Assembly: GCA_002257045.1 (NCBI GenBank)
Contig: NCHD01000002.1
Coordinates: forward strand, 1-46,173
Direction of reading: 5' to 3'
From: Hydrogenophilales bacterium 16-61-112
GTDB taxonomy: Bacteria > Pseudomonadota > Gammaproteobacteria > Burkholderiales > Thiobacillaceae
DNA length: 46,173 bases
Positions 1-46,173 of the stretch are shown here, piece by piece. Each line of letters begins with the position of its first letter. Positions within the stretch are counted from its first letter, which is position 1. The position numbers and the translations under genes are program-made. The notes under the pieces were generated by a model. It worked only from the letters and a program-made list of their open reading frames with translations. It did not search any database and was not told where the DNA came from.

Positions 1-599
1 TCCTTGGCGTGGTTGTTGCCAGCGGCGTCGACCGCTTGCGGCAGGTCGATGATGACCGGGCCGTCTGCGCTGACGAGAATGTTGTATTCAGACAGGTCGC
101 CGTGAATGATGCCGGCGCACAGCATGCGCACGACTTCCCTGATCAGGGTGTGGTAGTGCTGGCGGGCTTCTTCTGCCGTGAACGACACATCGTTGAGCCG
201 GGGCGCGGCGTTGCCGTCGGCGTCACACACCAGTTCCATCAGCAGCACGCCTTCATGGAAGTTGTACGGCGTGGGTACCCGCACGCCCGCAGCGGCCAAC
301 CGGTACAGTGCATCGACTTCGGCGTTTTGCCAGGCTTCTTCCTGCTTTTCGCGGCCGAATTTGCTGCCCTTGGCCATGGCGCGCGCCTGGCGGCTGTTCT
401 TGGTCTTGCGGTTTTCGGTGTAATCGACAGCCTGGCGAAAGCTGCGCTTGTTGGCTTCCTTGTAGACCTTGGCGCAGCGGATGTCGTCGCCGCAGCGCAC
501 CACGAAGACCATGGCTTCCTTGCCGCTCATGAGCTGGCGCACGACGTCGTCGATCAGGCCGTCTTCGAGCAGGGGGATGAGCCGTTTATGCGCTTTCAT
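1..599 (-). CDS. RIO1-type serine/threonine protein kinase, C-terminus cut off by window edge
   Basis: About 199 codons are visible on the minus strand from ATG at 599; the frame is still open at base 1. The translation starts MKAHKRLIPLLEDG and contains the RIO features in order: a glycine-poor ATP loop (SGKEAMVF), a lysine in CAKVYK, a catalytic loop HGDLSEYN near residue 164 and the metal-binding segment IIDLPQAVD. Bacterial RIO kinases are cytoplasmic, and their substrates are mostly unknown. The start overlaps the upstream lyase stop by one base (TGATG), so translation is probably coupled to it. Start choice rests on that coupling. The family call is firm; the role is not known. Confidence 0.85.
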   Translation of the reverse strand, partial: MKAHKRLIPLLEDGLIDDVVRQLMSGKEAMVFVVRCGDDIRCAKVYKEANKRSFRQAVDYTENRKTKNSRQARAMAKGSKFGREKQEEAWQNAEVDALYRLAAAGVRVPTPYNFHEGVLLMELVCDADGNAAPRLNDVSFTAEEARQHYHTLIREVVRMLCAGIIHGDLSEYNILVSADGPVIIDLPQAVDAAGNNHAK

Positions 600-1999
600 C
601 AGCCTGCACCGCCGCCGCTGCCGACGCCATGTGCGGCTGCAAGCACCAGTGCGTCGAATTCGGCTGCGTCCATCAGCCCGCGCTCGGCGACGATGTCGCG
701 CACCGGCCGTCCCGAATGTTCCGATTCCTTGGCGACTTCGGCGGCCTGGTTGTAGCCGATCCGGGTGTTGAGAAGAGTGGCGAGCGCAACGCTCTGGTGG
801 ATGAAAAAAGCGCAGCGCTCGCGGTTGACGACAATGCCCTTGAGGTTCTTCTCGGTGGCGGCGTTCATCGCATTGGTCAGCCAGTCCATGGCGTCGAACA
901 GCGCGCTGCCCAAGGCCGGCATCATCACGTTCAGTTCCATTTGGCCGGCCTGCACCATATAGCTTACGGCGGCATCCTGCCCCAGCACCTGGAAGCACAC
1001 CTGGTTGAGCATCTCGAACATCACCGGGTTGACCTTGCCGGGCATGATGCTGGAGCCGGGCTGCACCGGCGGCAACTGGATTTCGCCGAGGCCGGTACGC
1101 GGGCCGCTGGCGAGCAGGCGCAGGTCGTTGGAGATGCGCGTGAGTTCCAGCGCCAAGTTGCGGATTTCGCCCGATAGTCGTGCCAGATCGTTCATCGACT
1201 GCATCTGCGCGACCAGCTGGCCGACGCGGATCGGCTCACCTGTGAGGCTTGCAAGTTCGGAGGCGACACGCGCCGGGTAGTCGGGCGAGGTATTGAGCCC
1301 GGTACCGGCGGCCGAGCCGCCCAGCCCGGTTTCGCACAGCGCAGGGCGCACCGCTTCGAGCGCGGTGGCACAGCGGCCGAGTGTCCAGGCGTAGCCCGCG
1401 AATTCCTGACCGAGCGTGGTGGGCACCGCATCCTGCAAATGGGTGCGGCCGGATTTCACCGTGTCCTTTTCGCGCTCGGCCAGGCGCGCGAACTCGGCGG
1501 CCATGGCGTGCACGGCGGCAACCAGGCGCGGCAACTTCGCCAGCACGGTAAGACGGATCGCGGTCGGGATGGTGTCGTTGGTCGACTGTCCCATGTTGAC
1601 GTCGTCATTGGGGTTGACCGGTTTGTAGGCGCCTTTGTCAAAACCCAGCGCCGCGTTGGCAAGGTTGGCGATGACTTCGTTGCTGTTCATGTTGTGGCTG
1701 GTGCCTGCACCGGCCTGAAAGCGGTCGACCACGAACTGATCGAGATACTCGCCGCCGATGATTTTTTCGCAAGCGTCGACGATGGCGTCGCGTTTGTCCT
1801 CACCCAGCCAGCCCGGCTGGCAGTTGGCGCGTGCGGCCGCCAGTTTGATGCGCACATGGGCTAGTACGAAATCCTTATCCGGAAGCCGCCCGGAAATGGG
1901 AAAATTGGCCACCGCACGCGCGGTTTGTGCGCCGTACCAGGCCTGTTCGGGAACCTGGACCTCGCCCAGCGAGTCTTTCTCGGTACGATATTCATTCAT
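599..1999 (-). CDS. aspA: Aspartate ammonia-lyase (aspartase/fumarase superfamily)
   Basis: A 466-residue protein of normal length for the class II fumarase/aspartase family. It shows the family signature GSSIMPGKVNPV, the substrate-loop region FQAGAGTSHNMNSNEV and SGRTHLQDAVPTTLGQEF. FQAGAGTS..NMN.NEV and the C-terminal GYNQAAEVAKES favour aspartase (L-aspartate to fumarate plus ammonia) over fumarase, but the N-terminus (EKDSLGEVQVP) is shared by both groups, so fumarase activity cannot be excluded. Cytoplasmic. No strong Shine-Dalgarno sequence precedes ATG 1999. The gene is divergent from the thioredoxin-like gene with about 13 bp between starts, so the two promoters must lie inside the opposite genes. 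Its stop overlaps the RIO kinase start. Confidence 0.75.
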   Translation of the reverse strand: MNEYRTEKDSLGEVQVPEQAWYGAQTARAVANFPISGRLPDKDFVLAHVRIKLAAARANCQPGWLGEDKRDAIVDACEKIIGGEYLDQFVVDRFQAGAGTSHNMNSNEVIANLANAALGFDKGAYKPVNPNDDVNMGQSTNDTIPTAIRLTVLAKLPRLVAAVHAMAAEFARLAEREKDTVKSGRTHLQDAVPTTLGQEFAGYAWTLGRCATALEAVRPALCETGLGGSAAGTGLNTSPDYPARVASELASLTGEPIRVGQLVAQMQSMNDLARLSGEIRNLALELTRISNDLRLLASGPRTGLGEIQLPPVQPGSSIMPGKVNPVMFEMLNQVCFQVLGQDAAVSYMVQAGQMELNVMMPALGSALFDAMDWLTNAMNAATEKNLKGIVVNRERCAFFIHQSVALATLLNTRIGYNQAAEVAKESEHSGRPVRDIVAERGLMDAAEFDALVLAAAHGVGSGGGAG

Positions 2000-2012
2000 G
2001 GTGGAACACTCG

Positions 2013-2504
2013 ATGCAGATGTTACAAAGACGGCGATTTTATCCGATGTGGCTGGCCGGGCTGGTGCTGGCGCTGGCTGCGTCCTGGGCGCAGGCGGATT
2101 TCACGATGACCGATACCGACGGCAAGCTGCATTCACTCTCGGGCTACAAGGGCAAATGGGTGCTGGTCAACTACTGGGCGACCTGGTGCCCGCCCTGCCT
2201 GGAGGAAATCCCCGACCTGATCGAGCTGCACGAGAACAAGAAAAACAATCTGGTGGTGCTGGGCGTGGCGCTGGACTACCGCAGCGCCAAACAGGTGACG
2301 GAGTTTGCCGATGGCCTGCTGGTGACTTATCCCATCGTGCTCGGCACGCCCAAGATAACCAATCAGATCGGCCCGGTGCAGGGCTTGCCCACGACCTATC
2401 TGTTCAATCCGGCAGGCAAGATGGTGGCGCAGCAAGTCGGGCCCATCACCCGCGAATCGGTAGAATCGTTTCTTGCTGGAAAAAAATCGCCCGGCAAAAA
2501 ATAA
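2013..2504 (+). CDS. TlpA/ResA-like periplasmic thioredoxin-fold protein
   Basis: A 163-residue protein with an N-terminal hydrophobic signal or anchor (MWLAGLVLALAASWAQA) and a thioredoxin fold with the active site WATWCPPCLEE (Cys59, Cys62). TlpA/ResA-like proteins reduce disulfides in the periplasm, for example during cytochrome c or CuA maturation. I chose ATG 2013 because GGA sits 8 nt upstream; ATG 1998 and ATG 2019 are alternatives in the same frame. First gene of a four-gene plus-strand operon with a SoxW-like protein, a TolC-like channel and a membrane-fusion protein. The cis-Pro region reads GLPTTYLF, as expected. Confidence 0.8.
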   Translation: MQMLQRRRFYPMWLAGLVLALAASWAQADFTMTDTDGKLHSLSGYKGKWVLVNYWATWCPPCLEEIPDLIELHENKKNNLVVLGVALDYRSAKQVTEFADGLLVTYPIVLGTPKITNQIGPVQGLPTTYLFNPAGKMVAQQVGPITRESVESFLAGKKSPGKK

Positions 2505-2534
2505 ACAGGGCGGTACAAAAAGAGGGGATACGCC

Positions 2535-3041
2535 ATGCGCCAAATACTGATCGCTTTTTTTCTGCTGTTCGCAGCGCCGGCCTGGGCTGAGTTGCGCGAC
2601 CCTGGAACGCATTTTTTTCAGGCGAGTTTTGGCGATCTCAACGCCGATCTGGCAACGGCCAAATCACAGGGAAAAAAAGGTGTATTCCTGTTTTTTGAAA
2701 TGGATGACTGCCCATTTTGTGCGCGCATGAAGTCGACTGTTCTCAATCAGTCCGATGTGCAGGACGCCTACCGTGCGCAGTTCCTTGTGTATTCGATCGA
2801 CGTCAATGGTGATACGCCGTTAACCGATTTTCAGGGCAAGGAAACCACCGAGAAGGCCTTCGCGCTGGTAAACCGGGTGCGCGCCACGCCGACGCTGCTG
2901 TTTTTCAATCTCGACGGCAAGCTGGTTGCGCGCTTTACCGGCCCCACCAAAAACAAGGATGAGTTTCTGCTGCTGGGCCGCTACGTCACCGAGGGTGCCT
3001 ATGCGAGCCAGCCCTTCACCCAATACAAGCAGGGTAAATAA
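2535..3041 (+). CDS. SoxW-like periplasmic thioredoxin-fold protein
   Basis: A 168-residue protein with a clear signal peptide (MRQILIAFFLLFAAPAWA) and a thioredoxin-type active site CPFC (Cys59 to Cys62) in the segment FLFFEMDDCPFCARMK; the cis-Pro motif is RATPTLLF. Proteins of this layout include SoxW, which supplies reductant in sulfur-oxidation loci, and DUF255/thioredoxin_7-like proteins. The sox assignment is inferred from similarity and from the sulfur context of the window; no sox genes are adjacent. AGAGGGG precedes the start. The stop codon overlaps the next gene (TAATG), so it is coupled to the TolC-like gene. Confidence 0.75.
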   Translation: MRQILIAFFLLFAAPAWAELRDPGTHFFQASFGDLNADLATAKSQGKKGVFLFFEMDDCPFCARMKSTVLNQSDVQDAYRAQFLVYSIDVNGDTPLTDFQGKETTEKAFALVNRVRATPTLLFFNLDGKLVARFTGPTKNKDEFLLLGRYVTEGAYASQPFTQYKQGK

Positions 3042-4309
3042 TGCGTGAGGTGTGGGTTGTCTTGCTGGCGTGGTCCTGGATGACGGCCGCGCCGGCCGAA
3101 ACGCTCACCCTCGACGAGGCACTGGCGACAGTGGCCGCACCGCATCCCGACCGCCGCATGGCCGAAAGCGATCTGGCCGTGGCGCGCGCTGATCGCGACG
3201 AAGTGGCTGCCACCCAGGATTTCCGCCTCTATCTCGATGGCACCCTGGCCAGTGGGCAGGGCGATTCGGGCGGATGGCGGGCCAACAACATCGGCCGCAT
3301 CGTTGCGCGCAAGCCCGTGTTCGACTTTGGCCGCAGCGGCCGGGCCATCGCAGCGGCGAATCAGGAAGTCGCCGCGCGCCAGACTGCGCTCTTTCACGTG
3401 CAGAGCTTGCGCCGCCTCGACATCATGGCGCGCTACTTCGACGTGTTGCTGGCCGACATGCAGTACGCCGCCGACAACGAGTTCATGGCGGTTGCCTATG
3501 TATCCTGGGACAACGCGCAGGATCGATTCAAGGTCGGCCAGATCAGACAGCCCGAGTTGCTCAAAATGGAAGCCGACTATCACGCTATCCGCGAGCGGCG
3601 CGAGGCCAGTTTGCAGGCCGTACGCAGTTCCCGGCAGCGGCTGGCCCATGCCCTGTTGCGGCCGGGCAATGGGCCCACCGAACTCGCCGAACCCGTTTTG
3701 CAGGGCAATGCCGTGCCGCTGGCAGACTATGAAACCCTGTTGCCCTGGGTGATGGAGAAAAACCCGCAAGTGCAGGCCTTGCAGGCGCGGATTGCCGCCT
3801 CGGGCGCGCGGATTGCGGCTGTACGCGCGGAGCGCAACCCGATGCTCGATGCCGAGGTGGTGGGGGCCGATTACAGCCGTGCCTCGGCCACGCGCGACAA
3901 CCTCAGTGCCGGCCTGCAGTTCGTCATTCCCTTGTATCAGGGCGGCCGGGTGGATGCCGGCGTGGCGCGCGAACGGGCGCTAAAGGAGCGCAGCGCGGCC
4001 GAACTGGACAAGCTCAAGCTCGAACTGGCCGACAGCCTATTGCTCACCCTGCAGGAAATCGAGTGGCTGCGCGGCAGTGCCGGCGCGGCGGCAGACAAGC
4101 AGGTTGAGTTCCGTGACTGGGCGCTGGAGCGTTCGCGCGCGGAATATGAGCTTGAAATGAAAACCAACCTGGGTACCAGCATGGCCGACACGCAGGTAGC
4201 CGCGTTGCGCCGCAAGCAGGTCGATTATCAGCTGGCGCTGGCGCTGGCGCGACTTGAGGCCATGTCTGGCGGCAGCCTGCCGCCTGTTGAGGGAGTGGAA
4301 AAAAAATGA
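3041..4309 (+). CDS. TolC-family outer membrane efflux protein
   Basis: A 422-residue protein with a signal peptide (ending near APAET), followed by two repeated long helical halves typical of TolC/OprM-type channels (RIVARKPVFDFGRSGR in the first half, LQFVIPLYQGGRVDAG in the second). It should form the outer-membrane and periplasmic exit duct of a tripartite export system. Its start overlaps the upstream stop (TAATG) and its stop overlaps the next start (ATGA), so the operon is translationally coupled. No inner-membrane pump is encoded in this operon, so the partner transporter is either elsewhere or missing. Confidence 0.8.
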   Translation: MREVWVVLLAWSWMTAAPAETLTLDEALATVAAPHPDRRMAESDLAVARADRDEVAATQDFRLYLDGTLASGQGDSGGWRANNIGRIVARKPVFDFGRSGRAIAAANQEVAARQTALFHVQSLRRLDIMARYFDVLLADMQYAADNEFMAVAYVSWDNAQDRFKVGQIRQPELLKMEADYHAIRERREASLQAVRSSRQRLAHALLRPGNGPTELAEPVLQGNAVPLADYETLLPWVMEKNPQVQALQARIAASGARIAAVRAERNPMLDAEVVGADYSRASATRDNLSAGLQFVIPLYQGGRVDAGVARERALKERSAAELDKLKLELADSLLLTLQEIEWLRGSAGAAADKQVEFRDWALERSRAEYELEMKTNLGTSMADTQVAALRRKQVDYQLALALARLEAMSGGSLPPVEGVEKK

Positions 4310-4824
4310 AGCAGCGTATGGCCGTGATGGTCTTGGCCGGATGGATCGGCGCGGCCGCAAACCCGCTGTGGGCAGCCGAGGCGCTTGAACTCAGCACCCG
4401 GGTGTCTGGCGTGGTCGAGACCGTATGGGTCAAGCCCGGCCAGCGGGTGAAAAAGGGCACGCCCTTGTTGCGGCTCGAGCGCACGATTTTGCAGGCGAGC
4501 CTGGCCGAGGCAACGGCCGGACAGACGCGTGCGCAGGCCGATGCCGGCGAAGCCAGGCGCGAACGCGAGCGGGCGCAGGAGTTGTTCAATCGCACCGTGT
4601 CGTCCACCAGCGAGCTCGATGCTGCGGTGTTGCTTGACGCCCGCGCCCAGGCAGGGCTTGCCGTCGCAAAGGCGCGCCGCGTGATCGCGCAGAAGAACCT
4701 GCAGGATGCGGAGCTGAAAGCGCCGTTTGACGGCGTGGTGAAAGCGGTACCGGGCGGGCCGGGGACGGTGGTGACCGCCGAGTGCCAACCCAAACCGCTG
4801 GTTATTTTCTCGACGGCTCCCTGA
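4306..4824 (+). CDS. Short HlyD/RND-type membrane-fusion (periplasmic adaptor) protein
   Basis: A 172-residue protein with a signal peptide (ending near PLWAAEA), a biotinyl-lipoyl-like half motif (VSGVVETVWVKPGQRVKKG), an alpha-helical hairpin rich in Ala/Arg/Glu, and the second lipoyl half (LKAPFDGVV). It stops soon after the lipoyl domain; the beta-barrel and membrane-proximal domains of standard adaptors (usually 350 or more residues) are absent. It may be a minimal adaptor or a truncated one. ATGA overlap with the TolC-like gene argues that the two act together. Last gene of the operon. Confidence 0.75.
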   Translation: MKQRMAVMVLAGWIGAAANPLWAAEALELSTRVSGVVETVWVKPGQRVKKGTPLLRLERTILQASLAEATAGQTRAQADAGEARRERERAQELFNRTVSSTSELDAAVLLDARAQAGLAVAKARRVIAQKNLQDAELKAPFDGVVKAVPGGPGTVVTAECQPKPLVIFSTAP

Positions 4825-4940
4825 ACTGGAATGACCGGCCGTGCGGAACGGAAGACGCCCGTGCGCGGGGTCGATTAGTTTGTCCCGATCGGGCAGGGCA
4901 GGGTGTCGCGGAGCACACCGGAGGGTGGCTGCCAGGCCGT

Positions 4941-5078
4941 TCAGCGTCCCAATAAGCCGATGAGTCCAATCGCAATCAGGTAGATGGCGACGATGTAGTT
5001 CAGCAGGCGCGGCATCACCAGAATCAGAATGCCTGCAATCAGCGAAATCAGTGGGGTCAGGCTGGGAATGATGTTCAT
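4941..5078 (-). CDS. DUF3096-type small membrane protein
   Basis: A 45-codon gene beginning MNIIPSLTPLISLIAG and ending GLIGLLGR. It is almost wholly hydrophobic and forms two short membrane segments around PRLLNY, the pattern of DUF3096 proteins. The start is set by a good ribosome-binding site (AAGGAA, about 6 nt upstream). Function unknown; such proteins often occur among stress-type genes. It lies downstream of, and on the same strand as, the Trp/Tyr-rich secreted protein but 264 bp away, so it probably has its own promoter. Confidence 0.8.
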   Translation of the reverse strand: MNIIPSLTPLISLIAGILILVMPRLLNYIVAIYLIAIGLIGLLGR

Positions 5079-5225
5079 GTTGGGTTCCTTGGGTAGGGTG
5101 TGAATTGCGGTGGTTTTGACTGCGCGAGCTTGCAGTCGGGGGTCGGGTGAAGCGGGTTTGAGAATCCTGGATCAGGGCATGTGGTTTGGGTGCGAACTGC
5201 TGTCGAGCAGGCTCCTGCGCAGGGA

Positions 5226-5255
5226 GCCCGGCTGGATTTCCGCAGCCAGCCGGGC
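5226..5255 (-). terminator. Strong hairpin after the Trp/Tyr-rich protein gene
   Basis: Inverted repeat with 10-bp perfect arms (GCCCGGCTGG at 5226-5235, CCAGCCGGGC at 5246-5255) and a 10-nt loop. It lies 88 bp past the stop of the gene ending at 5343. No U-tract follows on either strand, so intrinsic termination is uncertain; it could stabilise the mRNA 3' end. Confidence 0.4.
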
Positions 5256-5342
5256 ATATCGGCTCAACGACCCATTCCGGCCGGATTGAAATACCACCGG
5301 CCAGGATCGACCGCACTCATGCGCAACGGATCGCGGCACGCA

Positions 5343-6320
5343 TCAGTTATTACGCTCCCGCTCCTTCTCCTGCCTTGGATACTGTTTCTGCTCGCGGTCG
5401 GCATCCCTGTTTTGTGGTTGTTCCATTCGCTCCTGCGAGGCGGCGGGCTGCTGTGTGCTGTCCCCTTCCCTCGGGCTGCGCTCGTGCGGCGCGGCGGGGA
5501 CGGGCATCCGGACTCGCTCGTCCATCCTTTGCTGTGGCTGCGAGCGCGGGTTTTCCTGCGGACGTGGAGCGGGTCGCTGCATGTCCTGCTGCCTTGAATC
5601 GCGCCCGTCATTCGCCCGCTGATTGTTGTCTCGCACGGGCGAGGGGGGCGCTACACGTTTCTGATAGCGTTCCTGATACTGCTCGCGCACAACCGGGTCG
5701 CGCGGCTGGTAACGGTATCGCTGCTGTTGCAGTTCGTGCTGCTGCTCGATCTGTCGCGGATAGCGCTCGCCTGAATATTTTTTCTGGTAGGCCGGCAACG
5801 GCGCCGGGGGCGGGACCGCACGGCGATCCCATTTGTCCCAGCCCTGCCTGCGGTGTTCCCATTCGCGGCCCCAGTGATTGCTCCAGCGGGGCGGCGCATC
5901 CGGCCGCCATCCGCGAAAATACGCCGGTGGCTGGCGGTAGTAGCGCACCGGGACGCGCAGGACATAAATCGGCACCGCATAGGGTTCTACATACCACCAG
6001 GGCCCGTTGTACCAGGAACTCGCGTACCAGTTGTCGTCCTGGAAAACCCAGTACATGCCGTCGTAAAAGAAGTAGTTCGATTGCATGGAGGGCGCGTAGT
6101 AGACCGGATACCCCGGCACGACCACGAGTTGCGGGTAGGCCGGCAGGTAGATGCCGATGCTGGCGTGCGGCAGGCCGATTCCAATACTGACCTGGACGGC
6201 GGCCGGTTTTGATCTCCAGTTTGTAGCGCCAGGTGGCTGCTTTTTTTGACAGCGCTCTGCAATAACGCCAACTTTTTCATCTTGGCAGGGGTATCCAGCG
6301 CAGTCTGTTCGACATCGCAC
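5343..6320 (-). CDS. Secreted Trp/Tyr-rich, Gln/Arg-rich protein with a frameshifted N-terminus
   Basis: The first half of the open frame has dense aromatic segments (SIGIGLPHASIGIYLPAY, NWYASSWYNGPWW, PVRYYRQPPAYFRGWRP); the second half is a long Gln/Arg/Pro-rich tail. This matches a family of secreted betaproteobacterial proteins of unknown function. Those normally start MKKLALL plus a signal peptide. Here MKKLALLQSAVKK is encoded from ATG 6280 but in a different frame. The shift maps to or near a T7 tract at 6241-6247, where one extra base would join it to the body. Even the joined N-terminus (VKKKQPPG) is poorly hydrophobic. The open frame from ATG 6320 is therefore probably not a working precursor. 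Coordinates give the open frame; it may be a pseudogene. Confidence 0.55.
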   Translation of the reverse strand: MRCRTDCAGYPCQDEKVGVIAERCQKKQPPGATNWRSKPAAVQVSIGIGLPHASIGIYLPAYPQLVVVPGYPVYYAPSMQSNYFFYDGMYWVFQDDNWYASSWYNGPWWYVEPYAVPIYVLRVPVRYYRQPPAYFRGWRPDAPPRWSNHWGREWEHRRQGWDKWDRRAVPPPAPLPAYQKKYSGERYPRQIEQQHELQQQRYRYQPRDPVVREQYQERYQKRVAPPSPVRDNNQRANDGRDSRQQDMQRPAPRPQENPRSQPQQRMDERVRMPVPAAPHERSPREGDSTQQPAASQERMEQPQNRDADREQKQYPRQEKERERNN

Positions 6321-6347
6321 ATTGAATGGCGCGCTCGTTCGTGCCGT

Positions 6348-7262
6348 TTATTGCATGCTTTGCTGGCGCCGGTATTCGCCCCGCTTCATCACGAGATAAG
6401 CGGTTCGGGTGACTTCGCGCAATTGGCGAGGATATTGCTCGGTCGAGGTGAACCAGCCCTGCAAACGTTTTTGGAGCTGTCTTGGCGGCGGGGTGGCCAA
6501 GGCGCCAAGATAGGCATCAATAGCAAGGTAATAGCGCATGGTGTTGCGTTCCACCAGACCCCGCATGCCGCCAATATGCTCAGGCTGGCCGTTGGATTGA
6601 GTGCCGGTCAGGGTGAATCCCACTTTACCGCTCCCAATCGTTGCGAGGTAAGACTTCATGGCCAGTCTCCCGGCCATGCCGTAATCGTAGGAATAGGTGA
6701 GGTGCAGGAAAGTGCCGCCGTTTTCAATTGGGACAGCATGCAGCTGGATGTGATAATTGCGGGTACTCAGCGGCCCCTCTTGAGCGGTGAGCTGAATCTC
6801 CAGGTAATTCGCTGTCGCCGCGTTGACGCGGTAGGCGAATTCGATCGGGTACGCGTCTTCGATCGGCTGCGGGGTTTTTTTGCCGATGTTGACGGACAGC
6901 ACGGTGTGCGCCGAATCAGTGGTGGCACGGCAAAATTTGGTGTTGATATGCAGGATCATCACGTCACACCAGTGCGCCGGGTCGTTGAGTGCTTTGCTGA
7001 CCGTGGCAAATGGATAATCGACCCGCGCGTAGATGTCGCCCTTCAATTCGCCCGATGATTCCGACGAGTCTAGGGACAGCGCACGCTGGAATGGGTTGTG
7101 CTGGAGCCGCTCACTCAGCGAGGTATATTTTGCGTGGAGCGCGGCGGCAGAATGCGTGTCCGGCATGGAGGCAAAGGCCAGTCCCGCGCTGGAAAGCGTT
7201 ATCCAGACGAGCCACAGTCGCGTTAGCCAAGCCAAAGTGATTTTTCCTGCATGCATGTTCAT
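6348..7262 (-). CDS. Periplasmic START/SRPBCC-like protein
   Basis: A 304-residue protein starting MNMHAGKITLAWLTRLW, with a signal peptide ending near AGLAFAS. The body holds GDIYARVDYPFATVSKAL, a typical opening of the SRPBCC/START helix-grip fold, plus long beta-rich stretches (TRNYHIQLHAVPIENGG, LHLTYSYDYG). Such domains bind hydrophobic ligands; no ligand can be named. I chose ATG 7262 because the signal peptide begins there; the frame is open further upstream without signal-like sequence. ATG 7256 is an alternative. No operon partner is evident. Confidence 0.6.
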   Translation of the reverse strand: MNMHAGKITLAWLTRLWLVWITLSSAGLAFASMPDTHSAAALHAKYTSLSERLQHNPFQRALSLDSSESSGELKGDIYARVDYPFATVSKALNDPAHWCDVMILHINTKFCRATTDSAHTVLSVNIGKKTPQPIEDAYPIEFAYRVNAATANYLEIQLTAQEGPLSTRNYHIQLHAVPIENGGTFLHLTYSYDYGMAGRLAMKSYLATIGSGKVGFTLTGTQSNGQPEHIGGMRGLVERNTMRYYLAIDAYLGALATPPPRQLQKRLQGWFTSTEQYPRQLREVTRTAYLVMKRGEYRRQQSMQ

Positions 7263-7489
7263 TGATATAGACCTTCTGCCTGCCTTGGCGATTACCGTTA
7301 TGTCGTGATCGTGGCTTTGACGGTCGTATTGCTTGCCGCGATGATGGGTTGGGCGGTCATCCCGGCGAATGGGGTCATACGGGGCGTGCTCCTGGCAGTT
7401 CCGCTTTCTTTGCTCAACTGCAAGGGGGCGCTCAAGCAAGCGCTTGCCCCTGCAGTTCTGACGCTGCAGCATGCACAGCGTCAGACGGA

Positions 7490-7705
7490 TTATTCAGCTT
7501 GGCCGTCCTTGTTGCGTGCTTCAAAGTCCTTGATCTGCTTTTCGGCTTCGTCTTTCGTGATGCCGTAGGATTCCTGGATCTTGCCCGCCAGTTGATCGCG
7601 CTTGCCGGCAATGACGTCGAGGTGATCATCGGTAAGCTTGCCCCACTGTGTTTTTACCTTGCCTTTGAACTGCTTCCAGTTGCCTTCTACGATATTCCAG
7701 TCCAT
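7490..7705 (-). CDS. CsbD-family general stress protein
   Basis: A 71-residue, highly charged protein beginning MDWNIVEGNWKQFKGKVK, with WGKLTDDHLDVIAGKRDQL: the CsbD consensus. The ribosome-binding site decides the start: AAGGAG abuts the upstream ATG (7711) but lies 6 nt from ATG 7705, so the latter is used. CsbD proteins accumulate in stress or stationary phase; their mechanism is unknown. A 14-bp palindromic operator candidate lies at 7890-7903, about 185 bp upstream, the same motif seen before other stress genes here. Confidence 0.9.
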   Translation of the reverse strand: MDWNIVEGNWKQFKGKVKTQWGKLTDDHLDVIAGKRDQLAGKIQESYGITKDEAEKQIKDFEARNKDGQAE

Positions 7706-7887
7706 ATCCATCTCCTTGGGTTCGGGCCGCCGACTGGCGGAATTGCCAATCGAGCATCCTGTGTCGCAGTCGGCCTCTTGCCCTGTGTTCACCTCGAACA
7801 GAAGAGGGAATGGCTGGAGACCGTCTGGACAGCTTTTATAAAATCTCCCGATCAGAGTGCAAGGCTAGTCGCAGGCTCGGGAACAGT

Positions 7888-7905
7888 CTGTACGCTGGCG
7901 TACGT
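7888..7905. promoter_or_regulatory. Operator candidate A, upstream of the CsbD gene
   Basis: GTACGCTGGCGTAC at 7890-7903 is a perfect inverted repeat (6-bp arms, 2-bp centre) preceded by CT, matching the shared consensus CTGTGCGTNNNCGYAC found at sites B to G. It lies between the CsbD gene and the upstream FMN reductase gene, both on the minus strand. Confidence 0.5.
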
Positions 7906-7988
7906 AGTGCGGTGTTCGGTGATGGACTTTCGTAAGTACCAGGAAGTTCGCATGGTCCGCTGGCGACCACCCCCGTGTGCTGCGAGCT

Positions 7989-8561
7989 TCAGCCGGTCTG
8001 GCTTGTGTACGCCGGGTTGCTTCTTGCAAGCTGCAGCAGCGCCTCCAGGAGCGCCTGAATGGACTGCCGGGTCGGCTCGTCGGTCAGCCTGCCGCCCGGG
8101 CCGAAACGCTGTGCAGCATTGCCGATCATCACTTCCGGTTGGTTGACCGTTGGCATATCCAGCGTAACGAGGATTTGCCGCAGATGGTATTGCGCGCGGG
8201 CCGTTCCCGGACTGCCGGTGGACGCCCCCATCACCGCCGCCGGTTTGCCGGTCCAGGCGCTCTCGCCATAGGGCCGAGAGGCCCAGTCGATGGCGTTCTT
8301 GAGCGCGCCGGCAACCGAATAGTTGTATTCCGGCGTGGCGAACAGAATGGCATCGGCGGCCAGAATCTGTCGCTTGAATTCCAGTACGGCAGCAGGCATC
8401 ACCATTTCATCATCCTGATTGAAGACCGGTATGCCGTGCAGTTCGATCAGGCTCAGCACTGCGCCGTCCGGCACCAGCTCCTGCGCGGCCTTGAGTGCAA
8501 AATGATTGTAGGAGCTTTTGCGCAGACTTCCCACGATGCCCAGAATTTTGATCGCGTCCAT
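7989..8561 (-). CDS. NADPH-dependent FMN reductase (flavodoxin-like quinone/chromate reductase family)
   Basis: A 190-residue protein with the FMN-binding loop GSLRKSSYN near the N-terminus and the family motif PEYNYS followed by ALKNAIDW. The family (ChrR/YieF/azoreductase-like) transfers two electrons from NAD(P)H through FMN to quinones, chromate or similar acceptors in the cytoplasm and is often linked to oxidative stress. Start ATG 8561 is fixed by AAGGAG 5 nt upstream; the in-frame GTG six bases before it lies inside that ribosome-binding site. Two copies of the shared palindromic motif (8616-8629 and 8651-8664) lie 55-103 bp upstream. The substrate cannot be named. Confidence 0.85.
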   Translation of the reverse strand: MDAIKILGIVGSLRKSSYNHFALKAAQELVPDGAVLSLIELHGIPVFNQDDEMVMPAAVLEFKRQILAADAILFATPEYNYSVAGALKNAIDWASRPYGESAWTGKPAAVMGASTGSPGTARAQYHLRQILVTLDMPTVNQPEVMIGNAAQRFGPGGRLTDEPTRQSIQALLEALLQLARSNPAYTSQTG

Positions 8562-8613
8562 TTTCACTCCTTGTATTAGTCCGACTCAGGATGACAGCAT
8601 AGGATGCCCGGCG

Positions 8614-8664
8614 CTGTGCGTCAGCGCACGCATGACAGCCGGTGGACTGTGTGCGTTAGCGAAC
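8614..8664. promoter_or_regulatory. Operator candidate B, two tandem motif copies upstream of the FMN reductase
   Basis: GTGCGTCAGCGCAC at 8616-8629 (preceded by CT) and a weaker copy GTGCGTTAGCGAAC at 8651-8664 fit the shared motif. Their starts are 35 bp apart, and they sit upstream of the start at 8561. Two sites in tandem suggest a real protein-binding region. Confidence 0.5.
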
Positions 8665-8836
8665 GGAATGTAAACCGGGCCCGGCCTATCGTGCGTACTG
8701 ACCTGTAGCGTGAGCTGCCTGGCTGGTTGGCGCCCAGCCAGGCGAGGGTGTGCGGTCTCCTCCGGCAGCCGGATACCACGCTTCCTCAAGCGGTGCGCGC
8801 CGGTGTGTTTTCCCAGTGTTTATTTGAGAAGCCAGC

Positions 8837-8989
8837 ATGATCAATTCATTTCAGTCCACCCCAAGCCTGCCCGGCCAAGTGGTCCCGTTTACCCCGCCGC
8901 TCCCGGCCGCTGCGAACCTGTATGCGCAGCAGCCCATGCAGGTGCTGCGCATGGAATCCGCCGCCACACCGGCGCGTGCGGCTGACTGA
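8837..8989 (+). CDS. Possible 50-residue protein of unknown function
   Basis: ATG 8837 opens a 51-codon frame (MINSFQSTPSLPGQ to ATPARAAD) in the gap between the FMN reductase and the Mla-type operon. A weak GAGAAG lies 7 nt upstream. It is Pro/Ala-rich with no membrane segment or recognisable domain. Codon use resembles its neighbours, but at this length in GC-rich DNA that is weak evidence. Confidence 0.3.
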   Translation: MINSFQSTPSLPGQVVPFTPPLPAAANLYAQQPMQVLRMESAATPARAAD

Positions 8990-9065
8990 GCCGCCTCACT
9001 TCGCGGACCCCTGCCGGACTCCTTTCGTCATATGCATTCAGCATTCGTGAAACGCCAGGTCAACC

Positions 9066-10064
9066 ATGACGCCCGATGATTCGTCCCCGCCAGGGTTGGA
9101 TATTGCCGGTCTCGACGGCCTTGATACGCCCGGTGCGTTATTCTTGTGCGGTCTGCGTGACAAGGGTGTGGAACTCGCCGGCATCCGCGCCGAACACCGG
9201 GCGCTGCTTGATCTCATCTGCGGACTCGATCTCAAGCCCATACCGAAAGTCAAATCCATCCCACGCTGGCGCCAGTTCGTCATCCAGATCGGCAAAGGCG
9301 CACACGATGCCAGGCACGAGGCGATCGACCTGGTCACTTTTATCGGCCGCACAGCGAGCTGGACCATGAATGCTCTGATGCACCCACAGTGCCTGCGTCT
9401 GGCTGCGATATCGCGGCACGTGGCAGAAACCGGCATGCATGCGCTCCCGATCATTGGCGTGATGGCCATCATGATGGCAGTCGTCCTGGGATATCAGGGG
9501 GTGGCCCAGCTGCGCCCCTATGGCGGCGAGGAATTCACCATCAACCTGGTGGCGGTGTCGGTGTTACGCGAAATGGGCGTTCTGATCACGGCCATCATGG
9601 TGGCCGGCCGCTCGGGCTCGGCCTTCACCGCCGAAATCGGCGTGATGCAGACACGGGAAGAAGTCGATGCGCTCAAGGTGATGGGCATCGAGCCGATGCA
9701 GGTACTGGTGGTGCCACGCATCATCGCGCTGGTCATCACACTGCCGCTGCTCACGTTTTTTGCCGACATCATGGGCCTGGTCGGCGGCGCCGCCATTTCC
9801 CAATTCCTGCTGGGTGTCTCACCGACGCAATACCTGGCGCGCTTGCCGCAGGTCGTCGATGGCAGCGATCTCTTTGTGGGGCTATTCAAGGCGCCGATTT
9901 TTGCGTTTTTCATTGCTGTCGTTGGTTGCATGCACGGGCTCCGGGTGAGCGGATCGGCGGAGAGCGTCGGCCGGGAGACGACCCGCGCGGTAGTGAAATC
10001 GATTTTTCTGGTGCTCGCGCTCGATGCATTTTTTTCCATCCTGTTCGAACAACTTGGCATATGA
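9066..10064 (+). CDS. MlaE-type ABC transporter permease with an N-terminal STAS-like segment
   Basis: A 332-residue protein. Residues from about 120 on are the MlaE/YrbE permease: GVMAIMMAVVLGYQG, VSVLREMGVLITAIM, the family signature VAGRSGSAFTAEIGVM and several membrane helices. The N-terminus (IAGLDGLDTPGALFL) resembles the second half of the STAS domain that many betaproteobacterial homologues carry; the first STAS strands are missing because an in-frame stop (9048-9050) lies just upstream. Inner membrane; moves phospholipids between the membranes with the ATPase and MCE protein that follow. Overlaps the ATPase gene by ATGA. Confidence 0.85.
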   Translation: MTPDDSSPPGLDIAGLDGLDTPGALFLCGLRDKGVELAGIRAEHRALLDLICGLDLKPIPKVKSIPRWRQFVIQIGKGAHDARHEAIDLVTFIGRTASWTMNALMHPQCLRLAAISRHVAETGMHALPIIGVMAIMMAVVLGYQGVAQLRPYGGEEFTINLVAVSVLREMGVLITAIMVAGRSGSAFTAEIGVMQTREEVDALKVMGIEPMQVLVVPRIIALVITLPLLTFFADIMGLVGGAAISQFLLGVSPTQYLARLPQVVDGSDLFVGLFKAPIFAFFIAVVGCMHGLRVSGSAESVGRETTRAVVKSIFLVLALDAFFSILFEQLGI

Positions 10065-10852
10065 ATACCCTGACCAAGACGCATGCCGAGCCCATCCTGT
10101 CCGCGCGGGGGATCGTCAATCGCTTCGGCGAGCAGGTGGTTCACGACAATCTCAGCCTCGATATCGTGCGCGGCGAAATCATCGGCATCGCCGGCGGATC
10201 GGGCTCAGGCAAGTCGGTGCTGCTTAAAACGCTGGTGGGCCTGCGCCAGCCGGATGCCGGCGACGTGCTGCTCAACGGCAAACCGGTTCAAACCCTCGGC
10301 GCGGCAAGCAAGGCTGCGCTCATCGGCATGCTGTTTCAGCAAGGCGCCTTGTTTTCCTCGCTGTCGGTCGCGCAGAACATCATGCTGCCGATGCGCGAAC
10401 ATACGGCACTGCCGGTCGAGGAACAGGAGACGATTGCGGCGATGAAACTGGCGCTTGCCGGATTGCCGGCCGACAGCGGCATCAAGTTTCCCTCCGCGCT
10501 TTCGGGTGGCATGGTGAAGCGCGCGGCGTTCGCGCGGGCGCTCGCGCTCGATCCGAAGATTCTTTTTCTCGATGAACCCACCTCCGATCTTGATCCGATC
10601 GCCGCCAGCGGCATCGACGCGCTGATCCGGCAACTTAACCAGACGCTCGGCATTACCGTCGTCATCGTCACGCACGATCTCACCACCCTGTTTACCGTCT
10701 GCAGCCGTATCGCCGTTCTGGTCGACACGAAACTCACCGTCGACACGGCGGACAAGCTGATGCAATCCGACCATCCGTGGGTACACGAGTTCTTCCACGG
10801 GCCGCGCGCGGAAGGCGCAATGAACGCAAGGAAACCAAGCCATGGAAACTGA
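10061..10852 (+). CDS. MlaF-type ABC transporter ATP-binding protein
   Basis: A 263-residue ATPase with Walker A GGSGSGKSV, Q-loop FQQGALF, signature LSGGMVKRAAFARAL, Walker B ILFLDEPTSDLD and switch His in VTHDL. The GALFSSLSV segment after the Q-loop and the GGMVKR variant of the signature are typical of Mla/Ttg2-type lipid transporters. It drives the permease encoded immediately before it. The gene starts inside the permease stop (ATGA), and its last 11 bases overlap the MCE gene. Confidence 0.9.
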   Translation: MNTLTKTHAEPILSARGIVNRFGEQVVHDNLSLDIVRGEIIGIAGGSGSGKSVLLKTLVGLRQPDAGDVLLNGKPVQTLGAASKAALIGMLFQQGALFSSLSVAQNIMLPMREHTALPVEEQETIAAMKLALAGLPADSGIKFPSALSGGMVKRAAFARALALDPKILFLDEPTSDLDPIAASGIDALIRQLNQTLGITVVIVTHDLTTLFTVCSRIAVLVDTKLTVDTADKLMQSDHPWVHEFFHGPRAEGAMNARKPSHGN

Positions 10853-11444
10853 CAAGCACTATTTTTTCGAGGGGCTGTTCATCATCGTGTTCTCCGTTGC
10901 CGCAGCCATTTTTGCCGTGTGGCTGGGAAGCACCGGCCGTCATGACGATGTGCTCTACCGCATTCATTTCTCCGAGTCGGTCAACGGGCTCACCGTTGGC
11001 GACCCGGTGAAATACCGGGGCGTCGATGCCGGCACGGTCAAGTCGATCCTCATCGACCCTGACAATTCAAGCCGGGTACGTGTAGATGTGCAACTACGCA
11101 AGGAAACTCCGATCAAGACCGACACCCGTGCCAGCCTCGCGTTGAAAGGAGTTACCGGTGTCGTCTTTATCGACCTGAACGGTCGCGACACGGCGGCGAA
11201 GACCCTGCTGTCAGTTACGCCCAAGAACAGGGTTCCCGAAATTCAGTCGGAAAAAACCGGCCTCAAAGCCATGCTGGACAACCTGCCAAATCTGGTCGAT
11301 AAATTCAGCGCCATTGAGGATCAGATCAAAAAAGTCGTGACGAACGTGGGTGCGGTGACGAACAAGGTCAAGGCCAACCCTTCTCTGCTGCTTAGAAGTC
11401 CCAAGAAAGAGAACAAGAAGGAGAACAACGATGCCGGATGGTAA
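10842..11444 (+). CDS. MlaD-type MCE domain protein, short
   Basis: A 200-residue protein: one N-terminal membrane helix ([19 protein letters not shown]), then a single MCE domain ([31 protein letters not shown]), and a Lys/Asn-rich C-terminus. MCE proteins form a periplasmic hexamer that passes lipids to the permease. Homologues in this operon type are often near 300 residues and extend past the MCE domain with a long helix; here the helix ([20 protein letters not shown]) is short. The substrate is presumably phospholipid, by family. It overlaps both neighbours. Confidence 0.85.
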
Positions 11445-12786
11445 TGCAGGTAAAAAACCCCTCAGCATGAAACACACCGTGCAATCGCTTGCGATGTTGT
11501 TCAGCGCAATGATCACGCTGACGGCGTGTGGCGAGATGGCAACGTTACCGCCGTCGGCGAGCTTTGGCGCCCATCCGACTTTGCCGGAACCCAATCCCAC
11601 GCTCCTTCCAACGGTCAATATCGCCCCGGCGAAGGGCTGGCCTCAGAACGTCAAGCCGCTGTCCGCGCCAGGCACGGTTGTCACGGCCTTTGCCAAGGAT
11701 CTTGATCACCCGCGCTGGCTATACGTGCTGCCCAATGGTGATGTGCTGGTGGCGGAGACCAATGCCCCGCCCAAACCCGACGACGCCAAGGGCATCAAGG
11801 GTTGGGTGATGGGTCTGGTGATGAAGCGGGCAGGGGCCACTGTGCCGAGCGCCAACCGCATCACGCTATTACGCGACACCGATGGCGACGGCGTGGCGGA
11901 TCTGCGGTCGGTGTTGCTGCAAGGATTGAACTCGCCGTTCGGCATGGCGCTGGCGGGAAACAGCCTCTACGTGGCCAACTCCGACGCCGTGCTGCGCTTC
12001 CCCTACGCTGCCGGCGACACGCGCATCACTGCGCCCGGCATCAAGCTGGTGGATTTGCCTGCCGGCCCGATCAACCACCACTGGACCAAGAACCTCATCG
12101 TGAGCCCCGATGAAAGCTCGCTCTACGTGACGGTGGGCTCGAACAGCAACGTGGCGGAGCGTGGCATGGCCGTGGAGGCGGCGCGCGCAGCCATCTGGAA
12201 GGTGGATATCAATAGTGGTGCGCACCGCCTCTATGCGACCGGCCTGCGCAACCCGAACGGTCTGGCCTGGGACGCTCACAGCGGCGCGTTATGGACGGTG
12301 GTGAACGAGCGAGACGAACTCGGCAGCGATCTGGTCCCTGACTACCTCACCTCAGTACGCGACGGGGCATTCTACGGCTGGCCTTACAGTTACTACGGCC
12401 AGCATGTCGACGTACGGGTTAAACCGCAGCGGCCCGATCGGGTGGCCCAGGCGATTGCGCCGGACTACGCCCTGGGAACGCATACCGCGCCACTCGGTCT
12501 GGCGTCGTCCGTCGGCACCACGCTGCCGGCCGTCTTCGCCAACGGCATGTTCATCGGCCAGCATGGCTCGTGGAACCGCCGGCCGCATAGCGGCTACAAG
12601 GTGATCTTCGTCCCGTTCGAAAACGGCAAGCCTTCCGGTGCGCCCATCGATGTGCTGACCGGGTTTCTCAGTGAGGACGACACGGCCTACGGCCGGCCGG
12701 TTGGCGTGGCGCTGGATATGCAGGGCGCGCTGCTGGTGGCTGACGATGTGGGCAATGTGGTCTGGCGCGTGAGCGCCCGACGCTGA
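11431..12786 (+). CDS. PQQ-dependent sugar (sorbosone-type) dehydrogenase, lipoprotein
   Basis: A 451-residue beta-propeller of the soluble glucose/sorbosone dehydrogenase type: [20 protein letters not shown], an acidic Ca-binding-like loop [31 protein letters not shown] and [15 protein letters not shown]. The signal ends in the lipobox LTAC, so it is probably anchored to a membrane. Start ATG 11431 has AAGGAG 7 nt upstream; ATG 11467 has none. The overlap of 14 bases with the MCE gene ties it to the lipid-transport operon, an unusual partner. The true substrate is unknown. PQQ itself must come from elsewhere. Confidence 0.8.
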
Positions 12787-12850
12787 GCCAGGCTCGGCAT
12801 GTGGCGATACGTGAGTCAGCTTGTCCAATGTATGGGGTTACTGAACCGGG

Positions 12851-13462
12851 TCACCCCAGAACATCGGCAAGTCCGTGATTGACTTCGCGGTGACGAAGCT
12901 CATCTGCGCGGACTGCGATGATGACGTCGTGCAAGCGTGCGTCCGGCGCGAGCTTCCAGTAATCGATCGCAACCCTGGGCGCCGCGACGTTGGCGTAGGT
13001 GCCGTTGTCCACCATGGCCAGATACTCGGTGTAGCTGTGGACCGCTTCTTCCTCCAGGTAGCCCACGACACGGTGCGCGGTCTTGGGTGAAATCATGTAA
13101 AGCAGAAAATAAAGGTTAAAGAAGACGCCTTGGGCAAGCCGGATAAGCAGGTACTCGAGTCTGGTAGGCTGGGTAATTTGAATGAAGGTCATCAAGTGCA
13201 TGCGTTCATTCTCGGCTTCATCCAGGAGTAAACGGATCCTGCCGTAATCGGCCTCGATCAGGCGCAAAGAATGCAAATGTTGCAGCACACCGCCGGCCAT
13301 GCCCGGAACAGCGGCAACCGTTTCCAGAACCACCGCGCGATGGCCATAGCGACGGGCGAAAAAAGCGTCGGCGAAGAGCCGCATCAATACGACGAATGCA
13401 TAGGCCATCCGGTCGCGAAAATCCTTTGGAACGTAGTGTCGTTCAAGCGCAGGAGGCATCAT
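12851..13462 (-). CDS. aox: Alternative oxidase (cyanide-insensitive di-iron ubiquinol oxidase)
   Basis: A 203-residue protein with all four di-iron helix motifs of alternative oxidase: LETVAAVPGM (Glu47), NERMH (Glu86, His89), LEEEAVHSYTEY (about Glu137-139) and ADELRHREVNH (Glu188, His191). It oxidises ubiquinol and reduces oxygen to water without pumping protons, bound to one leaflet of the inner membrane. Bacterial examples are few compared with plants and fungi. Last gene of a minus-strand operon with a catalase-like gene (30 bp away) and a general-stress gene, which suggests a role in relieving over-reduction or oxidative stress. Convergent with the sugar dehydrogenase gene. Confidence 0.9.
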   Translation of the reverse strand: MMPPALERHYVPKDFRDRMAYAFVVLMRLFADAFFARRYGHRAVVLETVAAVPGMAGGVLQHLHSLRLIEADYGRIRLLLDEAENERMHLMTFIQITQPTRLEYLLIRLAQGVFFNLYFLLYMISPKTAHRVVGYLEEEAVHSYTEYLAMVDNGTYANVAAPRVAIDYWKLAPDARLHDVIIAVRADELRHREVNHGLADVLG

Positions 13463-13491
13463 TTCGCTCTTTCAGATCAGCCCGGACAGGA

Positions 13492-14478
13492 TCATTGCCG
13501 GGCCATGTTGTGACGGAAAAATAGCTTCTCGTCGCCGTAGCGCGAGGACACGACCGGCGTTGCCAGAACCAGTTGCCCCAGCAAGCTGGCGTTCCCGTCG
13601 GGATCGCCCTCGGCCAGTGTGTAGACGTCGTACACCGCCTGCCCGACGGGCAGGCTGGCCAGCTTGAGGCGGAAGTCGTCCCTGGCGCTGGCATCCTGCA
13701 TCAGCGCGCGGGCTTGTGCGGTGGGTTTGAAGAGCAGTTGGTACGGCGTTTGGGGAGCGGGTATACGCGTACCGTCCGGCAGCGTGCCGGCAAGGTGTTC
13801 AAGCGTCAGCCGGCCAGGGTTCGGATCTTTGGCGCCAAACTGCACGGCGCTTCGCGCAAACCCGCTGGCGAGAAAGCGCGTCGCAAAGCCGCTGGCTGGC
13901 GGCAGAATGTTGCTGAAGGTCTGCCCAAAGAAGTTGTGGCCGGCTTGTCCGTCGACCGAATGCATCAGAAGCAGATTGACCGATGGTTGATTGCCGTCGA
14001 TGAAAATCTTCAGTGCCAGCGCCGGGATCGAGGTAGTCGCCGTGGGTTTGCTCGCCACGGAAAAACGGCCGATCACGCAATCCGTGCCGCTGTGGAAAAT
14101 GCCGGTATAACCGCCCGCCGCCCCGGGACTAATCACCAGCCGCAAGCGCGCCTCCGCGCCGAAGGCATGGATCAGCTTGCGGCGGCCTGCCTCCAACTCA
14201 TCCCCCTCCGCCGTCAGCGCCTTGACTGAAAAACGGCTCGTTGCCAGTTTGAGCAGATCGAAAATTCCCGGGGTGACCAGCGGCGGCAGTTGCGCATAGC
14301 GGGTGGGAACAATCCTGTCGTTCCACATCGAGTCCGCTTTCTGGCAGGCAGTGCGCGGGGATATTACGGAATTTTGCGCACCCGCGACCGCAACCCGGCC
14401 AGCGCTCTGGCAAGCGCTGGCCGCGATGGCTAACGGGCCGATCAGCCGCATGAATAGTTTGCTTTTGTTCAACTGCAT
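13492..14478 (-). CDS. Catalase-like haem protein (y4iL-like group), exported
   Basis: A 328-residue protein with an N-terminal export signal (FMRLIGPLAIAASACQSAG; a possible lipobox ASAC). The body has catalase-fold features: GIFHSGTDCVIGRFSVASKP, ALKIFIDGNQPSVNLLLMHS and FFGQTFSNILPPASG. It resembles the short catalase-like haem-binding proteins rather than true catalases; the full catalase active site (His..Asn..Tyr) is not obvious, so peroxide turnover is unproven. It starts 8 bp after the stop of the general-stress gene without a good ribosome-binding site of its own, so it is probably coupled, and it is followed by alternative oxidase. Confidence 0.6.
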   Translation of the reverse strand: MQLNKSKLFMRLIGPLAIAASACQSAGRVAVAGAQNSVISPRTACQKADSMWNDRIVPTRYAQLPPLVTPGIFDLLKLATSRFSVKALTAEGDELEAGRRKLIHAFGAEARLRLVISPGAAGGYTGIFHSGTDCVIGRFSVASKPTATTSIPALALKIFIDGNQPSVNLLLMHSVDGQAGHNFFGQTFSNILPPASGFATRFLASGFARSAVQFGAKDPNPGRLTLEHLAGTLPDGTRIPAPQTPYQLLFKPTAQARALMQDASARDDFRLKLASLPVGQAVYDVYTLAEGDPDGNASLLGQLVLATPVVSSRYGDEKLFFRHNMARQ

Positions 14479-14486
14479 GATCGCGT

Positions 14487-15011
14487 TCAGGCCATGTCGG
14501 TGTCCTTGCTGTCGCCGACTGATGCCTGGATGACTTCGCGTGCAATCGCCGTCTCCTGCTCCGTCCGGGTCTCAACCACCAGCACGAATTGACCGCTGGC
14601 AATTGCATCGCCGATCAGGTCAGACAACCAGCTGTCCTTGTCTCCGGCACCCGGCGTGGCACCGGCTGCTGCGCCGATCAGGCCACCGATGCTGGCACCC
14701 CAGCCCAGCAACATCAGGGGGGCGACCAAGGGGCTGGCGACGAACAGACTCACACTCGCCGCTGCCAGCGCCACACTACCCAATGCGCCGATGCCGGTGC
14801 CCACTGCGGTTCCGATGGTAGCGTCGACCAGCACGTCCTTCAACACCGCATTGCTGCCCTCATTGGGCGCGGTGTCGGACGCAGCCGGGTCGTTTGCGAA
14901 GCGTCGCATCCGCTCGCGCGGCAGCCCCTGCTCGACGAGCCTGGAAAGAGCGTTTTCGGCGTGTTCGCGGATGGCAAAAAAGCCTGATACGTGGTGGCGA
15001 TATTCGTCCAT
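14487..15011 (-). CDS. General-stress membrane protein with YflT-like N-terminus and glycine zipper
   Basis: A 174-residue protein. Residues 1-40 (GFFAIREHAENALSRLVEQG) match the YflT/general-stress 17M-like domain. The middle is a glycine-zipper membrane segment (GTAVGTGIGALGSVALAAAS, GGLIGAAAGATPGAG). The C-terminus is hydrophilic. The start is set by CAGGAG 8 nt before ATG 15011; the same frame runs far upstream, but only as the shadow of the next gene. First gene of the operon with the catalase-like and alternative oxidase genes. Operator candidate C lies 73 bp upstream. Confidence 0.75.
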   Translation of the reverse strand: MDEYRHHVSGFFAIREHAENALSRLVEQGLPRERMRRFANDPAASDTAPNEGSNAVLKDVLVDATIGTAVGTGIGALGSVALAAASVSLFVASPLVAPLMLLGWGASIGGLIGAAAGATPGAGDKDSWLSDLIGDAIASGQFVLVVETRTEQETAIAREVIQASVGDSKDTDMA

Positions 15012-15081
15012 GTTCTTACTCCTGGAAAATGACCGTACAAAACGGATCATTTTCAAGCCTATCCGGCGGTTACTGAGGCGT

Positions 15082-15098
15082 CTGTGCGTTGTCGTACA
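15082..15098. promoter_or_regulatory. Operator candidate C, upstream of the stress/alternative-oxidase operon
   Basis: GTGCGTTGTCGTAC at 15084-15097, preceded by CT and followed by AG, fits the shared CTGTGCGTNNNCGYACAG motif. It lies between the flavoprotein gene and the start of the stress operon. Confidence 0.5.
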
Positions 15099-15139
15099 GT
15101 CGCAACATACTGACCTCTGGGCGTCATTGCCCTGATGGC

Positions 15140-16210
15140 TTATTTGGGACGCGGACGCGACAGCTTCGGTTGCACCGCCTGCAGCCGGCCGGCGCGCAGC
15201 TCGACCACGGACTGGGCCACTGCGCGCGCTACATTGCGCGCTTCTTCCTGCATCGCCTGATCGCGGTCGAGGCTGTCGTGGCTGCTGGCATAGGGTTCGA
15301 AATACCCGATGTAGCGGTCGAGTCGCGCCTGCGCCCCGGCGTCGATGAATCCCATCCAGTCGAGCCAGTCCGACAGGCTGCGGCGGGAGCCTTCGACCCC
15401 CGCCACATCGCCGTGAACGATCAGCCCGTAGACACGTCCGGCCAGGTGCTTGGGGTAGTCCCAGCCGGCCATTTCGAGCGCTTTTGCCTTGCCGGGGTTC
15501 TTGCCCGCGGTCGCAGTGGGATCGGGGTTGCCGCCGTCGGCGCACACCAGGCGGTCGATCATCAGCTTCAGCGGGCTGGGGCTCTGGTACCAGTACACCG
15601 GCGAGACGATGATCACCGCATGGGCGGCGGTCCAGCGTTCGTAGATCTCGGCCATCCAGTCGTGGGTCTGGCCGAGCGCGTGGTTGGGGTAGCAACTGCA
15701 CGGCCAGTTGCACAGGGGCATCGCGGTGGATACGCAGCCTTTGCAGGGATGGATCTTGCGGCCGTATTCGGAGCTGAGCAGGCTGAGGTCGAGCACATCG
15801 GTCTGGATATCGGCCTGTTCGAGCGTTTCGCGCGCGATTTCCAGCAGGCGGAAGGTCTTCGACATCTCGCCCGGGCAGGTGCCGTCGTTGCGCGCCGAGC
15901 CGCAAACCAGCAGCACCCGGGACGGACTCGCCGGATCGGCCATGCGTAGCTGCGCCGCATCGATGCGCTGTCGGGTCGCAACCCACTCGGACGACAATTC
16001 GAAGTCCGGATCGGCATACTCCGGGCCCGCCTTCTGGCTGAAGGGCGACTTGCGGCCTTCGTTGTGCGCCTGCCAGGCGATCTCTTCCAGGCGGGTAATC
16101 GAGGCGTCCTCGGCACGGTATGCCGGATCGTGGAAGGATGCCCGAAACCGGGCGCTGAATTCGGCGCGGGTAAGAAGAGCGGGCGCCTGGCCCTTGCGAA
16201 TCTCAATCAT
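15140..16210 (-). CDS. Flavodoxin-like NAD(P)H-dependent FMN oxidoreductase with a Cys cluster
   Basis: A 356-residue protein. Residues 1-95 form an N-terminal extension; the flavodoxin-like domain starts at VLLVCGSARNDGTCPGE and includes VSPVYWYQSPSPLKLMIDR, the FMN-binding and dimer segment of this family. Between them lies HPCKGCVSTAMPLCNWPCSC, five cysteines that resemble the compact cluster motif of iron-sulfur flavoproteins. An iron-sulfur cluster is plausible but not proven. Start is set by GGAGG 5 nt upstream of ATG 16210. A 26-codon frame with its own ribosome-binding site overlaps the start, and operator candidate F lies farther upstream. Confidence 0.8.
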   Translation of the reverse strand: MIEIRKGQAPALLTRAEFSARFRASFHDPAYRAEDASITRLEEIAWQAHNEGRKSPFSQKAGPEYADPDFELSSEWVATRQRIDAAQLRMADPASPSRVLLVCGSARNDGTCPGEMSKTFRLLEIARETLEQADIQTDVLDLSLLSSEYGRKIHPCKGCVSTAMPLCNWPCSCYPNHALGQTHDWMAEIYERWTAAHAVIIVSPVYWYQSPSPLKLMIDRLVCADGGNPDPTATAGKNPGKAKALEMAGWDYPKHLAGRVYGLIVHGDVAGVEGSRRSLSDWLDWMGFIDAGAQARLDRYIGYFEPYASSHDSLDRDQAMQEEARNVARAVAQSVVELRAGRLQAVQPKLSRPRPK

Positions 16211-16283
16211 GCGAACCTCCGTTGGCCAGGTTGTTTAAAGCAGGGGCGGCGCGAAAGCGGCGGGTGGATAGAGGGGTTTTCAT
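16203..16283 (-). CDS. Possible 26-residue leader peptide overlapping the flavoprotein start
   Basis: ATG 16283 has a good CAGGAG 7 nt upstream and opens a 27-codon frame (MKTPLSTRRFRAAP to LANGGSHD) that ends 5 bases inside the flavoprotein gene. Translation of this frame would end on the flavoprotein start, which would allow coupling. No homologue is recognised. Confidence 0.35.
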   Translation of the reverse strand: MKTPLSTRRFRAAPALNNLANGGSHD

Positions 16284-16364
16284 GGGACGTCTCCTGGTCA
16301 GGCAAACCGCGCAAAGGGGAAGCCATTCAGTCTGGCCACGCTATCAGACCGCCCGCTAACCCTT

Positions 16365-16380
16365 CTGTGCGATGCCGCAC
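16365..16380. promoter_or_regulatory. Operator candidate F, upstream of the flavoprotein gene
   Basis: GTGCGATGCCGCAC at 16367-16380, preceded by CT, fits the shared motif (arms GTGCG/CGCAC). It lies 84 bp before the leader ATG and 157 bp before the flavoprotein ATG. Confidence 0.45.
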
Positions 16381-16444
16381 GCCAGGGCGGCCTCCGCGCG
16401 GCACTGGGTGCAGCTGTTCCTGGCTGCATGCATCCATCAGGCTG

Positions 16445-17764
16445 TCAGACCGGCGTCGGCCGATGCCTGCGGTAACGCGTGAACAGGCCCATCAGCGGCT
16501 TGACGCTGGTGCCGTGGATGACAATCGACAGCGTAACCACGATCAGCGTGAGCTGGATCAGGTCAAGCGCCAGGTCTTCTGGCAGGCCATGCTGGATGGC
16601 GTACATCAGGTAGTACAGCGAGCCGATGCCGCGCACCCCGAACCAGCCGGCCATGCCGCGTATCGGCCACGCGGTACGGGTGCCTGCCAGCCCGATGAGG
16701 ACGCTGAGCGGGCGTGCGATCACGAATAAAAAGCCCGCCAGTCCTACTGCGCGCCAGCTCCAGGAGTCGATGAAAAGCGTGCCGCCGATCAGCAAGATCA
16801 GCACCAGCTCCGAGAGCCGCTCCAGGTGTTCCTTGAATACCAACGATCCACCGCTGACGGTCGGCACATCTTCCTTCGCAAGCAGGATATCGGCCGCTTC
16901 GGGTTCGAGCGCGCCGGTTTGCATGCGCTGCGTCCTTTGCAAATCCATGCCAGCGAGTTTGAGTTCAGTTTGACGCAGCGCGACCCCCGCGAAAAACACC
17001 GCCAGAAACCCCCACGCCTGCAGCCATACGCTCAAGCCGTACACCACGGCGATGAGGCCCAGGCCAAGAAAGTCGTCCATCAACTCCTGCCGGGGCGGAT
17101 GGCCGCGCAGCCTGCGTCCCGCGTGCGCCAGCGCCGCGCCGCAGGCGACACCGATGGCGATGCCCGCGGCCGTGGCCCACAACACATCGACCAGTACCCA
17201 GCGCAGGCTGAATTCTCCCAGCTCGTGCAGCCCGAGCAGGCCCATTCCCAGCATGACGAACGGAAACGCGCTGCCGTCGTTCATTCCTGCCTCGCTGGTA
17301 AGGGTGAAACGAAGCTGGTCGCGATCGCCGGGATGACGAATCTGCACATCGGTCGCCAGCACCGGATCGGTCGGCGCCAGAATCGCGCCGAGCAAAACCC
17401 CGGCACCGATCGGCAGACCAAGCAGAAAATAGGCAAAGGCGGCAACCAAACCGACGCTGACCGCCATCGAGACCGTGGCCAGCAGTATGGGCGCTCGCCA
17501 GCGGGCGAAGCTGATCGGCGTGGGCATTTTGATGCCGGCAGAAAACAGTGAGATCAGCACCACCACTTCGGTCAGAACTTCCAGCAAGGCCGATTCCTTG
17601 AGCGGATTGAAGTGGAAGGCATTGAGCATCGTCGGCCCGACCAGCAGGCCCGCCGCCAGATAGATGATGGCAGGGGTAACCGGCAGCCGCTGCAGCAGCG
17701 GCGCCGTCAGGCCGCGTGCGAGCAACAGTCCGCCCACCAGTAAAAACCATTGTGCGTTAGTCAT
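16445..17764 (-). CDS. CPA1/NhaP-type Na+(K+)/H+ antiporter
   Basis: A 439-residue inner-membrane protein with about 12 hydrophobic helices. Diagnostic segments are LSIVIHGTSVKPL near the end, the conserved GAILAPTDPVLATDVQ (TDP in helix 5) and TSEAGMNDGSAFPFVML (the ND pair in helix 6, where NhaP-type exchangers bind the cation). It should exchange Na+ or K+ for H+ to control pH or salt. The open frame starts at ATG 17764. It stands alone on the minus strand; 234 bp with operator F separate it from the flavoprotein gene. Confidence 0.9.
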   Translation of the reverse strand: MTNAQWFLLVGGLLLARGLTAPLLQRLPVTPAIIYLAAGLLVGPTMLNAFHFNPLKESALLEVLTEVVVLISLFSAGIKMPTPISFARWRAPILLATVSMAVSVGLVAAFAYFLLGLPIGAGVLLGAILAPTDPVLATDVQIRHPGDRDQLRFTLTSEAGMNDGSAFPFVMLGMGLLGLHELGEFSLRWVLVDVLWATAAGIAIGVACGAALAHAGRRLRGHPPRQELMDDFLGLGLIAVVYGLSVWLQAWGFLAVFFAGVALRQTELKLAGMDLQRTQRMQTGALEPEAADILLAKEDVPTVSGGSLVFKEHLERLSELVLILLIGGTLFIDSWSWRAVGLAGFLFVIARPLSVLIGLAGTRTAWPIRGMAGWFGVRGIGSLYYLMYAIQHGLPEDLALDLIQLTLIVVTLSIVIHGTSVKPLMGLFTRYRRHRPTPV

Positions 17765-18075
17765 GATTCGTTCAGTTCATCGAATTTCCAGTTTGAGGCG
17801 ACTGTTTTCATCGTGTTCTTGGGTAGTTGATTCATGAGGTGGTCCAACTCTAATCAGCACCGCACACTCAGGATGCAGCCCGGAGTTTTGATAGCTTTTG
17901 ATAGCTGGGGTTGTACACGCATCGACGGGTTCAGAATAATTGGTTTCGAAATTTCTGGGTGTGCCCCACCGAACAGACCGGCTGGCTTTGCCCATCTAAG
18001 GTGCCGCAATGAGATGCGTATTCATTGCAGATCAGCCAGAAGCGCACAAATTCACGTTGATTGATCCTGTGCTTC
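17765..18075. other. Gap of about 310 bp without a supported gene
   Basis: Separates the divergent antiporter and the small-protein cluster. A 72-codon minus-strand frame at 17777-17995 has no recognisable domain, and I do not support it. The stretch probably holds the antiporter promoter; its only visible repeat is a tandem TTTTGATAGC near 17885-17906. Confidence 0.4.
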
Positions 18076-18103
18076 TTGTCAAAAAATGTGTACTACCTAT
18101 AAC
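18076..18103 (+). promoter_or_regulatory. Sigma-70-type promoter candidate for the 18.2-19.3 kb cluster
   Basis: TTGTCA (18076-18081) and TATAAC (18098-18103) are each one base from the sigma-70 consensus, with a 16-bp spacer. A 7-bp inverted repeat (GAGTCAC at 18107-18113, GTGACTC at 18143-18149) follows and could be an operator or leader hairpin. Confidence 0.5.
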
Positions 18104-18166
18104 ACCGAGTCACCCGCACATGCCGACCGCCAGCAGATCGGTGTGACTCAGCCAGGAGATTCGATC

Positions 18167-18253
18167 ATGAACAAGGCCAAGACAGCGGTGCCATTGAAAA
18201 TGGGTGGCTGCATGATGCTGGAGCGTTGGCCAATTAAAAAGTTCAACAGTTGA
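18167..18253 (+). CDS. Possible 28-residue protein of unknown function
   Basis: ATG 18167 has GGAG 8 nt upstream and opens MNKAKTAVPLKMGG to RWPIKKFNS. It sits between a good promoter candidate and the next small membrane protein gene, 17 bp before that start. No domain is recognised; position and ribosome-binding site are the only support. Confidence 0.35.
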   Translation: MNKAKTAVPLKMGGCMMLERWPIKKFNS

Positions 18254-18270
18254 AGGAAAGGAAGCGCGCT

Positions 18271-18375
18271 ATGCGTACCAAAGAGGCAGGAAAGATAGGG
18301 TGGATTGTGCTTTGGCTCTTGGGAATTCCGATCCCGATCTTGCTGGTGCTGTATCTGCTGCGTGGGTGCACCTGA
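18271..18375 (+). CDS. Small single-helix membrane protein, 34 residues
   Basis: A 35-codon gene starting MRTKEAGKIGWIVLWLLG and ending VLYLLRGCT: a basic N-terminus, one 20-residue helix with a PIPIL kink and a short Arg-Gly-Cys-Thr tail. I recognise this layout from other proteobacterial small membrane proteins of unknown function. A good purine-rich site (GGAAAGGAAG) precedes the start. It lies just before the chloroperoxidase-type gene on the same strand. Confidence 0.6.
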   Translation: MRTKEAGKIGWIVLWLLGIPIPILLVLYLLRGCT

Positions 18376-18483
18376 GGCAGCGCTGCTGGCAAAAATACTG
18401 GAGCGAGGTGCTGGATAGCTGATATCACGTTGGATGATGAGGCGAGGACAGTGCCCTCCGTTGATCAAACTGGAGGCAAAACA

Positions 18484-19308
18484 ATGGGCACGATCACCAC
18501 GCAAGACGGTACGCAAATCTATTACAAGGACTGGGGCGCAGGACAGCCTGTCGTATTCAGCCACGGCTGGCCCCTTAGTGCAGATAGCTGGGAGGCGCAG
18601 ATGCTGTTTCTGGCCGGCAATGGCTATCGCTGCATCGCGCATGACCGGCGCGGCCATGGCCGCTCCAGCCAGTCCTGGAATGGCAACGAGATGGACACCT
18701 TTGCCGACGATCTCGCGGAACTCATCGAAACGCTGGCCCTGAAGGATGTCGTGCTGATCGGCTTCTCCATGGGCGGCGGTGAAGTGGCCCGCTATATCGG
18801 CCGCCACGGTACCCAGCGATTGGCCAAGGCCGCGCTGATTTCTGCCGTCCCGCCGCTGATGCTGAAAACGGCGGCCAACCCCGATGGTCTGCCGATCGAG
18901 AAATTCGACGAGATTCGCCAAGGCGCCATCGCCGACCGCTCGCAGCTCTACCTGGATATCGCCAGCGGCCCGTTCTTCGGTGCCAACCGGCCGGGCGCCA
19001 AGGTCTCGCAGGGCATGATCGACTCGTTCTGGCTACAGGGAATGCAGGCTGGCCACAAGAACACCTTTGACTGCATCAAGGCGTTTTCCGAGACGGATTT
19101 CACCGAAGATCTGAAGAAGTTTGACGTGCCGACGCTGATCATCCATGGCGACGACGACCAGATCGTACCGATCGGCGCCGCGGCGCTCAACTCGGCGAAG
19201 CTGGTCAAGAACGCGACCCTGAAAATCTACCCGGGCGCCCCGCACGGTCTCGCGGATACGCACAAAGACCAGCTCAATGCCGACCTGCTGGCATTCCTTA
19301 ATACCTGA
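18484..19308 (+). CDS. Alpha/beta hydrolase, cofactor-free chloroperoxidase type
   Basis: A 274-residue protein with the non-haem chloroperoxidase layout: [14 protein letters not shown] (oxyanion region), [12 protein letters not shown], nucleophile elbow GFSMGGG (Ser95), acid in HGDDDQIVP and catalytic His in APHGLADTH. These are serine-esterase-type hydrolases that also make peracids; the natural substrate is usually unknown. Start ATG 18484 has GGAGG 7 nt upstream; the frame is open 54 bases farther but without support. It is probably transcribed from the 18076 promoter with the small genes. Confidence 0.85.
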
Positions 19309-19330
19309 TGTGTTCACTGGAGACGTCACC

Positions 19331-19423
19331 ATGAAAGGTTTTGTACAAAACATCGAGGACATTGCCGTGCCGTTCCTGCCTGGGCGAATCACAACCTCAT
19401 CAATACCCGCAGCGTTCCCCTGA
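19331..19423 (+). pseudogene. N-terminal relic of a cupin-type gene
   Basis: GGAG followed 8 nt later by ATG 19331 opens MKGFVQNIEDIAV, which resembles the first residues of small cupin proteins (MKGFV..IE). The similarity then stops, and the frame ends after 30 codons. The rest of the gene appears deleted; the DNA up to 19543 holds no other recognisable coding sequence. Confidence 0.35.
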
Positions 19424-19543
19424 ATCACTACACGCTCAATGCACCGCCTCCGGGACGAGCAAGGACTTGGCCCGATGGCTCATATCAGAACCGAAAAATG
19501 GCCGCGGCTGGTTACGCGGCATCAACCATCAAGGAAATCAATC

Positions 19544-19927
19544 ATGAACAATGCAGAAAACACGGCGCCCGAAAATGAAGAGCTGATTTATGACGCGGTC
19601 AAAAACTTGACCAAAGACGAGATTGATCAAACGGTCAGGAAAAATGCCGCAGCCAAAAACTTCAATCTGACCGACGCGCACCTGAGCGTGATCCATTCAT
19701 TGATCGAACACTATCAGCGGGATTGCAAGACGCGCGACTGCCTTGCCGCACATGAGCATATGCGTTTTCTCGAAGAGGCTTATGACTTCAAGGGCGGCAG
19801 CAAATATCTTTACGAGTTGTTTGACGCCATGCCTGATACGCGCGGCGTGCTCATGCCCATTCATGAACTTGCCGGTTTGCCTGCACTGAGGCTGGAAACG
19901 GATGAGGGTTTCGGCACGGCATTCTGA
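19544..19927 (+). CDS. Divergent DsrC/TusE-like protein without the catalytic C-terminal cysteines
   Basis: A 127-residue protein. The centre and C-terminus follow the DsrC/TusE fold: FNLTDAHLSVIHSLIEHY, then GGSKYLYELFDAMPDTRG and IHELAGLP. In DsrC two cysteines in the C-terminal arm carry sulfur or trisulfide; here that arm (MPIHELAGLPALRLETDEG) has none, so it cannot do classical sulfur transfer and may be a regulatory or structural relative. Start is set by AAGGAA 8 nt upstream of ATG 19544. It is followed by a DsrE-like gene, which supports a sulfur-related role. A second DsrC-like gene is at 37789. Confidence 0.7.
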   Translation: MNNAENTAPENEELIYDAVKNLTKDEIDQTVRKNAAAKNFNLTDAHLSVIHSLIEHYQRDCKTRDCLAAHEHMRFLEEAYDFKGGSKYLYELFDAMPDTRGVLMPIHELAGLPALRLETDEGFGTAF

Positions 19928-20040
19928 ATGGAGATGCGGTTCAATCGTCTGTTGTACCGTTTGACCCGTTGCCCAAACCCCAAGTCGTGTGGCGCAGGAC
20001 TTTGCCGTCATCGCGGCGACTAACATTTAAGGTACAAAAA

Positions 20041-20397
20041 ATGCAAAAGCACAGGGTGGTCTTTGAAGTCAATGTGGACGGCGCAGAACAGTGGCAGGGG
20101 ATACTCAACAACGTTGAGAACGTGCAGAAAACGTTCGGGAACGAGCCCATGGAAATAGAGGTCGTAGCCCACGGCAAAGGCCTGGGGCTGATCTTGAAGA
20201 CGAACGAAGCAATGCGGGAACGGCTCCAATCGGTCTCCGGCACAGGCGTGCGTTTCGCCGGCTGCGAGAACACGATGCGACGCATGAACCTGAAGCGGGA
20301 AGACCTGATGGCGTTCGCCACGACAGTCGATTCTGGCGTGGCTGAAGTAGTGCGAAAACAGGAAGCCGGGTGGTCTTACATCAAGTCAGGTGCGTAA
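20041..20397 (+). CDS. DsrE/DsrF-family protein
   Basis: A 118-residue protein with the pattern of small DsrE-like proteins: KHRVVFEVNVDG, LNNVENVQKTFG, EIEVVAHGKGLGLIL, the conserved cysteine in GCENTMRRM and a C-terminal GWSYIKSG. The Cys of CENTM could carry sulfane sulfur. The start (ATG 20041) follows AAGG by 9 nt; the frame is open upstream without support. Part of a small sulfur-relay-like group with the DsrC-like gene before it. A decayed second copy lies at 21325-21500. Confidence 0.8.
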   Translation: MQKHRVVFEVNVDGAEQWQGILNNVENVQKTFGNEPMEIEVVAHGKGLGLILKTNEAMRERLQSVSGTGVRFAGCENTMRRMNLKREDLMAFATTVDSGVAEVVRKQEAGWSYIKSGA

Positions 20398-20504
20398 TCA
20401 GGATGCCGTCAAAATGGGACAACTGTCAGGTCTGAACTTCTACATATCAGTGAAGCGCGATCATCGACCCGTCACTTCTTTTTACCCAACTTTGGAGTTC
20501 ACTT

Positions 20505-21026
20505 ATGAAATCACTGAAAAAGTCTTACGCAGGTCTCGTTCTTTTGCTGGCCGGTTTTACGACGGCCCATGCTGCGGGTGACATCGGGCACGCCGAAGCT
20601 ACGCCGCAATTGTCCACCATGAGTGCGGAGCAAAAGAAGCAGGGGCAGCAATATTTCACGGCGCATTCTTTCGAGTTTTCTTCGATATTCAAGCGCCATC
20701 ATCCTGGTCCCTACTGGATATTGGAGAAGACGAAAGAACTTCAATTGTCCGGCGAGCAGATCAAACAGCAAGAAGATTTGAAAAATGGCATGGCCAAAAG
20801 TACCCTTTCCGGCAACGCCGTGCTAAAAAAAGCATACGAAAAATATGCTTCCGACGCTTCTGCAACAGAGCCGTCGCTTGCGGTTATCAAGCAAGACATC
20901 GAGGCTATCGGCAAGGCTCAAACCCATCTTGCGCTGGTGATGGTGCCCTATCACCTGAAAGCGTACGCGGCATTGAATCCCGCGCAGCAGACGCTTTACT
21001 GGCAGTTGGTGGCGGCGCAACCGTAA
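20505..21026 (+). CDS. Periplasmic Spy/LTXXQ-like protein
   Basis: A 173-residue protein with signal peptide MKSLKKSYAGLVLLLAG to AHAAG. The mature part is helical and has LTXXQ-like repeats (LQLSGEQIKQQEDLKNG near the middle, LNPAQQTLYWQL at the end) as in Spy/CpxP periplasmic chaperones and metal-stress proteins. Start has GGAG 8 nt upstream. Function is inferred from family only. A second LTXXQ protein is at 36233. Confidence 0.65.
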   Translation: MKSLKKSYAGLVLLLAGFTTAHAAGDIGHAEATPQLSTMSAEQKKQGQQYFTAHSFEFSSIFKRHHPGPYWILEKTKELQLSGEQIKQQEDLKNGMAKSTLSGNAVLKKAYEKYASDASATEPSLAVIKQDIEAIGKAQTHLALVMVPYHLKAYAALNPAQQTLYWQLVAAQP

Positions 21027-21324
21027 GGAACCTTAAAACCACCGGTTCAATTCCCCGGGCGTCGATTTTTCCTGGGCGTGAATGCCGATCCGTGAACCGG
21101 GGCTCAAACGCTACGCAACATGAGCCGGCGCTACCGGACATGTCCTTTCGTAATCCTGCGCGTGCCAACTCACCGATTTCATTCGCGTAAGTTTTTTGCG
21201 GTATGTGGGATAGCGAACAGACCCTCTCCGGATGGCTCCACGATAATCGGGCCGGTTACGATGAAGAATGAAACGCGTGCGTTTCGTTTTCCTGATGTCG
21301 CGTGTTGTCGCTCACAACACTTAT
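21027..21324. other. Gap of about 300 bp without a supported gene
   Basis: Lies between the Spy-like gene and the DsrE relic. I see no gene-like frame with a ribosome-binding site; a short stretch near 21260-21300 may be the former 5' region of the duplicated DsrE gene. Confidence 0.35.
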
Positions 21325-21500
21325 AAGGCCTGGGGCTGTTCTTGAAGACTAACGAAGCGATGCGGAAGCGGCTGCAACCAATCTCAAGCATGAACGTGAA
21401 GAGCGAAGCGCTGATGCCGTTCGCCACAACGGTCGATTCAGGCGTGGCTGAAATGGTGGCAGGCAGCAACCCGATGGTCGTATATAAACCAGGTTCGTAA
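21325..21500 (+). pseudogene. Decayed partial duplicate of the DsrE-like gene
   Basis: The DNA matches the 3' two thirds of the DsrE-like gene at 20041 (both share AAGGCCTGGGGCTG, then similar bases to the final GTAATCAG). It carries an internal deletion of roughly 45 bp that removes the GCENTM cysteine region, plus frame-breaking changes. No open frame remains. It ends just before the DUF202 gene. Confidence 0.7.
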
Positions 21501-21512
21501 TCAGACACTGTC

Positions 21513-21920
21513 ATGACTCAGCAACCGCAGCAAGCAACAATAGGCGAAGCAAAACGGGCAACCGAATATCTTGCCAATGAACGGACTTTTCTGGCGTGGA
21601 TCAGGACGAGTCTTGCGATCATCAGCCTCGGCTTTGTCGTGGCGAAGTTCAGTGTGTGGTTGCGCGAGCTGGCGGCGCAGCTTGCCCCACAGATTCAGAC
21701 TTCCCAGACGGGAGCTTCGATGCCGATCGGTGTGACGATGATGGCGCTGGGCGGAGTACTGGCCGTGCTGGCGGCGTGGCGTTATCACGTAGTGAATCGC
21801 GCCATTGAGAATGGCGTCGTCAGTGCCGATCGCGGACTCGTCATTCTCGTCACCGTGATGGTCGCCTTGCTTTGCGCGGCGATGATCGTTTATATGCTGC
21901 TCGCCGCGCAGCATGCGTAA
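21513..21920 (+). CDS. DUF202 (YidH-type) inner-membrane protein
   Basis: A 135-residue protein with the DUF202 signature ATEYLANERTFLAWIRTSLA near the N-terminus, followed by three membrane helices (IISLGFVVAKFSVWL, MPIGVTMMALGGVLAVLA, VILVTVMVALLCAAMIVYML). Function unknown. First gene of the thiosulfate-oxidation operon; 20 bp separate it from the cytochrome c4 gene, and no terminator lies between. No strong ribosome-binding site is seen. Confidence 0.85.
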   Translation: MTQQPQQATIGEAKRATEYLANERTFLAWIRTSLAIISLGFVVAKFSVWLRELAAQLAPQIQTSQTGASMPIGVTMMALGGVLAVLAAWRYHVVNRAIENGVVSADRGLVILVTVMVALLCAAMIVYMLLAAQHA

Positions 21921-21940
21921 GCGGGATTGAAGGATTTATG

Positions 21941-22603
21941 ATGCGCTCCGTTCCCACTCTTGTCCTGTTATCCAGCCTGGGTCTGACGTTTTCTGCCACG
22001 GCCCAGACTGCGCGCGCCGATGGCGCCACCATTGCGCTGCATGGCAATGCGCGCGGCGCACCGGCCTGCGTGACCTGCCATGGCGCACAGGGTGAAGGCA
22101 TGCCGGCGAATGGCTTCCCCCGGCTCGCCGGACTCAATGCCGGATATCTGCAGACACAGCTGGATGCGTTTGCCAACGGTCAGCGCGCCAATGCCATGAT
22201 GACGCCTATCGCGCAGACCCTGAGTGTGGATGAGCGCGCCGAACTCGCCCGCTATTACGGCGGACTGGGCGGATCGACCGCGGCGGTGTCCGTGCCCAAT
22301 CCCGATTCCGCGGGGGCGCGGCTGGCCCTCAAAGGCCGCTGGTCGCACGGTCTGCCAGCGTGCGTGCAATGTCATGGCGCAACCGGCGCCGGCGTCGGCA
22401 CTGTTTTTCCAGCGCTGGCCGGGCAGTCCGCGCTGTATATCGAAAATCAATTGCGCAACTGGCAGCAAAACACGCGCCCCCCCGGCCCGATGGGGTTGAT
22501 GAAAACGATCGCGTCCAAACTGTCCGCCGCAGATATCCAGTCGGTTGCCGCGTATTTTGCAGCGCTTCCGGCGGGCGGCCCTGTTCCGGAGAGCACACCA
22601 TGA
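21941..22603 (+). CDS. Dihaem cytochrome c4-type protein (possible TsdB)
   Basis: A 220-residue periplasmic protein: signal peptide ending near ATAQTARA, then two similar cytochrome c domains with CVTCH (Cys43-His47) and CVQCH (Cys141-His145), each followed by GA.G.G and a distal Met candidate (NAMMTPIAQTL, GPMGLMKTIA). In thiosulfate dehydrogenase systems a dihaem c4-type protein (TsdB) accepts electrons from TsdA. The gene overlaps tsdA by ATGA, which supports that role. ATG 21941 is 6 nt from AAGGA; ATG 21938 is too close. Confidence 0.85.
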   Translation: MRSVPTLVLLSSLGLTFSATAQTARADGATIALHGNARGAPACVTCHGAQGEGMPANGFPRLAGLNAGYLQTQLDAFANGQRANAMMTPIAQTLSVDERAELARYYGGLGGSTAAVSVPNPDSAGARLALKGRWSHGLPACVQCHGATGAGVGTVFPALAGQSALYIENQLRNWQQNTRPPGPMGLMKTIASKLSAADIQSVAAYFAALPAGGPVPESTP

Positions 22604-23616
22604 AGACCCGGACATCGGTGGCCTTGACCGTCGGCATCCTCACCCTTGCTGCGGGGCTCATCGTCGTGGCGGCGCAAGGCGGGCCCGCCGCGACGGTGCT
22701 GGCGAAGACCGAAAAACCGGCTCTGTCAGCCAAGCCAACACCCACGACCTCACCCGCATCGTCTGCGACCCCAACCGCCAAAACCGCCCCCTTATTCCAG
22801 CCGCCGTCTGAACAGGACATGCCCAAGGACGAGTTTGGCAAAACCGTGAAAATGGGCCAGGATATTTTCGAGCACACCGAACGCTACGCGAGCCAGTATG
22901 TCGGCAAAAATTCCAGTCTCAATTGCAGCAGCTGTCATCTGGACGGGGGCCGTCTCGCCCATTCCGCGCCCTTGTGGGCCGCTTATGTGAGCTACCCGGC
23001 GTATCGCAGCAAGAACAAGCACGTCAACACCTTTCCTGAGCGCCTGCAGGGCTGCTTTAAATACAGCATGAACGGCAAGGCGCCGCCGCTCGGCGATCCG
23101 GTGCTGGTAGCGCTGGAAAGCTATGCGTACTGGCTGGCGAGCGGCGCGCCGATTGATCCCAAAATCGCCGGCCGCGGCTATCCCAAGGTGCCGAGTCCGC
23201 CCCTGCCCAGAGACTATGCGCGCGGCCAGCAGGTGTTTGAGCAGCACTGCGCGGTATGCCACGGCGCCGACGGCGCAGGCCAGCCGGACGCGAACGGGCA
23301 ACCCAATTTTCCCGCGCTATGGGGCGCTAAATCCTTCAACTGGGGCGCGGGCATGGGTAGCCTGAAAAATGCTTCGGGCTTCATCAAGGCCAATATGCCG
23401 CTCGGTTTGGGGGGTAGCCTGAGCGACCAACAGGCCTGGGATGTGGCGACATTTATGAACAGTCACGAACGCCCGCAAGACCCGCGTTTCAAAGGCTCGA
23501 TAGCGGATACCCGTGCCAAGTATCACGACTCGCCTGACGACCTGTACGGGACCACGGTGAATGGCCAGCTTCTGGGTCAAGGCACGCCACCGGATAGTCA
23601 GGGAGCAAAAAAATGA
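22600..23616 (+). CDS. tsdA: Thiosulfate dehydrogenase TsdA (dihaem, tetrathionate-forming)
   Basis: A 338-residue periplasmic protein with an N-terminal signal or anchor and a Pro/Thr-rich linker. Haem 1 site is NCSSCHLDGG (Cys109-His113) and haem 2 is CAVCHGADG (Cys217-His221). Between them is the TsdA core SYPAYRSKNKHVNTFPERLQ followed by GCFKYSMNG; Cys152 there is the expected unusual Cys ligand of haem 1. The second domain has SFNWGAGM and IKANMPLG. TsdA joins two thiosulfates into tetrathionate and releases two electrons. The gene overlaps the cytochrome c4 gene and ccoN by ATGA on both sides, which ties it to the oxidase. Confidence 0.9.
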   Translation: MKTRTSVALTVGILTLAAGLIVVAAQGGPAATVLAKTEKPALSAKPTPTTSPASSATPTAKTAPLFQPPSEQDMPKDEFGKTVKMGQDIFEHTERYASQYVGKNSSLNCSSCHLDGGRLAHSAPLWAAYVSYPAYRSKNKHVNTFPERLQGCFKYSMNGKAPPLGDPVLVALESYAYWLASGAPIDPKIAGRGYPKVPSPPLPRDYARGQQVFEQHCAVCHGADGAGQPDANGQPNFPALWGAKSFNWGAGMGSLKNASGFIKANMPLGLGGSLSDQQAWDVATFMNSHERPQDPRFKGSIADTRAKYHDSPDDLYGTTVNGQLLGQGTPPDSQGAKK

Positions 23617-25109
23617 GCGAACCGCGCGACGTTGCGGGGGCCACGCATCAGGCCGGTCACGAGGGGGGTCCCGCGCTGAGCTTTGTTGCGGGCGCCCCGG
23701 TGGTGTCCGTGGAAACCGGGCTGATACGTGCCCACGCTTTCGCCGCGCTGGCCTGTTTGATGATCGCGGCGTTGTTTGGCACGGTCGTCGCCATCAAGCT
23801 GGTGCAACCGGATTTTCTCAGCGGCCAGGTGTGGACAACCTGGGGCTCGATGCGCGCCAATCACACCCAGGGCATTCTCTTCGGCTGGCTCGGCAATGCG
23901 TTCATGGCATTTCTTTATTTTGCGGTTCCGCGCCTGGGGAACCGCGCGGTCATGAGCCGTCGCCTCGGCTGGGTGCTGTTTGTGCTGTGGAACGGGGGCG
24001 TGGTGCTGCTGGGATGGGTCGTCGTCTCGATCAACCTGCCCGGCTTTTTATGGGCGATCAAACCGCTGGAATGGACGGAATTTCCGCTGGCAGTCAATTT
24101 CGTGACCGAGCTATGCCTGCTGTTGATGGCCCTGCAATTCATCCCGCCATTGGCGCGCAAGCCCAATACGGACGGCATGTATGTCTCGTCCTGGTACATC
24201 ATTGGCGGGCTGGTGTTTACCGCGCTCGCTTTCCCGGTAGGCAGCCTGGTGCCGCAACTGGTGCCGGGCGCGATGGGCGCTGCCTTCAGCGGGCTGTGGA
24301 TACATGATGTAGTCGGGCTTTTTGCCACGCCGTTTGCGCTCGCCATGGCGTTTTATGTGTTTCCGGTGCGCACCGGGCAACCCATCTACAGTCATTTCCT
24401 GTCGATGATTGGTTTCTGGCTGCTGTTTTTTTCCTACCCGCTCAACGGCACCCACCACTACGTTTACTCGTCCATTCCGATGGATACCCAGCGCGCCGCC
24501 ATCGCCGCGTCGATCATCATGGGGTTCGACGTGATGCTCGTCGTATTCAACCTGCTGATGTCGCTGCGCGGTCAGGCTGCGCGGGTCAGGCACGATGTCC
24601 CGCTGCGCTTTGTATGGACTGGCGTGGTGTTCTATCTGGTTGTCAGCCTGCAGGGTTCGCTGCAGGCCATCATGCCGATGCAGCGTTACGTTCACTTTAC
24701 CGACTGGGTGATTGGCCACTCGCATCTGGCGATGCTGGGTTTCGCCAGCTTCGTGACCCTGGGCGGCATTGCCCACCTATGGGAACGCACGCGCGGCTGT
24801 CGCTACCACCCGGGCTATATGAATCTCGCTTACTGGCTGATTCTGGGAGGTTTGACGATCATGTTTGTCGATCTGACCGCAGCAGGTCTGCTGCAGGGAA
24901 AACTATGGAACAGCGGCGCCGCCTGGATGGAGTCAGTGCGTGCCTCACAGGCTTATTGGCTGGTGCGCGCCGCCTCCGCAGTGCCCATCCTGCTGGGGTT
25001 TGCGGCGTTCATCGCCGGCATGCTGGGCAACCCCGGCCAACGTCGCGACAGGGTCGGCCAGCCCATGCCCGTTGCGGGCACACCCGCACCGCAAGCCAAT
25101 CATGGTTGA
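23613..25109 (+). CDS. ccoN: cbb3-type cytochrome c oxidase subunit I
   Basis: A 498-residue membrane protein of the haem-copper oxidase C family: haem b ligand region RANHTQGILFGWLG, CuB His in LWIHDVVGLF, helix VII Tyr in AFYVFPV, CuB His pair in NGTHHYVYSS and the haem ligand pair in GHSHLAMLGF. It reduces oxygen to water and conserves energy. It is divergent from standard CcoN. Start overlaps the tsdA stop (ATGA), and the end overlaps the next gene by 8 bp. The NO reductase alternative is unlikely (see rejected items). Confidence 0.85.
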   Translation: MSEPRDVAGATHQAGHEGGPALSFVAGAPVVSVETGLIRAHAFAALACLMIAALFGTVVAIKLVQPDFLSGQVWTTWGSMRANHTQGILFGWLGNAFMAFLYFAVPRLGNRAVMSRRLGWVLFVLWNGGVVLLGWVVVSINLPGFLWAIKPLEWTEFPLAVNFVTELCLLLMALQFIPPLARKPNTDGMYVSSWYIIGGLVFTALAFPVGSLVPQLVPGAMGAAFSGLWIHDVVGLFATPFALAMAFYVFPVRTGQPIYSHFLSMIGFWLLFFSYPLNGTHHYVYSSIPMDTQRAAIAASIIMGFDVMLVVFNLLMSLRGQAARVRHDVPLRFVWTGVVFYLVVSLQGSLQAIMPMQRYVHFTDWVIGHSHLAMLGFASFVTLGGIAHLWERTRGCRYHPGYMNLAYWLILGGLTIMFVDLTAAGLLQGKLWNSGAAWMESVRASQAYWLVRAASAVPILLGFAAFIAGMLGNPGQRRDRVGQPMPVAGTPAPQANHG

Positions 25110-26376
25110 GATCACACCCGATCAAACCCGGTCAGCGCCCAGGCACTGGTACGGCCTGGCCTATCTGCTCGTCTTCGTCGCGGGGGTGGGATTTTTTCTG
25201 CTCTCGTTCATTGCGCTGGGGGTTCTGCCGGGATTGCGCCTGGCCGACACGATCGCTTCTCCTGCCCAGGCGGACATGCCGGATTACACGGCCGCCGAAC
25301 TTCGCGGCCGCCGCGTCTACGCCAGTCTGGGCTGTGCGTTGTGCCACACGCAGCAAGTACGTTTTCTACCCGTCGATGTGCGCCGCTGGGGTGCACCCAC
25401 TGCAGCGTGGGAAACGCGTTACGACTTTCCGCAACTGTGGGGTACGCGCCGTATTGGCCCCGACCTGGCACGCGAAACCAGCGTTCGCAGCGACGACTGG
25501 CAACTCACTCATCTGTACAAGCCGCAATGGGTTGTGCCGGGTTCCGTGATGCCGGCTTTCCCCTGGTTGTTCGACGGCCGCGCGGATCGTCCCACTGCGG
25601 CGGCCTCCGACCTGCTGGCCTACTTGCGCACGCTGGGACGTGCGCAACAGCTGGGCGCAGGCAAGGGCGTGAACGCCAGCCTTGATACCGGCATGGATCC
25701 GGTGATGTTGATGGAAATCACGAATTTATGTGCTGCGCCTTTTATCAATCCCAATCAGGCTCGCGTCGATGATTCCGCACCCGATCGGGTGCAAGCGGCA
25801 GCCGGGCGCGACCCGCTATTCGCGCGCGGCAGCACGCTGTTCGCACAAAATTGTGCGGGATGCCACGGCGCCACTGGCGATGGGAACGGCCTTGCCGCAT
25901 CCGGTCTGTCGCCCAAACCCAAAAATCTGCGTCAAACTCAATTTTCAACCCAGGGATTGGCTCACATCTTGTGGAACGGCGTAGCCGGCTCGGCCATGCC
26001 GGCCTGGCGTGATTTGTCCACGCTCGATCTTGCCAGCCTGACGACCTACGTACAGTCGCTGCATCCCGCTTCTGTCGACCCGGCGCAAGCTCCCGCATCC
26101 ATCCTGGCGCATGGCGCTGCGGTTTATGCAAGCAACTGTCTGAGTTGCCACGGCGCGCAAGGCCAGGGCAACGGTCCGGTCGGCTTGCTGCTCTTGCCTC
26201 GACCCGCGAATTTCACCGCCATGCAACCCGACACGACTCGTGTGATTCAGGTGCTGAACGAAGGGATTCCGGGCACCGGCATGCCGCCGTGGCCGGGCCT
26301 GGCGCCGGCAGACAAACAGGCGGTGGCTGCATTCGTGCGCACCCTGTACAAATCCAAAGCGGAGCAAACCCCATGA
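25102..26376 (+). CDS. CcoO-CcoP-type fusion: triple-haem cytochrome c oxidase subunit
   Basis: A 424-residue protein with one N-terminal membrane helix (LAYLLVFVAGVGFFLLSFIA, residues 19-38) and three haem c sites. CALCH (78-82) lies in a CcoO-like domain (GRRVYASLGCALCHTQQ, WGTRRIGPDL, distal Met in VMPAFPWL). CAGCH (251-255) and CLSCH (346-350) lie in two small CcoP-like domains with GSAMPAW and GTGMPPW as distal Met sites. In usual cbb3 oxidases CcoO (one haem) and CcoP (two haems) are separate proteins. It hands electrons from cytochrome c4 to CcoN. It overlaps both neighbours by a few bases. Confidence 0.85.
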   Translation: MVEITPDQTRSAPRHWYGLAYLLVFVAGVGFFLLSFIALGVLPGLRLADTIASPAQADMPDYTAAELRGRRVYASLGCALCHTQQVRFLPVDVRRWGAPTAAWETRYDFPQLWGTRRIGPDLARETSVRSDDWQLTHLYKPQWVVPGSVMPAFPWLFDGRADRPTAAASDLLAYLRTLGRAQQLGAGKGVNASLDTGMDPVMLMEITNLCAAPFINPNQARVDDSAPDRVQAAAGRDPLFARGSTLFAQNCAGCHGATGDGNGLAASGLSPKPKNLRQTQFSTQGLAHILWNGVAGSAMPAWRDLSTLDLASLTTYVQSLHPASVDPAQAPASILAHGAAVYASNCLSCHGAQGQGNGPVGLLLLPRPANFTAMQPDTTRVIQVLNEGIPGTGMPPWPGLAPADKQAVAAFVRTLYKSKAEQTP

Positions 26377-26609
26377 TTGCAGCGATTGTCGGGGCGATCA
26401 TTCTCATCGTGCTGGCGCTCGTTATCGTGTGGTATTACTCGCCCGCATTCCGGGTTTGGACCGAGAAACCCAAATACACCATGCTCGAACGCGATGCCCT
26501 GTTTGAGCGCACGGGCATAGGGAATCGATTGCCGACAGCAAACATCGAAAAGCTGGATGGGTTAAACGATATGAAAAACAAAGGAAAGCATGATGAAAAC
26601 CGGTATTAA
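26373..26609 (+). CDS. Small single-helix protein, possible oxidase subunit
   Basis: A 78-residue protein starting with one membrane helix (MIAAIVGAIILIVLALVIVW) and a charged cytoplasmic tail. It has no match to a named family that I can support, although CcoQ/CcoS-like small subunits have a similar layout. ATGA overlap with the fusion subunit and 20-bp overlap with tetH place it in the operon and suggest that it belongs to the oxidase complex. Confidence 0.65.
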   Translation: MIAAIVGAIILIVLALVIVWYYSPAFRVWTEKPKYTMLERDALFERTGIGNRLPTANIEKLDGLNDMKNKGKHDENRY

Positions 26610-28128
26610 TTTAGCACTGAGCATCGCACTGGTATTTTCTGGAGCTGGGGCCGCCCAAGCCCAAGCCCAAGCCCAAGCCCAAGGCAAATTGAATAAAAGC
26701 ACGGATACCCCGGTCGAAAAGGGGGGTCCATACGACCGGGTCTATTATCCGGAAAATGCACCCGCTCCGGGTGAAGGCGCTGCCTTCCCTCAAGAGTGGT
26801 TATATGCGTATGGCAACACGGAGCGGAATGCGGCGGCACCCAAGGTACCGAGTAGCGCGCCGGCCTGGATCAGGGAAGGGGTTTCCTGGCAGTTCGCCGA
26901 GGCGCGCTCATGGCCGCTAGCCAATAAGCCCTTCGCGAGTGAAGCGATAGGTGAAGCCAGCGGTGATACCACCATGACCCAGTGGATGGGAAATGCGCTG
27001 GGGGTGACCGCGGTCGATGGCATTGTTTACGCGCAGAGCGACGATCAGTTTATCTATGCAGTGAATGCCCGTACCGGCAAGCTCATCTGGCGCACCAGCC
27101 CGGTTGGCAGTACCTTCATGGGGCAGCCACTGGTGCAGGGAAATATCGTGTATGTAAATGCCGGTACCGTGGGCTTCAACTTCTCCAATGTGCAGGCGTT
27201 TGCCAAAAAAGGCAGCGCTGTCCGGGGAGCGGGGGTCGAGTTCAACGGCATCTATGCGCTGGACAAACGCACAGGCGAACTGCTATGGCATTTTGATACC
27301 AAAGGCGATGTGATGCCTACACCTGCAATCAGCGACGGACAACTTGTTTTCTCTACCGGTTCCGGTGATATCTATGCACTCGATGCAAAATCGGGCGAGC
27401 AACGCTGGGTGAACAAGGTAGGCGGGATGGGGAATATGTCGAGTCCGGCCATATACAAAGGCAAGATTTACGTGGGCATGTCCGTGCCAGCCTATCTGTT
27501 TTGCCTGGACGCCACCACAGGCAAAACCTTGTGGAAAGCGCAGATACCCAAAGCCATCAATACAGGGATAGGCGATGTCTCTCCTGCTGTTTCGGATGGC
27601 GTTGTAGTGATCGATGCGATATCAGACCTGAAAACAGTCAATGGCAAAGATACAGTGGATGTCACCGTCGGCGCGTTTGACAGCACGAGCGGAAAGCCGC
27701 TATGGACGCATAAAATGGGACGCGGCAGCAAGCCGCCAGCCTTTAAGGGTGGCGTTCCGATGATTCATGACGGTATCGTTTATGTCGGTGCCCCGGTCCA
27801 GAGTATTTATCAGGCGCTAGACCTGAAAACCGGAAAACCGCGCTGGACATGGTCGGTGCCAAAACCCGGTCCCGCTGGTGCAGGACGCGGTCCGGCTACT
27901 TATTATGATGACATGTTGTACATATCCACCTCAGGCACGGTCTACGCCGTCAATCCCAAGACCGGCATACTCGCCGGTCAAAAGGATATCGGCGGCCGTT
28001 TTGGCATTGTCAGTCCGACGATTGTCGGCGGCACGATGTATCTGGGAAATTCGTGGGACTGGATCATCGCCCTCCCTGTTTCTGAAGTAACGGCGAACGG
28101 CGCGCAGAAAAAAACAGGCCGCCAGTGA
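26590..28128 (+). CDS. tetH: Tetrathionate hydrolase (PQQ-like beta-propeller)
   Basis: A 512-residue secreted beta-propeller with segments that match acidithiobacilli tetrathionate hydrolase as I remember it: SWQFAEARSWPL, TTMTQWMGNALGV, GIGDVSPAVSDGVVVIDA, PAFKGGVPMIHDGIVYVG and the final YLGNSWDWIIALP. TetH hydrolyses tetrathionate to thiosulfate, sulfate and sulfur outside the cytoplasm. Repeats of the type ALD..TG...W are propeller blades, as in PQQ dehydrogenases, but it sits beside tsdA. The signal peptide contains a run of Ala-Gln pairs. The start has an AAGGAAAG site and overlaps the previous gene. Last intact gene of the operon. Confidence 0.8.
   Translation: MMKTGINLALSIALVFSGAGAAQAQAQAQAQGKLNKSTDTPVEKGGPYDRVYYPENAPAPGEGAAFPQEWLYAYGNTERNAAAPKVPSSAPAWIREGVSWQFAEARSWPLANKPFASEAIGEASGDTTMTQWMGNALGVTAVDGIVYAQSDDQFIYAVNARTGKLIWRTSPVGSTFMGQPLVQGNIVYVNAGTVGFNFSNVQAFAKKGSAVRGAGVEFNGIYALDKRTGELLWHFDTKGDVMPTPAISDGQLVFSTGSGDIYALDAKSGEQRWVNKVGGMGNMSSPAIYKGKIYVGMSVPAYLFCLDATTGKTLWKAQIPKAINTGIGDVSPAVSDGVVVIDAISDLKTVNGKDTVDVTVGAFDSTSGKPLWTHKMGRGSKPPAFKGGVPMIHDGIVYVGAPVQSIYQALDLKTGKPRWTWSVPKPGPAGAGRGPATYYDDMLYISTSGTVYAVNPKTGILAGQKDIGGRFGIVSPTIVGGTMYLGNSWDWIIALPVSEVTANGAQKKTGRQ
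26653..26682 (+). repeat. Five tandem GCCCAA hexamers in the tetH signal peptide
   Basis: GCCCAA is repeated five times without error and encodes Ala-Gln pairs at the signal-peptide end of TetH. Slippage would change the spacing of the cleavage site in steps of two residues without breaking the frame. Confidence 0.85.
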
Positions 28129-28193
28129 GTTTGTTACGAAGGGGTGTCAGTCCAAGAGCCTGCTCATCCCGACTGTTTACTTGAGAGTGTGTG

Positions 28194-28957
28194 ATGGAAA
28201 TCTATCTACCCACCGAGGCGAATAGCCTAAATAGCGCAGACCAACTTTACGATATCCCCGCTTTTGGCAACGCCAGTCTGTTGCATTTCACCGACTGTCA
28301 CGCCCAGCTGCTACCCATCTATTATCGCGAACCCAGCATCAACCTTGGCGTAGGCAGCGCTGAAGGGAATGCGCCGCATCTTGTCGGCAAACCGCTGCTG
28401 GATGCGTATGGAATCAAGGCCGGCAGCCGGCAGGCCTACGCGTTTTCGCATCTGGATTTCTGTGCGGCGGCGCGGGCCTACGGCAAGGTGGGCGGCTTCG
28501 CGCATCTCGCAACGCTGGTCAAGCGGATGAAGGCCAGCCGTCCCAAGGCCTTGTTGCTCGATGGCGGGGACAGCTGGCAAGGGATCGGCCACGGCATTGT
28601 GGACGGCCGGGCAGGACATGGTCGAGGTCTCGCTGGCTTTAGGCGTCGACGTCATGACCGGCATTGGGAGTTCTCACGGCGTCGAGCGCGTCCTGCAGGT
28701 CGTGCGCAATGACTTCAAGGACAAGCTTGCCTTCATTACCCAGAACATCGTGCACGAAGACAGCGACGCCCCGTGTTCGATGCGTGTGTCATGCGTGAAC
28801 AGAACGGCATTCTGGTTGCCATTATCGGCCAGGCGTTTCCCTTACACGCCCAAGGCGAACGGCATGCAATTCACCCCAGACTGGGCATTCGGGATTGATG
28901 AAGCGCGCCTTCAGGTGGTGGTCAACGAAGTGCGCAAAAAAGGGGCGCAGGTTTGGG
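28194..28957 (+). pseudogene. soxB: Decayed soxB copy 1 (5' part), lost 3' end
   Basis: In frame from 28194 the DNA encodes unmistakable SoxB: LYDIPAFGNASLLHFTDCHA, LLPIYYREPSINLGVG, AYGKVGGFAHLATLVKRMK and LLLDGGDSWQG. The usual Tat signal is missing; the sequence starts MEIYLPTEAN. About base 28580 one extra base shifts the frame (compare copy 2), and several small deletions follow around 28660-28780. Homology to SoxB ends at about 28952, where IS3-like DNA takes over. Bases 28376-28952 are repeated at 33476-34053. SoxB hydrolyses the sulfate group from SoxY-bound sulfur in the periplasm; this copy cannot be made whole. Confidence 0.9.
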
Positions 28958-28991
28958 TGCGGCGGGTGCGCCGCGCCGATTTCTTGACCAT
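28958..28991 (-). mobile_element. N-terminal fragment of an IS3-type transposase OrfA
   Basis: On the minus strand an AAGGAG site and ATG 28991 open MVKKSARRTRRT, the first residues of an IS3-family OrfA as I remember it. It then runs straight into the decayed soxB copy. Only the first dozen codons remain. The fragment marks the right end of soxB copy 1. Confidence 0.5.
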
Positions 28992-29020
28992 CATAAACTC
29001 CTTCTCGCCAGGCTGTTTCC

Positions 29021-29083
29021 AGCCCAGCATCATGCCCGGAGTTTCCACTTATAGCGTTGTGCAGACTTGCGGAGCCACTTCTG
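29021..29083 (-). repeat. 63-bp inverted repeat X (partner at 33023-33085)
   Basis: Reading plus, bases from AGCCCAGCATCATGCCCGG to CACTTCTG match the reverse complement of 33023-33085 without gaps, with roughly seven substitutions in 63 bp. It lies directly upstream of the OrfA fragment and looks like an insertion-element end. Together the two copies bracket the NHL and SoxB-like genes. Confidence 0.75.
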
Positions 29084-29518
29084 GCAGCAGATGGTTTACA
29101 AAATGTTTTCTAAATTACTGACTTATGAGTAAGGGTTCTTTTTGTTGGCAGGGGCCTGAGGGTGTCGGGATTTTTTACACTTGATTCCTTAGCTGCGCCT
29201 CAATCATTGTCAAAAAATATTGTAAATGCCTGATTGTAAATTGAATTATTAACATGAAATAATTTTGGCACGATACGTGCTTAGTTATTTGAATTAGAAA
29301 ATAATAGAATTCAAACATACTAATATTGTTTGACTTACATTTCTAATTATGGGCCGGTTGTGGGCCGGCTGGTGGCAAACGAAAGGCGATACGTGGAAAA
29401 ATCCTGGTTGATCTAAACGTCCAATCTTGTAAAAGACCACAATTTACTTAAGCGTTTTTAACTGTGAGTGATTGGAAAAAACGTTTTATAACAACTTTTT
29501 ATAGCGAAGGAGAGAGGA
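29084..29518. other. AT-rich 435-bp leader region without a gene
   Basis: Base composition here is clearly more AT-rich than on either side (runs such as TTATTTGAATTAGAAAATAA). No gene-like frame is present. It contains the sigma-54-type promoter at 29266-29281 and ends in the AAGGAG site of the NHL gene, so it seems to be a long regulatory leader. Confidence 0.6.
29266..29281 (+). promoter_or_regulatory. Sigma-54-type promoter candidate for the NHL/SoxB-like pair
   Basis: TGGCACGATACGTGCT fits TGGCACGNNNNTTGCW with one mismatch and the exact GG-N10-GC spacing. Transcription would begin near 29293 and leave a leader of about 225 nt before ATG 29519. Sigma-54 promoters need an activator, whose sites would lie farther upstream, near or in the soxB relic. 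Confidence 0.6.
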
Positions 29519-31006
29519 ATGAGCATGAATGACAATGTAAAAAAAGTGGGTAATCCATTTTCCGTATCACGACGTGACCTTCTAAAAGGAGCGGGCGGCT
29601 TAGGGGCTGCCGCTTTGGCAGCGCCATTCATCGGAGCGGGTACTGCGCTTGCCCGACCCGTGCAAGAGGATGAGTCTGTTCCATTTGGCATGAACGAGAA
29701 TTTTGGTTTTCCTCAGCCAAAAAAACAGAGTGAGATCTGGTCGGTGGACTACGCGGGTAATCTCTGGCCCGGCATGCGTAACGGCCCCGCCCTTTTTGCG
29801 ATGTTCCACCCCGCGACCGGAATCCATATCGAAGACGATGGCTCGCTGAAGGTTGCCGATGCGCGCAACTCGGTTATCCGCAACATCTCCAATTTAGGCG
29901 ATGTGACCATGTTCAGCGGCAGTTCGCAGCAGTATCCATTCAAAGACGGTGCTGCAACTGTGGCGACCTACAACAGCCCCAACGATATCGACAAGCTCAG
30001 TACCGGCAACTACGTGGTGGGCGACCGTGAGAACAATGCCATTCGGCTGGTCATGGCGGACGGATCGGTCAAGACCATTGCCGGGCAAGGCAACTGCAAA
30101 AGCAAATACAACGGCGATCAAGTCGATGCCCGTCTGGCCCAACTCAATCGCCCGTTGACGCTGAGCGTGGCCGACCAGGCTACCGCGTGGCACACGCAAG
30201 ACACGGTGTACTTTGCAGACCGCGACAACTTCCTGATTCGCAAACTGGTGCCCAATGGCGACGGCACCTGGTCGCTGGTCACCGTTGCGGGCGTCCCCCC
30301 CACACCCGGTGCCGACCCTTGCGGTCCGCTGACGTATTACCCTGGTGCAACCAATGGTCCGGTGGCGCAGGCAAAATTCCGCGGTCCTTGCGGCCTAGTT
30401 CTGAGTGACGACGAACGTTATCTGTATGTTGCCGAGCGCGACAATAACGTCGTACGCGTGATTGATCTGATGATGGGTGTGGTCGGTACCTACGCCGGCG
30501 TGGTGATGGTTGGTCAGGGCAAGGGCGGTTATCAGGACGGCCCTGCTGCAACCGCGTTGTTCAATGGCCCCTCCCAGATCGATTCGGATAGCAGCCGTAA
30601 TCTGTATATGGCGGACCGCTTCAACCATCTGATTCGCAAGATCACGCCGAGCGCCGACCCGATGAAAGCCTCGATGGTGCAGACATACGCAGGCGTGCCG
30701 ATGGAGAGCGGGCGGCATAGTGGTCCGGCATTGAAGGCGAAGTTTTACGAGCCTTGGGGTCTGTCGGTTGACCGCAACAGCGGACTGGTGTTTGTCGGCG
30801 ATACCGGCAACAGCCGCGTCGCGGTGATCGGCCCCTTCAACCTAATCTGGGACGCTTTCGTCGAGCGCATCAATACCGCACGGATTGCCGAATACCAGTT
30901 GCTGATGGCGGAATATATGGACTTCTACCGTGGCAGCCCAGAGCGTAATGCGAAGCGGAATCCATACACCGGTGAAGGTCTTCCTGGACCCAGTGACGAC
31001 CTTTAA
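29519..31006 (+). CDS. Tat-exported NHL-repeat beta-propeller protein
   Basis: A 495-residue protein with a twin-arginine signal (SVSRRDLLKGAGGLGAAAL, cleavage near ALA). The mature part is made of NHL-type blades: ADARNSVIRNI, GDRENNAIRLVMADGSVKTI, FADRDNFLIRKL, VAERDNNVVRVIDL, MADRFNHLIRKI and VGDTGNSRVAVIG. Tat export implies folding in the cytoplasm, often around a cofactor, but no cofactor site is evident. Cysteines are few. AAGGAG lies 6 nt before ATG 29519. It precedes the SoxB-like gene by 143 bp and probably shares its promoter. Function unknown; a periplasmic partner of the SoxB-like protein is an inference. Confidence 0.75.
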   Translation: MSMNDNVKKVGNPFSVSRRDLLKGAGGLGAAALAAPFIGAGTALARPVQEDESVPFGMNENFGFPQPKKQSEIWSVDYAGNLWPGMRNGPALFAMFHPATGIHIEDDGSLKVADARNSVIRNISNLGDVTMFSGSSQQYPFKDGAATVATYNSPNDIDKLSTGNYVVGDRENNAIRLVMADGSVKTIAGQGNCKSKYNGDQVDARLAQLNRPLTLSVADQATAWHTQDTVYFADRDNFLIRKLVPNGDGTWSLVTVAGVPPTPGADPCGPLTYYPGATNGPVAQAKFRGPCGLVLSDDERYLYVAERDNNVVRVIDLMMGVVGTYAGVVMVGQGKGGYQDGPAATALFNGPSQIDSDSSRNLYMADRFNHLIRKITPSADPMKASMVQTYAGVPMESGRHSGPALKAKFYEPWGLSVDRNSGLVFVGDTGNSRVAVIGPFNLIWDAFVERINTARIAEYQLLMAEYMDFYRGSPERNAKRNPYTGEGLPGPSDDL

Positions 31007-31149
31007 TCAACGGGAATAAAGAGGGCCGTCAGGCTCTCCCCATTCATAAGTTACGAGAAACTTGCGCTGCAATCGGGGTGCGTTGAGTGATCATGCGCCT
31101 CTCGATTGGCTTCGCTATTAAATATAAGCAATACAAGAAAGGATTTACG

Positions 31150-32943
31150 ATGAAAAACAAGCAACCCTCACAAAAAACGCTTTTCGCGCTCATGCTGGCG
31201 ACTTGCATGCTGCCCGCTACGGTCACCCCTGCATTGGCCACTACCGACGCAGCGATGATGACCAGCGCCAACCGGCAGGCGGAAGCCGACAAAAACAGAG
31301 TCACCAACCTGACCCTGCTGCAGACCGGCGACATCCACGGCCATATGATCCCGCGTCCGTGCCTGCGCTGCGATGACGAGCCAATGCTGGGCGGCCTAGC
31401 CTACATGTACACCAAAATCCAGCAGGTGCGCGCGACGAATGCAAACACCTTGCTGTTCAATACCGGCGACACCATCCAGGGAAGCGCGGAAGCCCTGTTC
31501 ACCAAGGGCCAGGCATTGGTCGACGTGCTCGACCAGTTTGGCTATGACGGCTATGCACCGGGCAACTGGGATTACGTTTACGGCATCGACCGTTTCCTTG
31601 AGCTTTTCGGCAATAACCGCTGGGGCGGCGTCGCAGCCAACGTGTATTACGACGAAATAGTCTATCCCGAAAAGGCCGGTCAGACCTTGCTGCCACCCTA
31701 CCGCATCCTGACGGTCGACGGCGTCAAAATCGGGCTGCTCGGTCTTTCGAGCGAACGCGCCATCAATGCGCTCGGCCCCTGGGTGACCAAGGGGATCAAG
31801 TTCACGTCCGATGGCGCTGAATTGCCCGGCTACATCGACACCTTGCGCAATACCGAGAAAGTCGATTTGATCTTTCTGGTATCCGAATTCGGCTTGGCGA
31901 AAAACGTCTATTTCGGCGAGAACTACGATGGTATCGACGTCATTATGTCGTCCGACATGCATGAAGAAACGCCCGAGCCGGTCGTCACGCGTAACGGCAC
32001 TATCGTGACCGAAGTGGGTCAGGACGGCACCCGTCTGGGCCAACTGGACCTGAAGCTAAAAAACGGCAAAATCGTCAAGTGGGACTACACTTTCCACACG
32101 ATCGATACGCGCAAAATCAAGCCCGACGCGAAAATTGCGGCGATCATCAAAAATGAGCGCAAGGAATTCGTCGCATCGAAGTTCTTTAAAACGCACGTCA
32201 ATCCCTTTAACGGCGCACTCCTGAAAACCCCGATCGACACCGTAGTCGGCACGGCGGAGATCGGTCTGCATCGCAGCAACTTCACCGATACGAATATGTC
32301 GGCCAGCGTCGAAGGCACCTCTTCCGATTTCCTGGCGGATGCATTCAAGACCGAAGCCGGTGCGGATGTCGGCCAGATTCGCGGATTCCGCTATGGCACG
32401 AATATCAAGCCGGGTCCGATCAAGCTGGAAGACCTGTATCACTTCATGCCGATCGGCGCCCAGATTGCAAACGTGACCGTCACCGGGCAAGCCCTCAAGA
32501 ACCAGCTCGAAGGCAGCGCCAACGGCTCGTTCAACCCGGACGTGTTTGCCTGGACCGGCGGCTGGCTGAATGGCTACAGCGGCCTGAAGTTCGATCTCGA
32601 CGTCTATGCTTCGCAGGGTAAACGTATTCAGAACCTGAAAATGTTCAACCGCCAGACCGGCGCGTATGAGCCGATCGACCCGACCGCCAGCTATGTGTTT
32701 GCCGGCTACTGGTATGCCCAGAACCCGCTGGATGTAGGTGGCGTGAAAGCGACCACGACGGTAACGCCGATTAAGGGCGCGAATGGTGAGACGCTGGATG
32801 CGACTGAACTGGTGGTCAATTATCTGAAGACGCATACCGCCAATCCCGAGTTGAACCGCATCAATCTGGTTGCGCCTTTGCCGGCACCTGTTTACGGCAA
32901 TCGTGAAGAGCAGCCGTTGAAAGGTGTATCTACAGCGTATTAA
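31150..32943 (+). CDS. Divergent SoxB / 5'-nucleotidase-family metallohydrolase, Sec-exported
   Basis: A 597-residue protein with a signal peptide (LFALMLATCMLPATVTPALA), a metallophosphatase domain and a C-terminal 5'-nucleotidase domain. Motifs: GDIHGH, NTGDTIQGS, GNWDYVYG (Trp where nucleotidases have His, as in SoxB HWEF), LVSEFG where SoxB has LLSHNG, and SSDMHEETP where SoxB has GGHTHDGVP. The C-terminal GFRYGTNIKPG matches SoxB GFRWGTTLLPG. It is therefore of SoxB descent, but two metal-ligand positions read Glu and Asp. A Cys pair (RPCLRCDD) is extra. ATG 31150 follows AAAGGA by 7 nt. Substrate unknown; it lies between two dead soxB copies. Confidence 0.75.
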   Translation: MKNKQPSQKTLFALMLATCMLPATVTPALATTDAAMMTSANRQAEADKNRVTNLTLLQTGDIHGHMIPRPCLRCDDEPMLGGLAYMYTKIQQVRATNANTLLFNTGDTIQGSAEALFTKGQALVDVLDQFGYDGYAPGNWDYVYGIDRFLELFGNNRWGGVAANVYYDEIVYPEKAGQTLLPPYRILTVDGVKIGLLGLSSERAINALGPWVTKGIKFTSDGAELPGYIDTLRNTEKVDLIFLVSEFGLAKNVYFGENYDGIDVIMSSDMHEETPEPVVTRNGTIVTEVGQDGTRLGQLDLKLKNGKIVKWDYTFHTIDTRKIKPDAKIAAIIKNERKEFVASKFFKTHVNPFNGALLKTPIDTVVGTAEIGLHRSNFTDTNMSASVEGTSSDFLADAFKTEAGADVGQIRGFRYGTNIKPGPIKLEDLYHFMPIGAQIANVTVTGQALKNQLEGSANGSFNPDVFAWTGGWLNGYSGLKFDLDVYASQGKRIQNLKMFNRQTGAYEPIDPTASYVFAGYWYAQNPLDVGGVKATTTVTPIKGANGETLDATELVVNYLKTHTANPELNRINLVAPLPAPVYGNREEQPLKGVSTAY

Positions 32944-32954
32944 TGCAATCCTGG

Positions 32955-32983
32955 TATGACGTGGGCAATGAGCCCACGTCATA
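32955..32983 (+). terminator. Perfect 12-bp hairpin after the SoxB-like gene
   Basis: TATGACGTGGGC (32955-32966) and GCCCACGTCATA (32972-32983) pair perfectly around a 5-nt loop, 12 bp past the stop codon. There is no following U-run, so it may act as a terminator or mRNA 3'-end stabiliser. Its right arm is repeated at 33012-33023. Confidence 0.5.
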
Positions 32984-33044
32984 CAGATTTGTGGGGGCAC
33001 TTCTGTATGAGCCCACGTCATACAGAAGTGCCCCCACAAATCTG
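32984..33044. repeat. Perfect 24-bp palindrome with 13-nt loop
   Basis: CAGATTTGTGGGGGCACTTC continues to 33007, and its exact reverse complement fills 33021-33044. The loop (TGAGCCCACGTCA) repeats the sequence that precedes the left arm. Two facing copies of the same element end would produce this; the right arm passes into the 63-bp repeat Y. Confidence 0.9.
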
Positions 33045-33085
33045 CACAGCGCTATAAGTGGAGACTCCGGGCATGATGCCGGGCT
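33023..33085 (+). repeat. 63-bp inverted repeat Y (partner at 29021-29083)
   Basis: Inverted copy of repeat X, in the opposite orientation and without gaps. Next to it, reading minus from about 33200, short fragments such as VREVLRENGIRSRH suggest remains of a transposase frame, but they are too broken to assign. Confidence 0.75.
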
Positions 33086-33206
33086 TGTGGCGTGACCGGA
33101 TGCCGTTCTCGCGTAACACTTCTCGGACAGGGCGTAGTACGGGCGTTGCGTGTCGATCCATGCATCCTTCACAGCGCATCGCTTGCAAGGTGTGCCGTCG
33201 CTTTTT

Positions 33207-33479
33207 CTAGTGCCCTCTGGGTATTAGGATTTCGTTCTCCCGTATAAGCCGGAGGTTCTCGGCGCGTACACGGGAAAGCTTCATTTGCTCCGGCGTGACC
33301 AGCTTGGCGCCCGCCCCCTTAAGCGTGCCTGCTGCTGCCGCCTTGACCCCATTACGCAAAGTCTGCTCAATCAACCCCAGTTCACGGGCTGCTGCGCCTG
33401 CTGTCAGTCCGTCTATCTTGCGCTTGACTGCCAGTAACTTGAACTCGGCGGTGTATTCCTGCTTCTGTATCCGCTGCAT
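33207..33479 (-). mobile_element. IS3-family OrfA relic, truncated at the 3' end
   Basis: From ATG 33479 on the minus strand: EYTAEFKLLAVKRKIDG, AAARELGLIEQTLRNGVKAA, GAKLVTPEQM and VRAENLRLIRENEIL, the helix-turn-helix and leucine-zipper part of IS3-type OrfA. The reading then changes to PRGH and stops, so the end and all of OrfB are missing. The Trp of the usual NWVK motif is Gly here (NGVK). Its first bases abut soxB copy 2 at 33476, so this insertion removed the 5' end of that copy. Confidence 0.75.
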
Positions 33480-34951
33480 CTTGTCGGCAAACCGCTGCTG
33501 GATGCGTATGGAATCAAGGCCGGCAGCCGGCAGGCCTATGCGTTTTCGCATCTGGATTTCTGTCGGCGGCCCGCGCCTAAGGCAAGGTGGGCGGCTTCGC
33601 GCATCTGGCAACGCTGGTCAAGCGGATGAAGGCCAGCCGTCCCCAGGCCTTGTTGCTCAATGGCGGAGACAGTTGGCAAGGCTCGGCCACGGCGTTGTGG
33701 ACGGCCGGGCAGGACATGGTCGAGGCATCGCTTGAGTTGGGCGTCGATGTCATGACCGGGCATTGGGAGTTTACCCACGGCGCCGAGCGCGTCCTGCAGG
33801 TCGTGCGCAATGACTTCAAGGACAAGCTTGCCTTCATTGCCCAGAACATCGTGCACGAAGACAGCGACGCCCCGGTGTTCGATGCGTATGTCATGCGTGA
33901 ACAGAATGGCATTCCGGTTGCCATTATCGGTCAGGCGTTTCCCTGCACGCCCAAGGCGAACGGCGCGCAATTCACCCCGGACTGGGCGGTCGGGATCGAT
34001 GAAGCGCGCCTTCAGGCGATGGTCAACGCGGTGCGTGCCAAAGGCGCGCAGGTGGTCGTATTGCTAAGGTATGGCTATCGACCTCAAACTGGCGGCGCGC
34101 ATTTCCAGGATCGACATGATATTGGGCGGACATACCCACGACGGCGTGCCGGTGCCCAGCGTGGTCAAAAACCCCGGCGGGGCAACCGTCGTCACCAACG
34201 CCGGATCCCACGGTAAATTTTTGGCCGTGATTGATTTCGACGTCAAACAGGGCCGTGTGGCCGACTATCGATACCACCTGTTGCCGGTCTTCTCGGAACT
34301 GCTGCCTGCCGATCCCGCCATGCAGGCAACCATAGCTCGGGTGCGCGCGCCATTCGAATCGCGGCTTCAGGAACCGATTGCCGAAAGCCAGCAACTGCTT
34401 TATCGGCGCGGTAATTTCAACGGCTCCTGGGACCAGTTGATTGTCGATGCCCTGATGCAGGTCAAGAGCGCATAGATTGCCTTCTCCCCCGGTTTTCGTT
34501 GGGGCACCACGCTCCTGCCCGGACAAACGATTACCCGCGAACATTTGATGGAGCAGACGGCAATCTCTTACCCCAATACCTCGGTGGTGGAAATGACCGG
34601 CACCAAAGTCAGGCAACACCTGGAAAACTTTGCGACATGATTTTCAATGACGATCCCTATCAACACCAGGGAGGTGACATGATGCGTACCGGCAGACTGG
34701 TGTATACATGTGAACCCGCAAGCAAAATCAATTCGCGCATCAGCGACATGAGCTTGAACGGACAGCCGATACAAGCCGACAAGTCCTACAAAGTGGCGCG
34801 ATGGGGGGTGGGCAGCGCGCAATCGGAGGGTGAACCGGTGTGGGACGTGGTTGAGCAGTATCTGAAAAGCGCCCCGGTTGTTAAAAACCACACGCCCAAC
34901 GTACCGCGATTGATAGGCGTGGGTGCAAACCCGGGATTCGCCAATGAGTAG
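33476..34951 (+). pseudogene. soxB: Decayed soxB copy 2 (3' part)
   Basis: SoxB sequence from LVGKPLLDAYGIKAG to the natural end (NVPRLIGVGANPGF, stop 34949-34951). It is broken by at least five lesions: loss of the 5' end to the IS3 relic; a 1-bp deletion near 33565 and a TAA soon after; a deletion of about 8 bp near 34065 that removes the SHNG metal-ligand motif (LLRYG instead); a TAG at 34474 (VKSA*IAFSPGF); and a 1-bp deletion near 34632. Intact motifs include GHWEFTHG, GGHTHDGVPVP and GFRWGTTLLPG. The end overlaps the DUF1566 start. Bases 33476-34053 repeat copy 1. Confidence 0.92.
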
Positions 34952-35969
34952 TCAGCGCCTGACCGCTTGCCGTTATCTGCATACCGGCCAACGCACCTGC
35001 CATGCCGACGATGGACGCGAGCTTGCCTGCGCAGGGTCCGGCCAGGACGCCTCGTTTGCAGTCGGCATGCCCTGGCCGGAACCGCGTTTCGAGGTGCGCG
35101 ACGACGCGGTCATGGATCGTCTGACCGGCCTGATCTGGTGTCGCAACGCCAACCTCGCCGAGTTTCCGCTCAGCTGGCAGGAAGCACTCGATTTCGTCGC
35201 GACCATGAATCGCGAACAGCGGTTCGGCCAGCGCGACTGGCGCATGCCCAATCGCCGCGAGTTGCGCAGTGTGCTCAGCCTGCAAACCCGATTGCCTGCG
35301 CTGCCCGAGCGACACCCGTTCGTCGATGTGTTCAACGGCTGGTACTGGACGTCGACCACGGCGGCCATCAGCCCGGCGCACGCCTGGTATGTGGCGCTCG
35401 ATGGCGCGCGCATGTTTTACGGCGGCAAGGATCAATCCTTCATGCTGTGGCCGGTACGCGGCGAAGGCCTGGGCGTAGTCCCGCGCACCGGCCAAAGCCT
35501 GTGCTACGACACCGCCGGCAAAGTCATTTCATGCGCCGGGACGGGGCAAGACGGCGAAAGGCGTATCGGCGCGCCGTGGCCTGAACCTCGTTTCGAAATG
35601 CGCCCAGCCGGCGTCCTGGATCGACTCACCGGCCTGCTCTGGCGCCGCAACGCGAACCTCACCCCGCATCCGGTGCGATGGGATGAGGCATTGGCAACCG
35701 TGGCCAAACTCAACCAGGCAGGCGAGGGCAGTGACTGGCGTCTGCCCACCATCAACGAACTGGAGTCGCTGGTGGATTGTGCCGCCCACAGCCCGGCCTT
35801 GCCGTCCGGGCATCCGTTTGCCGATGTGCAGGATATTTACTGGTCCTCAACTACAAGCCTTTTCGAGCCTGATTGGGCCTGGGCGCTCTACCTGGAAAAG
35901 GGCGCGACGGGTGTCGGACAAAAGCGCTTTGCACAATTCTCGGTATGGGCCGTTGCCGCTCTTGATTAA
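34944..35969 (+). CDS. Two-domain DUF1566 (Lcl-type) protein
   Basis: A 341-residue protein made of two similar halves. Each has W.EPRFE.R, DRLTGL.W.RNANL, an HP/Phe and Trp-rich middle (DWRMPNRRELRS and DWRLPTINELES), then YW(T/S)STT and a C-terminal VWA/WPVRG strand: the DUF1566 pattern. There is no signal peptide. The fold is C-type-lectin-like; function unknown. ATG 34944 overlaps the soxB relic stop (ATGAGTAG), so it was once translated in series with soxB and may now be poorly coupled. GTG 34923 is an alternative start. Confidence 0.7.
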   Translation: MSSQRLTACRYLHTGQRTCHADDGRELACAGSGQDASFAVGMPWPEPRFEVRDDAVMDRLTGLIWCRNANLAEFPLSWQEALDFVATMNREQRFGQRDWRMPNRRELRSVLSLQTRLPALPERHPFVDVFNGWYWTSTTAAISPAHAWYVALDGARMFYGGKDQSFMLWPVRGEGLGVVPRTGQSLCYDTAGKVISCAGTGQDGERRIGAPWPEPRFEMRPAGVLDRLTGLLWRRNANLTPHPVRWDEALATVAKLNQAGEGSDWRLPTINELESLVDCAAHSPALPSGHPFADVQDIYWSSTTSLFEPDWAWALYLEKGATGVGQKRFAQFSVWAVAALD

Positions 35970-35979
35970 ATCAGGTTCA

Positions 35980-36105
35980 TTACTTTTTACGCATGACAAC
36001 GACAATTACGGCAATAACCAAAATCACGACCAGAACCATCCATAATCCGCCCGATCCACCCATGTAACCCGTTCCCCAGCTTCCGGTCCAATCACCTTGC
36101 ATCAT
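35980..36105 (-). CDS. Small membrane protein, 41 residues
   Basis: Starts MMQGDWTGSWGTGYMGG, then one helix (LWMVLVVILVIAVIVVVM) and a basic end (RKK). Gly/Trp-rich N-terminus plus one helix is a common layout for small metal- or stress-related membrane proteins. The GAGG site lies 8 nt from ATG 36105; ATG 36111 is too close. It converges on the DUF1566 gene. Confidence 0.65.
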   Translation of the reverse strand: MMQGDWTGSWGTGYMGGSGGLWMVLVVILVIAVIVVVMRKK

Positions 36106-36232
36106 GCTCATCACCTCGCGACTTCATTGATTTACGATGGATTGGAATCCGGAAAAATTGCGCAACGCGAGCGCTCATTTTCAGGATCCTTTCGTAGCCC
36201 GTAGCGGCCGGCTACCGGGTAAGCAACGGTTA

Positions 36233-36721
36233 TTACATACGAGCCATATGACTCATTTGCATCTTGTCGAAGGTCGCTTGTTGTTCGGCTGTAAGCGTGG
36301 CGTAGAAGGTTTTGACGGCGTCTGCCATTTTGGCCATGTTTTGCGCCCGGTTTTCCATCAAATCCGCCATCTTCGCCATCCGTTCCGGCGCGGTCTTCTT
36401 CGGCATGGACTGGGCGGTGTCCTTCATCTGATCCCGCATGGCCACCATGTTTTTAGCTTGATCGTTTACTTGATCGGAGAATGTCTTCCAGGCCGGTTTC
36501 TGATCTGCGGTGAGATTCAGCTTGGCATTCAGCTCACTTAAGTTTTTATGTGCGCGGGCAACGGGATCCATCTTCATGTCGCCTGACATCATGCCCATGC
36601 CGTTACAGTCCATTCCAGCGTGATGCGGACCCATTTTCGTACCAGATCCGGCGGCCGTTGCGAGGCTCACTGCAAACAGTGAGGAAACCAGTCCCAACGT
36701 GAGTTTGGTATGCAGTTTCAT
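36233..36721 (-). CDS. Periplasmic Spy/CpxP-like (LTXXQ) protein
   Basis: A 162-residue protein: signal peptide MKLHTKLTLGLVSSLFAV to LATAAG, a Met/His/Gly-rich stretch (KMGPHHAGMDCNGMGMM, possibly metal-binding), then a helical part with two LTXXQ motifs (LTADQKPAWKTF, LTAEQQATFDKM). Family members act as periplasmic chaperones or metal-stress sensors. Start: AAGGAG lies 7 nt from ATG 36721 (4 nt from ATG 36724). Operator candidate D is 163 bp upstream. It forms a pair with the 41-residue membrane protein downstream on the same strand. Confidence 0.8.
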   Translation of the reverse strand: MKLHTKLTLGLVSSLFAVSLATAAGSGTKMGPHHAGMDCNGMGMMSGDMKMDPVARAHKNLSELNAKLNLTADQKPAWKTFSDQVNDQAKNMVAMRDQMKDTAQSMPKKTAPERMAKMADLMENRAQNMAKMADAVKTFYATLTAEQQATFDKMQMSHMARM

Positions 36722-36881
36722 CATCAATCTCCTTAAAGTGTTTTGGATCGTGTGGACACCAGCAAGGTGGCAATAGGCCCCTTGATGTTTGCTATCGGTA
36801 GCCGGTTATCAGCATAGTCATGCGAGATATCCGGTTCATCCGGTTAGCAATTTAAGTTTCGCGTCTGAAGCCGACCTGCGT

Positions 36882-36899
36882 CTGTGCGTCAACGCACAC
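36882..36899. promoter_or_regulatory. Operator candidate D, upstream of the Spy-like gene
   Basis: GTGCGTCAACGCAC at 36884-36897, preceded by CT, fits the shared motif with arms GTGCG/CGCAC. It lies in the 304-bp gap between the SRPBCC gene and the Spy-like gene; I see no other feature in that gap. Confidence 0.5.
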
Positions 36900-37025
36900 A
36901 CGCCACTGCGGTATTGACTCAAGTCAGTGGTTATCCTCCGAAGCGCCATGCCGCTTTCCACCTTTGCAACGATGGACCGGCGAAAAAATGCCCGGCAGCT
37001 ATCCCTGGTTGGGCCATTTCCGATG

Positions 37026-37523
37026 TCACGCTTTTGCCATCAAATCGATGTTTTCCTGGCTCACCAGCGGTGCATCAAGCTGACGTGCGAGTCCTTCTGC
37101 GCCCTGCCGCATGAGAACCCCGTGGTTGCGGATAAACATCGAGCGGGCAAATGGGGCGATCAGGTTCATCCACCAGCGGGTGCTGCGGACATGCCACTCG
37201 TAACGGATGACGCTGACCGCGCCCTCGTTGCTGAAATGCCAGCGGCCGATTCCTTCGAGGTCGCCCTGGACGGATCCCTCGATGACCACATATTTTTCAA
37301 TGCGGGTGGCGCGCACCTCGAACACCATCCGGTAAGGCAATCGCCCCTGCCAGACATAACGCAGGATGCTGTTGATCCCATGGGCATCACCGGCCGCAAC
37401 TTCCTCCACTTTCTGCATGCCCGGCCACCAGTCCGGCCAGTTCGGGGAATTGTGGATGGCTGCGTACACCGCCTCCAGCGGTGCATCGAAGCGCCAGATT
37501 GTCAGCAAGCGATATTCCGCCAC
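37026..37523 (-). CDS. SRPBCC-family (polyketide cyclase-like) protein
   Basis: A 165-residue protein with the SRPBCC helix-grip pattern: IWRFDAPLEAVYAAIHNS, a W-rich WPDWWPGMQKVEEV, then beta strands (YRMVFEVRATRIEKY, RWHFSNEG) and the long C-terminal helix (LIAPFARSMFIRNHGVLMRQ). It binds an unknown hydrophobic ligand, and no catalytic residues can be assigned. No signal peptide, so cytoplasmic. Divergent from the DsrC-like gene; operator E lies between them. Confidence 0.8.
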   Translation of the reverse strand: MAEYRLLTIWRFDAPLEAVYAAIHNSPNWPDWWPGMQKVEEVAAGDAHGINSILRYVWQGRLPYRMVFEVRATRIEKYVVIEGSVQGDLEGIGRWHFSNEGAVSVIRYEWHVRSTRWWMNLIAPFARSMFIRNHGVLMRQGAEGLARQLDAPLVSQENIDLMAKA

Positions 37524-37622
37524 GGTGTCTCCAGATGAGGGCTAAAGTGAATCAGCGATGGCTGCAAAGCAAGCCGGTGATGCGGATCGCTGCAGGTCAT
37601 GGGCGCAAGTTTGCCCGGTTCT

Positions 37623-37674
37623 GTGTGTGCTGTCGTACAGACGCGTTTTTGCCCATGCGTACCATTGTGGGCAA
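37623..37674. promoter_or_regulatory. Operator candidate E, shared by the SRPBCC and DsrC-like genes
   Basis: GTGTGCTGTCGTAC at 37625-37638, followed by AG, fits the shared motif with one change. A separate inverted repeat (TTGCCCA at 37649-37655, TGGGCAA at 37668-37674) follows. Both sit between divergent starts at 37523 and 37789. Confidence 0.45.
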
Positions 37675-37788
37675 GGTCGTGGCAATGACATCTTGTCGGC
37701 AATTCCGGGAAGAAGGCCTCGATCCTGACTCGGAGGGCGTCACTGCTTGCCGGTGTGAGGAAATTGATTGAAAAACAGGAGAATGACC

Positions 37789-38157
37789 ATGAACGATGCA
37801 ACTCAGGATTTTGTACGCCCAGGCTACGAAACCCAACCCATTCCGGGTTTCCCCCATGCGCCTTCCGACTGGTCCTGCGAACAGGCCGAGAAAGTCGCCC
37901 AAACGGAAGGTCTTGCGCTGACTGAAGCGCACTGGCAGGTCGTGCGTGCATTGCAAGAGCTGTGTACACAGAATGCGGAACCGGCCCTGAACGCGCGCGA
38001 CCTGCACGATGCGCTCGATGAGCATTTCCATGCCGATGGCGGCATCAAGTATCTCTACGAGTTGTTCCCCAAGGGGCCTCTGGCCCAGGGCTGTCTGCTC
38101 GCCGGAGTGGAACCGCCGGCAGGCACGCGGGATCAGGGCATGGGCAGCGCGGTTTAA
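37789..38157 (+). CDS. DsrC/TusE-family protein lacking the penultimate cysteine
   Basis: A 122-residue protein with a clear DsrC/TusE C-terminal half: LALTEAHWQVVRALQEL, DGGIKYLYELFPKGPLAQGC, then LAGVEPPAG. The upstream cysteine of the DsrC arm (QGC) is present, but the one expected near the end (PTGC) is replaced by AGTRDQG, so the intramolecular disulfide chemistry of DsrC is not possible. Such variants are treated as regulatory or TusE-like. The start has AGGAG 7 nt upstream (ATG 37789). Divergent from SRPBCC. Confidence 0.8.
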   Translation: MNDATQDFVRPGYETQPIPGFPHAPSDWSCEQAEKVAQTEGLALTEAHWQVVRALQELCTQNAEPALNARDLHDALDEHFHADGGIKYLYELFPKGPLAQGCLLAGVEPPAGTRDQGMGSAV

Positions 38158-38224
38158 GCCCACGGCATCCGCAACAAGACGCAGCAACCGCCGCGCATCC
38201 CCTCTGCGGGTTTGCGTGGCCTCG

Positions 38225-38452
38225 TCACGTTTTGCTCAGTCGTTCCGCGCCCGTCCGACCTGAGCTTGCCAGAAACGCGCGGCGGGTCGAGTCAACCGGA
38301 CGGAAGGCGCCACGCATGCGGCTGATCACCATAGCCGCCCCGGCCTTGTCCTCCCTGCGTGTGCTCATGCACGGGGGGTTGCCCTCGATCACCACGGCCA
38401 CCCCGTTGGGCTGCAAGACGTCGATCAGCGCGTCGGCCCGGCGATTTGCACT
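38225..38452 (-). pseudogene. folE: C-terminal relic of GTP cyclohydrolase I
   Basis: On the minus strand about 65 residues match the end of FolE: ADALIDVLQPNGVAVVIEG, then PPCMSTRREDKAG and VISRMRGAFRPVDSTRRAFL. FolE normally is near 190-220 residues; the first two thirds, including the zinc and catalytic His/Cys region, are missing. The usual H.CM.MRG reads PPCMSTRR. No full gene is nearby, so this is a remnant. Confidence 0.7.
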
Positions 38453-38548
38453 GTCATTCTTTCCTGAGTCTGCAGCCGTCTGGGGTCGACCTCGACTAGC
38501 GGGCAAGTTTGGAAATGCCCACACCCGGGCGGTTCATCCTTAAGTCCA

Positions 38549-40120
38549 TCAATGGGGAAAGGCGGGCGGTACGCCTGTCTGCAGCAAGATAGCCAGCACC
38601 TCTGCCCCCACCGGACGGCCGAAAAAGTAGCCTTGACCCTCGTCGCAATGCTGGGCCATAAGAAAAGCAACCTGTTCTGCTGTTTCGACGCCCTCCGCAA
38701 TGACACATAGCCTGAGCGCTTTTGCCATGCTGATCACGGCACTGACGATGGTGGCATCATCCGGATTGCTGGTTATCTGGTTCACGAACGACTGGTCGAT
38801 CTTCAGGGTATTAATCGGAAACTGCCGCAGATAACTCAGACTGGAATAGCCGGTGCCGAAGTCATCGATTGCAAGCTTGATGCCCAGGGCTGCGAGCGCG
38901 TGCAGAACGGAATCGGCAGACGCGGCATCCCGCATGAGGACGCTTTCGGTCAGCTCAAGTTCCAGATAGCCCGGTTCCAGGCGCGACTCTTCGAGGGTCG
39001 CGCGCAAGCATTGGAGAAAGTCCCCGGCGCGGAACTCAAGCGCGGAGGTGTTGACGGCAACGGTGATCGGCGGCAAACCCGCATCCTGCCAGGCGCGGGC
39101 CTGGACGCAGGCTTCGCGCAGCACCCAGCGGCCTATCGGCAGGATCAGGCCGCTGTCTTCGGCGATGGGCACGAACTGTGCGGGTTCCAGCAGTCCGCGT
39201 TGCGGATGCTGCCAGCGGATGAGCGCCTCGACGCTGACGATCGTGCCGCTGAGAAGATTGATTTTCGGCTGATAGTGCAACACGAATTCCCGCCGTTCCA
39301 GCGCGAGACGCAGGCCGGCTTCGATCGATTGCCGTTGAACGGCCCGGGCATTCATCTCCTGCTCGAAGAATTTGTAATTGTTACGTCCGCTTTCCTTGGC
39401 TTGGTACATCGCGATGTCCGCATGCTTGATCAGGGTTTCTGCATCCCGGCCATCGTCGGGGTAGATGCTGATACCGATACTCACGCCGATGTGCAGATCG
39501 TGCTGGTCGATGAGGTGAGAGGGCGCGAGCGCGATGAGCATCTTTTGTGCAGACAGCGCCACGTCTTCTGCATGCCCGATATCGGGAAGCAGCAGCACGA
39601 ATTCATCCCCGCCCTGGCGACTGACCGTGTCCGAGTGGCGCACGCCCCCCACCAGGCGTTGTGCCACCGACTGCAGCAGTTTGTCACCCACCGCATGCCC
39701 CAGTGAATCGTTGATATGCTTGAATCGATCGAGGTCCAGGAACATCACCGCAAGGCGTTTGCCCTGGCGGTGAGCCAGTGCAATGGCGTGGGCAAGCCGG
39801 TCATTCAACAGAATGCGGTTAGGCAAATCGGTGAGCACATCGTGGTGGGCCAAATGATCCTGATCAGCATGTGCCGTTTGGACTTGTTCGGCCAGCTTGT
39901 GTGCGTCAATGGTGGCGATAACCAGTTGGGCATTCGCTTGCTGCAACATGCCTATTTGATCGTCGCGGGTTCCCTGTGTCGTTTCTGCCGCGCGAATGTC
40001 CCGCTCGCGCTTGTCGATGCTCCTTTCGCGCACAACGACAACCCTTTCGCGCAAATCCACGGCATTTTCCCGGGCCGCGGCCCGTTTTTCACGGCCATGA
40101 GCGGCCACTTCATCGTCCAT
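38549..40120 (-). CDS. GGDEF-EAL cyclic-di-GMP signalling protein
   Basis: A 523-residue cytoplasmic protein. Residues 1-90 are a charged coiled coil (AARENAVDLRERVVVVRER, RDIRAAETTQ, MLQQANAQLVIATID). The GGDEF domain has SRQGGDEF intact, and the EAL domain has VEALIRWQHP, LELTESVLM, DDFGTGYSSLSYL and AEGVET, so both cyclase and phosphodiesterase sites look complete. No sensor domain is seen other than the coiled coil, which is nearly the same as that of the hybrid kinase 312 bp upstream. Operator candidate G lies in that gap. Confidence 0.9.
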   Translation of the reverse strand: MDDEVAAHGREKRAAARENAVDLRERVVVVRERSIDKRERDIRAAETTQGTRDDQIGMLQQANAQLVIATIDAHKLAEQVQTAHADQDHLAHHDVLTDLPNRILLNDRLAHAIALAHRQGKRLAVMFLDLDRFKHINDSLGHAVGDKLLQSVAQRLVGGVRHSDTVSRQGGDEFVLLLPDIGHAEDVALSAQKMLIALAPSHLIDQHDLHIGVSIGISIYPDDGRDAETLIKHADIAMYQAKESGRNNYKFFEQEMNARAVQRQSIEAGLRLALERREFVLHYQPKINLLSGTIVSVEALIRWQHPQRGLLEPAQFVPIAEDSGLILPIGRWVLREACVQARAWQDAGLPPITVAVNTSALEFRAGDFLQCLRATLEESRLEPGYLELELTESVLMRDAASADSVLHALAALGIKLAIDDFGTGYSSLSYLRQFPINTLKIDQSFVNQITSNPDDATIVSAVISMAKALRLCVIAEGVETAEQVAFLMAQHCDEGQGYFFGRPVGAEVLAILLQTGVPPAFPH

Positions 40121-40227
40121 GACAGCACTTTCCCTGTGCGGGATCTGAAGCGCCGTATTGATTATTTATAACCACTATCATCGTCCTCCATTATGCGGCT
40201 CTGGCGGGTGCACAGGAAGGCTAGGCG

Positions 40228-40261
40228 TGTTGTCTACAACAGTCGGTACGGTGACGCACAG
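40228..40261. promoter_or_regulatory. Operator candidate G plus a second palindrome before the GGDEF-EAL gene
   Basis: Reading minus, CTGTGCGTCACCGTAC (40261-40246) is an exact fit to the shared motif. Just beside it TGTTGTCTACAACA (40228-40241) is a perfect inverted repeat with a 2-bp centre. Both lie 108-141 bp upstream of ATG 40120. Apart from these, the 312-bp gap shows nothing. Confidence 0.5.
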
Positions 40262-40432
40262 AGCCTGGGGCTGACACTTCCGGTGCTGATCACGCCCGTA
40301 TCTACGAGGGTATTGCCTGTAATTGAAAGTCTTGGGATTCACGAACAACGGGTCGGTCGTCAGGGTATTGACCGGAAACTGAATTTGACCACACGGACTG
40401 AAATAGCGAACGCCATGAACAATTGGGCCGTC

Positions 40433-41914
40433 TTATCCTGTTGCTGCAAGTTTCAGCGCACTATCCAGCGCTTGTATGAATTCGTTGAGCTTGATCGGCT
40501 TGGTGAGGTAGCGGAAAAATCCTGCCGCCAGGCCTTGTCGGATATCGCTTGGCATGGCATTGGCACTGATGGCCAGCACCGGGATATGCGCCGTTGCCGG
40601 ATCGTCGCGCAGAATTTTCAGCGCCTGGATGCCGCTGATGCCGGGCAGGTTGATGTCCATCAGGATCACCTCCGGCTGATGGGCGCGTGCCAGCGCAATG
40701 CCGAGTGTGGCATCGCGCGCGCTCAGCATGCGGATATGCGGGACACCCTCAATGATCTGTTCGACCAGCATCAGGTTGGCCGGATTGTCTTCCACGTAGA
40801 GCAGGGTGCGCATCGCCACGTTTCCTTGCGCGTGCGGCACAAGCTCGGCGGCCATTTCATGTTCAGGAGAAAATTGTGGCATCACGTCGCGGATCAACTC
40901 AATCCAGAATTCGCTGCCCACGCCGACGGTGCTTTCGACGCCGATGCTGCCGCCCATCAGTTCGACCAGCTGCTTGGTGACCACCAGGCCGATGCCGGTT
41001 CCTTCTTCGGTACCGGTTTCCTGGCCGAGCCGGTTGAACGGCTGGAACAGCTGCGCCAGCTTGTCCGGCGGCAATCCCACACCGCTGTCCTTGATGCTGA
41101 TGCGGACGCGATCCCGGGTCGTGGTGCACGTCACCTCGACCGTTCCCTGTTCGCGGTTGTATTTGATCGCATTGGACAGCAGGTTGACCAGCGCCTGCTT
41201 GACCCGGGTTCGATCGGCATTGGCAATGCAGGTATTTTCGAATGGATGGCAATTTATCCGGATGCCGCGTTGTTGCGCCTGTGGCTCGATCATGGCCTGG
41301 CATTCGAGCAGCACGTCGGACAGCGATAAGGGTTCCAGCGACAGCGACAGCTTGCCGGACTCGATCACCGCAAGCTCCAGGATTTTGTTGACCAGGTCCA
41401 GCAGGTACCACCCCGCCTTGATGATGTGCTGCAGCCGTTCATTCTGGACGGCCGTCGGCGGGGGCGAGCCGACCTCCAGCAACTGGGCAAAGCCGAGGAT
41501 GGCGTTGAGCGGGGTGCGCAGCTCATGACTCATGCTGGACAGGAAATCCGATTTCGCCAGGTTGGCTTTTTCCGCGGCGGATTTGGCGCGTTCCATCTGT
41601 GCTTTGGATATTTCGACTTGCTCGTTCAGTTTTTGCGCTTCAATGGTCGCGATGATCAGACGTGTGTTCGCTTGCTGCAACATCGCCATGTGATCGTCGG
41701 ACGCCGCCTGCGTCGTCTCTGCCGCGCGAATGTCCCGCTCGCGCGTGGTGGCAGTCCCTTCGCGCACGTCGACGGCATTTTCGCGCAAATCCACGGCATC
41801 TTCCCGTGCCGTCGCCACGGCCTCGCGGCTTTGAACGGCCGCTTTGTTGGCCAGGATCGCAGGTGAGCCCTGATCGTTGCGACCAGCAGCGCCGTCGCTG
41901 TCACTTCTGTTCAT
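40433..41914 (-). CDS. Hybrid sensor histidine kinase / response regulator
   Basis: A 493-residue cytoplasmic protein: N-terminal coiled coil with repeated REDAVDLRENAVDVRE, HisKA with SSMSHELRTPLNAILGFAQL (phospho-His in SHELRTP), HATPase with SNAIKYNREQG, DSGVGLPPDKL and GTGIGLVVTKQL, and a C-terminal receiver with YVEDNPANLMLVEQII and phospho-Asp in VILMDINLPG. No membrane helix or periplasmic domain, so it senses through partners, presumably the KaiC-like ATPase encoded 26 bp upstream. Start has GGAG 8 nt upstream of ATG 41914. Confidence 0.9.
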   Translation of the reverse strand: MNRSDSDGAAGRNDQGSPAILANKAAVQSREAVATAREDAVDLRENAVDVREGTATTRERDIRAAETTQAASDDHMAMLQQANTRLIIATIEAQKLNEQVEISKAQMERAKSAAEKANLAKSDFLSSMSHELRTPLNAILGFAQLLEVGSPPPTAVQNERLQHIIKAGWYLLDLVNKILELAVIESGKLSLSLEPLSLSDVLLECQAMIEPQAQQRGIRINCHPFENTCIANADRTRVKQALVNLLSNAIKYNREQGTVEVTCTTTRDRVRISIKDSGVGLPPDKLAQLFQPFNRLGQETGTEEGTGIGLVVTKQLVELMGGSIGVESTVGVGSEFWIELIRDVMPQFSPEHEMAAELVPHAQGNVAMRTLLYVEDNPANLMLVEQIIEGVPHIRMLSARDATLGIALARAHQPEVILMDINLPGISGIQALKILRDDPATAHIPVLAISANAMPSDIRQGLAAGFFRYLTKPIKLNEFIQALDSALKLAATG

Positions 41915-41940
41915 TTGCCACTCTCCATCACCGGGTCGTT

Positions 41941-43398
41941 CTAGCCGGGGCTGAACGTCGGCCGGCCCGACAGGATTCCGGCATACTCAGACATGGTCTC
42001 GCCAATAACGATGCCTTCGTTTGTAATGTCAAAGAGGCGAATGTCCTTGCTGTGCTCGCTGCCCCGGACTTTGACCACCGACAAGGCGCGGTTGAATTGG
42101 CCCGCGATTTCGACATAGCGCTGCACGATAATGGCGTCAGCGAGAAAAGCACTGCCAAATGGACTGAAGCGCAAATCGGTGTAGCGGTCTTCCAGTTCCG
42201 AGGTCATTAATATCGTCACGCCCATGGCCGTCAGCTCGGCAATCATCCGGTACAGCGACCCGCGGAAATCTTCGCTAAATTCGGGTGCCAGCGACAGCTC
42301 GAATCCGGACAGGGAGTCTATGACGACACGCTTGGCCTGCATTCGGTCAATCATTTTGATCATGTCATGCAAGGTTTCATCGATCGATAAATCCAGGGAA
42401 CGCGTATTGATCACCCCCACTTGCCCGGCCTTGACCAGTGCAGACAGTTTATTGTTCAGCAGCTGGCTGGGGCTTTTCTCAAACGCTGCAATCACACCGG
42501 GTTCGCCCCGGCGCGCCCCTTCGGCGAGAAATTCCGTCGACAGGATGGTTTTTCCGGAACCGGATGGCCCGACCAGGAGCAGCGAATAGCCGGCCGGCAA
42601 GCCGCCGCCCAGCATGTCATCGAGGCCGGGTATTCCCATGGGCACACGTGCATCTCCCGTGGATGTCTCGGACCCGGTCATCCCGCCCGGTTGGACAATC
42701 GCCCTCGGAAAAATGTGGAGTCCGGCATCGCTCATCCGGAACGTATGCAAACCCGGGGCCTGGGCCTGACCGCGCATTTTGACCACTTGCATCTTGCGCA
42801 CCATGGAGTTGCGGTGCAAATTTTGCGACAGCCACAGGATGCCATCCGCCACGGTAAAGACGGGACTTGACTCTGTTTCTGGCGCCAGATATTCACCGAT
42901 CAGGAATGTGGTGGCCTGCCAGCTCGTCATTTGCATGCCGAGTTGCTGCACGAACCGCTGCAGATCGGACATGCTCGGGCCCTCGCGGTTTGCGGACTGC
43001 ACGACGGATCGAAACGAATCCACGAACACCAGGCTGGGAGCATAGGCTTGGACTTCTTCGGCGATGCGTGCCAGGACACGGTCGAAATCCCCCTCCAGGA
43101 GCTCTGCGGACAGGTTGACGAAACGGATCGAGTCGTTGATCTTGTCGTGATCAAAAAATGTGAATTGCTGCTGGTAGCGCAGCATTTTCAAAGCGGGTTC
43201 CCCGAGCACCGTAAAGAACAGTGCGCGGTACTGCGGGTTGGCCAGCGAGAACATGATCTGGTGCGCGAGCGTTGTTTTTCCGCTTCCCGGCGTTCCCGCA
43301 ATCAGGTTGAACGAAAATTCCGGCAGGCCACCGCCCAACAGATTATCCAGGCCCGGTACGCCGGATGGCAGACAACGAATGTTTACCTTGTTACTCAT
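41941..43398 (-). CDS. KaiC-like double-domain ATPase
   Basis: A 485-residue protein with two RecA-type KaiC domains. Domain 1: GVPGLDNLLGGGLP, Walker A GTPGSGKT (35-42), GEP in place of the EE catalytic pair, Walker B LVFVDSFRS. Domain 2: GIPGLDDMLGGGLP, Walker A GPSGSGKT (277-284), FEKSPSQLL and VVIDSLSGFEL. The Ser/Thr phosphorylation site of cyanobacterial KaiC is not evident. There is no KaiA or KaiB here, so it is probably a signalling ATPase rather than a clock. ATG 43398 has AAGGAG upstream and overlaps the previous gene by 8 bp. It feeds a hybrid kinase encoded next. Confidence 0.9.
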   Translation of the reverse strand: MSNKVNIRCLPSGVPGLDNLLGGGLPEFSFNLIAGTPGSGKTTLAHQIMFSLANPQYRALFFTVLGEPALKMLRYQQQFTFFDHDKINDSIRFVNLSAELLEGDFDRVLARIAEEVQAYAPSLVFVDSFRSVVQSANREGPSMSDLQRFVQQLGMQMTSWQATTFLIGEYLAPETESSPVFTVADGILWLSQNLHRNSMVRKMQVVKMRGQAQAPGLHTFRMSDAGLHIFPRAIVQPGGMTGSETSTGDARVPMGIPGLDDMLGGGLPAGYSLLLVGPSGSGKTILSTEFLAEGARRGEPGVIAAFEKSPSQLLNNKLSALVKAGQVGVINTRSLDLSIDETLHDMIKMIDRMQAKRVVIDSLSGFELSLAPEFSEDFRGSLYRMIAELTAMGVTILMTSELEDRYTDLRFSPFGSAFLADAIIVQRYVEIAGQFNRALSVVKVRGSEHSKDIRLFDITNEGIVIGETMSEYAGILSGRPTFSPG

Positions 43399-43813
43399 GC
43401 TTGAACTCCTTGCTGGTGCTGGTCGAAGCGTCATCGCCCCAGGCAGAACTTAAAATACGGGTGGTTAGCGGTTCGCCAATCAAGGCGGCCAGGATGCCGG
43501 TGAACGTGAGCAGCAACAGGCTGTTTGCATCACGGGCGTGCGATGGCGGCTGTCCTTCAAGGCACTTTTTTAAATTCGCGAACCGCTGATCTGCCTGTGG
43601 CGACAGTGAGCTGGCCGCGAGCCAGGGAAATGTCGGCTGGGCAAGGAATACGCTTCGCGCATACAGTGAATTGAACCCTTCCTCACCGACGATCGAAATG
43701 ATCTGGGTCGCCATCAGCACCCATAAGTCAATCGCGGCATCCGCCCCCTTTTCAGGGTGGCGTGCCATCAGGCTTTCGATTAACTGGTGCCGCAGCGGGT
43801 CTCTGGTTTCCAT
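43391..43813 (-). CDS. Unknown 140-residue protein preceding the KaiC-like gene
   Basis: No domain is recognised. The protein is helical and begins METRDPLRHQLIESLMARHP, with a hydrophobic part (LWVLMATQIISIVGEEG) and a later segment ANSLLLLTFTGILAALIGE. It ends inside the KaiC start (8-bp overlap), so the two are co-translated, and it may be a small partner or input module of the ATPase. The start at ATG 43813 has no strong ribosome-binding site. Confidence 0.7.
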   Translation of the reverse strand: METRDPLRHQLIESLMARHPEKGADAAIDLWVLMATQIISIVGEEGFNSLYARSVFLAQPTFPWLAASSLSPQADQRFANLKKCLEGQPPSHARDANSLLLLTFTGILAALIGEPLTTRILSSAWGDDASTSTSKEFKHE

Positions 43814-44294
43814 AGCAACCTATTAATAATCGGCCGATATCAACGACGATGCGGGCTTGCAGCCGCTTTTCGAGGGCAAGCATCCCGCGCTGGATAGGTT
43901 TTTACCTGGGGGCATATTGGCCATATTCGTCGTCCTGTTTTTTTGAAGCCTTGTGGCGTGCTTTTTAGTACGAGTGATGCGCTCGATTCCCGCCGCGAGC
44001 AGGGTGGCGCGTTGATGGTACTCCGTCCCTGCCTGCCTGCCTGCCTGCCTGAAAAACAGGGGGCGCCCATTCGCCTGATTCGTGCCGATCGGGCAAGGGG
44101 AACGCAATGTCGACCACGATTCGCCGACCTGATGGACTGCGGGCGCCCCCAGCTAACCCAAGAGTGGATCATGAGCAAAATCGATCCACCACTGGGGCGG
44201 GTCGACACGATTGAACGGGGGCAGGGGGGGATAGGGGCACCAAACGCTCGCTGATTGGTGCGCTGCGCAGATGGCGCGCGGTGAATATCACTTT
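43814..44294. other. Gap of 481 bp without a supported gene
   Basis: Lies between the signalling cassette and the glucan-synthase gene. It contains the CCTG repeat and two GGGCGCCC palindromes (about 44059-44068 and 44141-44150). Open frames here are short and unlike known proteins. Confidence 0.5.
44028..44051. repeat. CCTG tetranucleotide repeat, six copies
   Basis: CCTG is repeated six times without interruption in non-coding DNA. Such a tract can change length by slippage. It is not inside a gene that I support, so a phase-variation role is not indicated. Confidence 0.85.
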
Positions 44295-46173
44295 TTAGCC
44301 CAGGTCCACCTCGGCGTAGTGTTCCCGGCGGTCGTCGACCAACGGGATGCGGGTGTCGGCCTGATCGACGCCGTCCACTGTCGTACGGCGCACCTGCCCT
44401 GCTTCACCCACGCGCCTGATGTGGATGTGGTAGACCGTCTCCCGATAACGGTAGTGAATGGTGTAGGCATCCCAATGAGCCGGGACACACGGCGCAATGC
44501 GCAGATGGTCTACTTCCAGATTCAACCCCAGCAGGGTTTCCACGCTCAGCCGGTACATCCAGCCCGCCGCGCCGGTGTACCAGGTCCAGCCGCCGCGGCC
44601 GGTGTGCGGCGTCACGCCATAGATGTCCGCGCACATGACATAGGGCTCGACCTTGTAGCGTTTGATAGCTTCCGCCGTGCTGCCGTGGTTGACCGGATTG
44701 ATCATGGCGAACAACTCCCAGGCGCGCTCGGTGTCGCCCTGCATGGCGAACGCCATCGTGGTCCAGATCGCGGCATGGGTGTACTGGCCGCCGTTCTCGC
44801 GCACGCCGGGGATGTAGCCCTTGATGTAACCGGGCTCCAGGTCTGATTTGTCGAACGGCGGGTCGAGCAGCTGGATGATCTGCTTGTCGCGCCGCACCAG
44901 GCGCTGGTCCACCGCCGTCATCGCCTGGCGGGCGCGCACCGGGTCGCCGCCGCCCGAGATGACCGCCCAGCTCTGGCTGATCGAATCGATCTGGCATTCG
45001 TCGTTGGTGGACGAGCCGAGCGGGGTGCCGTCGTCGAACCAGGCGCGCCGGTACCAGGCGCCGTCCCAGGCCTGGGCCTCGATATTGCTGCGCAACAGCG
45101 TCGCCTGGGCGTTGCACAGGGCGGCAAATTCCTGATCGTTGCGGTCGCGTGCAAGGCCGGCAAACAGTTCGAGGTTTTCGACCAGGAACCACGCCAGCCA
45201 CACGCTTTCGCCTCGGCCGTCCTTGCCGACCAGGTTCATGCCGTCGTTCCAGTCGCCACAACCCATCAGCGGCAAGTGGTGGCTGCCAAAGCGCAAGCCG
45301 TGCCTGAGCGCGCGCACGCAGTGATCGTACAGACTGGCCGTTTCCGGCGAACGCTGCGGCTGGTCGTAGTACGCCTCTTCTTCTGCATACAGCTCGCGGC
45401 CTTCGAGGAAATGGATGGGCTCGTCGAGCACGCCGGTGTCGCCGGTCGCCCGCACATAGCGGCAGGCGGCATACGGCAGCCACAGATAGTCGTCCGAGAA
45501 ATGGGTGCGCACGCCCTGGCCATTGGGCGGATGCCACCAGTGCTGGACGTCACCCTGGAGGAACTGGCGGCCGGCGTGCCGGATCAGCTGCTCGCGGGCG
45601 AGCCACGGTGTCGCATGCACCAGCGCCATGGTGTCCTGCAACTGGTCGCGGAAACCGTAGGCACCGCCGGACTGATAAAAGCCGCTGCGCCCCCACAGCC
45701 TGCACGACAGGGTCTGGTAGACCAGCCAGCCGTTGGCCAGCACATCCAGCGCCGGGTCGGGCGTCTCGACCTGCACCGCGCCCAGCGTGTGCTTCCAGTG
45801 TTCCCACACCGTTTCCAGCGCCTGTTGCGCGCCGGCCGGCCTGCCGAATCGCTGGATGAGATGCCGCGCCTCGTCGGCGTCACGCGCGGCGCCGAAGATA
45901 AACACGATCTCGCGGGTTTGTCCGGCAGCCAGTTCGACCCGGCTCTGGATTGCGGCGCACGGATCGAGGGCGGCGCCGGTGCGGCCAGACAGGCGCTTGC
46001 GGCGCATCGCTGCGGGATTCGCCAGCGTGCCGTTGCGGCCGATGAACTCGGTGCGGCTGCCGCTCACCGAGCGCTCGCGCTCGCTGACATGGGCAAACAC
46101 CACCCGGTTGGCGCATTCGCGGCCGTAGGCGTTGCGGGCAAACAGCGCCCCGCTGTGCGGATCGGTTTCGGTG
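44295..46173 (-). CDS. GH94 / cyclic beta-1,2-glucan synthase-type protein, N-terminus outside window
   Basis: About 626 codons are visible; the frame is open to the right edge, so the true start lies beyond it. The GH94 (alpha/alpha)6 domain is clear: SGGAYGFRDQLQDTMAL, WWHPPNGQGVRTHFSDD, the catalytic acid Asp in GCGDWNDGMNLVG, GQYTHAAIWTTMAFA and GRGGWTWYTGAAGWMYR. This part occurs in cellobiose/chitobiose phosphorylases and at the C-terminus of NdvB/ChvB cyclic glucan synthases, where it sets ring size. The sequence just upstream resembles the preceding NdvB linker (CANRVVFAH), so I favour the synthase. Length cannot be judged. Confidence 0.85.
   Translation of the reverse strand, partial: TETDPHSGALFARNAYGRECANRVVFAHVSERERSVSGSRTEFIGRNGTLANPAAMRRKRLSGRTGAALDPCAAIQSRVELAAGQTREIVFIFGAARDADEARHLIQRFGRPAGAQQALETVWEHWKHTLGAVQVETPDPALDVLANGWLVYQTLSCRLWGRSGFYQSGGAYGFRDQLQDTMALVHATPWLAREQLIRHAGRQFLQGDVQHWWHPPNGQGVRTHFSDDYLWLPYAACRYVRATGDTGVLDEPIHFLEGRELYAEEEAYYDQPQRSPETASLYDHCVRALRHGLRFGSHHLPLMGCGDWNDGMNLVGKDGRGESVWLAWFLVENLELFAGLARDRNDQEFAALCNAQATLLRSNIEAQAWDGAWYRRAWFDDGTPLGSSTNDECQIDSISQSWAVISGGGDPVRARQAMTAVDQRLVRRDKQIIQLLDPPFDKSDLEPGYIKGYIPGVRENGGQYTHAAIWTTMAFAMQGDTERAWELFAMINPVNHGSTAEAIKRYKVEPYVMCADIYGVTPHTGRGGWTWYTGAAGWMYRLSVETLLGLNLEVDHLRIAPCVPAHWDAYTIHYRYRETVYHIHIRRVGEAGQVRRTTVDGVDQADTRIPLVDDRREHYAEVDLG

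Follow-up and report, generated by a model that had tools for sequence, protein, structure and literature searches.

Does one operon carry electrons all the way from thiosulfate to oxygen, and does it do so as a self-contained respiratory module? The question is raised by seven open reading frames, all on the forward strand, that are packed over positions 21513-28128 of the window, the whole 46,173-nucleotide stretch of DNA analysed here. In order, they encode a DUF202 protein, TsdB, TsdA, CcoN, a CcoO-CcoP fusion (CcoO-P), a small membrane protein and TetH. The original prediction had described seven tightly packed genes, and both its coordinates and its gene order proved correct: DUF202 and TsdB are separated by a gap of 17-20 nt, depending on the ATG chosen for tsdB, and every later junction is an overlap, of 4 nt (ATGA) at TsdB/TsdA and at TsdA/CcoN, 8 nt at CcoN/CcoO-P, 4 nt (ATGA) at CcoO-P/small membrane protein and 20 nt at small membrane protein/TetH. 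Values of dN/dS between 0.08 and 0.20 (19 comparisons covering six of the seven genes) indicate purifying selection. Because five consecutive overlaps are combined with an order common to five other genomes and with purifying selection, the arrangement is more than chance; the genes would presumably be read as a single transcript.

A sequence scan ahead of the block found no promoter-like site. Between 20400 and 29600, both strands together gave 14 terminator-like matches, a number not clearly above that of shuffled sequences (mean 9.9, sd 3.4); some of these matches fall within the seven-gene block. No tRNA gene that could mark an island end lies within the window. Among the matches listed for 21 chosen genomes, DNA identity of the flank at 35000-46173 reaches 92% with genomes of the same genus, against a maximum of 87% with the genus that shares the operon. 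A misbinned contig was considered and judged unlikely, since this flank, the one flank covered, is nearer to same-genus genomes. The window's genus may be Thiobacillus-like, and genus g39 may be Sulfuriferula-like.

TsdB (21941-22603, forward strand, alternative ATG at 21938) is a c4-type dihaem cytochrome c with two CxxCH motifs, adjoining tsdA. In the PDB it scores best against the TsdB half of 5lo9 (residues 5-192, E 5.6e-38), and it is also matched (E 3.3e-28) by cytochrome c4 6q2u, the sequence of which recurs in entries 8smr and 8snh, both holding cbb3 subunits. We propose TsdB as the electron acceptor of TsdA; excerpts of PMC9237845 and PMC9774590 describe TsdB as taking electrons from TsdA and state that it may in turn reduce haem-copper oxidases, cbb3 among them, while in the excerpted part of PMC8788666 tsdAB of Sideroxydans showed no increase on thiosulfate. 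TsdA itself (22600-23616, forward strand) is a dihaem thiosulfate dehydrogenase, matching 5lo9 at E 4.8e-82 and 4wqc at E 2.1e-47. Cys152 and Met266, aligned with both structures, are its putative distal ligands, corresponding to the cysteine ligand of haem 1 and the conserved methionine near haem 2 whose roles are given in part of PMC5146829. The two c haems are accounted for by CxxCH motifs at 109 and 217, and PF21342 is matched at 27.6 bits (cut-off 27).

TsdA enzymes are reversible. The residue preceding Met266 is Asn, at the position for which published work gives Lys208 in AvTsdA and as in the tetrathionate-reducing CjTsdA, which would suit an enzyme running backwards as a tetrathionate reductase. 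The same Asn is found, however, in the MpTsdBA row of our alignment, the gene is coupled to an oxidase that requires reduced cytochrome, and TsdB is present here but missing in C. jejuni, as far as the excerpt of PMC9774590 describes it. We consider reverse operation very improbable and read TsdA as a thiosulfate-oxidizing enzyme.

The terminal enzyme is specified by two overlapping genes. CcoN (23613-25109, forward strand) matches PF00115 at 214 bits, and its residues H231, Y275, H281, H282, H369 and H371 line up with those of 3mk7; together with H84 these positions are common to all CcoN rows of the alignment, so that the histidines of CuB and of the haems, as well as the helix tyrosine, are all in place as in C-family haem-copper oxidases. 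CcoO-P (25102-26376, forward strand) has one hydrophobic stretch and unites the mono-haem FixO partner (126.6 bits, cut-off 29.6) and a dihaem CcoP-like part (two cytochrome CBB3 stretches in Pfam) in one chain, with three CxxCH motifs at 78, 251 and 346; it matches 3mk7_B at E 2.7e-30, and a structure prediction from four sequences gave no usable model (mean pLDDT 40). Scores are far under the canonical NCBIfam equivalogs (ccoN 156.3 against 583.15, ccoO 110.2 against 200.65, ccoP 64.9 against 179.95 bits), CcoN has only about 25-28% identity to canonical CcoN in tblastn rows, and in the tree it forms, with five others, a six-member branch of its own (100/100 support). This distance could be taken to mean that CcoN is a nitric oxide reductase or another reductase not acting on oxygen. 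Yet CcoN retains the tyrosine and HH motif, whereas NorB from the same genome has Thr in the tyrosine column; the adjoining FixO partner scores above its cut-off; and the PDB match to NorB (E 3.4e-5) is far weaker than that to cbb3 (E 3.9e-36). On residues, partner genes and PDB matches we rejected nitric oxide reductase as the identity of CcoN, and any such activity is highly unlikely. The oxidase is, judged from its sequence, a divergent variant within the cbb3 type and not a canonical member, and its acceptor would be oxygen. It was absent from the 55 same-genus genomes searched.

Two further membrane proteins, which the original prediction had left without a family call, accompany these enzymes. 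The first gene of the block (21513-21920, forward strand) encodes a DUF202 protein with three hydrophobic stretches (PF02656, 68.3 bits), and a homologue (64.7% over 119 aa) sits between TetH and TsdB in NC_groundwater_933 (locus L095). The other (26373-26609, forward strand) has one hydrophobic stretch and a conserved N-terminal region of about 50 aa; neither Pfam nor NCBIfam has a family that matches it at E 0.001, and similar frames are read 3' of ccoOP in L069, L070, L094 and L095. Both are probably accessory or assembly proteins, and the second is a probable accessory subunit of the oxidase.

TetH (26590-28128, forward strand) closes the block. It is a tetrathionate hydrolase of the PQQ-repeat-type beta-propeller class, matching AfTTH (6l8a) at E 8.4e-162, and Asp329 in its GIGD motif aligns with Asp325 of AfTTH, the catalytic residue according to an excerpt of PMC10859504. 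Pfam and PDB matches and CxxCH counts thus bear out the families originally assigned from motifs, namely TsdA, a c4-type dihaem cytochrome, a cbb3-type CcoN, a triple-haem CcoO-CcoP fusion and TetH.

A search for the same gene order, proposed with the original prediction as a check, recovered tsdB-tsdA-ccoN-ccoOP in five other genomes. The succession tsdB-tsdA-ccoN followed by ccoO(P) is therefore kept in six of six (the window, L069, L070, L080, L094 and L095), a proportion conditional on the genomes having been found through their CcoN, and in each of the six TsdB overlaps TsdA, and TsdA overlaps CcoN, by 4 nt. The ccoOP gene is broken by inserted DNA in L069 and runs off the end of its contig in one other genome. 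A contig scan with two short peptide patterns returned three loci, missed G582 and G647 and was not exhaustive; in G647, an assembly of two contigs, the unit is unbroken. TetH behaves differently from the rest: it adjoins the unit in two genomes, last in the window and first in L095, where the same seven genes occur with TetH at the front, and in two of the six it was not found at E 1e-30. Adjacency in only two of six genomes makes TetH a recurrent but optional partner of the tsdBA-cco unit. Of the joint module originally claimed, TsdBA and a cbb3-type oxidase stand as one overlapping unit, in six genomes and in similar form at two further loci (L130 and L131), and TetH as a fixed part is less well supported.

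It is possible, if doubtful, that the true unit consists of TsdBA and the oxidase, and that TetH was placed beside them by rearrangement and works independently. L069, L070 and L094 have the unit without an adjoining TetH, in G819 TetH followed by soxB lies on a different contig from tsdBA-cco, and relative to L070 and L094, where long soxB frames follow the small ORF, the tetH of the window sits between small ORF and soxB. A broken soxB remnant (28191-29121, forward strand, partial TIGR04486 matches) lies in the flank downstream of tetH here, outside the working unit. Against independence, L095 carries TetH at the opposite end, as well as DUF202, and two different adjacencies are less likely to arise without shared use; moreover, dN/dS for TetH is 0.08-0.10 (two comparisons).

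The reading we favour, and consider likely, is a short periplasmic path in which TsdA and then TsdB relay electrons from thiosulfate to a dedicated oxidase, with quinones bypassed and tetrathionate recycled by TetH. TsdA would couple two thiosulfates to tetrathionate and pass the electrons to TsdB, which would hand them to the haem-c domains of CcoO-P for reduction of oxygen to water at CcoN, so that neither the quinone pool nor bc1 would handle the electrons from thiosulfate. TetH would cooperate by converting tetrathionate to thiosulfate, sulfur and sulfate, which would keep the product from accumulating and resupply TsdA with thiosulfate. To call this system self-contained, as had been suggested, is too strong, because the sulfur freed by TetH requires further enzymes, and the genome also holds two intact soxB genes, two more tsdBA pairs and two other ccoN genes of the cbb3 type.

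The oxidase might instead be fed by general cytochromes c, such as the output of bc1, with the tsdBA linkage serving joint regulation only. Proteins of the c4 type are reported as cbb3 donors in several bacteria (PMC9237845, in excerpt), and no oxidase gene lies in the stretches inspected around either of the genome's further tsdBA pairs. This is nevertheless unlikely, since six genomes retain both the gene order and the 4 nt overlaps, and a different genus has a comparable ccoN-O-P-tsdB-tsdA block. In that genus, two genomes (L130 and L131) have a ccoN-ccoO-mono-haem cytochrome-tsdB-tsdA block, three of whose four junctions are 4 nt overlaps, and their CcoN belongs to a different cbb3 branch of the tree; given this equivalent block with a different subfamily, the coupling of tsdBA to an oxidase probably arose more than once. 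Covering 41 of the 44 TsdA matches outside the window (the weaker G295, G340 and G448 were left out), a haem-copper oxidase subunit I gene lies near TsdA at three places, two of them in one genus, and none was seen at 38 (fetched stretches of 5.7-20 kb). Two of those 38 are the own-genome pairs just mentioned. Roughly one such neighbour is expected by chance on our estimate of about four oxidase genes per 3 Mb, and hence we place weight on overlaps and order, not on this count. A bolder and doubtful extension of the favoured path is that TsdA, TsdB and CcoN/CcoO-P might form one physical thiosulfate:oxygen oxidoreductase complex that bypasses quinones and that evolved on two or more occasions from separate oxidase subfamilies. 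Joined by TetH and DUF202, this complex might become a module that burns tetrathionate in a cycle, thiosulfate being at once made by TetH and consumed as fuel by TsdA.

Several known systems share parts of the block. The TsdBA systems, represented by the Marichromatium purpuratum fusion (5lo9) and by Halomonas titanicae tsdBA (PMC9237845, in excerpt), likewise pair a TsdA of the Cys-type haem 1 with a c4-type TsdB encoded next to it, but the pair in the window stands at the head of an overlapping block that includes a dedicated oxidase. With the cbb3 oxidases (3mk7, 8smr) the oxidase shares CcoN catalytic residues, a FixO domain and further haem-c domains, and differs in having CcoO and CcoP fused, with one hydrophobic stretch, and in falling far under the NCBIfam cut-offs. 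No tsdBA-cco-tetH operon was recognised in the literature searched, as judged from titles and the openings of abstracts. Transfer from TsdB to cbb3 oxidases is stated as a possibility in an excerpt of PMC9237845; a donor enzyme, carrier and oxidase in one overlapping unit, paralleled in another genus, give that proposal genetic support, and the compact system makes the route testable. The S4-intermediate pathway of Acidithiobacillus (DoxDA and TetH; PMC6335251, in excerpt) has in common with the window an AfTTH-type TetH and a tetrathionate intermediate, but its quinone-linked DoxDA is replaced here by TsdBA: DoxD had no match at E 0.001 in the window's own genome (94.35% complete), which thus departs from the classical pathway with DoxDA/TQO. 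A cluster in G456 (L041) likewise unites an enzyme that forms tetrathionate with TetH and an oxidase, in the shape of neighbouring DoxDA, TetH and bo3-type quinol oxidase genes; it is, however, quinone-linked, with DoxDA divergent, TetH in two frames and a gap of about 0.45 kb between TetH and oxidase. Set beside these systems, the block looks like an equivalent of the DoxDA/TetH route in which c-type cytochromes take the place of quinones.

Seven consecutive open reading frames occupy positions 21513–28128 of the forward strand, encoding in order a DUF202 protein, TsdB, TsdA, CcoN, a CcoO-CcoP fusion, a small membrane protein and TetH, with family assignments checked against Pfam, NCBIfam and PDB sequences. 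A gap of 17–20 nt separates DUF202 from TsdB, and the remaining five junctions are overlaps of 4, 4, 8, 4 and 20 nt, with ATGA at three; the close packing of seven genes in the original prediction is thus borne out, and the block is real. Alignment shows that TsdA has two CxxCH motifs, a Cys aligning with the haem-1 ligand and a Met near haem 2; just before this Met stands an Asn, which the MpTsdBA row and CjTsdA share. All seven His/Tyr positions examined in CcoN are conserved by alignment, NorB from the same genome having Thr where CcoN has Tyr, and the CcoO-CcoP fusion carries three CxxCH and one hydrophobic stretch. TetH, when aligned, retains the Asp equivalent to AfTTH Asp325 (numbering verified through the sole cysteine, Cys301, at chain position 272; offset 29).

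Orthologues of this CcoN (76–80%) were found in G582, G647 and G819, which are three of 18 genomes of one genus (search at E 1e-60; two were first picked up among 399 genomes of the order), and in two MAG contigs, from Rhodocyclaceae fen_999 (stretch L094, genome G824) and NC_groundwater_933 (L095); a third MAG contig, L096 (UBA11351), was treated as the same as the G819 contig, not as a further carrier. Searched at a limit of E 1e-45, 369 class genomes gave no closer CcoN match than 35% apart from the own genome. For CcoO-P, the strongest hit in 100 relatives, 55 of which belong to the window's genus, had E 1.8e-34, compared with 4.2e-293 for the self-match. Because close matches are this rare among class genomes and same-genus relatives, the unit was probably acquired by transfer or retained by few.

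Among the genomes identified through this CcoN, the window's included, the order tsdB-tsdA-ccoN-ccoO(P) occurs in 6/6 carriers, with an ATGA overlap at every TsdB/TsdA junction and a 4 nt overlap at every TsdA/CcoN junction (ATGA in five, GTGA in G647). The small membrane protein follows ccoOP in all five carriers, the window counted, whose sequence extends that far: directly in G647 and G824, where soxB comes next, and in NC_groundwater_933, and after a ccoOP split by inserted DNA in G582. On the G819 contig (L080) TsdB-TsdA-CcoN is followed by a CcoO that the contig end cuts off. In G582 (L069 10794–13665) the insert in ccoOP measures approximately 2.4 kb and includes one ORF judged by eye to be integrase-like; an 11-base overlap between the two matching ends is what a target-site duplication would leave.

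The inclusion of TetH in the proposed operon stands in part. With DUF202 it adjoins the core in two of six carriers, at the end of the block in the window and as TetH-DUF202 ahead of TsdB in NC_groundwater_933; it is not constant, there being no match at E 1e-30 in G582 or G824 (completeness of the latter unstated). G819 has TetH (82–83%) followed by soxB on a separate contig, L089. TetH is an optional yet recurrent partner. In G647 a TetH-like gene is spread over two reading frames that overlap (419 and 95 aa; L090 9232–10775); it is approximately 57% to window TetH and lies 0.9 Mb from the tsdBA-cco unit of that genome.

Nei-Gojobori dN/dS between the window and its relatives was 0.08–0.20 in 19 comparisons of six genes, individual values being rough because synonymous distances are high (0.7–1.9). 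The interrupted G582 ccoOP, the cut CcoO and the TsdA of G819, the G824 TsdB and the small protein were excluded; an upstream start was used for some relatives' ORFs, and aligned codons alone were counted. The core has the look of a functional unit that has been conserved.

Downstream of window TetH soxB is broken, with two partial remnants of overlapping coverage (28191–29121 and 33473–34947) flanking an NHL-repeat protein whose start is TAT-like (29519–31006) and a SoxB-like 5'-nucleotidase (31150–32943). L070 (from G647) and L094 each have a single long soxB frame following the small ORF, and the own genome has two soxB above the family cut-off outside the window. Its second tsdBA pair, on C116, has as near neighbours two TetH-like proteins of double length (1015 and 1107 aa, approximately 30% to TetH) and a SoxB-like protein with 55% identity to the window's, the whole locus covering L042 2126–3933 and 8702–15222; its third, on C195 (L149 7985–9525), has a soxB above cut-off approximately 8.5 kb away. 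In three genomes (L156, L163, L164) tsdBA is followed, approximately 2 kb on, by a gene homologous to that at 19969 in the window and then by a SoxB-like gene.

At E 1e-45 TsdA occurs at 45 places in 39 of the 369 class genomes, the own included. Of the 44 that lie outside the window, 41 were examined (40 in scanned stretches, plus the C116 copy), and at three of them the stretch also holds a gene for oxidase subunit I. Two, L130 and L131, are species of one genus and present a parallel case, both with ccoN-ccoO-mono-haem cytochrome-tsdB-tsdA joined by 4 nt overlaps save one 8 nt gap. In L130 the CcoN start is FixS-like, ccoO is FixO, and TsdA scores 26.6 bits for PF21342, slightly below the cut-off of 27, while matching window TsdA at E 6.2e-80. 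The third (L155 4746–9322) has TsdA approximately 460 bp upstream of, and on the same strand as, a canonical ccoN-ccoO-ccoP set, with no TsdB seen in the stretch. In the CcoN tree, where NorB, L067 and L077 have long branches, the L130/L131 sequences fall in a supported branch distinct from that of window CcoN; the window clade groups with other N/O-P fusion oxidases at just 90/88.

According to two papers, TsdB takes electrons from TsdA and could hand these on to oxidases of the cbb3 type or to other haem-copper oxidases (PMC9237845, PMC9774590). A cytochrome c4 sequence matching TsdB (E 3.3e-28) also appears under 8smr and 8snh, which contain cbb3 subunits, and we infer that these entries are c4-cbb3 complexes. 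Counted against the reading are the inconstant TetH, the further tsdBA pairs in the own genome, the broken ccoOP in one of six carriers and a reported lack of increase of tsdAB on thiosulfate in Sideroxydans (PMC8788666). To call the module self-contained was an overstatement, since the sulfur among the products of TetH (chemistry after PMC10859504) must be used elsewhere. The individual components are known; what is new is the variant they make up, thiosulfate dehydrogenase linked with a cbb3-type oxidase that is divergent. A quinone-linked counterpart is a cluster in G456 (L041 5168–12343), in which TetH, split over two frames, precedes genes for a bo3-type quinol oxidase and is divergent to DoxDA.
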